Of a stretch of DNA of 37,016 bases, positions 1-37,016 are shown piece after piece; positions within the stretch are counted from its first letter, which is position 1; every line of letters begins with the position of its first letter. The translations under genes and the position numbers were made by a program. The notes under the pieces were generated by a model. The model was given only the letters and a program-made list of their open reading frames with translations. It did not search any database and was not told the origin of the DNA. Origin of the DNA: Microbacteriaceae bacterium PS02343 (GTDB lineage Bacteria > Actinomycetota > Actinomycetes > Actinomycetales > Microbacteriaceae); assembly GCA_029959365.1 (NCBI GenBank), contig JASCOA010000023.1, positions 1-37,016 of the forward strand. Reading direction: 5' to 3'.

Positions 1-32
1 GCCCCCCGAGTCACCCCCCCGGCACGCGATCT

Positions 33-44
33 GGGGGGCCCCCC
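33..44. repeat. GC-only palindrome at window edge
   Basis: Six G followed by six C, inside a 1-108 stretch made largely of G and C runs (C2-C7, C14-C20, G46-G52). It lies just past the stop of the minus-strand gene that ends at 109, so it could act in its transcription termination, but there is no T tract. No gene is visible in 1-108. Confidence 0.4.
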
Positions 45-108
45 TGGGGGGGCGCCCCTTCCTCATGCCCGGATCCGACTCGCGGCCGGAGCCGTCTGCG
101 CGCTCGGG

Positions 109-783
109 TCAGAACTCGCCGAAGCCGCCGAAGTCGCCGCCGCCGAAATCGCCGCCACCGAAGTCCCCGAAGCCGCCCGCGTCGCCGCTCTCGCCGCTGG
201 CCAGCTCGGTGTCGGCGCCGGAATCGGCACCCGCATCCGCTCCAGCATCCTCGGCACCGGCGTCCTCGGCGCCCGCCGTGTCGGCACCGCCGTCCATCGG
301 GGGCAGGAACGCGCTCATGATGGTGGAACCGATGACGTAGCCGGCCACCGAGCCCAGGATCGAGGCGCCGAGCATCGAGCCGAAGCCCGGGCCCTGGCGG
401 CCCTGCTGCTGGTTGCCGCCCTGCTGGTTGCCGAAGGAGCGCTCCATGAAGCCGGGCTGGCGCACCTCCGCGCGCGTGGCGGAACGGGCGAGGTCCTGCG
501 GGCTGTCGCTCCGCGGCTGCTCGCCGTTCGCGGCGATGTCGGCGTAGACCTGCTGGCGCTGCTCAGGCGTGAGCTGGGCGAAGGCCTCGGCGTGCACCTG
601 CTCGAGCTGCTCCGGCGGCGCCGTGCGCAGCAGGTAGCGGTAGCGCTCGATCGCGATCTCGTCCTGGCTGCGCTCCGCGGGGCGCTGCGACTGCTGCGCG
701 GGCTGACCCTGCCGGGCGTACTGCGGCTGGGGCTGCTGCGCGGACTGGTCCTCGCGGCCCAGCAGGCGGTCAAGGAATCCCAT
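109..783 (-). CDS. Gly-rich hypothetical protein with one membrane-like segment
   Basis: 224 aa, function not recognised. The start at 783 (MGFLDRLLGRED) was chosen because GAGGAG lies about 6 nt upstream; a longer frame to 867 has only low-complexity sequence. The N-terminal part is Gln/Pro-rich and polar. A middle charged section of about 60 residues contains a Leu- and Glu-rich run (YRYLLRTAPPEQLEQVHAEA), followed by a Gln/Gly linker, then one hydrophobic glycine-rich stretch that looks like a membrane segment (GASILGSVAGYVIGSTIMSA). The C-terminus is an acidic Ala/Gly/Asp tract ending in repeated GGDFGG units. Similar proteins in actinobacteria have sometimes been labelled cation-transporting ATPase, but no ATPase motif is present here, so that name should not be used. 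Confidence 0.75.
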   Translation of the reverse strand: MGFLDRLLGREDQSAQQPQPQYARQGQPAQQSQRPAERSQDEIAIERYRYLLRTAPPEQLEQVHAEAFAQLTPEQRQQVYADIAANGEQPRSDSPQDLARSATRAEVRQPGFMERSFGNQQGGNQQQGRQGPGFGSMLGASILGSVAGYVIGSTIMSAFLPPMDGGADTAGAEDAGAEDAGADAGADSGADTELASGESGDAGGFGDFGGGDFGGGDFGGFGEF

Positions 784-982
784 GGTCGTCTCCTCGGGTC
801 GTGGTCGACTCCTCGTCACCTCAGGAGGACCTCCTCCGAGGGGAGGAAGAGGGGGCGGCGCCGTCACGGGGGGAATGCGGCGCCGCCCTCGTCGACAACT
901 GTACGAGCCGGGTGCCGTGAGGAGGCTGGCAGCTGCATGCGACGACGATGGTCGCCGGATAAGAAACCGCCGGGTACCGCGC

Positions 983-1612
983 TCAGGCGAAGAGCTCGCG
1001 GGTGAGCTCGTCGAGCAGCGCCTGCACCTGGGGCTCGACGTGCCGCCGGATCGCCTGGGCGAGCTGCTCGCGGTGCGGCTCGAGCGCCGCGCAGATCGCG
1101 AAGCCCGTGCTCGTCGCGCAGCCGTCGGCGAGCGCGACCTCGCTGCGCAGGGCCTGCTTGGCGGCCTCGCTCAGCGGCGGCAGCTCGGGCTGCGGCTCGG
1201 CGGGCTCCTGGGCGGCCAGTTCGGCGATCGTGAAGAGGAACGGCGAGCCGGGCTCGGGGTCGGGATCGAGCTCGAGCCCCTCGTACTCGGGCGGCAGCCC
1301 CTCGGTCGGCCGGTAGGGCCGAGCGGCCTTGCGGCGGTCGATCGCGCCGAGCTCCTTGCGCAGCAGCGGCAGGTTGCGCTCGGTGTAGTGCGCCACCTCG
1401 TCGTCGACGATGCGCTTGAGCCGCTGCAGCAGCGCGTGCTGCACGGCGTGCGGCACATCGGCGTCGAAGCCGGCGGCCTTTGCGACCGGCGAGCCGAAGC
1501 AGGTGCGGCAGAGCTTCGTGCGGCTGCGGCCGTCGCCCACCTCCCAGCGGGGCAGCCAGCGCAGCCACGCGTCGACGGCGCTGCGCACGCGGCCGTCGAT
1601 CGTCTGCTCCAT
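983..1612 (-). CDS. Hypothetical protein with an N-terminal CxxC motif
   Basis: 209 aa, family not recognised. The reading frame stays open upstream, but the start at 1612 is preferred because a TACCCT box lies exactly 6 nt before this ATG, the spacing of a leaderless transcript, and because upstream residues are repeat-derived. The N-terminal third is Trp- and Arg-rich (AWLRWLPRWE) and includes CRTCFGSPVAK, whose two cysteines could bind a metal or form a disulfide. The rest is charged and predicted helical with a Pro/Glu-rich linker (AAQEPAEPQPELPP) and two further cysteines near ADGCATSTGFAICAAL. No signal peptide or membrane segment is seen, so it is probably cytoplasmic. Confidence 0.75.
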   Translation of the reverse strand: MEQTIDGRVRSAVDAWLRWLPRWEVGDGRSRTKLCRTCFGSPVAKAAGFDADVPHAVQHALLQRLKRIVDDEVAHYTERNLPLLRKELGAIDRRKAARPYRPTEGLPPEYEGLELDPDPEPGSPFLFTIAELAAQEPAEPQPELPPLSEAAKQALRSEVALADGCATSTGFAICAALEPHREQLAQAIRRHVEPQVQALLDELTRELFA

Positions 1613-1618
1613 GGTCGG

Positions 1619-1624
1619 AGGGTA
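1619..1624 (-). promoter_or_regulatory. -10 box of a leaderless gene
   Basis: TACCCT on the minus strand, followed by 6 nt and then the ATG at 1612. The spacing puts the transcription start at or next to the start codon. Confidence 0.5.
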
Positions 1625-1779
1625 CCCGGCGACGCGCCCGGGATCCACGGTGCCCCGCCGGGTGCGGCGCGCATCCGCTCGGGGGTTCCACGACGACGCC
1701 CGTCCCGTCCCGGCCCGAACGCTCCCCCGCCCCGGCGCGAACAGCCCCTCCCCGTCCAGTTCTGAACGGTCCCTCCCCG

Positions 1780-1797
1780 TTCCGATCTGAAGGAGAT
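1780..1797. repeat. Left arm of 18-bp inverted repeat
   Basis: TTCCGATCTGAAGGAGAT; its exact reverse complement is at 1880-1897, leaving an 82-nt loop. The pairing is seen directly; its function is unknown. Confidence 0.85.
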
Positions 1798-1879
1798 GAC
1801 GACGAGGAGCGGTGGGAGAGGCAGCACGGAGCCCGAAGATCTCGGCATCAGAACCGGATCGGAACTCGGGGCGTGCCGG

Positions 1880-1897
1880 ATCTCCTTCAGATCGGAA
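1880..1897. repeat. Right arm of 18-bp inverted repeat
   Basis: ATCTCCTTCAGATCGGAA, perfect reverse complement of 1780-1797. Confidence 0.85.
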
Positions 1898-1921
1898 GCG
1901 GGGATTGCGCGCATCCGGCGC

Positions 1922-2040
1922 GCAGAGCTGGGTGCGGCACGCGGAGCTGGGTGCGGCACGCGGAGCCGGGTGCGGCACGCAGAGCCGGGTGCGGCACGCA
2001 GAGCTGGGCGCCGCACGCAGAGCTGTCGCCGGCCCGCAGT
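1922..2040. repeat. 19-bp tandem repeat array, about 6 units
   Basis: Units begin at 1922, 1941, 1960, 1979, 1998 and 2017 with consensus GCAGAGCTGGGTGCGGCAC. The first four differ by one or two bases; the fifth and sixth are increasingly degenerate. Because 19 is not a multiple of three, all three frames read through it as similar peptides, which creates spurious long frames on both strands. Confidence 0.85.
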
Positions 2041-2068
2041 GCGGGTGCGGCGCGCATCCGCTCGGGTC

Positions 2069-2917
2069 TCAGGCCGGCGGGTCGACGGTGACGAAGTCGA
2101 TGAGCTCCTCGACCCGGCCGAGCAGCTCCGGTTCGAGGTGGCCGAGGTGGTCGACGCGGGAGAGGATGCGCTGCCAGGCCCGCGCGATGTCGGCCTGGTC
2201 GTCGTGCGGCCACCCGAAGGCCTCGCAGACGCCGTGCTTCCACTCGGTGCCCCGAGGGATGACCGGCCACGCGTCGCGGCCGAGCCGCTCGGGCTTCACC
2301 GACTGCCAGACGTCGATGTAGGGGTGCCCGACGACCCGCACGACGCCCGGGTAGGCGCGCTCCGCGGCGGTGGCGATGCGGTGCTCCTTCGAGCCGGGCA
2401 CGAGGTGGTCGACGAGCACGCCGATGCGCTTCTCGCGCGTGGGGGCGTACTCGGCGAGCGCCGCGACGAGGTCGTCCACGCCGCCGAGGAACTCGACGAC
2501 CACGCCCTCGGCGCGCAGGTCGGAGCCCCACACCTTCTCGACGAGCTCGGCGTCGTGCCGGCCCTCGACGAGGATGCGGCTGGCCCGGGCCACGCGCGCC
2601 CGGCTCGTGGGCGCGGCGACCGAGCCGCTGGCGGTGCGCGCGGGCCGGCGCACGGCGGCCGTCGGCGGCACGAGCTCCACGGGCCTCCCGTCGATCATGA
2701 AGCCGGTGCCGAGCGGGAAGGCGCGCACCTTGCCGCGGCGGTCCTCGAGCTCCACGACGCCGCCCTGCACGCCCACGACGGCGCCCACCCATCCGCTCGC
2801 CGGCTCCTCGACGACGAGATCGCGGGCCACGGGCACCTTGGGGATGGGCTTCGCGCCGGCCTTGCGCCAGTCGCCGGCGAGCACGTCGGCGCCGTAGGGG
2901 TCATCGCGGTCGAGCAT
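2069..2917 (-). CDS. DUF3097 domain-containing protein
   Basis: 282 aa, matching the size and pattern of the actinobacterial DUF3097 family, whose function is unknown. The N-terminal 80 residues include DDPYGADVLAGDW and a small beta-rich part (GWVGAVVGVQGGVVELEDRRG). A disordered Ala/Arg/Thr linker follows. The C-terminal two thirds carry an ordered alpha/beta domain with ILVEGRHDAELVEKVWG, IGVLVDHLVPGSKEH, VGHPYIDVWQSVKPERLG and GTEWKHGVCEAFGW. The EGRHDAELVEKVWG and VLVDHLVPGSKE pattern recalls a TOPRIM-like nucleic-acid enzyme fold (acidic E, then DxD-like); this is my inference. The ATG at 2917 sits 6 nt after TAGCCT, so the gene is probably leaderless. It is divergent from sufS. Confidence 0.9.
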   Translation of the reverse strand: MLDRDDPYGADVLAGDWRKAGAKPIPKVPVARDLVVEEPASGWVGAVVGVQGGVVELEDRRGKVRAFPLGTGFMIDGRPVELVPPTAAVRRPARTASGSVAAPTSRARVARASRILVEGRHDAELVEKVWGSDLRAEGVVVEFLGGVDDLVAALAEYAPTREKRIGVLVDHLVPGSKEHRIATAAERAYPGVVRVVGHPYIDVWQSVKPERLGRDAWPVIPRGTEWKHGVCEAFGWPHDDQADIARAWQRILSRVDHLGHLEPELLGRVEELIDFVTVDPPA

Positions 2918-2923
2918 CGCTCC

Positions 2924-2929
2924 AGGCTA
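2924..2929 (-). promoter_or_regulatory. -10 box of leaderless DUF3097 gene
   Basis: TAGCCT followed by 6 nt and the ATG at 2917 on the minus strand. Confidence 0.55.
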
Positions 2930-3023
2930 GGCGAGCGGATGCGCTCGGGCGCGCGGGAACACGCGGCCCCGCCGGCGCGTTGCCCCGGGTGGCGGCGACG
3001 GCTCGTGCGCGGCGCGCACGGCC

Positions 3024-3029
3024 TACCCT
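3024..3029 (+). promoter_or_regulatory. -10 box for sufS-sufU
   Basis: TACCCT on the plus strand, giving an expected leader of about 30 nt that contains a GGAG ribosome-binding site before the sufS ATG at 3068. Confidence 0.45.
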
Positions 3030-3067
3030 GGAGAGTCGCCACCCGCATCCGCCAGCTTGGAGCCCCC

Positions 3068-4357
3068 ATGAGCAGCACCGCAGCACCGCTGACCGAGGCG
3101 GAGCTGGCGGCGATCCGCTCGGACTTCCCGCAGCTGGGCGAGATCGTGCAGGGGCATCCGCTCGTCTACCTCGACTCGGGGGCGACCTCGCTCAAGCCGC
3201 GGCAGGTGCTCGACGCGGAGCGCCGCTTCGCCGAGACCCGCACCGCCGCCGTGCACCGCGGGGCGCACACCCTCGCGGCCGAGGCGACCGAGGACTACGA
3301 GGACGCCCGGATGCGCGTGGCGCGCTTCATCGGCGCCCGCGACGACGAGCTGGTCTGGACCTCGAACGCCACCGAGGCCGTGAACCTGGTGGCCCACGCG
3401 ATCGGCAACGCCTCGCTGGGCCGCGGCGGTGCGGCGGCCGAGCGCTTCCGCCTCGGCCCGGGCGACGAGATCGTGGCCACCGAGCAGGAGCACCACGCGA
3501 ACCTGATCCCCTGGCAGGAGCTGGCGGCGCGCACCGGCGCCACCTTCCGCTGGATCCGCACCCACGACGACGGCACCCTCGACCTCGGCCACGCCGCCGA
3601 GGTGATCGGCGAGCGCACCCGCATCGTCGCCTTCAGCCACGTCTCGAACGTGGTCGGCCTCGAGAACCCCGTCGCCGAGCTCGTGGCCCTGGCCCGCGCG
3701 GCCGGCGCGCTCGTGCTGCTCGACGCCTGCCAGAGCGCCCCGCACGTGCCGCTCGACGTGAAGGCCCTCGACGTGGACTTCGCGGTGCTCAGCGGGCACA
3801 AGATGCTCGCGCCCACCGGCATCGGCGCGCTCTACGGCCGCCGCGAGCTGCTGCGCGATCTGCCCCCGTTCCTCACGGGCGGCTCGATGATCACGACCGT
3901 GACGATGGAGGGCGCCGACTTCCTGCCCCCGCCGCAGCGCTTCGAGGCCGGCACGCAGCGCATCTCGCAGGCGGTCGCCTTCGCGGCCGCCGTCGACTAC
4001 CTCGACGCCGTCGGCATGGAGCGGATCGCCGCGCACGAGGCCGCGCTCGGCGCCCGACTGGCCGCACGGCTGGCCGAGCAGCCCGACGTGCGCCTGATCG
4101 GCCCCGCGGACTCGCCGCACCGCGTGGGCCTCGCCGCCTTCACGATCGGCACCGTGCACGCGCACGACGTCGGTCAGCTGCTCGACGAGCAGGGCATCGC
4201 CGTGCGCGTCGGCCACCACTGCGCCCAGCCGCTGCACCGCCGCCTCGGCGTGACCGCCACCGCCCGGGCCAGCGCCTACCTGTACACCACGCCCGCCGAG
4301 GTCGACGCGCTCGTCGACGGCCTCGACGCGGTGCGACGCGTCTTCGGAGGACGATGA
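3068..4357 (+). CDS. sufS: SufS-type cysteine desulfurase
   Basis: 429 aa, a class V aminotransferase-fold, PLP-dependent enzyme that removes sulfur from L-cysteine as a persulfide for Fe-S cluster assembly in the cytoplasm. Visible landmarks: YLDSGATSLKP near residue 35, the PLP-stacking EHHAN at residues 141-145, DACQSAPH, the PLP lysine Lys245 in SGHKMLAPTG, GGSMI, and the catalytic Cys385 in RVGHHCAQPL, which marks group II (SufS/CsdA). The length is normal, allowing for a 10-residue insert (GRGGAAAERF) around residue 120. The start at 3068 has GGAG 7 nt upstream. Its stop overlaps the sufU start by 4 nt (ATGA), so the two are translationally coupled. The other suf genes (sufB, C, D, R) are not in this window; here only the desulfurase/sulfur-transfer pair is present. 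Confidence 0.95.
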   Translation: MSSTAAPLTEAELAAIRSDFPQLGEIVQGHPLVYLDSGATSLKPRQVLDAERRFAETRTAAVHRGAHTLAAEATEDYEDARMRVARFIGARDDELVWTSNATEAVNLVAHAIGNASLGRGGAAAERFRLGPGDEIVATEQEHHANLIPWQELAARTGATFRWIRTHDDGTLDLGHAAEVIGERTRIVAFSHVSNVVGLENPVAELVALARAAGALVLLDACQSAPHVPLDVKALDVDFAVLSGHKMLAPTGIGALYGRRELLRDLPPFLTGGSMITTVTMEGADFLPPPQRFEAGTQRISQAVAFAAAVDYLDAVGMERIAAHEAALGARLAARLAEQPDVRLIGPADSPHRVGLAAFTIGTVHAHDVGQLLDEQGIAVRVGHHCAQPLHRRLGVTATARASAYLYTTPAEVDALVDGLDAVRRVFGGR

Positions 4358-4797
4358 TGACGACCGACACCGGGCTCTACCAGGAGCTCATCCTCGAGCA
4401 CGACCGCGAGCGGCACGGCCACGGCCTGCGCGACGGCGGCGCCGCCGAGAGCCACCAGCGCAACCCGGTCTGCGGCGACGAGGTGCTGCTGCGCCTGCAC
4501 GTGGCCGACGGCAGGGTGGCCGACATCAGCTGGCAGGGCAGCGGCTGCGCCATCTCGATGGCGAGCGCCTCGGTGCTGCACGACGTGGTCGTGGGCCTCA
4601 GCCTCGACGAGCTCGGCGAGCGCATCGAGCTGTTCCGCGAGGCCATGCGCTCGAAGGGCAGGCAGCCCATCGACGAGGACCTCTTCGGCGACGCGGTCGC
4701 GCTCAGCGGCGTCTCGAAGTTCCCGGCCCGGGTGAAGTGCGCGCTGCTGTCGTGGATGGCGGCCGAGCACGCGCTCGACTCGGTGCGCGCGGCCTGA
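4354..4797 (+). CDS. sufU: SufU zinc-dependent sulfurtransferase / Fe-S assembly protein
   Basis: 147 aa IscU/SufU fold. Zinc ligands expected for the Gram-positive SufU type are all visible: Cys40 and Asp42 in NPVCGD, Cys65 in QGSGCAIS and Cys129 in ARVKCAL. The spacer between the second and third cysteines carries the extra region typical of SufU rather than IscU (GLSLDELGERIELFREAM). SufU accepts the persulfide from SufS by zinc-ligand exchange and passes sulfur on to the SufBCD scaffold. Two ATG codons (4354, 4357) are possible; the first overlaps the sufS stop by 4 nt and is used here. It converges on the glutaminase gene, with only 3 nt between the stops. Confidence 0.95.
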   Translation: MMTTDTGLYQELILEHDRERHGHGLRDGGAAESHQRNPVCGDEVLLRLHVADGRVADISWQGSGCAISMASASVLHDVVVGLSLDELGERIELFREAMRSKGRQPIDEDLFGDAVALSGVSKFPARVKCALLSWMAAEHALDSVRAA

Positions 4798-4800
4798 GCC

Positions 4801-5736
4801 TCAGCCGCGGTCCGCGCCGAAGAGGTGCAGGCCGAGCTCGGCGCTGAGCAGCTCGCTGCCGATGCGTCCGCGCACGCTCGTGCCCTGCTCGTCGAGCGGC
4901 GGTCCGACGATCGCGGCGCCGAGCACGCCGGGCGCCGAGAGCACGATCGCTCCCGAGACGCTCGACTTGGCGGGCACGCCCACGCTGCGCATCCAGCGGC
5001 CCGAGCCGTCGTAGACGCCGCAGCTCGCCATCACGGCGACCACGTCGCGCGCCACCTCCGCGGGCACGACCCGCCGGCCGGTCACCGGGTTGCGCCCGCC
5101 GAGCGCGAGGGTCGCGCCCATGACCGCCAGCGCCTCGGCGTCGACGAGCACGGCGCAGGCCCGGGCGTAGGCGGAGACGGCGTCGTCGGCCTCCGCCTGC
5201 AGGGCCCCCTCCGCGCGCATGAGGTGGGCAAGCGCGTGGTTGCGGTCGCCGAGCAGGTGCTCGCTGCGGGCCACGTCGTCGTCGATCGCGAGCTCCCGTC
5301 CGGCGAAGGCCGACAGCCCCGAGCGGATGCGCTCCGCCCGGCCGTCCGCATCGCCGCCGTCCACGAGCGCGGCGGTGAGCAGCGCGCCCGCGTTGACCAT
5401 CGGGTTCGGCGGCCGGCCCGTCCCGCTCTCGAGCTTGATGGCGTCGAAGGCCTCGCCCGTCGGCTCGATGCCGACCCGGTCGTGCGCCTCGCCGCCGGTG
5501 TCGAGCAGCGCGAGCGCGAAGAGGAACGGCTTGACCGCCGACTGCACGCTGAACGGCTCCGCAGCGCCGCGACTGCCGCGCACGTCGCCGCCCGCCGTCA
5601 CGAGCGCGACCGCGCAGTGATCGGGGTCGGCGGCGGCGAGCTGCGGGATGCTCTCGTTCACCGAGCCACCCCGCTCGGGCAGCAGACGCTCGCGGAGGGC
5701 GTCGGGATCGTAGGAGCGCGCAGCGGAGGAGGCCAT
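4801..5736 (-). CDS. glsA: Glutaminase (serine beta-lactamase-like fold)
   Basis: 311 aa, hydrolyses L-glutamine to glutamate and ammonia in the cytoplasm. The SxxK catalytic pair is Ser66-Lys69 in FSVQSAVKPF. Other family motifs are PPNPMVNAGA, the HLLGDRNHALAH region, CGVYDGSG and GVPAKSSVSGAI. Length matches the bacterial GlsA family. Compared with the usual FxIQSISK, this copy has SVQSAVK, and PAKSGVSGGI has become PAKSSVSGAI; both changes spare the catalytic residues. No strong ribosome-binding site precedes the ATG at 5736. It lies downstream of a membrane-protein gene on the same strand with a 63-nt gap and could be co-transcribed. Confidence 0.9.
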   Translation of the reverse strand: MASSAARSYDPDALRERLLPERGGSVNESIPQLAAADPDHCAVALVTAGGDVRGSRGAAEPFSVQSAVKPFLFALALLDTGGEAHDRVGIEPTGEAFDAIKLESGTGRPPNPMVNAGALLTAALVDGGDADGRAERIRSGLSAFAGRELAIDDDVARSEHLLGDRNHALAHLMRAEGALQAEADDAVSAYARACAVLVDAEALAVMGATLALGGRNPVTGRRVVPAEVARDVVAVMASCGVYDGSGRWMRSVGVPAKSSVSGAIVLSAPGVLGAAIVGPPLDEQGTSVRGRIGSELLSAELGLHLFGADRG

Positions 5737-5799
5737 CCGACGATGCTCGCAGGCGCCGACCGGCGGAACGGGATCGCGGCGGCCGCGTTCAGGCGGCGA

Positions 5800-6321
5800 C
5801 TAGCGCAGGGGCGCGTCGCCCTGCCCCTGCGGCGGCAGGATGATCACGCGCGGGCTCTCGGGGGTCGCGTCCCAGTGACCGGCATCGCGGGGCGGCATCT
5901 GCCCCTGGTGCTGCGCCTGGTACTGGATCGTCGTGACCGCCTCCTCGAAGCGGCGCCGGGTCTCCTGCACCAGCTGCGTGACGGCGTTGGCCATGGCGAC
6001 GACGCCGAGCAGGATCGACAGCGCCCACGCGGCACCGCTCGCCGGGGTCGGCAGCGGGAAGACGATGATCGCGGCCCACCAGGGCACGAGCGAGGCGAGG
6101 TCGCGCCAGGCGAGCGCGCGGTGCTGACGCACCGAGCGGCGGGCGCCGGTGAGCAGGTGCGCCACGAGCAGCGCCACGAAGGCGAGCGGAGCGACGAGCA
6201 GCATGGACACCGCGTCCCAGCCGTTGACCTCGCCGAGCAGGCCGGGCGCGATGAGCACCCAGAGGGGCAGGGCGACGGTGGCGCCGGCCATGACGGGGAG
6301 GAAGAGCTTGCGCAGCCACAT
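5800..6321 (-). CDS. Small integral membrane protein, unknown function
   Basis: 173 aa. Four hydrophobic segments are visible: about residues 5-28 (LFLPVMAGATVALPLWVLIA), 40-60 (MLLVAPLAFVALLVAHLL), 78-92 (LVPWWAAIIVFPLP) and 97-115 (AAWALSILLGVVAMANAV). A charged helical stretch (QETRRRFEEAVTTIQYQAQ) and a Pro/Gln-rich cytoplasmic-looking tail follow. No family recognised. The ATG at 6321 lies 6 nt after TATCCT, again the leaderless spacing. Confidence 0.8.
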   Translation of the reverse strand: MWLRKLFLPVMAGATVALPLWVLIAPGLLGEVNGWDAVSMLLVAPLAFVALLVAHLLTGARRSVRQHRALAWRDLASLVPWWAAIIVFPLPTPASGAAWALSILLGVVAMANAVTQLVQETRRRFEEAVTTIQYQAQHQGQMPPRDAGHWDATPESPRVIILPPQGQGDAPLR

Positions 6322-6327
6322 GCCGCC

Positions 6328-6333
6328 AGGATA
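6328..6333 (-). promoter_or_regulatory. -10 box of leaderless membrane-protein gene
   Basis: TATCCT, 6 nt before the ATG at 6321 on the minus strand. Confidence 0.5.
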
Positions 6334-6410
6334 CGAGCGGCGCCTGGGGAGCCTCCGGGGAGTTCGCTCTCAGCGCCCGATGCGCGGGCCCTACGCTTCC
6401 GGTGAGCGGG

Positions 6411-7355
6411 TCAGGCCTCGAGACGGCCTCGGACCTCGGCCCGCACCAGCTGCTCGATCGCGCCGGTCAGCTCGGTGCGCATGCGGCCCGAGCCGCCGCC
6501 GAAGCGGGGCGGCTTCGGCAGGTCGGCGACCTCGATGAGCTCGGTCCACATCCGCTTGGTGGGGGCATCGAGGTCGAGCGCTGCGGCCAGCACCGCATCG
6601 AGCACCTCGCGCTCGAGGCGGCGCGGGTCGGTGCTGCGCGGCAGCGCGCGCTCGGTCTCGGCGACGACCTTGGCGAGCACGGGCGGCCATGTCGCCGTCT
6701 GCGCGAGGCCCTGCAGCTGCTCGGGCAGCGGCGGTCGCACGGCCAGCGCCGCGGCGACCACGGCCTCGTCGGGGCCGGGGGCCGCAGGCGGCGCCGAGGC
6801 CGCGCGCAGCAGCTCCTCGGCCTCGTCCACGGGCGAGCGATGGCCGGGGTCGTCGAACGGCGTCGGCTCCGGGGCGACCGCCGCGACCTCGGGCTGCAGC
6901 GGCTGGGGCTGCGCGAGGCCGGGGTCGCCGCCGAGCCAGGCCGGCACCGCCTCGGGCACGCGAGGGAAGAGCTCCAGCTCGGCGGCCCAGTCGGCGTCGT
7001 CGGGCTGCGCGCCGGGCATGAAGGGATCGGCGCCGTCGAGCCAGATGCGGCGGTCGTAGTTGTAGTCCACCTCGAAGTCGCCGTCGGCGGTCACCGAGAA
7101 CTCGGCCGAGAACCAGGTGCCGCCCTGCTCGTGCACCATGGTGCGCTTGAGCTCGAGGAAGGCGGAGGGCAGGTCGCGCGGCATCGCCGGGCGGGTCTCG
7201 GCGCCGTCCTGGCCGATGAGGCGGCCGATGGCCAGGCTCTCGCCGGAGACGCGGCCCCAGAAGTAGACGACGCGCTGACCGCCGAGGGCGCGCAGCACCG
7301 TGTACAGGTCGCCGGCGATCTCGGTCTGCAGGGCGTGGGCCTTCTCGACGTCCAC
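6411..7355 (-). CDS. YezG/DUF600-like immunity-domain protein
   Basis: 314 aa. The first 120 residues resemble the DUF600/YezG family, known as immunity proteins against polymorphic toxins in Bacillus. The matches are an N-terminal helix (AHALQTEIAGDLYTVLRALG), a strand with VVYFWGRVSGES, WFSAEFSVTADGDFEVDYNYD, in which the F-x-(V/I)-D-(Y/F)-x-YD core is typical, and a short Trp motif. The remainder is an Ala/Pro/Glu-rich linker and a C-terminal helical region (LAKVVAETERALPR, LIEVADLPKPPRFGGGSG) of unknown origin. GTG start at 7355 with GAGAGGAA 4 nt upstream. No toxin gene is adjacent, so immunity is not demonstrated. The assignment rests on pattern only. Confidence 0.7.
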   Translation of the reverse strand: MDVEKAHALQTEIAGDLYTVLRALGGQRVVYFWGRVSGESLAIGRLIGQDGAETRPAMPRDLPSAFLELKRTMVHEQGGTWFSAEFSVTADGDFEVDYNYDRRIWLDGADPFMPGAQPDDADWAAELELFPRVPEAVPAWLGGDPGLAQPQPLQPEVAAVAPEPTPFDDPGHRSPVDEAEELLRAASAPPAAPGPDEAVVAAALAVRPPLPEQLQGLAQTATWPPVLAKVVAETERALPRSTDPRRLEREVLDAVLAAALDLDAPTKRMWTELIEVADLPKPPRFGGGSGRMRTELTGAIEQLVRAEVRGRLEA

Positions 7356-7378
7356 GGTTTCCTCTCGGTGGGGCGGGG

Positions 7379-7924
7379 TCAGGCGCGGGCGAGCACGGCG
7401 GCCACGCTGGGCGCATCCGGTCGCTCGAGCACGGTCACGGGGTCGCCGGCGGCGATGGAGCCGGTGCGCACGACGCGGAGGTAGGCGCCGGGGCGGCCGG
7501 CGGCGGCGAAGCGGCGCACCCAGCCCCGTTCATCCGCTCCCCCGACCCAGCGGGCGAAGGTCGCGCAGGGCGTGCGGGGCATGGTCACCTCGACCTCGAC
7601 GGTCTCGCCGATGCGCCAGCGCTCGCCGACCGCGGCGCCGCTGACGTCGACGCCCTCCAGGCGCAGGTTCTCGCCGAACCAGCCGGGCGGCAGCTCGCGC
7701 CCAAGCTCGGCGGCCCAGAAGTCGGCGTCGTCCTGCCCGTAGGCGTAGAGCGCCTTGTCGTCGCCGCCGTGGTGCTTGCGGTCGGCCTGCACGTCGGCGT
7801 GCAGACCAAGACGCCGGACCACGACCGGGCCGTCGACGGGGCGCTTGTCGATCGCGGTGGTGCCGACCGCGCCCGCATCGGAGCGCAGCTGGTGCACGAC
7901 GCAGGCGGCGAGCAGACGGGGCAT
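7379..7924 (-). CDS. MOSC domain-containing protein
   Basis: 181 aa single-domain MOSC protein of the YiiM type. MOSC domains bind molybdenum-cofactor sulfur or handle reactive N-hydroxylated substrates through a conserved cysteine. Seen here: VRRLGLHADVQADRKHHGGDDKALYAY (typical first half, cut to its key part RKHHGGDDKAL), PGWFGENLRLEGVDV, VGERWRIGETVEVEVT, and the catalytic Cys120 in PRTPCATF. The ATG at 7924 is preceded by TAGCCT with a 6-nt spacer, so it is probably leaderless. It lies 23 nt upstream of the YezG-like gene and may share its transcript. Confidence 0.9.
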   Translation of the reverse strand: MPRLLAACVVHQLRSDAGAVGTTAIDKRPVDGPVVVRRLGLHADVQADRKHHGGDDKALYAYGQDDADFWAAELGRELPPGWFGENLRLEGVDVSGAAVGERWRIGETVEVEVTMPRTPCATFARWVGGADERGWVRRFAAAGRPGAYLRVVRTGSIAAGDPVTVLERPDAPSVAAVLARA

Positions 7925-7930
7925 GGCATC

Positions 7931-7936
7931 AGGCTA
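7931..7936 (-). promoter_or_regulatory. -10 box of leaderless MOSC gene
   Basis: TAGCCT, 6 nt before the ATG at 7924 on the minus strand. It also marks where the large transcription unit reading from 24.7 kb to 7971 gives way to a new one. Confidence 0.5.
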
Positions 7937-7970
7937 GCCCGAGGCGGCCCCGGTGGCCGCCAGGCTCGGC

Positions 7971-9221
7971 TCAGGTTCCGGCGCCGCCGCCGAGGCTCGC
8001 CGCGGCCCGGAAGCCGCGCCCGCCGGAGGCGAGCAGGGTGAGCAGCGAGCCGAGCGCGAGCACGGCCATGGTGACGAGCATCGGCGCGAGCGTGCCCGTG
8101 CCGCCGAGGCCCACGAGCGGCGCCACGAGCGAGCCGGCGCAGAACTGCACGAAGCCGATCGTCGCTGCCGCGGAGCCGGTGGCGCGGGTGACCTGGTTGA
8201 GCGCCAGACCGACCAGGTTGGGGCCGTTGAGGTTGATGGTGGTCATCGACAGCGTGATGCAGATCGCCACGGCCCAGGGCGGGGCGCCGAGCAGCCACGC
8301 GGTCGCCGTCGCGCCGGTGCCGAGCAGCGAGCCGAGCAGGCCCGCCGTGACGAGCCGTCGCGAGCCGAGGTGGCGCAGGAAGCGATTGGCGACGAAGTTG
8401 CCCAGCACGCCGCAGGCGCCGTTGAGAGCGAAGAGCAGACCGTAGGCCGCGCCGTCGAAGCCGAGCACCTCCTGGTACACGAAGGGCGAGGCCGCGACGT
8501 AGGCCATGAGCGTGGCGTAGGAGCCGGCCTGCACGACGACGTAGACGAGGAAGCTGCGGTTGCGCAGGTGCCGCACCACGCTCGCGAGGCCAAGCCAGCG
8601 CGATCGGGTCTCGCGCAGCTCGACCGCGTGCGTCTCGGGCACGAGTACGACGATGAGCACGAGCATGGCGACCGCGGCCGCGGCGATGAACCAGAGCGGG
8701 CCGCGCCAGCCGAACCGCTCGGTGAGCAGCCCGCCGAGCACCGGGGCCATGATGTTGAGCGCGCCGCTGCCGACCGCGGTCATCGCGAGGAAGTGCACGG
8801 TGTCGCGGCCGGCCGTGCGGTCGCGGATGATCGCCTTGCTGATGACCATGCCCGATGAGCCGGCGAGGCCCTGCAGGAAGCGCGCGGCGAGCAGCACCTC
8901 GATGCTGGGCGCGAGCGCGCAGGCGATCGCCGCAGCCGCGCAGACCGCGGCGCCCACGATGAGCGGGGTGCGCCGGCCGAGCCGGTCGGAGAGCGGACCG
9001 AAGACCAGCTGCCCGGCCGCGATGCCGAGGAGGAAGGCGCTGAGGGTGAGCTGCATCGTCGACGCGCCGCTGCCGAGCGCCTCCCTCGCCGCGGGGAAGG
9101 CGGGCAGGAAGGCGTCGACGCTGTAGGGCGTCAGCGAGATGACGATCGTGAGGGTGCCGAGCAGCAGGAATCGGAGGCCCGCCACCCGGCCCGGATCGTC
9201 GGCGCCGGGCGCGGCGCTCAC
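7971..9221 (-). CDS. MFS transporter, Bcr/CflA-type multidrug exporter
   Basis: 416 aa, 12 hydrophobic segments. TM1 carries ISLTPYSVDAFLPAFP, the Bcr/CflA pattern (D/S-x-x-L-P-A-hydrophobic), and the loop between TM2 and TM3 has GPLSDRLGRRTPL, the MFS motif A. The TM4-TM5 area has GLAGSSGMVISKAIIRDR, matching the drug-exporter family (usual QGxGxAxxxVxxRAxxRD). It is therefore probably a proton-driven exporter. The start is GTG at 9221, overlapping the stop of the gene before it by 4 nt (GTGA). It is the last gene of the predicted 12-gene unit, which suggests a role in exporting a product or analog of the imported substrate. Confidence 0.9.
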   Translation of the reverse strand: MSAAPGADDPGRVAGLRFLLLGTLTIVISLTPYSVDAFLPAFPAAREALGSGASTMQLTLSAFLLGIAAGQLVFGPLSDRLGRRTPLIVGAAVCAAAAIACALAPSIEVLLAARFLQGLAGSSGMVISKAIIRDRTAGRDTVHFLAMTAVGSGALNIMAPVLGGLLTERFGWRGPLWFIAAAAVAMLVLIVVLVPETHAVELRETRSRWLGLASVVRHLRNRSFLVYVVVQAGSYATLMAYVAASPFVYQEVLGFDGAAYGLLFALNGACGVLGNFVANRFLRHLGSRRLVTAGLLGSLLGTGATATAWLLGAPPWAVAICITLSMTTINLNGPNLVGLALNQVTRATGSAAATIGFVQFCAGSLVAPLVGLGGTGTLAPMLVTMAVLALGSLLTLLASGGRGFRAAASLGGGAGT

Positions 9222-10405
9222 TGCGGCGCCGCGGGCGGCGGCGTGCGGATGAGCTTGAGCACCACGAGCGTCGCCACGACCTGCGCGACGGCGACGGGCA
9301 GCCACACCAGGGTGTGCCCGGCGCCCGTGCCCACGGCTGCGAAGGCGAGGCCGAAGACCAGCGGGCCGCCGCCGGAGCCCAGGTACGACCCGGTCTGCAC
9401 GATGCCCGTGGCGCTCGGCGTGGCCGCGCCGGAGACGCGGGAGACGACGAAGTGGGTGAGGCCCGTCCAGCCCCATCCGGGCCCGAGCGCGAGCAGCGCG
9501 CCGATCGCGAAGGCCCAGGTGGCGTCGACGGCGAGCAGGGCGGTGCCGATCGCGCCTGAGGCGAGCAGGGCCGCGGTGAGCGGCAGGGCGATCCGTCCAC
9601 CGGTGCGGTCGGCGACCCGTCCGGCGACCGTGCGGGCGACCGCGCCGAGCAGGGAGCCGGCGCTCAGCAGGATGCCGGCGAGCGCATCCGGGATGCCCCG
9701 CTGGATGCCCGCGGTGACGGCGAAGGCCGAGGCGGCGCCGGCGGCCGCGGCGCCGATGGTCGTGGCCGTCGACATGAGCAGCAGGTAGCGCAGCAGCGGC
9801 CCGGGCAGCGGCACGTGCGGGCCCCGCTTGCGCACGGAGCCCGGCGCGCGTCGCGGGCCGAAGCGCAGGAAGAGCACGAGCAGCACGGCGCCGAGCACCG
9901 CCGACAGCCCGAAGCCCCACTGCCAGCCGAGGGTGAGCGCCACCGCGGGCACGGCGAGGCCGGCGAGGAAGGCCGCGAAGGGCACCGCCGCCTGCTTGAC
10001 CCCGAAGGCCGTGGCGAGCCGCTCGGCCGGCACCTTGAGGCTCATGAGGTGGTTGGAGGCCGGATGCCCGAGGCTGTTGGCCGCGCCGCCCAGACCCGCC
10101 CAGAGCACCAGGGCGACCCAGGAGGGGGCGAGGAACGCCGAGCCGAGCAGGCTCGCGACCGCACCGGCGATGCTGAGCACCGTGGCCGTGCGGCTGCCGA
10201 TGCGCGAGATCACGCGGCCGGAGAGCATCGAGACGACCGCAGCGACCGCCCAGTACCAGGCCACCGCGACGCCGAGCACCCAGGCGGGCGCGTCGAGGTC
10301 GCCCTGCAGCTGGGCGAAGAGCGCGCCGAGCAGGAACACCGGCATGCCGCCGGCGATGGTCGTGCCGACGGCCAGGCCGACCGTGGAGCGTTCGCCGACG
10401 CTCAT
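9218..10405 (-). CDS. MFS transporter
   Basis: 395 aa with about 12 transmembrane helices. Motif A-like sequence is SGRVISRIGSRTATV between TM2 and TM3, and its counterpart in the second half is AGRVADRTGGRIALP. The N-terminus (TVGLAVGTTIAGGMPVFLLGALFAQLQGDL) reads directly into TM1 without a signal peptide. Substrate cannot be told from sequence. Its ATG at 10405 overlaps the stop of M81 gene E by 4 nt, so it is translated with the hydrolase array. Its pattern differs from that of the MFS that follows it, so the two are unlikely to be recent duplicates. Confidence 0.9.
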   Translation of the reverse strand: MSVGERSTVGLAVGTTIAGGMPVFLLGALFAQLQGDLDAPAWVLGVAVAWYWAVAAVVSMLSGRVISRIGSRTATVLSIAGAVASLLGSAFLAPSWVALVLWAGLGGAANSLGHPASNHLMSLKVPAERLATAFGVKQAAVPFAAFLAGLAVPAVALTLGWQWGFGLSAVLGAVLLVLFLRFGPRRAPGSVRKRGPHVPLPGPLLRYLLLMSTATTIGAAAAGAASAFAVTAGIQRGIPDALAGILLSAGSLLGAVARTVAGRVADRTGGRIALPLTAALLASGAIGTALLAVDATWAFAIGALLALGPGWGWTGLTHFVVSRVSGAATPSATGIVQTGSYLGSGGGPLVFGLAFAAVGTGAGHTLVWLPVAVAQVVATLVVLKLIRTPPPAAPQ

Positions 10406-11925
10406 GGGCGAGCCGCCCGCAGCGGGCCGTCGACCGGACCGCGCTCCGGCAGCAGCACGGGGCGCAGGTCGGGCTCGAAGCCGTCGTCGAGGGGGAACAT
10501 CGGCCGCTCGACGTGCTCGAAGACGAGACGCGAGAAGTCGAGGTCGGTGCCGCCGGGGGTGAAGGCCATGAACTCCGATCCCGACCTCTCGCGCTGGTTC
10601 GGGAACAGGTAGCCGTTCTTGACGACGACCACGTCGTAGGGGGCGACGTCGGTGTAGGCGAGGCCGAGCATCGCGAAGGCCGGCGTGGCCGGGTCGGTGC
10701 CGCCGACGAAGCGCTGCCGGTGGCTCTGCACGCTGACGCTGATCGCGCCGTCGCGCAGCACGGCGCCCACGACGCCCTCGCCGTAGACCCCCACGATGAG
10801 CTCCTCGACCGTCCACGTCCCGCGCACGGCGGGCGCGTAGCGGTCGTCGACCACGGCGCCGATCGCGCGCTCGAGCACCCCGCCGGTACCGGCCTCCATG
10901 GCGGCGCGCAGCGTCGGCAGGTCGACGAGTCCGGCGAAGAGGAAGCGGAGGCCGGATGCGCACACGTCGTCGCGCTCGAGGGTGCGGGCGAGCGCCCAGG
11001 TGATGTCGCCCGAGCCGCCGGCGGTGACGTTGTCGCCCGCGTCGCTGAGGTAGGTGGGCCTGGGCTGCTCGGCGAGGGCGAAGTCGAGGCCCTCGTCCCA
11101 GGTGCCGGAATTCGGGCTCGTGATGCCGAAGTCGGCGCGAGCATCCCAGTACGCGCGTGCGACGCGCTCGGCGGCGACGACCAGCGACTCCGCGTCGTCG
11201 CCGGTGGCGAGCACGGCGGCGGCGTTGCGGTCCTCATCCGCCCAGGGGAATCCGCACCAGAGCCCGAGGTCCATGAGGCCGAGCTCGGTCATCGTCGGCA
11301 CGAGGCTGCCGAAGATGCTCGTGGCCGGCTCGAAGACGGTGGAGGTGCGCTCGCCGGGCAGCAGCACGGGCACGCGCACCCAGGCGCGCTGCGGCCGCAC
11401 GCCGCGGCGGATCACCTCGAGGAGGTTGGTCACCGCGCGGTCGCGGGTCTCGAGGCGGTCGATGTGCGGGGCGTGGCGGTAGACGGCGACCACGTCGACG
11501 AGCGAGGCGAGCTCCTCGGAGAAGTTGCCGTGCGGGTCCATCGACATGCCGAGCACCGCGCCGTCGCCGACGATCTCGCGCACCATGCCCACGAAGCGCT
11601 CCTCGGCACGGCCCCGGCCGAGCACCTTCAGGGCGCCGTGCATGTCGAGGTACACGCCGTCGACCGGTCCGGCCTCGCGCAGCTCGGCGGCGACGGTGGC
11701 GAAGACCTCGTCGTAGAAGTCGGGATCGAGCTGGCCGCCGGCGCCCGTGTGGGCCCGGGTCAGCGGCACCCACTCGACGTCGTCGACGATCGCGCCGAGC
11801 CGGCCCGACCAGTCGTAGTGCTCGAGCAGCGGATCGCCGCGCAGCACCTCGAACATGTCGCGGCGGATCACGTCGAGCGAGAAGGTGCTGCACTCGCCGT
11901 AGATGCCGCAGATCGCGATGCGCAT
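10402..11925 (-). CDS. M81 family metallopeptidase (MlrC-like), paralog E
   Basis: 507 aa, the usual length, with an N-terminal DUF1485 region (about 1-290) and the MlrC C-terminal domain (about 300-490). M81 is named after microcystinase MlrC, a zinc enzyme that cuts linearised microcystin fragments. Candidate metal-site residues visible here: Glu11 (GECSTF), His96 (LDMHGAL), Asp130 and His132 (SMDPHGNFS), His151, His154 and Asp156 (RHAPHID). Other signatures: LLPGERTST, SDAGDNVTAGGSGD, KNGYLFPNQ and FTPGGTDLD. Nothing catalytic looks lost. Last of the five tandem M81 genes; its ATG overlaps the stop of paralog D by 1 nt (TGATG) and its stop overlaps the MFS start by 4 nt. No signal peptide; cytoplasmic. 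Confidence 0.93.
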   Translation of the reverse strand: MRIAICGIYGECSTFSLDVIRRDMFEVLRGDPLLEHYDWSGRLGAIVDDVEWVPLTRAHTGAGGQLDPDFYDEVFATVAAELREAGPVDGVYLDMHGALKVLGRGRAEERFVGMVREIVGDGAVLGMSMDPHGNFSEELASLVDVVAVYRHAPHIDRLETRDRAVTNLLEVIRRGVRPQRAWVRVPVLLPGERTSTVFEPATSIFGSLVPTMTELGLMDLGLWCGFPWADEDRNAAAVLATGDDAESLVVAAERVARAYWDARADFGITSPNSGTWDEGLDFALAEQPRPTYLSDAGDNVTAGGSGDITWALARTLERDDVCASGLRFLFAGLVDLPTLRAAMEAGTGGVLERAIGAVVDDRYAPAVRGTWTVEELIVGVYGEGVVGAVLRDGAISVSVQSHRQRFVGGTDPATPAFAMLGLAYTDVAPYDVVVVKNGYLFPNQRERSGSEFMAFTPGGTDLDFSRLVFEHVERPMFPLDDGFEPDLRPVLLPERGPVDGPLRAARP

Positions 11926-13433
11926 CAGCGGGCGCCGCCGATCGTCTCGAGCACGACGGGGGTCAGATCGGGCGTGAAGCCGCTGTCGAGGGGGTGCATG
12001 GGTCGGTCGATCCTCCGGAATCCGAGGCGGTCGACGTCGAGGTCGGTGCCGCCGGGGGTGATGGCCATGAACCACGTCTGCGCGAGCTCGATCTGGCCGG
12101 GGAACAGGTAGCCGACCTTCGTGACGACCACGTCGTAGCCCTCGGGGTCGAAGAAGGTGTGGCCGGGCAGCCTGCGCCCGGTCATGGGGCCGATCACGGA
12201 CGGCGGCACGAAGTAGGCGCGGCCGGCCTGCACGAGCACGTGCACCCCGCCCGCGGCGAGCACGGCGCCCGTGACGCCCTCGCCCCCGTAGAGCCCCTCG
12301 ACGAGGCGCACGACCTCCCACTCCCGCTCGACCGGTGCGGCGAAGCGGTCGTCGACGCGGGCGCCGACGGCGAGGCGGATGCGCGAGCCGAGCCCCGCAT
12401 CCGTCGCCGCCGAGAGCGCGGCCGCGTCGGTGAGCCCGGCGAAGAGGATGCGCAGGCCGGATGCGGTCACGTCCTCCCGCGCGAGCGTCTCGGCGAGGGC
12501 GTAGGTCGTGTCGCCGGTGGCGCCGGCCGTCACGTTGTCGCCGGAGTCGGAGATCCAGAGCTGCCCGTCCGGGCGCTCGAGCGCCAGGTCGAGCGCCTCG
12601 GCCCAGGTGCCGGAGCGCTCGGCGACGACGACGAACCCGTCGCGCGCCGCCCAGTAGGTCTCGGCCAGATGCGCCGCCGCCGCGACGGCCTGATGCTCGT
12701 CGTAGGCGGTGACCATGACGGCGGCGCCGTTGCGGTCCTCATCCGCCCAGAAGAAGCCGACCCACATGCTCACGTCGACGACGTCGTAGGCCTCGAGGGC
12801 CGGCAGCATCGCCCCGAAGGTGGAGCGGCCCGGCTCGACGAGGGTGGAGGTGCGCTCCCCGGGCAGCAGGATCGGCACCCGCACCCAGGCCTTGACCGGC
12901 TTGGCGCCGCGCTCGAGCACCTCGAGCAGCTTGCGCACGGCGCGCTCGCGAGTGGCCCAGGCGTCGGTGTGCGGTGCGTGCCGGAAGCACACGGCGAGGT
13001 CGACGAGGTCGGCGAGCTCGCGGGAGAAGTTGCCGTGGGTGTCCATCGACATCGAGATGACGGCCGCGTCGCCGACGGCTTCGCGGACGCCGCGCAGCAG
13101 GCGCTCCTCGGCGCGCGGCCTGTCGATCACGAAGGCGGCGCCGTGCAGGTCGATGTAGACGCCGTCGACCGGCGCCTCGGCGACCGCGGCGCGCACCCCG
13201 GCGACGAGCTCCTCGACGATCGCGTCGTAGACCCCGGTCTCGATCGCGCCGCCGGCGCCGGCGTGGGCGCGCAGCACGGGCACCCACTCGATCTCGGCGC
13301 CGCCGCTCCAGCCGGCGAGGTCGTACAGGCCGAGCAGCTCGTCGCCGCGGCGCACGTCGAAGTGGGCCAGGGTCATCCGATGCGGGGCGAAGGTGGAGTT
13401 CTCGGCGCCGAAGCCGGCGATGAGGATGCGCAT
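11925..13433 (-). CDS. M81 family metallopeptidase (MlrC-like), paralog D
   Basis: 502 aa, full length. Candidate ligands: Glu11 (AENSTF), His97 (IDLHGAA), Asp131 and His133 (SMDTHGNFS, where Pro is replaced by Thr compared with the other copies), His152, His155, Asp157 (RHAPHTD). It departs from the other paralogs in three C-terminal signatures: SDSGDNVTAGATGD instead of SDAGDNVTAGGSGD, KVGYLFPGQ instead of KNGYLF, and an insert-containing loop GLYGGEGVTG. These loops line the predicted active-site cleft, so the substrate may differ (inference). ATG at 13433 has its own GGAAGG site, 13 nt after the end of paralog C. The independent ribosome-binding site means it can be translated despite the frameshift upstream. 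Confidence 0.93.
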   Translation of the reverse strand: MRILIAGFGAENSTFAPHRMTLAHFDVRRGDELLGLYDLAGWSGGAEIEWVPVLRAHAGAGGAIETGVYDAIVEELVAGVRAAVAEAPVDGVYIDLHGAAFVIDRPRAEERLLRGVREAVGDAAVISMSMDTHGNFSRELADLVDLAVCFRHAPHTDAWATRERAVRKLLEVLERGAKPVKAWVRVPILLPGERTSTLVEPGRSTFGAMLPALEAYDVVDVSMWVGFFWADEDRNGAAVMVTAYDEHQAVAAAAHLAETYWAARDGFVVVAERSGTWAEALDLALERPDGQLWISDSGDNVTAGATGDTTYALAETLAREDVTASGLRILFAGLTDAAALSAATDAGLGSRIRLAVGARVDDRFAAPVEREWEVVRLVEGLYGGEGVTGAVLAAGGVHVLVQAGRAYFVPPSVIGPMTGRRLPGHTFFDPEGYDVVVTKVGYLFPGQIELAQTWFMAITPGGTDLDVDRLGFRRIDRPMHPLDSGFTPDLTPVVLETIGGAR

Positions 13434-13446
13434 GGTGCCTTCCGGG

Positions 13447-14963
13447 TCAGGGCTGGTGGTCGAGGAGGACGGGCGTCAGGTCGACGGCCGCGTCGCGGTC
13501 GAACGGGAACATCGGCCGCTGGAGGCGGTCGTAGCCGAGCCGGTCCATGTCGAGGTCGGTCGGGCCGGGGGTGATGGCGAGGAAGCGCGAACCGGCCGCC
13601 GCGGCCTGCGTGGGGAACAGGTAGCCGTTCTTGACGACGACCAAGTCGTAACCGGACGGCTCGATCCAGATGGGCGTGCGGATGAGGCCGGGCGGGTAGC
13701 CGGGGTCGCCGGGCGCCACGAAGGGGGTGCGCGCCGCCTGCACGATCACGTCGACCGGCCCCTCGAGCAGGGCGGCCGCCGGTGCGTCCTCGGGGCCGAT
13801 GAGGCGCGCGACGGTCCACTCCCCGGGCACCGGCCCGGCGAAGCGGGCGTCGTCGCCCGCGCCGAGGGCGGCGCGGAACGACCCGCCGATGCCGAGCGAG
13901 GCCGCGAGCCGTACGGCGGCGGGGTCGGTGAGCCCGGCGACGAGCGCACGGCGATCGCCGAGCTCGGCGGAGCGCTCCACGAGCGCGCCGAGCGCCACGG
14001 TCAGGTCACCGGAGCCGCCGGCCGTGACGTTGTCGCCCGCGTCGCTGATCAGCAGCGGGGCTCCGCCCGGTGCCGCGGCGAGCGCCGCGTCGATGGCCTG
14101 GTCGATGGTTCCGGCCGCGTCGACCACGAGATCGAAGCGCTCGCGGGCGTCCCAGTAGCCGCGGGCGACGCGCTCGGCGCACCGGAGGGCGTCGTCCGCA
14201 TCCCAGCCCACCGCGACCGCGGTGCCATGGCAGCGGGCCTCGTCGGCCCACGCGAAGCCCATGAACAGGGCCGCGTCGAGCACGTCGTGCTCGGCGATCG
14301 CCGGCTCGACGGCGCCGAAGACGGTCGCGCCCGGCTCGACGTCGGTCGAGGTGCGCTCCCCCGGCAGCAGCACGGGCACGCGCACCCAGGCGGTGACGGG
14401 GCGCTCTCCGCGATCGAGCACGGCCAGCAGGTTGCGCACGGCCCGCTCGCGCGAGCGTGCGTTGTCGGTGTGCGGCGAGAACCGGTGGCAGGTCATGAGG
14501 TCGAGCAGGCCGGCCAGCTCGCGGGACATGTTGCCGTGCGGGTCCATCGACGCCGAGAGCACGGCCTCGGGCCCCACCACCTCCCGCACGAGGCGCACCA
14601 GCTGCTCCTCGGCACCGTCCTGACCGAGCACCGCCGCGGCGCCGTGGATGGGCAGGTAGACGCCGTCGACCGGCCCGGCCGCGGTGAGCACCTCGCGGAT
14701 CTCGTCGAGCACGCGCCGCCAGAAGACCGGGTCGATCGGCGCGGAGGCGGTGCGCTGGGCGTGCAGCACGGGCACCCACTCGACCGGCCTCGAGCGGTCG
14801 GCGAGCCACGCCTCGTGCCGCCATTCCCCGACGAAGTTGTCGACGAGCTCGCGGCCGCGCAGGATCGTGAAGTCCTCCTCGCGGGGAGGTGCTGCGCGAA
14901 GGTGCTCGCCTCGAGGTGCAGCCCGACGATGGCGATGCGCAGGGCGCCCGGCCGGTCAGCCAC
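13447..14963 (-). pseudogene. M81 family metallopeptidase (MlrC-like), paralog C, frameshifted
   Basis: The reading frame begins with a GTG at 14963 (8-nt overlap with paralog B) and codes for RIAIVGLHLEASTFAQHLP, then runs out of frame. The rest of the protein, from REEDFTILRG on, is in the -1 frame and is intact to the stop at 13447. Adding one C to the CCCC run (plus-strand GGGG at 14883-14886) would restore LPREEDF, aligning exactly with STEEDF of paralog B and giving a 505-aa protein. The downstream frame has no start before the GTG at 14775. Later sequence is well preserved (SMDPHGNMS, LLPGERTST, SDAGDNVTAGGSGD), so this is either a very recent mutation or a sequencing error. It is the most divergent copy at one site: RFSPHTD instead of RHAPH, losing the first His of that motif, and PIHGAA instead of DxHGA. 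Confidence 0.8.
14883..14886 (-). other. Frameshift site in M81 paralog C
   Basis: Run of four G on the plus strand (CTCCCCG on the coding strand). One extra base here makes the gene continuous. The sequence is not a canonical X-XXY-YYZ slippery heptamer, so an indel is more likely than programmed frameshifting. Confidence 0.75.
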
Positions 14964-16449
14964 GGCTGGGCAGCACGACCGGGGTCAGGTCCGCCGCGAA
15001 GCCCGTGTCGAGCGGGTAGATCGGCCGCTGCACCTTCTCGAAGGGCAGGCGCGAGAAGTCGAGATCGGTGCCGCCGGGCGTGAAGGCCATGAACTCGGTC
15101 GCGGCCAGGGCGCTCTGACCCGGGAACATGTAGCCGTTCTTCGTGACGACCACGTCCCATCCGCTCATGTCGAACCAGACCTGGCCCGGTCGGCCGAAGG
15201 CGGTCGGGTCGGTGGGGTCGGTGAACTTGAAGCGCGCGCTGTGCACCGCCACGTGGATGCCGTGGCCGGCGAGCACGGCGCCGACGACGCCCTCGCCGAA
15301 CTTGCCCTCGACGAGCTGCTCGACCGTCCAGGGGCCGGCGACCGGGCCGCCGAAGCGGGCATCGACGCCGGCGCCGACGCCGATCTCGAGCACCGAGCCG
15401 ACGCCGGCGGCGCGTGCAGCCTCGACCGCGGCCGGGTCGATGAGCTGCCCGAAGAGGATGCGCGTGCCTGTGGCCAGCACGTCCGCCCGCGCGATCGTCT
15501 CGTGGATGGCGAAGGTCACGTCGCCGGAGCCGCCCGCCGTCACGTTGTCGCCGGCGTCGGCGATCCAGACCTGCGGCTGCGGGCCCGTGAGGAGCAGGTC
15601 CATGGCCTCGGACCACTGCCCCGAGTGCCCGGTGACGATGACGAAGCCCTCGCGGGCGTCCCAGAACCCCTGCGCGAGCTCGCGGGCCGTGGCGGTGATC
15701 GCCGCCTCGTCGTGACCCGTGACGAGCACGGCGCCCGCGTTGCGGTCCTCGTCGGCCCAGGCGAAGCCGACCCAGATGCTCGCGTCGAGCACGCCCTCGC
15801 GCTCGGCCGCGTCGCCCGCCGCCAGGAAGACGCTCGCGCCCGGCTCGGTGATGGTCGAGGTGCGCTCGCCCGGCAGCAGCACGGGCACGCGCACCCACGC
15901 CTTGAGCGGCTTCTCGCCCTGCTGCAGCACCGTCACGAGGTTGCGGATGGAGCGCTCGCGGGTGGCCTGGTTGTCGAGGTGCGGCGCGTGGCGGTGCGCG
16001 GTGGCGAGGTCGACGAGGCCGGCCAGCTCGCGGGAGAAGTTGCCGTGCGGGTCCATCGACATGGACAGCACCGCGTCCGGGCCGACGGCCTCGCGGATGG
16101 CGCCGATGAAGTCCTCCTCGTCGTGATCGCGGCCCTCGGTGTGCGAGGCGCCGTGCCAGTCGAGGTAGACGCCGTCGAGCGGCGCCTCGGCGTGCGCGGC
16201 GGCCAGACCGTCGACGATCTCGCGCACGAAGGCGTCCATGGTCGCGGGGGCGATCGGGCCGCCCGCGCCGCCGATGGCGCGCATGATCGGCACCCACTCG
16301 ATGCCCTCGGCGTCGGCGCCGAGGATGCGCTCGAAGTCGTAGCGGGCGAGCATCGCCTCGCCGCGGGTGACGGTGAAGTCCTCCTCGGTCGACACGAGCT
16401 CGGTGAACATGCTGGCTTCCAGGGCGTAGCCGGCGATCGCGATGCGCAC
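14956..16449 (-). CDS. M81 family metallopeptidase (MlrC-like), paralog B
   Basis: 497 aa. Starts with GTG at 16449, supported by AGAGGA 7 nt upstream, 12 nt after paralog A. Candidate metal residues: Glu11 (LEASMF, Met where the others have Thr), His99 (LDWHGAS), Asp133 and His135 (SMDPHGNFS), His154, His157 and Asp159 (RHAPHLD). The residue before the conserved His is Trp rather than Met/Leu, and the signature SDAGDN has become ADAGDN. Other motifs (LLPGERTST, KNGYMFPGQ, FTPGGTDLD) are intact. Its C-terminal loop SARFKFTDPTDPTAFGRPGQ differs strongly from the equivalent loops in the other copies, which hints at a different binding pocket (inference). It lacks a signal peptide. Confidence 0.93.
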   Translation of the reverse strand: MRIAIAGYALEASMFTELVSTEEDFTVTRGEAMLARYDFERILGADAEGIEWVPIMRAIGGAGGPIAPATMDAFVREIVDGLAAAHAEAPLDGVYLDWHGASHTEGRDHDEEDFIGAIREAVGPDAVLSMSMDPHGNFSRELAGLVDLATAHRHAPHLDNQATRERSIRNLVTVLQQGEKPLKAWVRVPVLLPGERTSTITEPGASVFLAAGDAAEREGVLDASIWVGFAWADEDRNAGAVLVTGHDEAAITATARELAQGFWDAREGFVIVTGHSGQWSEAMDLLLTGPQPQVWIADAGDNVTAGGSGDVTFAIHETIARADVLATGTRILFGQLIDPAAVEAARAAGVGSVLEIGVGAGVDARFGGPVAGPWTVEQLVEGKFGEGVVGAVLAGHGIHVAVHSARFKFTDPTDPTAFGRPGQVWFDMSGWDVVVTKNGYMFPGQSALAATEFMAFTPGGTDLDFSRLPFEKVQRPIYPLDTGFAADLTPVVLPSRG

Positions 16450-16461
16450 GGGTGGTTCCTC

Positions 16462-17970
16462 TCAGTGGGTGATGACGGGGGCTGCGGTGAGCAGCACGGG
16501 CTCGAGGTCGGGCTCGAAGCTGTCGTCGAGCGGCCAGATCGGCCGCCCGGCGCGGCGGTAGTCGAGTCGGCCGTAGTCGAGATCGGTGCCGCCCGGGGTG
16601 ATGCCCATGAAGAAGCTGCCGGCGGCGAGCGCCTGGCCGGTGAAGAGGTAGCCGTTCTTGACGACGACCACGTCGTAGCCGCTCGGGTCGAACCAGGCGA
16701 GGCCCGGCATCGGGTAGCCGGCGAAGGCCGGGTCGGCGGTGGAGACGAAGTAGCGGCGGGCCCACTGCACCGAGACGGTGACGTGGCCGTCGCGCAGCAC
16801 GGCGGCGACCGGGCGGTCCTCGCCGTGGACGCCCTCGATGAAGCGCTCGACCGTCCAGCACCCGGCGACCGGGCCGGCGTAGCGGCGGTCGACGACGGCA
16901 CCGATCCGGCGCTCGAGCACGGCGCCGACGCCCGCGGCGAGCGCCGCGTCGAAGGTCGGCGCGTCGACGAGGCCGGCGAAGAGGAAGGACCTGCCGCTGG
17001 TGCGCACGTCGTCGCGCGCGAGGGTCTCGCCGAGCGCGACGGTGAGGTCGCCGGAGCCGCCCGCGGAGACGTTGTCGCCCGCATCGCTGAGGTAGACCGG
17101 GGTGGCGGCGCCTTCCAGCACGAAGTCGAGCGCCCGCTGCCATGGGCCGTGGTGCTCGGCGACGATCCGGAAGCCCTCGTGAGCGGCCCAGTAGGCCTCC
17201 GCCAGCTCGCGGGCGCAGGCCAGCACATCCGACTCGTCCCAGCCGGTGACGAGCACCGCGGCGGCGTTCCGCGGCTCGTCGGCCCAGGCGAAGCCGATCC
17301 ACATGTTGGCGTCGAGCACGCCCTCGTAGCGCTCGATGGCCGGGATCATCCGGCCGAAGACGCTGCGGCCAGGCTCGACTTCGGTACTCGTACGCTCCCC
17401 CGGCAGCAGCAGGGGCACGCGCACCCAGGCCTTGGTGGGGGCGACGCCGCGGCGGATCACCTCGACGAGGTTGCGCACGCTGCGCTCGCGGGTCTGCCAG
17501 CGATCGAGGTGCGGTGCCTGTCGGTGCGCGGCGGCCAGCTCGACCATGCCGGCGAGCTCGCGGGAGAGGTTGCCGTGCGGGTCCATCGACATCGACATCG
17601 GCACCCACTCGCCGACGACGGCGCGCACCGCGCCGACGAAGCGCTCCTCGGCGGCATCGCGCCCCTCGACGGCCATGGCGCCGTGCATGTGCAGGTAGAC
17701 GCCGTCCCACGGGCCCTCGGCGGCGAGCCAGTCGAGGATCTCCGCCTCGAGCACGTCGTAGGCCGCGGCGTCCACCGGGCCGCCGGCGTTGACCGTGGCG
17801 ACCAGGCCGGGCACGAACTCGACGTCGGCGGGGAGGTCGGCGAAGCGCTCGGCCCAGTCGTACATGGCGAGCACCTCCTCCCCGCGGGTGAGGCTGAAGC
17901 GCTCGAGCGGTGAGCGGTCCATCGTGAAGGTGGAGGTCTCCGTCGCGATGCCGACGATCGCGATGCGCAT
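16462..17970 (-). CDS. M81 family metallopeptidase (MlrC-like), paralog A
   Basis: 502 aa and the first M81 gene in transcription order. Its ATG (17970) overlaps the M24 gene's stop by 1 nt. Candidate metal residues: Glu11 (TETSTF), His96 (LHMHGAM), Asp130 and His132 (SMDPHGNLS), His154 and Asp156 (RQAPHLD). The first His of the RHAPH motif is Gln here, as it is Phe in paralog C; only the second His is shared by all five copies, so it is the likelier ligand. C-terminal signatures: SDAGDNVSAGGSGD (Ser for Thr), KNGYLFTGQ (Thr for Pro) and ITPGGTDLD. It is otherwise complete. Confidence 0.93.
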   Translation of the reverse strand: MRIAIVGIATETSTFTMDRSPLERFSLTRGEEVLAMYDWAERFADLPADVEFVPGLVATVNAGGPVDAAAYDVLEAEILDWLAAEGPWDGVYLHMHGAMAVEGRDAAEERFVGAVRAVVGEWVPMSMSMDPHGNLSRELAGMVELAAAHRQAPHLDRWQTRERSVRNLVEVIRRGVAPTKAWVRVPLLLPGERTSTEVEPGRSVFGRMIPAIERYEGVLDANMWIGFAWADEPRNAAAVLVTGWDESDVLACARELAEAYWAAHEGFRIVAEHHGPWQRALDFVLEGAATPVYLSDAGDNVSAGGSGDLTVALGETLARDDVRTSGRSFLFAGLVDAPTFDAALAAGVGAVLERRIGAVVDRRYAGPVAGCWTVERFIEGVHGEDRPVAAVLRDGHVTVSVQWARRYFVSTADPAFAGYPMPGLAWFDPSGYDVVVVKNGYLFTGQALAAGSFFMGITPGGTDLDYGRLDYRRAGRPIWPLDDSFEPDLEPVLLTAAPVITH

Positions 17971-19349
17971 CAGCGCGTCTTCCGCATGGCGAGGTTCGGG
18001 GCGAGCCAGAAGGGCGCCAGCCAGCCGATCGTGTTCGACAGCGGCAGCACCTCCTCGTGCAGCGTGATGCCGAAGACGTCCTGCAGCATGGCGCGGCGCG
18101 CCTGGATGCGCTGCCACGCCTCGGGGTAGCGCTCGGCGAAGGCGGCGCGCAGCTCGGCGTCGGCGAGCGCGATGCCGTCCTCGATCTGCGAGTTCTGGTA
18201 CTCCGCCGGGCCGGGGATGATGTCGAGCTGGATGGCGTTGCCCGACTGGAAGACGACCTCCGAGCCCTCCTTCACCGGCGACATCGGCCATTCGTCGAGG
18301 TGGATGAAGTGACCCGGGTTGAGGAAGACGTTGTAGAAGGCGTCGCCGATGCGGCTCGCGGTGACGTCGTAGAGCTCGCCGGCGGTGAGGCCGATGCGGA
18401 TCGTCTCGAGCCAGGCCGCGGCCGTGGCGTAGTAGGGCGCCACGATCCTCTCGACGTAGTCGCGCTCGGCCTCGGGCAGCTCCTCGGCGGAGGCCACGAG
18501 GTAGCCGGCGCGGGCGGTGTTGCTGCCCCAGTAGCCGAGGCCGGCGCACACGCGGTCGCCGCGCTCGATGACGCGGCTGCCGGGGCTGGCGACGCCGTAC
18601 TTCGTGTTGACCGGGCCCGAGAGCATCGTGGGGTGGTAGTTGAAGGGCATCATGACCGGTGCCATGAGCGCCGAGGCCTCGAGCTCGGTGAGGCCCGGGC
18701 GGATGCCGTGCTGCAGACGGCGCACCGCCTGCGATCCGTGCGAGGCGGCGAACTCGAAGACGGCGATCTGGTCGACGTCGTTGACGATGCGCAGGCCGAC
18801 CTGCGGGTCGACCATCAGGTCGCCCGCGTTCTCGACGGAGTCGGCGACCTCGGCGAGGGAGGCGACGATGAAGTGCGGCACGTCCATCCATCCCTCGGTG
18901 CCCGCGCCCGAGAAGACCTTCCAGCCGACGACGCCCACGCGGCCCGCGACGCCGGCGGCGCGCAGCTGCTCGACGAGGCCGAGGTCGTCGGGGTCGGGCT
19001 GACCGTTGAGGCTGAACTTCGACTGGCGGATCACGTCGATCGGGTACGGCGTGCCCGACGCGTAGGCGACCGACTCGTTGCCGACCAGGATCGTGGGGAT
19101 GCGGCCCGGAGCGACGATCATGAGCGACTCCTCGTACCGGGGGTCGAAGCCGGTGAGGAACTGGGTGTTGGCGAAGTGCTCGCGGTCGCCGTAGACGGCG
19201 ACAGCGTCGTAGCCGCGGTCGGTGGCGGCTGCGAGCAGCGCCTCGACGCGGGCCGCGTAGGTCGCGGCGGGGATGCTCGGCTTCTCGCGCGGAAGCTCGA
19301 ACTCCGGCAGGTCGATCTCGGCGAGCTCGACGCCCCAGGTGCTGCTCAT
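17970..19349 (-). CDS. M24-fold aminopeptidase/creatinase-like protein with atypical active site
   Basis: 459 aa with a creatinase-type N-terminal domain (about 1-190, with VAVYGDREHFANTQFLTGFD) and a pita-bread catalytic domain after it. Start at 19349 chosen for GGAG 7 nt upstream; the frame extends 20 residues further without support. In true M24 metallopeptidases the metal is held by two Asp, one His and two Glu. Here the first Asp region reads CAGLGYWGSNTARAG (no Asp), and His347 survives in NPGHFIHLDEW. The usual TIEPG is LDIIPG, and the final Glu region is QIEDGIAL. So the bimetal site is probably missing, and the enzyme may be metal-free as in creatinase, or act on C-N bonds other than Xaa-Pro. 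It sits between the substrate-binding protein and the M81 genes and overlaps paralog A by 1 nt. Confidence 0.88.
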   Translation of the reverse strand: MSSTWGVELAEIDLPEFELPREKPSIPAATYAARVEALLAAATDRGYDAVAVYGDREHFANTQFLTGFDPRYEESLMIVAPGRIPTILVGNESVAYASGTPYPIDVIRQSKFSLNGQPDPDDLGLVEQLRAAGVAGRVGVVGWKVFSGAGTEGWMDVPHFIVASLAEVADSVENAGDLMVDPQVGLRIVNDVDQIAVFEFAASHGSQAVRRLQHGIRPGLTELEASALMAPVMMPFNYHPTMLSGPVNTKYGVASPGSRVIERGDRVCAGLGYWGSNTARAGYLVASAEELPEAERDYVERIVAPYYATAAAWLETIRIGLTAGELYDVTASRIGDAFYNVFLNPGHFIHLDEWPMSPVKEGSEVVFQSGNAIQLDIIPGPAEYQNSQIEDGIALADAELRAAFAERYPEAWQRIQARRAMLQDVFGITLHEEVLPLSNTIGWLAPFWLAPNLAMRKTR

Positions 19350-19379
19350 GACTACTCCAATGCGTGATTCGTGGGTACG

Positions 19380-19410
19380 GGTGGCGGGCGGGGGTCGCCC
19401 GCCCGCCACC
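19380..19410 (-). terminator. Strong hairpin between lipoprotein and M24 genes
   Basis: 13-bp perfect stem (19380-19392 with 19398-19410), 5-nt loop, no T tract on the minus strand. It lies 3' of the substrate-binding-protein gene inside the operon. Such hairpins often lower expression of downstream genes or stabilise the binding-protein mRNA; partial termination is the inference. Confidence 0.6.
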
Positions 19411-19436
19411 GCGCGGTGCTGCGGGTGGTGCGGCGG

Positions 19437-21017
19437 CTACTCGGCCGGCGCGATCTCCCAGGCGATGTCGGGCGTGGCGCTGTTGGTGTCGGCGCGCACG
19501 TTGGTGATCGTCTCCGGGTCGTAGATGAACACCTGGGCGCTGTTCACGACGCCGCCCTGCCAGGCGAGGTCGCTGTAGGCGCGGGTGAACGCGTCGGCGT
19601 AGAACTCCTGCGCGTCGGCCGGGTCGGCGGCCTGCGAGGCCGCGTCGAGCAGCTCGTTCAGCTCGGCGTCCTCGGTGACCCAGGGGTTGTACTGGTTCGC
19701 GCCGCCGTCGAAGAAGCTGCGGGCGACGATCGTGGGCGGCAGCTGGCCGTAGCCGTAGTACGCGATCGGGTAGCCCTTGGCGGTGATCTCGCTGACGGCC
19801 TGACCCGCATCCGTGAAGTTGACGAGGTTGGCGGTGACGCCGATCTCGGCCCAGTTCGCGGCGACGGCCTGCACGGTCACGTCGGAGAGCACGCTGGTCA
19901 CGTAGGCGACGTCGATGCTGAAGCCGTCGGCGTAGCCGGCCTCCTCGAGCAGCTCGCGCGCCTTCTCGGGGTCGTAGGCGAAGGCGTCCTGCGTCTCCTC
20001 GTCGAAGCCGATGGTGCCCTCGAGCGCGAGCGCGCCGCCGGGGGTGCCCCACTCGCCGTAGACGGCCTGGGCGATCGAGTCGCGGTCGATCGCGTAGTTG
20101 AGCGCCTGGCGCACCCGAACGTCGGCGAGCTCCGGGGCGAGCTCGCCGTTCCGGTCGATGTAGTTCATGCCGATGAGGCCGAACGGGATCGCCTCGACCT
20201 CGAGGCCTGCGGAGATGGCGCTCTCACCGGTCGCGGTGTCGCCGCGGAACAGGTCGGCCTGGCCGCTCTGCACCGCCTGCAGGGCCGCGGCGGTGTTCGC
20301 CACGATGTCGATCTCGATGCGGTCCCACTGGATCTTGTCCTGGTCCCAGTAGTGCTCGTTGGGCTCGTAGACGTAGCTGCTGTCGGCCACGGTCGACTCC
20401 GAGTCGAGCACGTAGGGGCCGGCGCCGTGGGTGCCGTTGAGCAGCACGCCCGGCTCGTCGAGCGCGGTCGGGTTGACGACCGAGCCGAGCAGCACGCGCT
20501 GGGTGAGCAGGCTCGGCAGCGAGGGGTTCGACTCGGCCGAGGTGATCACGACGGTGCCGTCCGCGGTGGCCTCGGCGGTGGTGCCCTCGCCCAGCCATGC
20601 GGCGCCGTTCACGCCGGTGGAGATCGCGTAGCTCAGCGACGCGGCGACGCCCTCGGCGGTCATCTCGGTGCCGTCGGAGAAGAGCACGTCCTCGCGCAGG
20701 GTCAGCTCGAGCTGCTTGGCCTCGTCGTCGATGTACTCCCACGAGGACGCGAGGTCGGGCACGAGCTCGCCGGCGCCGTCGACGCGGATCAGCGGGTCGT
20801 ACGCCAGCTCGATGAACCAGATGTTCACGGGGTCGACGTTCTGCAGGTAGGGGTCGAGGCTGACCGGCGGGGCGACGCTCACGATCGTGAGCACCTTCTC
20901 CTCGTCCGTGCCGGAGGCGCCGCCGGAGCAGGCGGTGAGGGCGAGGGCCGCCGACGCCGTGAGGGCGCCGAGGGCGAGGGCCCGGTTGCGGCGACGCCGC
21001 GCGTGGTGTGCGAACAC
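19437..21017 (-). CDS. Peptide-type ABC transporter substrate-binding lipoprotein (SBP family 5)
   Basis: 526 aa. Signal peptide with Arg-rich n-region, hydrophobic core and lipobox LTAC, predicted lipidated at Cys30, so it is tethered to the outside of the membrane. Family 5 signatures: VSLDPYLQNVDPVN, LASSWEYIDDEAKQLELTLREDVLFSDG (key part LREDVLFSDGTEMTA), DVRVRQALNYAIDRDSIAQ and YDPEKARELLEEAGY. Family 5 members bind di- and oligopeptides, nickel complexes or similar ligands and deliver them to DppBC-type permeases; the exact ligand cannot be read from sequence. GTG start at 21017 with AGGAG 7 nt upstream. A 90-nt gap before it and a hairpin after it are consistent with its being made in excess over the membrane parts. 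Confidence 0.93.
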   Translation of the reverse strand: MFAHHARRRRNRALALGALTASAALALTACSGGASGTDEEKVLTIVSVAPPVSLDPYLQNVDPVNIWFIELAYDPLIRVDGAGELVPDLASSWEYIDDEAKQLELTLREDVLFSDGTEMTAEGVAASLSYAISTGVNGAAWLGEGTTAEATADGTVVITSAESNPSLPSLLTQRVLLGSVVNPTALDEPGVLLNGTHGAGPYVLDSESTVADSSYVYEPNEHYWDQDKIQWDRIEIDIVANTAAALQAVQSGQADLFRGDTATGESAISAGLEVEAIPFGLIGMNYIDRNGELAPELADVRVRQALNYAIDRDSIAQAVYGEWGTPGGALALEGTIGFDEETQDAFAYDPEKARELLEEAGYADGFSIDVAYVTSVLSDVTVQAVAANWAEIGVTANLVNFTDAGQAVSEITAKGYPIAYYGYGQLPPTIVARSFFDGGANQYNPWVTEDAELNELLDAASQAADPADAQEFYADAFTRAYSDLAWQGGVVNSAQVFIYDPETITNVRADTNSATPDIAWEIAPAE

Positions 21018-21107
21018 GTGGACTCCTGATTCAAGGGGGTGGGGTGGTGCGCAGTGGACGACGACGCCGGGCGGCGCGTCGGTGGTGCAGCGGAGCGGAC
21101 GCCGTGG

Positions 21108-21941
21108 TCAGGCGGCCGGCGCCCCGGCCGCGAGGGCGTCCCACGCCTTGCGGCGCTCGCGTTGGATGGCCGGGTCCGGGTAGGGCTCGGCCGCCAGCAG
21201 ACGGCGGGTGTACGCCTCGCGGGGCTTCGTGTAGACCTCCTCCGCGTCGCCCTGCTCGACGATCGCGCCGGCGCTCATGACGGCGATGCGCTCGGAGAGC
21301 AGGCGGACGATGGAGAGGTCGTGCGCGATGAACAGGTAGGAGACGCCGGTCTCGGCCTGGATCGAGCGGAACAGGTTGACGATCTGGGCCTGCACCGACA
21401 GGTCGAGCGCCGACACGGGCTCGTCGCAGACGACCAGCTTCGGGTTCGACATGAGCGCGCGGGCGATCGCGATGCGCTGGCGCTGGCCGCCGGAGAAGCT
21501 GCCCGGCATGCGGTCCATGGCCTGCTCGCCGAGGCCGACCTTGACGAGCAGCTCCTTCGCCCGGTCGATCGACTGCGCGCGGGTGAGGCGCTTGTTGGCG
21601 ATCATCGGCTCGATGAGGATGTCGCCGACCTTCTTCGCCTCGTTGAGCGAGGAGCGCGGGTCCTGGAAGACCACCTGCAGGTCGGCGCTGATCGCGCGGC
21701 GGCCGCTGCGGCGCAGGCGGGTGATGTCCTGGCCGTCGAAGCGGATGCGCCCGGCGGTCGGGGCGGCCAGCCCCAGGATGGCCCGCCCCACCGTCGACTT
21801 GCCGGAGCCGGACTCGCCGACCACGCCGAGGGTCTCGCCCCGGCCGATCTCGAGGTCGATGCCCCGGACGGCGGTGAACGCCTTGCGCCCGGTGCCGTAG
21901 GTGACCTCGAGGCCTTCGATGCTGAGCAGCGGCTCGCTCAC
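21108..21941 (-). CDS. Oligopeptide-type ABC transporter ATP-binding protein (DppF/OppF-like)
   Basis: 277 aa. Walker A at about residues 42-50 (GESGSGKST), Q-loop FQDPRSSLNE, signature FSGGQRQRIAIARAL, Walker B LVVCDEPVSALD and H-loop AHDLS. The QDPRSSLNE and CDEPVSALD forms are typical of the second ATPase (DppF/OppF) of peptide importers. The C-terminal oligopeptide-specific extension is present but short. It would pair with the ATPase half of the fused protein encoded just upstream. GTG start at 21941 overlaps the stop of that gene by 4 nt. Confidence 0.93.
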   Translation of the reverse strand: MSEPLLSIEGLEVTYGTGRKAFTAVRGIDLEIGRGETLGVVGESGSGKSTVGRAILGLAAPTAGRIRFDGQDITRLRRSGRRAISADLQVVFQDPRSSLNEAKKVGDILIEPMIANKRLTRAQSIDRAKELLVKVGLGEQAMDRMPGSFSGGQRQRIAIARALMSNPKLVVCDEPVSALDLSVQAQIVNLFRSIQAETGVSYLFIAHDLSIVRLLSERIAVMSAGAIVEQGDAEEVYTKPREAYTRRLLAAEPYPDPAIQRERRKAWDALAAGAPAA

Positions 21942-23743
21942 GATGCGGCTCCCGTTCCCGCGCCGGCGAGGGCGGCGCGCTCCATGCTGGGCGTGGTGAA
22001 GGTGCCGGTGATCACCGGCAGGTCCTGCCCCGGCTGCGCGCCGTGGGGGTTCGACGTGAGCAGCGCCTGCGTGTAGGGGTGCTGCGGCTCGGCGAAGATG
22101 CGCTCGGCCGTGGCCTGCTCGACGATCTCGCCCTTGTACATGACGACCACGCGGTCGCAGACGTCGGCGATCACGCCCCAGTCGTGCGTGATGATGAGCA
22201 CCGACATGCCGGTCTGCTCGCGCAGCCGCATGAGCAGCCCGAGGATGCCGGCCTGCACGGTCACGTCCAGGGCGGTGGTCGGCTCGTCCGCGACGAGCAG
22301 CTCGGGGCGGCCGGCGAGGGCGAAGGCGATCGAGACGCGCTGCGCCATGCCGCCGGAGAGCTCGTGCAGGTACTTGCGGGCCGATCCGGCAGGGTCGCGC
22401 AGCTCGACGAGGGTGAGCAGCTCGATGACGCGCTGCTGCGCGGCCTCGCCGGTGAGCCCGTCGTTGAGCTCGATCGCCTCGCGCAGCTGGTCGCCGACGC
22501 GGTGGCTCGGGCCGAGGGCGACCATGGGCTCCTGGGCGATGTAGGCGATGCGCTTGCCGCGGTACTGCGCGAGCACCGCATCCGACTGCCCGACGAGGTC
22601 CGCGCCGTCGAAGACGACCGAGCCGCCGGTGACGGCGACGCCCTCGCCGATGACCCCGAGCACGCCGAAAGCGACGGTGGTCTTGCCGGAGCCGGACTCG
22701 CCGACCAGGCCGAGGGTCTCGCCGCGGCCGATCTCGAAGGAGACGTCCTTGACGATGGGCACGATGCCGCCGGCGGAGTGGTAGCCGACCGAGAGGTCGC
22801 GCACGGCGAGCAGCGGGCCGGTGCCGGCCTCGGCGACGCGGGGGGCCTCGGTGCGACGACCGGAGGGGGTGAGCTTCGAGGTCGACCAGCCGGCGGAGAC
22901 GGAGTCGCGCAGCGAGTCGCCGATCACGCCGAGCGAGAGCGCGGTGAGGGCGATGACCGCGCCCGGGGGCACGAGCAGCCAGGGCACGCTCGTGATGACC
23001 GTGGAGGCCTCGGAGATCATGTTGCCCCAGCTGGGGTTCGGCGGCACGGTGCCGAAGCCGAGGTAGCTCAGCGAGCTCTCGACGATGAGCGCGGTGGCGC
23101 CGAAGACCGCGCCCTGCACGATGATGAGGCCGCGCGAGCGGGGCAGCACGTGGCGGAAGACGATGTAGAGCGGCGAGAGGCCGGAGACGCGGGCCGCGTC
23201 GACGAAGAGCTCGTTGCGCACCGCGATGGCGCTCGACCGCACGAGCAGCGTCATGATCGGCGACGAGAGCACCCCGAAGACGAGCATGGCCAGCCAGGTG
23301 TTGCCGCGGAAGACCGAGAGCACCACGAAGAGCACCATGATGACCGGCAGCGCGATGACGATGCTGGTGAGCGCGACCACGGCGCGGTCGGTCCACCCGC
23401 CGGAGTAGCCGGCGATGAGCCCGAGCACGAGGCCGATGCCGGTGTACGCGACGACCGCCACGGCGACGCTCGAGAGCGTGGGCCCGGCGCCGTGCATGAG
23501 GCGGGAGAGCACATCGCGGCCGAGCACGTCGGTGCCGAGCAGGTGCTCGGGGGTCGGCGTCTGCATCGCCTGCAGGATCTCCTGCTTCAGCGGATCGAAC
23601 GGGGCGACGACGTCGGCGAGCAGGGCGCCGCCGACGGCGATGACCAGCCAGGTCAGCGCCAGGATGACGGGGACGGACGGACGGCGCAGCTTGCCGGGCG
23701 CCTTGGCGGCCGCGGAGGTGCTGCTGATGACTGCGGTGCTCAT
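21938..23743 (-). CDS. Fused peptide ABC transporter permease-ATPase (DppC-DppD-like)
   Basis: 601 aa. Residues about 25-290 form a DppC-type permease: TM1 VILALTWLVIAVGGALLADV, the FDPLKQ and HLLGTDVLGRDVLSRLMHGA motifs, then five more helices with the EAA-type coupling loop FVDAARVSGLSPLYIVFRH. After a linker of about 25 residues, residues 315-601 form an ATPase: Walker A near 348-356 (GESGSGKTT), Q-loop IAQEPMVALGP, signature LSGGMAQRVS near 462, Walker B LLVADEPTTALD, H-loop THDW, and the peptide-importer C-terminus (AEPQHPYTQALL). Normally these are two genes; such C-D fusions occur in actinobacterial peptide systems. Overlaps 4 nt with both neighbours. Confidence 0.93.
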   Translation of the reverse strand: MSTAVISSTSAAAKAPGKLRRPSVPVILALTWLVIAVGGALLADVVAPFDPLKQEILQAMQTPTPEHLLGTDVLGRDVLSRLMHGAGPTLSSVAVAVVAYTGIGLVLGLIAGYSGGWTDRAVVALTSIVIALPVIMVLFVVLSVFRGNTWLAMLVFGVLSSPIMTLLVRSSAIAVRNELFVDAARVSGLSPLYIVFRHVLPRSRGLIIVQGAVFGATALIVESSLSYLGFGTVPPNPSWGNMISEASTVITSVPWLLVPPGAVIALTALSLGVIGDSLRDSVSAGWSTSKLTPSGRRTEAPRVAEAGTGPLLAVRDLSVGYHSAGGIVPIVKDVSFEIGRGETLGLVGESGSGKTTVAFGVLGVIGEGVAVTGGSVVFDGADLVGQSDAVLAQYRGKRIAYIAQEPMVALGPSHRVGDQLREAIELNDGLTGEAAQQRVIELLTLVELRDPAGSARKYLHELSGGMAQRVSIAFALAGRPELLVADEPTTALDVTVQAGILGLLMRLREQTGMSVLIITHDWGVIADVCDRVVVMYKGEIVEQATAERIFAEPQHPYTQALLTSNPHGAQPGQDLPVITGTFTTPSMERAALAGAGTGAAS

Positions 23744-24684
23744 GCGTTGGCCCTCACCTTCGGGTTGAGCAGGGTGTAGACGATGTCGGTCAGCAGGTTC
23801 ACGAGCAGGATCACGGCGGTGAAGAGCAGCACCGCGCCCTGGATGTTCGCGAGGTCGTGGTTGGTCGTGCCGCGCGCGACCATCGAGCCGAGGCCGGGGA
23901 TCGCGAAGACGGACTCGAGCGTGACCGTGCCGCCGATGTGGTTGACGAAGGTGGCGCTGATCGTCGCGAGCACGGGGATCGCCGCGTAGCGGAGGCCGTA
24001 CTTGAGGATGAGGCGGCGGCGGGGGAAGCCGTTGGCCTGCAGGAAGCGCATGAAGTCGCGGCTGAGCGCCTCGGCCATCGACTCGCGGGTCTGCTTGGCG
24101 ATGAGCGCGACGCCCGCGAAGGACATGGCGGTCACCGGCAGCACCATCCGCGAGAGGAACTCGCCGAAGTCGTCCTCCGGCGCCGTGTAGCCGACGGCGG
24201 GCAGCCAGCCGAGGGTGCCGGCGAAGAGCACGATGAGCAGCAGCGCCACCCAGAAGTTCGGCAGCGAGATGCCGAGCATGCCGATGCCGTCGAGCACCCG
24301 CGCGGCCCAGCCGCCCTTGACCGCGGCGACGACGCCGAAGGTGACGCCGATGATCGCCGAGACCAGCGCGGCGAAGGTGGCGAGCCAGAACGTGGGCCAG
24401 AAGCGCTGCTCGAGCAGGCGCGAGACGGGCTCGCCGCTGAAGAGCGAGGTGCCGAAGTCGCCGCGGAAGATGCCCGCGAGCCAGTCGAGGTACTGCTCCA
24501 GCACGGGGCGGTCGAGCCCCAGCTCCGCGTTCAACTGCGCGACCCGCTCGGGTGTGGCGTCGGGCCCGAGGATCTGCGTGGCCGCGTCGCCCGGCACGAG
24601 CGAGGCGAGCAGGAACGTCAGGATCGTCATGATGAACAGGACGGGGATGGAGACTGCGATGCGGGTCGCGATGAGTCTGATCAA
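23740..24684 (-). CDS. Peptide ABC transporter permease (DppB-like)
   Basis: 314 aa, six transmembrane helices and a large loop after TM1 (PGDAATQILGPDATPERVAQ), the DppB/OppB arrangement. The EAA coupling loop is ALSRDFMRFLQANGFPRRRL, which contacts the ATPases. It forms the membrane channel with the permease half of the next gene. The start is TTG at 24684, supported by GGAG 8 nt upstream and by the expected N-terminus (IRLIATRIAVSIPVLFI); no ATG or GTG gives a better fit. As the first gene of the 12-gene unit it sits right behind the promoter and operator. Confidence 0.93.
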   Translation of the reverse strand: MIRLIATRIAVSIPVLFIMTILTFLLASLVPGDAATQILGPDATPERVAQLNAELGLDRPVLEQYLDWLAGIFRGDFGTSLFSGEPVSRLLEQRFWPTFWLATFAALVSAIIGVTFGVVAAVKGGWAARVLDGIGMLGISLPNFWVALLLIVLFAGTLGWLPAVGYTAPEDDFGEFLSRMVLPVTAMSFAGVALIAKQTRESMAEALSRDFMRFLQANGFPRRRLILKYGLRYAAIPVLATISATFVNHIGGTVTLESVFAIPGLGSMVARGTTNHDLANIQGAVLLFTAVILLVNLLTDIVYTLLNPKVRANA

Positions 24685-24735
24685 GGGCGTTGCTCCGTGC
24701 TCGGGGAGTTCCTCGCGCCCGGTGGGGTTACCGTT

Positions 24736-24749
24736 GCGCTACGTTGCGC
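24736..24749. promoter_or_regulatory. LacI-type operator O1 at the operon promoter
   Basis: GCGCTACGTTGCGC: a 14-bp palindrome with the central CpG usual for LacI-family sites and one mismatched position. Consensus with the site at 26065-26078 is GCGCAACGTTGCGC. It covers the expected transcription start of the 12-gene unit, so binding would block initiation. Confidence 0.75.
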
Positions 24750-24752
24750 ACT

Positions 24753-24781
24753 AATAAACCCTGTTGTTGTTTCCCGCGCAA
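24753..24781 (-). promoter_or_regulatory. Promoter of the 12-gene unit
   Basis: On the minus strand, -35-like TTGCGC (24781-24776), a 17-nt spacer and -10-like TTTATT (24758-24753). Three and four of six bases match the consensus. The region is strikingly A/T-rich for this genome, which supports a promoter. Confidence 0.55.
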
Positions 24782-24819
24782 TACCCGATTGTTTCCGAGC
24801 GGTAACAGATGTCGGAGAA

Positions 24820-24857
24820 CGACGCAGGGCCCCGCCGGATGGCGGGGCCCTGCGTCG
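24820..24857 (-). terminator. Terminator of the LacI-family gene
   Basis: Perfect 17-bp stem with a 4-nt loop, 12 nt past the regulator's stop at 24870. Followed on the minus strand by TTCTC, so the T tract is weak. It insulates the regulator gene from the operon behind it. Confidence 0.8.
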
Positions 24858-24869
24858 AGGAGCTGCGGG

Positions 24870-25907
24870 TCAGTCGCGCGCGGCGAAGCGGGCGACCGTG
24901 CCGCCCTGCACCATGGCCACCGGCACGACCGCGGTGCGGGCCGGGCGCTCCACGTCGTCGAGGCGCTCCACCAGCATCGTGACCGCGGCGGCGGCCATCC
25001 GCTCGGCGGGCGTGCGCACGGTCGTGAGCCGCGGCGAGACGTAGCCGGCGGCGGGGATGTCGTCGAAGCCGACCAGCGAGAGGTCCTGCGGGATGCGCAG
25101 CCCGTAGCTCGCGGCGCTCGCCAGGATGCCCAGGGCGATCGTGTCGCTCGCCGCGAAGACGGCGCTCGGCGGCTCCGCCACCGAGAGCAGGTGCGAGAGC
25201 GCGCCCGCGCCGAAGTCCTCGCTGAAGGGACCGGCGTGCATGACCTGCCGAGCGGGGTCGATGCCGGCCTTGCCCAGCGCATCCGCCCAGCCGCGGCGGC
25301 GCTCGCGCACCGAGTGCAGATCGGCGGGTCCCGTGACGAGGCCGATGCGCTCGTGGCCCATCGCCGCCAGGTGGGCGGTGGCCTGGAAGGCGCCGGCGTA
25401 GTCGTCCACGAGCACGCTGTCGTGCACGGTGTCCTCGACGATCTCCTCGTCGATCACGACGACCGGGATGCCCGCCTCGACGGCGGCGGCCAGCGCCGGG
25501 TTGGTCGTGTGGTTGCCCGCGTAGATGAGCCCGTCGATGTCGCGCTCGAGCAGCAGCTGCACGTAGTCGTGCTCCTTGCGGGGATGGCTGAAGGTCGACC
25601 CGGTGAGCACGGAGAGGCCCTGCGTCTCGGCGGCCTCGACGATGCGCTCGGCGATCCGGCCGAAGTACATGCTGCCGATCTGCGGCACGACCAGCCCGAT
25701 CACGCCCGAGCGGGTGCCGCGGCTGCGGCGCTCGCGCCCCTGCTTGCTGTAGCCGAGCTCGTCCATGGCCGATCGCACCCGCCCCTCGGTGGCCGCCGTC
25801 AGCGAGAGCTGCCCGTTCACGAAGCGCGAGACGGTCGAGACGGAGACGCCCGCGCGCTGCGCGACCTCGTGCAGGCTCGGCGTCCTCTGTGCGGTGCGCG
25901 GCGTCAT
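24870..25907 (-). CDS. LacI-family transcriptional regulator
   Basis: 345 aa. Helix-turn-helix at about residues 11-31 (SLHEVAQRAGVSVSTVSRFV), hinge helix near residue 50 and a periplasmic-binding-protein-like sensor domain to the end (IGLVVPQIGSMYFGRI, DGLIYAGNHTTN, RIGLVTGPADLHSVRERRRG, VFAASDTIALG, LVGFDDIPAAGYVSPRLTTV). The ATG at 25907 has GGGGAG 6 nt upstream; 18 extra codons upstream are unlikely to be used. It is placed between the operon and the divergent MFS gene, each carrying a matching palindrome, so it most likely represses both and itself. The inducer is probably the imported compound or a breakdown product (inference). The residue RFVNGQLSL after the recognition helix follows the family pattern (usual RxLNG). 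Confidence 0.93.
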   Translation of the reverse strand: MTPRTAQRTPSLHEVAQRAGVSVSTVSRFVNGQLSLTAATEGRVRSAMDELGYSKQGRERRSRGTRSGVIGLVVPQIGSMYFGRIAERIVEAAETQGLSVLTGSTFSHPRKEHDYVQLLLERDIDGLIYAGNHTTNPALAAAVEAGIPVVVIDEEIVEDTVHDSVLVDDYAGAFQATAHLAAMGHERIGLVTGPADLHSVRERRRGWADALGKAGIDPARQVMHAGPFSEDFGAGALSHLLSVAEPPSAVFAASDTIALGILASAASYGLRIPQDLSLVGFDDIPAAGYVSPRLTTVRTPAERMAAAAVTMLVERLDDVERPARTAVVPVAMVQGGTVARFAARD

Positions 25908-26020
25908 CGACTCCCCCTCGGCTTGGCCCGTGCGCGGATGCTCCGCGTCACGGTAGTGCATGGCTGCCGCGCTCGTCCGCCACCGCGACGCGGTGCGCCG
26001 TCAGGCCCCCGCTGCTCGAG

Positions 26021-26050
26021 GTGACGCGGCGTCGCGTTCTGTGCTCTACT
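26021..26050 (+). promoter_or_regulatory. Possible promoter of the divergent MFS gene
   Basis: -35-like GTGACG (26021-26026), 18-nt spacer, -10-like TCTACT (26045-26050), with O2 just downstream. Matches are only four of six in each box. Confidence 0.35.
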
Positions 26051-26058
26051 CTACTCCA

Positions 26059-26078
26059 AACGTTGTGCAACGTTGCGC
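26059..26078. promoter_or_regulatory. LacI-type operator O2 in the regulator/MFS divergent region
   Basis: The 14-bp GTGCAACGTTGCGC (26065-26078) shares 12 of 14 positions with O1 and has a perfect inner palindrome GCAACGTTGC. An overlapping second palindrome, AACGTTG-TG-CAACGTT, lies at 26059-26074. Two overlapping sites could give tighter or cooperative binding. Located 30 nt before the MFS start and about 150 nt before the regulator start. Confidence 0.75.
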
Positions 26079-26107
26079 TACAGCTGAAGTCGAAGAGGAG
26101 ACGGATC

Positions 26108-27328
26108 GTGGGCGCGAACGGCGGAGCGGATGCCGGTTGGACGCGGATCGGGCTCTCGGTCGTGATCGCGCACTCGCTGCTGCTGCAGATGGTCACGTAC
26201 TGCCTGCGCCCCTCCCTCTCCTACGCGGCGCTCGAGGCGGGCCTCGGCAGCGAGTGGCTCGGGCTGCTCTCCGCGGCCTTCGCACTGCCGGGCCTCGCGC
26301 TGGCCATCCCCTCCGGCCGCCTTGCCGACCGCGTCGGCGAGCGCGCGATCGCCATCGTCGGCGGGGCGCTCATGCTCGCGGCGGCGCTCACCGCGCTGCT
26401 CGGCGCCTCGAGCTTCGTGCTGCTGATCGCCGCGACGGTGCTGTTCGGCTGCGGCCACCTGCTCACCGTGGTCTCCGACCAGGCGGTGCTCGCCAACCGC
26501 ACCCCCGCCGCGAAGCGCGACGCGGTCTTCGGCGGCTACGCGCTCTCCATCTCGCTCGGGCAGGGGCTCGGCGGCGCGCTGCTCGCGATCAACGCCGGCA
26601 GCGCCGCGACCCCGGACCTCGACCTGCAGTTCGGGCTCTCGGTGGCGATCACGGCGCTGGGCTTCGCGGCGGCGGTCTTCATGCCGCGGTCCGCTCCGCA
26701 TCCGCTCGGCACGCCCCGCCCGCCGAAGGTGCCGGTGCTGAGCATGCTGCGCCGCCCGGCCGTGCTGCGCGCCGTGCTGGCGAGCAGCATCGTGGTGACG
26801 GCGGTCGAGATCTCGCTCGTGTACTTCCCGGCGCTCGGCTACGAGATGGGCTACCCCGCGGCCGTGGTCAGCGCCATGCTCGTCACCCGGGCCGCCGCGG
26901 GCATGCTCTCGCGCGTCGGCCTGGGCATCGCGCTGCGCACCCTCGGGCGGCGCCGGCTGATGGTCGGCAGCGTGGCGGCCTCGGCGGTCGCCATGGCCGC
27001 GGTCGCCGTGCCGCTCGGCCCGGTCTGGACCATCGCGGCCTGCGCCGTGTTCGGGCTGCTCAACGGCTTCTGCCAGCCGCTCACGCTCTCGTGGCTCAGC
27101 GAGATCGCCCCGCCCGGGCAGCGGGCCACCCTCATGTCGGTGCGGCTCGCCTCGGTGCGCATCTCGCAGACCGCCCTGCCCGCCGGGGTCGGGCTCTTCG
27201 GGGCCGTGGTCGGCGCGGGCGGCGTGCTCGTGGTGGTCGGCGGGCTCATCGGCGTGGCCGCCTGGCTCTCGGCGGCAATCGGCGCGACGCCGAGCGAGGA
27301 GCCGGGCACGGCCGCCGCGCCCTCCTGA
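26108..27328 (+). CDS. MFS transporter in the LacI regulon
   Basis: 406 aa, about 12 transmembrane helices. Motif A is ASGR-like: PSGRLADRVGERAIAIV between TM2 and TM3. The second half has SRVGLGIALRTLGRRRLMV. GTG start at 26108 with GAGGAG 8 nt upstream; longer upstream frames run into the promoter region. Operator O2 lies between this gene and the divergent LacI-family gene, so it is probably controlled together with the 12-gene unit. It might import or export the same class of compound; direction cannot be decided from sequence. The helix SDQAVLANRTPAAKRDAVFG resembles the exporter-type loop of drug MFS proteins. Confidence 0.9.
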   Translation: MGANGGADAGWTRIGLSVVIAHSLLLQMVTYCLRPSLSYAALEAGLGSEWLGLLSAAFALPGLALAIPSGRLADRVGERAIAIVGGALMLAAALTALLGASSFVLLIAATVLFGCGHLLTVVSDQAVLANRTPAAKRDAVFGGYALSISLGQGLGGALLAINAGSAATPDLDLQFGLSVAITALGFAAAVFMPRSAPHPLGTPRPPKVPVLSMLRRPAVLRAVLASSIVVTAVEISLVYFPALGYEMGYPAAVVSAMLVTRAAAGMLSRVGLGIALRTLGRRRLMVGSVAASAVAMAAVAVPLGPVWTIAACAVFGLLNGFCQPLTLSWLSEIAPPGQRATLMSVRLASVRISQTALPAGVGLFGAVVGAGGVLVVVGGLIGVAAWLSAAIGATPSEEPGTAAAPS

Positions 27329-27396
27329 GCCTCCGCGCGCACGCGGTCGGAGCCGACGCCCAGGCGCCGTGACGCGTTCGGGGGACGGCGGCCCGG

Positions 27397-27402
27397 TACC
27401 GT
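27397..27402 (+). promoter_or_regulatory. -10 box of leaderless lipoprotein gene
   Basis: TACCGT, 6 nt before the GTG at 27409. Confidence 0.5.
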
Positions 27403-27408
27403 GGCCGG

Positions 27409-29061
27409 GTGATCCGCCGTACCCGCACCGCCCTGCTCGCCCCGATCGCCGCCGTCGCACTGCTCGCGGCCGGCTGCACGGCGGCGCCGGAACCGGTCCC
27501 CGACGGGCCGGTCGAGACGCGCGCACCGGAGCAGGGACTGACGGTGCTGGCCCCTGGCCAGGACGCCGAGGCCGAGGCCGCCGCCGCGAGCGCCGCGCTC
27601 TTCGCGGGATCACCCGCCGCCGTGGTCGCGCCGTCGGAGGACGCCGCCGCGCAGCTGGGCGCCGCGAGCGTGGCCGTGCACCTGGGCGTGCCGCTGCTGC
27701 TCGACGACGGCGAGCGCGACGGTGGCGACCCGCTGCTCGGCGAGCTCGAGCGCCTCGGCGCGGAGCACGTGATCGCCCTCGGCATCGACGACGTCGACGG
27801 CCTGGAGGGCGAGATCGTCAGCGCGCCGGTCGATCGCGACGCGCTGCAGGAGCTGCTCGGCGATGACGTGGAGCTCGCCGACGCCGGCGAGACCCCCGTG
27901 GCGCAGCTCGCCGCGCTCGCGGAGGGCGACGCCCTCGTCGACCCGGCCACGCCGGAGGACGGGGACGACGGCTCCAGCCGGGCGCCCATCCCTCAGCTTG
28001 AGGGCATCGAACCCGGCGAGCCGCTCGTCGGCGTGACCGGCATCGCCACCGAGGAGGCCGCATCCGTGCCGGCCGTCGCCACCGCGCGCGCCGCGGGCGT
28101 GCCGATCACGGTACTGCCGGCGGATGCGCCGAACCCGCAGGACTCCCCCGACGCGATCGCCGCGCTCAGCGCCGAGGGCGTCGCCGCGCACCTCGCGATC
28201 GGGCCGGCACTGGCCGCGGAGCGCCAGCTCGAGTGGAAGGTCGCCTCCGCGGCGACCGGCGCGCAGCTGCCCGGCGGCGGCCAGCGCATGTTCCCCGGCC
28301 ACATGATGGTGGCGATGTACGGCACCCCGGGCGCGCCCGTGCTCGGCATCCTCGGCGAGCAGGACGTGCAGCCCAGCATCGACCGCGCCGCCGCGCTCGC
28401 CGCCGAGTACGACGGCCTGACCGACCGCACCGTCATCCCCGCCTTCGAGATCATCGCCACGGTGGCCTCGGGCGGCGCGGGCGGTGACGGCAACTACTCG
28501 AACGAGCTCGACCCGCAGACCTTCGTGCCGTGGATCGAGGCCGCTGGCGCCGCCGGGCAGTACGTGGTGCTCGACCTGCAGCCGGGCCGCACCGACTTCC
28601 TCACTCAGGCGAAGGCCCTCGAGCCGCTGCTGCGCTACCCGTGGGTCGGGCTCGCGCTCGACCCCGAGTGGCGGCTCGGCCCCGACCAGACCCACCTCGT
28701 GCAGATCGGTTCGGTCGGCGCCGACGAGGTCAACGCGGTGGGCGACTGGCTCGCCGAGCTGACCGTGGCGAACGACCTGCCGCCCAAGCTCTTCGTGCTG
28801 CACCAGTTCCGCTTCGACATGCTGCACGACCGCGAGCGCGTGGTGACCGACCGCCCCGAGCTCGAGACCCTCGTGCACGTCGACGGCCAGGGAGGCCAGC
28901 CCGCCAAGCAGGCCACGTGGCGCGCGCTGACGCAGGAGACCGAGCAGCAGCGCTTCTGGTGGGGCTGGAAGAACTTCATCGACGAGGATCAGCCGATGCT
29001 CACCCCGCAGGAGACCATGTCGCAGGTCTCGCCGCTGCCCGACCTGATCACCTACCAGTAA
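27409..29061 (+). CDS. Lipoprotein with cell-wall-binding-2-like N-terminus
   Basis: 550 aa. Signal peptide with lipobox LAAGC, lipidated Cys23. The next about 120 residues resemble the putative cell wall-binding repeat 2 (CW_binding_2): strand-loop patterns VVAPSEDAAAQLG, HLGVPLLLDD, LERLGAEHVIALG. The C-terminal half (from about residue 290, QRMFPGHMMVAMYGTP) looks like an independent alpha/beta barrel-type domain with FVPWIEAAGAAGQYVVLDL, GLALDPEWRL and FVLHQFRFDM. Acidic residues at these strand ends suggest a hydrolase, but I do not recognise a family. It starts with GTG 6 nt after TACCGT, so it is probably leaderless. It converges with the MFS gene that follows. Confidence 0.8.
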   Translation: MIRRTRTALLAPIAAVALLAAGCTAAPEPVPDGPVETRAPEQGLTVLAPGQDAEAEAAAASAALFAGSPAAVVAPSEDAAAQLGAASVAVHLGVPLLLDDGERDGGDPLLGELERLGAEHVIALGIDDVDGLEGEIVSAPVDRDALQELLGDDVELADAGETPVAQLAALAEGDALVDPATPEDGDDGSSRAPIPQLEGIEPGEPLVGVTGIATEEAASVPAVATARAAGVPITVLPADAPNPQDSPDAIAALSAEGVAAHLAIGPALAAERQLEWKVASAATGAQLPGGGQRMFPGHMMVAMYGTPGAPVLGILGEQDVQPSIDRAAALAAEYDGLTDRTVIPAFEIIATVASGGAGGDGNYSNELDPQTFVPWIEAAGAAGQYVVLDLQPGRTDFLTQAKALEPLLRYPWVGLALDPEWRLGPDQTHLVQIGSVGADEVNAVGDWLAELTVANDLPPKLFVLHQFRFDMLHDRERVVTDRPELETLVHVDGQGGQPAKQATWRALTQETEQQRFWWGWKNFIDEDQPMLTPQETMSQVSPLPDLITYQ

Positions 29062-29067
29062 GGGGGC

Positions 29068-30396
29068 TCAGCGCGAGACCGGTGCGCCGGCGGGGGGATC
29101 GTCGCCCGCCCGGGCGAGCCCGGCCTCGCCGGGCGGCGCCGGATCGAGCGGATGCGCGATCTCGTCGCGCCCCAGCCTCGGCAGCAGCACGGCCAGGATC
29201 GCGAGCGGCACCGGCACGAGCCCGGCGACGACGAAGACGGGCGCGATGCCGATGCCCTCGCCGAGCGGCCCGGCGAGCGCCATCGATACGGGCATGAGCA
29301 CGAGCGAGACGAAGAAGTCGAGGCTGGAGACCCGCCCGAGCATGTGCGCCGGCACCCGGCGCTGCAGCAGCGTGCCCCAGATCACCTGCGCCGCCGAGAA
29401 GGTGAGCCCGACGAGCGCCGCGCCGACGATCATGACCCAGAGCTGATCGGTGAAGCCGATCGCGGCGAAGGGCACGCAGCCGAAGCCCCAGAGCAGGATC
29501 ATCACGGTGAGGTAGCGCCGCGGCAGCGGCAGCGAGGCGACCAGCAGCGATCCGATCGCGCCGCCGGCGCCGAAGCCGGCGAGCACCGCGGCGTAGGAGC
29601 CGGCCCCGCCGCCGGTCTGCTCGCGCACCGCGAAGGGCAGCAGCACCTCCATCGGCCCCATGATGACGAGGATCATCGCGCTCGCGAAGAGCAGGGTGGC
29701 GAAGAGCCACGGCGTGCGCACCATGTAGCGCACGCCCTCGCCGATGTCGCCGAGCGCCGAGCGGATGGGGTGCGCCGTCTCGGTCGACAGGTCGCGCTGC
29801 ACCGGCGTGGGCCGCAGCGCGAGCAGCCCGACCACCGCGAGCACCTGCGCGGCCGCGAAGAGCACGAAGCCGAGGCCCGGCGAGTGCACGGCGATGGCCG
29901 CGCTGGCGAGCGCGGGGCCTGCGGCCTGCATGACGGCCGGTCGCAGCACACCCTCGAAGCCGTTGGCGGCGAGCAGGTCGCCGGGCGGCAGGATCGAGGG
30001 CAGCATCGCCGAGTAGGCGGGGTAGAAGAAGGCGTCGCCGATCGCGATCACGAAGGCCACGACCACGAGGTGCCAGAAGGCGATCGTGCCGGTGAGCGCG
30101 AGCACCGCCAGGGCCGCGACCGCGACGGTCTTGACCGCCTCGACGACGAGCAGGATGCTGCGCTGCGGGATGCGGTCGGCCGCGACGCCGCCGACCAGCA
30201 CGAACAGCAGCATGCCCAGGCTCGAGATGGCCATGAGCGCGCTGAACTCGACGGCGCCGAGCCCGAGGTCGATCACCTGGTAGAGGCCGGCGATGAGCCA
30301 GACGCCCATGCCGAGCAGCGACATCGTGATCGCGACGGCGAGGATGCGGTACTGCCCCGTGCGGAACGGGGCGAGGGCGCGCGGCAGGCGCGGCAT
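29068..30396 (-). CDS. MFS transporter (Enterobactin-exporter/MFS_3-like)
   Basis: 442 aa. Twelve hydrophobic segments. Short N-terminus RLPRALAPFRTGQYRILAVA enters TM1. Motif A-like GGVAADRIPQRSILLVVEAVK between TM2 and TM3 (R-x-x-R pattern), typical of the EntS/MFS_3 group. The central loop includes TPVQRDLSTETAHPIRSALG. The C-terminus is a charged Pro/Gly-rich tail. ATG at 30396 has GGAGG 7 nt upstream. It follows the VOC gene by 16 nt and is divergent from a TetR regulator, so efflux of a toxic compound under TetR control is likely (inference). Confidence 0.9.
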   Translation of the reverse strand: MPRLPRALAPFRTGQYRILAVAITMSLLGMGVWLIAGLYQVIDLGLGAVEFSALMAISSLGMLLFVLVGGVAADRIPQRSILLVVEAVKTVAVAALAVLALTGTIAFWHLVVVAFVIAIGDAFFYPAYSAMLPSILPPGDLLAANGFEGVLRPAVMQAAGPALASAAIAVHSPGLGFVLFAAAQVLAVVGLLALRPTPVQRDLSTETAHPIRSALGDIGEGVRYMVRTPWLFATLLFASAMILVIMGPMEVLLPFAVREQTGGGAGSYAAVLAGFGAGGAIGSLLVASLPLPRRYLTVMILLWGFGCVPFAAIGFTDQLWVMIVGAALVGLTFSAAQVIWGTLLQRRVPAHMLGRVSSLDFFVSLVLMPVSMALAGPLGEGIGIAPVFVVAGLVPVPLAILAVLLPRLGRDEIAHPLDPAPPGEAGLARAGDDPPAGAPVSR

Positions 30397-30412
30397 GCGG
30401 GGTCCTCCGGGG

Positions 30413-30796
30413 TCAGGCCTGGATGATGGCGAGCACGTTGCCCGCGGGGTCGCGGATCCAGCCGATGTCCGGCCCCCCGCCCATGCCGCGGGCGATGCCG
30501 AGCTCGTCGGTCGGCAGCTCGTCCTCAGCGTAGATCTTCGTCTCGACGCCGCGCGAGCGCAGGTCGCGCATAGCGGCGTCGAGGTCGTCGACCGGGAAGT
30601 TGAGGATCGTGAAGGAGGCGGGCTCGTGCACCGGCTTGCCGTAGAGGAAGACGCTGTGCCCGTTCGCGAAGTGCAGGTCGAGGAAGCCCATCTCGTTCAC
30701 CCGCACGTCGAGCCCCAGCACGGTTCCGTAGAATTCGCGTGCCGCGGGGATGTCGTCGACGGCGAATCCGCTGAAGGCCTGGTCGCTGCTGAACAT
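30413..30796 (-). CDS. VOC family protein (glyoxalase/bleomycin-resistance fold)
   Basis: 127 aa, one VOC domain of two beta-alpha-beta-beta-beta units. Visible parts: AFSGFAVDDIPAAREFYGTV at the start, then LDVRVNEMGFLDLHF, FTILNFPVDDLDAAMRDL and IGWIRDPAGNVLAIIQ at the end. The usual metal Glu at the final strand (NxLEL/IELxQ) is replaced by AIIQ. His of the first strand (usual H-x-x-I at the start) is absent (FSGFAV). So an enzymatic metal site seems unlikely; binding or sequestration is possible. Start at 30796 has GAGGA 5 nt upstream. A longer frame starting at 30826 is possible. Confidence 0.88.
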   Translation of the reverse strand: MFSSDQAFSGFAVDDIPAAREFYGTVLGLDVRVNEMGFLDLHFANGHSVFLYGKPVHEPASFTILNFPVDDLDAAMRDLRSRGVETKIYAEDELPTDELGIARGMGGGPDIGWIRDPAGNVLAIIQA

Positions 30797-30862
30797 GTCG
30801 TCCTCGTCTCGTCGAGCGCTCGCCATCGAGGTCGCTGATCCACCGCGGCCGGGAAGGATGTG

Positions 30863-30884
30863 TACGCTGTCCACAATGACACAG
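30863..30884. promoter_or_regulatory. Divergent TetR/VOC promoter region with weak palindromes
   Basis: TACGCT (-10-like) at 30863-30868 on the plus strand overlaps the interval CTGT...ACAG (30867-30884), whose inner TGTC-N6-GACA is at 30868-30881. The arms are only 4 bp, so this is a candidate TetR site and no more. Confidence 0.3.
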
Positions 30885-30919
30885 CGCGCCATCGGGGACA
30901 AGGCCGGGAGGCCGACGCG

Positions 30920-31552
30920 ATGACCGACGCCCCGAACCGCTCCTCCTACCGGCACGGCGACCTCCGTCAGGCCCTCATCGAGGCCGGCCTCGACATGGCC
31001 CGCCAGGGCGGACCGGATGCGATCGTGCTGCGCGAGGCCACCCGACGCGCCGGCGTCTCCCCCAACGCCGCGTACCGGCACTTCGCCGACCGGCAGGAGC
31101 TGCTCGAGGCGGTGAGCGCATCCGCTCAGGGGCTGGCGGCGGATGCGATGGAGGACGCCGTCGAGGCGCAGCCCGGCACCGGCGACCCCGCCGTCGACGC
31201 CCGGCTGCGGGTCGGCGCGGTCGGCCGCGGATACCTGGCCTTCGCCCGCCGGGAGCCCGGGCTCTTCCGCGCGGCCTTCACGGTGCCCAACGATCTCAGC
31301 GAGGCCTTCGACGCCGACAAGGCCGGCTACCGCGGTCGCACGCCCTTCCAGGTGCTCGCCGAGGCGCTCGACGCACTGCACGCCGCCGGGGTGCTGCCGG
31401 CGGAGCGCCGCCAGGGTGCCGAGCTGCTCGCCTGGTCGTCCGTGCACGGCCTGGGCATGCTCGCCCTCGACGGCCCGCTGCGCGGCCTCACCGACGAGAT
31501 GCTCGACGGCGCCACCGAACGCCTGCTGCTCATGGTCGACCGTGGGCTCTGA
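30920..31552 (+). CDS. TetR-family transcriptional regulator (WHG-type C-terminal domain)
   Basis: 210 aa. Helix-turn-helix at about residues 25-55 (VLREATRRAGVSPNAAYRHF). The C-terminal part with YLAFARREPGLFRAAFTVP matches the WHG-type (TetR_C_33) ligand domain. ATG at 30920 with GGGAGG 8 nt upstream was preferred over the more distant upstream start. Divergent from the VOC-MFS pair, which it probably represses; ligand unknown. It ends 6 nt from the convergent HAD gene. Confidence 0.9.
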   Translation: MTDAPNRSSYRHGDLRQALIEAGLDMARQGGPDAIVLREATRRAGVSPNAAYRHFADRQELLEAVSASAQGLAADAMEDAVEAQPGTGDPAVDARLRVGAVGRGYLAFARREPGLFRAAFTVPNDLSEAFDADKAGYRGRTPFQVLAEALDALHAAGVLPAERRQGAELLAWSSVHGLGMLALDGPLRGLTDEMLDGATERLLLMVDRGL

Positions 31553-31558
31553 GCGCTT

Positions 31559-32221
31559 TCAGCGGGGCGGATGCACCGTGAACGCCAGCCCGCTCGCCCC
31601 GTAGCTGCGCAGCGCTCGATCGCTCGGATGCACGAGCACCAGCTCGCCGGCGAGGGCCGCGGTCGCATGGTCGTCGAAGGAGTCGGTGAAGAACGTCGCG
31701 GCGCCCAGGTCGACCCCCGCCGCGAGCAGCGCGTCGCGCTTCGCGTCGCCGCGACGGTGCAGGGCGAACGCGCCGTCCACCCCGTCCCACCGCAGCTCCG
31801 AGGCGATCAGCAGGTCGTGCTCGGCGCCGATGCCGGCGAGGAACGCCGCGGCGAGGCGACGCTCGGTGGCCGTGGCGACGACGACCCGACGACCGGATGC
31901 GCGCAGGGACCGCATCCGCTCGACCAGCTCCGCACGCACCCAGCCGCGATCGCCGGCCAGACGGGCACCGAGCCGCTCGGCGAGCACCGCGTAGCGAGCC
32001 TCGGGCACACCGCGGAGCGCGATCGCCGCGATCGCGCGGGCCGCTCGGGCGTTGCCCCGCACGTCGTGCCGGCTGACCGCCCAGGCGACGACGCCGGGCA
32101 GCGCCGGCAGGATCAGCCACGGCGCCTGCCGCAGACGCACGGCGAGCAGCGCCGTGAAGGTGTCCTTGGTGGTGAGCACGCCGTCGAGGTCGAAGACGGC
32201 GTCGCCGAGGTCGCCGCTCAT
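31559..32221 (-). CDS. HAD-superfamily phosphatase (HAD-IB, SerB-like)
   Basis: 220 aa. HAD motif I VFDLDGVL with nucleophile Asp11 and acid/base Asp13; motif II in VVVATATERR (Thr); motif III Lys in RRGDAKRDAL; motif IV FFTDSFDDHA. The helical cap after motif I (VRLRQAPWLILPALPGVVAW) is hydrophobic, like members that act on membrane-linked or phospho-lipid substrates, which is only an inference. Substrate unknown. ATG at 32221 lies 1 nt after the stop of the histidine kinase gene, so the two are co-transcribed. Confidence 0.85.
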   Translation of the reverse strand: MSGDLGDAVFDLDGVLTTKDTFTALLAVRLRQAPWLILPALPGVVAWAVSRHDVRGNARAARAIAAIALRGVPEARYAVLAERLGARLAGDRGWVRAELVERMRSLRASGRRVVVATATERRLAAAFLAGIGAEHDLLIASELRWDGVDGAFALHRRGDAKRDALLAAGVDLGAATFFTDSFDDHATAALAGELVLVHPSDRALRSYGASGLAFTVHPPR

Positions 32222-32222
32222 G

Positions 32223-33419
32223 TCAGCGCGGCAGCACGACCCAGCTGCGGGCGCCGCCGTCCGGCGCCTCGTCGATGCCGATCGTGCCGCCGTGGGCGTC
32301 GACTATGCGACGGCAGGTCGAGAGGCCGATGCCGAGGCCGGTCGGCTCCTGGGTGGTGCCGCGCTCCATGAGCTCGAAGACGCGCTCGCGCTGCTCGACC
32401 GGCACGCCGGGGCCGTTGTCGTCGATCGTCAGGCGCAGCGCGCCGGGCATGGTCTCGGCGCTGACGGCGATGCGCGGGGCGCGGCCGTCGGCCCAGGTGA
32501 ACTTGATGGCGTTGCCGACGAGGTTCTGCAGCATGGCGCGCAGCAGGGTGGGGTCGCCGATGAGGTCGATGTCGGCGTGGACCGTGATCTCGGTCCCGGT
32601 GCCGGCGATCTCGCCCTGCAGGTCCTCGCGCACCGCCTCGACGAGGTCCGCGAGGTCGACGGGCTGGCGCCGGGGCTGAGCGCCACCGAGCTTGGCGAAG
32701 GAGAGCAGGTCGCCGATGAGCGCCGACATCCGCTCGGCGGCGGCCTCGGCGCGGCCGAGGGCGGCGGCCGCCTGCGGGGCGTCCGCGAGCTCGGGGCTGT
32801 CGGCGGCGAGCTCGACGAAGCCGACGATGGCGGCGAGCGGGTTGCGCAGATCGTGGCTCACCTGGGCGGCGAAGCGCTCCAGCTGCTCGTTGGAGGACTG
32901 CAGCTCGCGGCTGATGCGGCGCAGCTCGAGGGCGTCGACGACCTGGTCGGCGAGGGTGTCGAGCGCGAGGCGCTGCTCGACCGTGAGGTCGTGCACGTCC
33001 TCGTCGAAGACGCAGAGGGTGCCGATCGTCACGCCCTCGGGCGTGACCAGCGGGCTGGAGGCGTAGAAGCGCACGTTGCCGATCTCACCCGTCACGAAGG
33101 GGTTGTCGGCCCAGCGCGCGTCCGCGCGCGCGTCGTGGATCACCCGCAGCTTCGGGTCGTCGAGGGTCACCGCGCACATCGAGTCCTCGCGCGAGCAGAC
33201 GGCGGGCTCGAAGCCGACGGCGGCGATCTGATGCTGCTGCCGGTCGTCGATGATGTTCACGACCGCGGTGGAGACGCCGCAGAGCGCGGCGGCCACCTGC
33301 ACCAGGCCGTCGAGGTCGACCATGCGGGGACCCGAGTCGAGATCGTAGGCGGCGATCGCCTCGCGGCGGGCGGTCTCGATGGCAGCGGGCACGGCCGTCC
33401 TTCCGATGGGGTGATCCAT
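32223..33419 (-). CDS. GAF-domain sensor histidine kinase
   Basis: 398 aa, no transmembrane segments, so cytoplasmic. N-terminal GAF domain (about 30-165) with VNIIDDRQQHQIAAVG, CAVTL and FYASSPLVTPEGVTIGTLCVFD, a pattern common in soluble bacterial GAF-HisKA kinases. HisKA domain with phosphoacceptor His189 in VSHDLRNPL. HATPase domain with N box QNLVGNAIKF, G1 DNGPGV and G2 GLGIGLS. No response regulator is next to it; the partner must be elsewhere. The ATG at 33419 has no clear ribosome-binding site; GGATATCC lies just before it. Confidence 0.9.
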   Translation of the reverse strand: MDHPIGRTAVPAAIETARREAIAAYDLDSGPRMVDLDGLVQVAAALCGVSTAVVNIIDDRQQHQIAAVGFEPAVCSREDSMCAVTLDDPKLRVIHDARADARWADNPFVTGEIGNVRFYASSPLVTPEGVTIGTLCVFDEDVHDLTVEQRLALDTLADQVVDALELRRISRELQSSNEQLERFAAQVSHDLRNPLAAIVGFVELAADSPELADAPQAAAALGRAEAAAERMSALIGDLLSFAKLGGAQPRRQPVDLADLVEAVREDLQGEIAGTGTEITVHADIDLIGDPTLLRAMLQNLVGNAIKFTWADGRAPRIAVSAETMPGALRLTIDDNGPGVPVEQRERVFELMERGTTQEPTGLGIGLSTCRRIVDAHGGTIGIDEAPDGGARSWVVLPR

Positions 33420-33478
33420 GAGGATATCCCGCGGTGCGGCCGGAAGGATAGGTGAGCGGACCTCATCCTCTCGGCCGG

Positions 33479-34276
33479 TCAGAGCCTCGCGTACCGGGCC
33501 CGCAGCACCGAGTAGACCCCGTATGCGACGAAGCCGGCGCCGACCGCGACGAGCAGCACCTGGCCGAAGGGCAGGCCGGCCACCGTCTGCAGCGCCACGT
33601 CGATGCCGCCGGCCTGCTCGGGATCGGCGGTGACGGCGCCGACGATCCAGACGACGCCGAGCACCCCGAGGGCTGCGCCGCGGGCGATGTAGCCGATCGT
33701 GCCGGTGACCTCGACGGCCTTCCTCGCGGAGCCGGTCGGCGAGACGTCCTCGAGGAACTTCTTCCTCGCCCCCTTCACGATCGAGTAGCCGGCGACGCCG
33801 AGGATGCCCAGGCCGACGAGCACGAGCAGCACGATGCCGCCGGGGAGAGTCGCGATGGTGGAGCCCTGCGAACCGCCCGAGCCGCCGCCGGCACCGAGCA
33901 CCGTGCGGATCGCGAGCACGCCGATGGCACCGTAGGCGATGCCCTTGCCGAGGTCCTTGACCCGGTGCGCCCAGCGCTCCTTGCCGTCCGAACCCGTCGC
34001 GAGCACGCCCGAGGCGAGGTACCAGAGCGCCAGGATCAGCAGTCCGACACCGACGATCCAGAGCAGCGCGGCGCCGAACGGGGCGCTGGCGAGCTGCTGC
34101 AGTGCGCCCTGCTGGCTCGCCTCCCCCGCATCGCCGCCGCCCACCGCGACGCCCACCGCGATCGCGCCGACCAGGCCGTTGACCACCCCGCTCGCGGCGA
34201 AGCCGATTCGGGCGCCCGTGCGCATGGCGGTCGTGTTCCGGGCGCGCGAGGCGGCGCCCTTGGGGTGGGAGGTCAT
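33479..34276 (-). CDS. DUF1206 domain-containing membrane protein
   Basis: 265 aa, three copies of a two-helix DUF1206 unit, so six membrane segments. The repeats start near residues 19 (ARIGFAASGVVNGLVGAIAV), 103 (GKGIAYGAIGVLAIRTVLG) and 190 (GTIGYIARGAALGVLGVVWI), and each is followed by a second helix. Family function is unknown; members are common in actinobacteria. ATG at 34276 lies 6 nt after TACCGT, so leaderless expression is likely. Confidence 0.93.
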   Translation of the reverse strand: MTSHPKGAASRARNTTAMRTGARIGFAASGVVNGLVGAIAVGVAVGGGDAGEASQQGALQQLASAPFGAALLWIVGVGLLILALWYLASGVLATGSDGKERWAHRVKDLGKGIAYGAIGVLAIRTVLGAGGGSGGSQGSTIATLPGGIVLLVLVGLGILGVAGYSIVKGARKKFLEDVSPTGSARKAVEVTGTIGYIARGAALGVLGVVWIVGAVTADPEQAGGIDVALQTVAGLPFGQVLLVAVGAGFVAYGVYSVLRARYARL

Positions 34277-34282
34277 GCGGCC

Positions 34283-34288
34283 ACGGTA
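34283..34288 (-). promoter_or_regulatory. -10 box of leaderless DUF1206 gene
   Basis: TACCGT, 6 nt before the ATG at 34276 on the minus strand. Confidence 0.5.
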
Positions 34289-34393
34289 GGGAACCGCGTC
34301 CGCTCGTGGCCGCTGCTGCCAGCCCCCGCCCAGCGGATGCGAGCTCGGCGAACCCGGTGGCGTACTCGCGGTCGACGGAGGTGCTGGACCCCG

Positions 34394-34792
34394 TCAGTCC
34401 TCTTCCTGCGGCTGCTCCATGTAGACGATCTCCCAGTGGTTGCCGTCGGGGTCGAGCACGCTCCAGCCGTACATGCCGGGGAACTCGATCTTCTCCTTGG
34501 CGGGCGAGCCGCCGTTCGCCAGGCCGGCCTCGACGAAGGCGTCGACCTCGGCGGGGGTCTCGGCCGAGAGCGCGATGATCGCGCCCGTGGCGCCCTTCGC
34601 GACCGGGCGGGTGGCGAAACCGGCGAAGTAGTCCTCGAGCAGCAGCATCGCCACGATCTCGTCGCTGATGACCACGCTCACGGCGTTCTCGTCGGAGAAC
34701 TCCTCGTTGAAGCCGAACCCGAGGGCGCCGTAGAAGGCGCGCGAGCGCGCGAGGTCCGTCACGGGCAGGTTCACGAAGATCATGCGGCTCAT
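34394..34792 (-). CDS. VOC family protein (glyoxalase fold)
   Basis: 132 aa, single VOC domain with MIFVNLPVTDLARSRAFYGA at the N-terminus and SVLDPDGNHWEIVYMEQ at the C-terminus. The conserved WEI strand retains the Glu often used as a metal ligand, while the N-terminal His position is Asn (FVNLPV). Similar small proteins in actinobacteria are annotated as extradiol-dioxygenase-like or lactoylglutathione lyase-like, without known substrate. ATG at 34792 follows TACCTT by 7 nt, so it is probably leaderless and divergent from the FBP gene. Confidence 0.9.
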   Translation of the reverse strand: MSRMIFVNLPVTDLARSRAFYGALGFGFNEEFSDENAVSVVISDEIVAMLLLEDYFAGFATRPVAKGATGAIIALSAETPAEVDAFVEAGLANGGSPAKEKIEFPGMYGWSVLDPDGNHWEIVYMEQPQEED

Positions 34793-34799
34793 GTCGCCG

Positions 34800-34805
34800 A
34801 AGGTA
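34800..34805 (-). promoter_or_regulatory. -10 box of leaderless VOC gene
   Basis: TACCTT, 7 nt before the ATG at 34792 on the minus strand. Confidence 0.5.
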
Positions 34806-34827
34806 CCCCCGACCCAGGACATGTGCC

Positions 34828-34833
34828 TAGGGT
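34828..34833 (+). promoter_or_regulatory. -10 box of leaderless FBP gene
   Basis: TAGGGT, 7 nt before the ATG at 34841. Lies 22 nt from the oppositely oriented box at 34800-34805, a back-to-back promoter pair. Confidence 0.5.
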
Positions 34834-34840
34834 GGAACGG

Positions 34841-35329
34841 ATGAAGCCGCTCACCGCGGAGGAGATCCGCTCCTCCATCGTCAACGCCAGCGAGGCGGAG
34901 ATCGTGGCGATGCCGCTGCCCGGACTGCACGAGGTGCTCTGGGACGAGCGCGAGTTCCTCGGCTGGCTCGATCCCTCGACCCGGCGCCGCGGCTACCTGG
35001 TGCACTGGGACGGCGACCGCCCCGTCGGCGTCGTGCTGCGCTCCGTCGAGCCGCGCAAGGGATCCGCCTCCGCGTCGATCTGCTCGCTCTGCCGCACCCA
35101 GCAGCCCTACACGCAGGTCGTGCTCTTCACCGCTGCCCGCGCGGGCGAGTCCGGCGCCAACGGCAACACGGTCGGCAACTACATCTGCGCCGATCTGGCG
35201 TGCTCGATGATCATCCGCATCACCCCGGGGCAGAGCACGATGCATCCCAGCGACCTGGTGCGCCAGCGCTCCGAGCGCCTCACGGAGCGGGTCAACGGCT
35301 TCACCGGCGAGATCCGACGCGTGCCGTGA
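34841..35329 (+). CDS. FBP-domain zinc-finger protein
   Basis: 162 aa. The C-terminal FBP domain is a four-cysteine treble-clef zinc finger first noted in elongation-factor-G-binding proteins: ICSLCRTQQP and YICADLACSMII are the two CxxC-like knuckles (second is C-x4-C). The N-terminal half includes PGLHEVLWDEREFLGW and YLVHWDGDRPVGVVLRS. The molecular role in actinobacteria is not settled; a ribosome- or EF-G-associated role is inferred from the family name. Its stop overlaps the GTG of the next small gene by 4 nt. Confidence 0.88.
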   Translation: MKPLTAEEIRSSIVNASEAEIVAMPLPGLHEVLWDEREFLGWLDPSTRRRGYLVHWDGDRPVGVVLRSVEPRKGSASASICSLCRTQQPYTQVVLFTAARAGESGANGNTVGNYICADLACSMIIRITPGQSTMHPSDLVRQRSERLTERVNGFTGEIRRVP

Positions 35330-35574
35330 TCGACGCCCTCATCGGAGTCGGCGTGGTCCTCGCACTCCTCGCCGTGATCGTCGCGTTCATCCGCTGGGAT
35401 CAGCGCCATCCCGAGTCCCGCCCCCGCGGTGGTGTCGGACCGCTCGGCGAGATCTTCCAGCCCACGAACCACCAGGCGCAGGCGCAGTGGGAGGAGCAGC
35501 AGCGCTCCCCCGCCCCGCCGCCGCTGCCGGGCGACCCGCCGCCCCCGGAGGATCCGCTGCGCGACCGGCTCTGA
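35326..35574 (+). CDS. Small single-pass membrane protein
   Basis: 82 aa. The GTG at 35326 overlaps the FBP stop by 4 nt (GTGA). Residues 2-22 form one transmembrane helix (IDALIGVGVVLALLAVIVAF), followed by a positively charged stretch and a Gln/Pro-rich tail (PAPPPLPGDPPPPEDP). Family not recognised. A longer frame to 35200 overlaps FBP coding sequence and is rejected. Confidence 0.7.
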   Translation: MIDALIGVGVVLALLAVIVAFIRWDQRHPESRPRGGVGPLGEIFQPTNHQAQAQWEEQQRSPAPPPLPGDPPPPEDPLRDRL

Positions 35575-35605
35575 GCCGGGCCTCCCGCATCCGTCAGCCC
35601 GGTCC

Positions 35606-35611
35606 TACAGT
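35606..35611 (+). promoter_or_regulatory. -10 box of leaderless DUF1905 gene
   Basis: TACAGT, 6 nt before the ATG at 35618. Confidence 0.5.
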
Positions 35612-35617
35612 GAGCGC

Positions 35618-36055
35618 ATGCGCTTCACGACGACGATCCACCTCGACGGCCGCAACACCGGGATCCCGGTGCCGGAGGAGGTCGTGCTCGGCTTCGGCGC
35701 CGGCAAGCGGGTGCCTGTCGTCGTCCGCCTCGCCGGATACGAGTACCGCAGCACGGTCTCGTTCTACAAGGGCCAGTACCTGATCTCGCTCAGCAGCGAA
35801 CACCGCGCGACCACCGGCCTCGAGGGCGGCGACACCGTCGAGGTCGAACTCGAGCACGACACGGCGCCGCGGATCGTGGAGCCCACCGACGACCTCGCGG
35901 CCGCGCTGGCCGGGCAGCCGGATGCGCTGGCCGCCTGGGAGCGCCTGTCGCCGAGCGCGCGCAAGGCGCACGTCGCCCAGATCGAGGGGGCGAAGGCCGC
36001 CGAGACCCGCGCCCGCCGGGTGGAGAAGGTCGTCGCGACGCTGCTCGGCGCCTAG
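35618..36055 (+). CDS. DUF1905/YdeI-type protein
   Basis: 145 aa. Residues 1-85 are a DUF1905 beta-barrel-like domain (FTTTIHLDGRNTGIPVPEEV, VPVVVRLAGYEYRSTVSFYK, YLISLSSEHR). The C-terminal 55 residues form the YdeI/OmpD-associated helical region (ALAAWERLSPSARKAHVAQI, AKAAETRARRVEKVVATLL). Function is not established. It is cytoplasmic as far as can be seen. The stop codon TAG at 36053-36055 lies in CCTAGG, a 6-bp palindrome that also supplies the stop of the convergent DUF3054 gene. Confidence 0.9.
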   Translation: MRFTTTIHLDGRNTGIPVPEEVVLGFGAGKRVPVVVRLAGYEYRSTVSFYKGQYLISLSSEHRATTGLEGGDTVEVELEHDTAPRIVEPTDDLAAALAGQPDALAAWERLSPSARKAHVAQIEGAKAAETRARRVEKVVATLLGA

Positions 36056-36414
36056 GCGCGCCGGGGCCGGGCGGCGCGCCGCACGATCGCCGCGAGCACC
36101 CGCCAGCCCATCAGGAAGGCCGCCAGCACCACGGCGGTCACCACGATGAAGCTCGGCTCGGCACCCTGCCCGTTCGCGAGCCGCAGCAGCACGCCGCCGC
36201 CCACGGTGACGGCCCAGACGATGAAGCCGGTGCGCAGCACGGCCGTCGGCGCCTGCCAACCCGCCGTGATCAGCCAGCCCACGAGAAGGGGAACGAGGAA
36301 GGGCCAGTAGGTGCCCCACGCGCCGGCGAGCGGCTCGTCGTGACTGCCTCGCCCGATCAGCACGAAGGCCAGCAGCAGGGCTGCGTCGAGGAGCAGGGAT
36401 GCGAGGGCGCGCAT
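36052..36414 (-). CDS. DUF3054 domain-containing membrane protein
   Basis: 120 aa, four hydrophobic segments: ALASLLLDAALLLAFVLIGR, WPFLVPLLVGWLITAGW, TGFIVWAVTVGGGVLLRL and SFIVVTAVVLAAFLMGWRVL. DUF3054 is common in actinobacteria and has no known function. Start: the ATG at 36414 lies 6 nt after TAGGCT; a TTG two codons upstream (36420) is less likely. Confidence 0.9.
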   Translation of the reverse strand: MRALASLLLDAALLLAFVLIGRGSHDEPLAGAWGTYWPFLVPLLVGWLITAGWQAPTAVLRTGFIVWAVTVGGGVLLRLANGQGAEPSFIVVTAVVLAAFLMGWRVLAAIVRRAARPRRA

Positions 36415-36420
36415 CCGCAA

Positions 36421-36426
36421 AGCCTA
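36421..36426 (-). promoter_or_regulatory. -10 box of leaderless DUF3054 gene
   Basis: TAGGCT, 6 nt before the ATG at 36414 on the minus strand. This spacing decides between the two possible start codons. Confidence 0.5.
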
Positions 36427-36510
36427 TGCCCGGGTCGCCGCCCGCTCCCTCGGAGGGCACCCAGACTGCGCTCCTAGCGTTATCGGGTCCCGAACGAAGG
36501 AGCACCCCTG

Positions 36511-36930
36511 ATGCAGTCCCTCTACACCGCCGCCGCAACCTCGACCGGTGACGGCCGCTCCGGCCACGTGCGCAGCGTCGACGGCCTCGTCGACACCGAC
36601 CTCGCGGCCCCCACCGAGATGGGCGGCCCCGGCGGCGCCCCGAACCCCGAGGTGTTCTTCGCGGCCGGTTACGCCGCCTGCTTCCACTCGGCGCTCAAGG
36701 CCGCGGGCAAGCAGCTCGACATCGCGATCGAGGACTCGGCGGTCACCGCCGAGGTCAGCATCGGCGAGCGCGAGGGCGGCTTCCAGCTGGCCGTCGTGCT
36801 GAACGTCGAGCTCGGCGGCATCAGCCGCGAGGACGCCCAGAAGGCGGCCGAGCTGGCGCACACGATCTGCCCGTACTCGCACGCGACGAACGGCAACATC
36901 GACGTGCAGCTCGCCGTCGACGTGGCCTGA
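36511..36930 (+). CDS. ohr: Organic hydroperoxide resistance protein, Ohr/OsmC family
   Basis: 139 aa thiol peroxidase that reduces organic and fatty-acid hydroperoxides using dihydrolipoamide. Catalytic pair: Cys57 in YAACFHSALK and resolving Cys120 in TICPYSHAT. Arg16 in TGDGRSGHV and Glu47 in NPEVFFAAGY complete the expected active-site set. Full length for the Ohr subgroup. ATG at 36511 with AAGGAG 8 nt upstream. No OhrR-type MarR regulator is within the window; the gene stands alone and may be followed by the hairpin at 36944-36971. Confidence 0.95.
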   Translation: MQSLYTAAATSTGDGRSGHVRSVDGLVDTDLAAPTEMGGPGGAPNPEVFFAAGYAACFHSALKAAGKQLDIAIEDSAVTAEVSIGEREGGFQLAVVLNVELGGISREDAQKAAELAHTICPYSHATNGNIDVQLAVDVA

Positions 36931-36943
36931 CCCGCACCGACGC

Positions 36944-36971
36944 CGCCCGGCGCGCGCCGCCACGCCGGGCG
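36944..36971 (+). terminator. GC hairpin after ohr
   Basis: 9-bp stem (36944-36952 with 36963-36971) and a 10-nt loop, 14 nt past the ohr stop. No T tract; the rest to 37016 is nearly pure G and C with no gene. Confidence 0.4.
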
Positions 36972-37016
36972 CGCCCCGCGGCGGGCCCCCGCCCACCCGC
37001 GCGAGCCAGGGGGCCC

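Follow-up and report, generated by a model that had tools for sequence, protein, structure and literature searches.

An M24-fold protein encoded beside M81 zinc amidase genes belongs to an unnamed clade without the bridging aspartates and is probably not a peptidase

The M24-like protein described here is encoded by DNA of Microbacteriaceae bacterium PS02343 (contig JASCOA010000023.1), of which a stretch of 37,016 nucleotides, termed the window, was analyzed. Judged by its sequence, it belongs to an unnamed, cross-phylum clade within the M24 (pita-bread) fold. It probably acts as an enzyme other than a peptidase in an uncharacterized breakdown pathway, because both bridging Asp residues are lost, one His and three acids are invariant, and the gene is found repeatedly next to genes for zinc amidases and for a small-molecule importer. 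The database labels carried by the clade (Xaa-Pro aminopeptidase, M24 family metallopeptidase) are probably misleading. A search of literature titles and abstracts, with subscription papers outside its scope, returned nothing on the clade or on the pairing of M24 with M81.

Results

Gene and fold

Translation of the window gave a 459-residue M24-like protein on the minus strand at 17970-19349, with an ATG start at 19349. An antisense open reading frame of 436 residues on the plus strand (18057-19367) was considered and rejected; it has a low-complexity look, and the homologue search, made with the minus-strand product, found relatives in five phyla. Comparison with the 91% identical partial gene of L001 (loci of relatives are given as L numbers) revealed purifying selection on the M24-like gene, with a dS of 0.356 and a dN of 0.069. 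Among viral contigs, 22 pattern hits were obtained and none was a relative of the protein.

The sequence-only reading of this DNA had assigned an M24 fold and suggested structure prediction with superposition on known enzymes. In a fold search, the assignment was borne out: the AF2 model of the window protein matched prolidase (Z 23.4), creatinase (22.5) and DoeA (22.2) over 329-350 aligned residues, with scores that were near-equal and a ranking that was unclear. Prolidases were found at Z 19.0-23.4, and the two-domain pita-bread fold of M24 was present. Confidence in the model is low precisely in the pocket (pLDDT below 50 at residues 239-241, 244-254, 336-357 and 379-387), and a second model, of a Chloroflexota member (pLDDT 71.3), was no better there; in both, D376 and E390 lie on two consecutive strands. 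Against PF00557 the window protein scored 18.2 bits, below the gathering score of 23 that was passed by five of the ten relatives scanned (L004, L007, L011, L012 and L083). Searching PDB sequences with this protein alone gave no significant hit (E 0.39), a profile search being needed for a match. The sole NCBIfam match was MamO (E 0.06), with none to the DoeA (TIGR02993) and DddP (NF043017) models.

Metal-ligand positions

The family set comprised 32 rows in one alignment, and these together with six more formed the 38-row residue count, for which the N-terminus of L105 was trimmed by hand. Seven of the 32 rows (L001, L071, L072, L076, L078, L081 and L086; either incomplete or carrying an overlong, spurious N-terminus) were dropped from the MAFFT alignments, the tree, the p-AU tests and the residue comparisons with the sister group and creatinase. 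Partial L101/L108 and L069/L082 were left out of the alignments. M24_L019, of the methionine aminopeptidase type, was excluded from the tree and from the 14-row canonical count and included in the 15-row count; M24_L047 stood outside the canonical counts, and M24_L051 was counted as DoeA-like.

Alignment of the family to ten canonical M24 proteins by hhalign was strong (99.3%, E 2e-20). HMMER, MAFFT and hhalign concurred on the positions of the first Asp, the His and the fourth and fifth ligands (E4 and E5); the second Asp was assigned from MAFFT and hhalign, which agreed, because its hairpin was out of register in the HMMER alignment. Residues 268-282 of the window protein (CAGLGYWGSNTARAG) contain no Asp. 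At the first metal-Asp position, residue 270 (Gly, codon 18540-18542; all codons here are on the minus strand), the 38 family rows including the window protein carry A (20), T (11), G (5), S (1) or N (1), and at the second, residue 277 (Asn, codon 18519-18521), they carry L (32) or N (6). Thus, the absence of both metal Asp residues reported earlier extends to every row, neither position ever being acidic, in support of the loss of the two-Asp bridge and the probable non-peptidase function then proposed. Since both residues are replaced by small or neutral ones, the dinuclear metal site appears to be gone. The usual catalytic His, before the GD motif, was also replaced by V, L, N, T or M in 25/25 family rows, compared to H in 14/14 canonical rows.

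The remaining ligand positions were better preserved than the sequence-only reading had held. That reading was correct in noting LDIIPG (residues 375-380) and His347, but it considered only His347 to clearly remain. By HMMER against 3q6d, MAFFT and hhalign, D376 (codon 18222-18224) was found to occupy the position of the Glu of TIEPG and E390 (codon 18180-18182) that of the last Glu ligand; both residues, like H347 (codon 18309-18311), were present in 38/38 rows. Aligning LDIIPG and TIEPG through their shared PG was rejected, as all three methods put D376 on the Glu. A possible ligand therefore stands at three of the five canonical positions (H, D and E, with one Glu-to-Asp change), short of the canonical D, D, H, E, E set. 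Also found in all 38 rows were R280, the Arg of the DxTR motif (codon 18510-18512), and E353 (codon 18291-18293), an acid of the clade that occurs in 3/15 canonical rows. Overall, 27 of the 459 positions were invariant in the 38 rows, H347, D376 and E390 among them. An N-domain motif at residues 55-74 (19128-19187, minus strand) likewise carried D55, E57, R71, E73 and E74 in all 36 rows with letters there, the other two rows being partial.

Relationship to other M24-fold proteins

The family joined a sister group (L029, L030, L031, L034, L035 and L038) at 99/97 support in the tree, and hhalign of the two gave 99.5% (E 3.9e-23). In common with the family, all six members of this group lack the Asp pair and carry the His, E353, an Asp in place of the Glu at position 376, and the last Glu; LacI, Gfo/Idh, M20, cyclase or sugar ABC genes lie near several of them. 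Unlike the family, they are 387-417 residues long and without the R71/E74/E57 loop, and the two members scanned scored 94 and 127 bits in Pfam M24.

Prolidase and aminopeptidase P (M24B) share with the family the two-domain fold, the N-domain LTGF, the GD...R motif, the His and the last Glu ligand. Unlike these enzymes, the family has lost the two Asp ligands together with the catalytic His, and Trp354 stands in place of the second His; its third acid is Asp where the canonical residue is Glu. The ectoine hydrolase DoeA/EutD (6twj, 6twk), a non-peptidase hydrolase, resembles the family in fold and in the loss of most ligands, but in DoeA-like rows the first Asp position holds Glu and the His ligand is replaced by Tyr, the reverse of the family (A, T, G or S, with the His kept).

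Gene neighborhood

Enzymes of M81 are known mainly from microcystin breakdown. Five M81 paralogues, all with PF07364 and PF07171 domains, are encoded on the minus strand of the window at 16462-17970, 14956-16449, 13447-14963, 11925-13433 and 10402-11925. The stop of the M24-like gene overlaps the start of the first in a TGATG at 17968-17972 (minus strand), and the start of the fifth overlaps the stop of the fourth; the third is interrupted by a frameshift in roughly the first 27 codons, such that its first residues are missing in frame. The M81 Zn residues E4, H89, D123, H125 and H147 (numbered from residue 8 of paralogue 1) were invariant in at least 12 of the 13 rows with letters. In MlrC, the Zn residues are E, H, D, H and H (PMC12474180); the H-D-H-H spacing of 34, 2 and 22 found here equals that of MlrC, and the E-H spacing is 85 compared to 94. 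Among the nine carrier genomes with M81, the M81 gene adjoined the M24-like gene in four and M81 genes lay on other contigs in five, and adjacency was also seen in L001 and Pantoea L010; 19 of the 28 carrier genomes had no M81 hit. The pairing with M81 enzymes noted earlier is thus recurrent, in addition to the gene overlap in the window.

The M81 genes are followed by an MFS transporter gene (9218-10405, minus strand) that is also found in L001 and L106. On the other side of the M24-like gene, the minus strand encodes a solute-binding protein of the SBP_bac_5 (peptide/nickel/opine) type with a lipobox in its sequence (19437-21017), an ABC transporter ATPase (21108-21940; start approximate, outside the Pfam scan), a 601-residue permease fused to an ABC ATPase (21938-23743), a DppB-type ABC permease (23740-24684) and a LacI-family regulator (24870-25961). 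In type, the window transporter belongs with peptide/nickel/opine importers and not with sugar importers, which counts against a sugar-like substrate. Homologues of the LacI protein (51-57% identical) are encoded near the M24-like gene in L002, L003 and L106. Two candidate LacI-type operators were detected in the window, one with 1 mismatch to a perfect palindrome (24735-24750) and one with 2 mismatches upstream of the LacI gene (26064-26079), and as many were given by 6 of 100 shuffles. L106 had one candidate with 3 mismatches (21 of 200 shuffles give one), and none was found in L002.

The whole cluster (Dpp genes, SBP5, LacI, M24-like, M81s and MFS) is retained in L106, where a TIM barrel (PF01261), an epimerase (PF01370) and a Gfo/Idh oxidoreductase are added. 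Sugar transport or glycosidase genes were close to the M24-like gene in five of the ten annotated plasmid loci (L007, L009, L010, L014 and L015), and amide or deaminase-type neighbors in other loci included M20, the ADI family and asparaginase II. No annotated sugar importer or amidase was next door at L012, L013 or L016, and none was detected near L109-L111 by BLAST against the seed proteins. Gfo/Idh homologues were found in 8/22 and 1/7 family loci, as raw counts for a family that is abundant in general.

Discussion

Our leading interpretation, held tentatively, is that the M24-like protein may work in the cytosol as an enzyme with a single metal or no metal, and that it acts together with zinc M81 amidases on an imported compound that bears an amide and is perhaps sugar-like. 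A normal M24 enzyme has four ligands at metal site 1, and three of them correspond to the trio of H, Glu/Asp and Glu; H347, D376 and E390 may hold one metal or act directly as acid/base residues. Gene context suggests that the compound would enter by the Dpp-type ABC transporter (by sugar ABC transporters or PTS in relatives) and be sensed by the LacI-type protein; a C-N or other bond of this small molecule would be broken by the M24-like enzyme, and the M81 zinc amidases would act on this compound too, or on what is formed from it. The sugar-type enzymes that adjoin the gene in several relatives suggest a sugar-like compound with an amide or amino group. A fuller proposal, which we consider possible with some doubt, is that an undescribed cross-phylum M24 branch has exchanged the dinuclear site for an invariant H-E-D-E set, either mononuclear or without metal. 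Its members would then carry out a new reaction, of the C-N or elimination kind, on a sugar-like compound bearing an amide, in concert with several M81 zinc amidases that belong to the same LacI-controlled import operon.

In creatinase, the N-domain of the partner chain approaches the active site, and the levoglucosan route employs enzymes of the Gfo/Idh and TIM-barrel type. The DMSP lyase DddP (4b28), which puts the same fold to non-hydrolytic use, catalyzes elimination, and in its dimer the active site is approached by the other chain (PMC4108388). The N-domain loop of the family may thus belong to the pocket, given the approach of the partner chain in both enzymes. DddP also serves as precedent for a lyase or isomerase acting on a sugar-like acid or keto-sugar from neighboring Gfo/Idh and TIM-barrel enzymes, an alternative that we regard as unlikely. 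Genes of these two types lie near the M24-like gene in L106 and L009, and the levoglucosan route consists of oxidation, elimination, hydration and reduction (PMC7676230). However, DddP retains its dinuclear site with all metal ligands (PMC4108388), unlike the family, and the amide-type neighbors (M81, M20 and asparaginase) suit C-N chemistry equally.

Spt16 and Ebp1 are non-catalytic M24-fold proteins, and a relative of this kind, binding a ligand as sensor or scaffold, would be consistent with the loss of the two Asp and the catalytic His and with the Spt16 N-domains among the fold matches of the window protein model. Within sub-family 2, a regulator-type gene immediately precedes the M24-like gene in L011, L012 and L015, and in L013 ribH lies between the two. 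This explanation is nonetheless quite unlikely, as invariance of the remaining His, acids and R280 across 38 rows and five phyla is unusual for a dead pocket, and the gene lies within catabolic operons at several loci and is joined to the M81 gene by its stop in the window.

The function put forward by the sequence-only reading, metal-free hydrolysis of a guanidino or ureido compound by a creatinase-like enzyme, is improbable. Creatinase (1chm, 1kp0, 7yto) does share the fold and the double metal-Asp loss (N and A in creatinase), its next two ligand positions still hold a His and an acid, and in Shinella L008 an arginine-deiminase-family gene is located two genes upstream of the M24-like gene. 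Catalytic roles in creatinase belong to H232, E262, H324, R335, E358 and H376. When these residues were sought in the family, as had been suggested, H324 alone was kept and E358 was Asp; H232 was replaced by V, L, N, T or M, E262 by A, S or C and H376 by Glu, R335 fell in a segment missing from the family, and R64 aligned to the invariant Glu73 (the loop alignment being uncertain). The family instead has E353, E390 and the N-domain acids. The guanidino inference is therefore unsupported, since the equivalents of H232, E262, R335 and H376 are absent. Family and creatinase were also apart in the tree, where joining them gave a p-AU of 0.044, or 0.12 with the sister group included, and kinship thus appears disfavored; the hhalign comparison was not significant but carries little weight, with only 2 rows. 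The window neighbors covered by Pfam scans gave no matches to creatininase, sarcosine oxidase or urease families.

An ordinary dinuclear M24 peptidase with other acids taking the place of the Asp ligands after a register shift is very improbable: D265 and D352/E353 are near the relevant strands of a poorly modeled pocket, but D265 aligns to the Asp of the ordinary GD motif, present in canonical enzymes in addition to their ligands, MAFFT and hhalign gave the identical register, and the catalytic His and H361 positions are lost as well.

For the clade, the residue signature (no Asp pair, then H...E...D...E) would allow the database labels to be corrected. If the chemistry of the M24-like enzyme is new, it would join creatinase, DoeA and DddP as another case in which the pita-bread fold has been reused, and the operon would offer a way to find what M81 enzymes act on in nature.

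Active-site residues of the M24-like protein

The M24-like gene (17970-19349, minus strand; ATG at 19349 preceded by GGAG) was found by translation to encode a 459-residue protein that contains the segments quoted in the sequence-only reading. It occurs once in its genome, which also encodes five other M24-domain proteins above the Pfam cut-off; the M24-like protein itself scores below it (18.2 vs. 23 bits). An AF2 model (mean pLDDT 76.7, pTM 0.80, six sequences) was matched by fold search over ~320-350 residues to prolidases (Z 19.0-23.4), creatinases (Z ≤22.5) and DoeA (Z ≤22.2). As these scores are nearly tied, fold alone is uninformative as to which of the three the protein works like. The pocket loops are among the poorest regions of this model and of that predicted for a Chloroflexota relative.

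Active-site positions were assigned by a HMMER profile against Bacillus anthracis prolidase (3q6d), by MAFFT alignment with canonical M24 proteins, creatinase and DoeA, and by hhalign of the family (the clade of the window protein) against ten canonical M24 proteins (99.3%, E 2e-20). All three approaches placed the first metal-binding Asp at the non-acidic G270, the His ligand at H347, the Glu of the TIEPG motif at D376 and the last Glu at E390. The second Asp was placed at N277 by MAFFT and hhalign; HMMER set its hairpin out of register. Among 38 family rows, including the window protein, the first Asp position is occupied by A (20), T (11), G (5), S (1) or N (1) and the second by L (32) or N (6). 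Residues H347, E353, D376, E390 and R280 are each found in all 38 rows, and D55, E57, R71, E73 and E74 in each of the 36 rows with letters at these positions. The position of the aminopeptidase P catalytic His is H in 14/14 canonical proteins and V, L, N, T or M in 25/25 family rows (also 38/38), while that of H361, kept in 14 of 15 canonical proteins, is Trp354 in 25/25 family rows. Thus, the earlier view that only His347 remains was right about the two Asp residues, and the catalytic His is gone as well, but it overlooked the acid at D376, the Glu at E390 and the further acids that are fixed in the family.

The same pattern was detected in a sister group of six M24-like proteins from another group within the phylum (hhalign against the family, 99.5%, E 3.9e-23): both Asp residues are absent, the His, E353 and the last Glu are kept, and Asp replaces Glu in 6/6. 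On this alignment evidence, the Asp-for-Glu exchange and the loss of the Asp pair likely predate the family.

Comparison with creatinase

Creatinase resembles the family in having lost both Asp residues, which are N and A in creatinase, and in retaining the His ligand (H324); it also retains E358, and its last ligand position is occupied by H376. By contrast, the family lacks the creatinase catalytic residues H232, E262, R335 and H376, and creatinase R64 aligns, in a loop of uncertain alignment, to family E73. A Shinella creatinase (L090) that adjoins a creatininase gene matches 7yto, 1kp0 and 1chm. In a tree of 50 rows, the family (25 rows) and the six sister-group proteins lie on one side of a 99/97 branch, apart from creatinase, DoeA and canonical M24. 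Constraining family and creatinase together gave a p-AU of 0.044, or 0.12 with the six sister-group rows included; long branches were flagged by the tree program, two of these six rows among them, and creatinase was joined to another long row. A common grouping of the family with creatinase is somewhat disfavoured by these tree comparisons.

Organization of the operon and pairing with M81

All on the minus strand, the window genes are ordered LacI, DppB, permease-ATPase fusion, ATPase, SBP5, M24-like, five M81 (MlrC-type zinc amidase) and MFS. The M24-like stop overlaps the start of the first M81 gene (TGATG). Pairwise identity among the five M81 proteins is 49-56%. Five residues (E, H, D, H and H) show no variation across the 13 M81 proteins compared, wherever they are present, and the H-D-H-H spacing matches the one described for the MlrC zinc site in PMC12474180. 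Paralogue 3 is interrupted close to its start by a frameshift (14880-14963, minus strand), with the N-terminal motif in one frame and the remainder in another, and may represent a pseudogene, an assembly error or recoding. The nearest relative (L001, 91%) has the M24-like gene, three M81 genes and MFS, with no counterparts of paralogues 1 and 3. The fusion (21938-23743, 601 aa) joins a DppC-type permease to an ABC ATPase and is also present in L106, a locus from another genus of the same bacterial family. The gaps flanking the LacI gene contain palindromes that resemble TGCGCAACGTTGCGCA (24735-24750 and 26064-26079), and another with 3 mismatches lies in the gap by the LacI gene of L106 (9449-9464); none was found flanking LacI in relative L002. 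Between LacI and DppB, a perfect 17-bp inverted repeat with a 4-base loop (24820-24857) is possibly a terminator dividing regulator from operon. Elsewhere, a 19-base unit is tandemly repeated 7.5 times (1916-2056), and long ORFs encoding repeated peptides run through the repeat on both strands.

The proposed pairing with M81 was borne out in some other genomes. PF07364 was searched in 28 genomes carrying the M24-like gene (21 + 7), and M81 genes were detected in nine. These adjoin the M24-like gene in four: the window's own genome (5/5 genes), G143 (3/3), G351 (1/1) and G865 (4/5, within ~7 kb, the fifth being ~16 kb off). In G353, G490, G613, G646 and G879, some of which are fragmented assemblies, the M81 genes are on other contigs (0/9 adjacent). 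With the own genome excluded, three of eight genomes have an M81 neighbour compared to ~0.12 expected by chance (M81 count × 20 kb / genome size). On a Pantoea plasmid (L010), M81 is directly upstream of the M24-like gene; no annotated M81 was found within 10-12 kb in the other nine annotated plasmid loci, for which annotation is incomplete.

Distribution and gene neighbourhoods

Matches at E ≤1e-40 were detected in 5/394 genomes of the window's class (own counted) and 5/65 of the taxonomic family of G143, and at E ≤1e-20 in 13/301 of the phylum of an Anaerolineaceae relative (that relative's own counted). At E 0.001, 2/59 near relatives (own counted) had a match, as did 37/296 genomes of a phylum-wide draw, of which only four (own counted) were strong family matches and the others other M24 proteins. 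The gene was present in 64 of 72,556 plasmid records, with carriers in Halomontanus, Agrobacterium, Rhizobium, Shinella, Microvirga, Pantoea, Rahnella, Niallia and Enterococcus. In the sampled genomes it is rare and patchy, resembling horizontally moved catabolic genes. The phylum of the window was assigned as Actinomycetota on the basis of the closest relatives that carry a name, L001 and L002.

The fullest cluster, L106 (G865), repeats the window's gene set in the order Dpp permeases/ATPases (68-76% identity), SBP5 (56%), M81, LacI (57%), M24-like (63%), M81, MFS (47%), M81, M81. Beyond this set, it encodes a xylose-isomerase-like TIM-barrel protein, an NAD-dependent epimerase and an oxidoreductase of the Gfo/Idh/MocA type. 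An Agrobacterium locus includes Gfo/Idh, TIM barrel, M20, alpha-glucosidase and sugar ABC transporter genes. In G143, the accompanying genes are three for M81 proteins, one each for a GH1 glycosidase and a PTS permease, and a DeoR-like gene (judged from its sequence start only). Sugar transport or glycosidase genes are close to the M24-like gene in five of ten annotated plasmid loci (L007, L009, L010, L014, L015) and more distant in L008 and L011 (~10 and ~4 kb); by plasmid annotation, no adjoining sugar importer or amidase was found in L012, L013 or L016. Gfo/Idh homologues were detected by BLAST with few seeds, and without a background rate, in 8/22 and 1/7 family loci and 4/7 sister-group loci. 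Two sister-group loci (L093, L095) have adjoining LacI, Gfo/Idh, M20 and cyclase genes, and others have some of these genes or have sugar ABC genes. In sub-family 2, the gene immediately upstream of the M24-like gene is of cyclic-nucleotide-binding, DeoR or LacI type (L011, L012, L015) or is ribH, itself preceded by a Crp/Fnr gene (L013); no evident downstream operon partner was found in its Rahnella and Enterococcus loci. In Shinella L008, an arginine-deiminase-family gene (9837-10853) lies in a LacI/ABC group two genes ahead of the M24-like gene and is the sole guanidino-type hint observed.

Predicted function

Peptidase activity is unlikely, given the loss of the Asp pair and catalytic His. 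A single metal could perhaps be held at H347, D376 and E390. The invariant polar residues, the overlap with M81 and a dN/dS of ~0.2 against L001 (dN 0.069, dS 0.356; 369 codons) favour an active over an inactive enzyme. The sequence-only reading, which had suggested cleavage of a non-peptide C-N bond in a modified or guanidino/ureido-like compound, was confirmed in part as to observation and supported in part as to interpretation. The genes that recur as its partners encode types of enzyme that cleave amides or deaminate (M81, M20, asparaginase II and the ADI family), together with sugar-type importers and redox enzymes. This combination of neighbours suggests that the substrate may be sugar-like and carry an amide or amino group.
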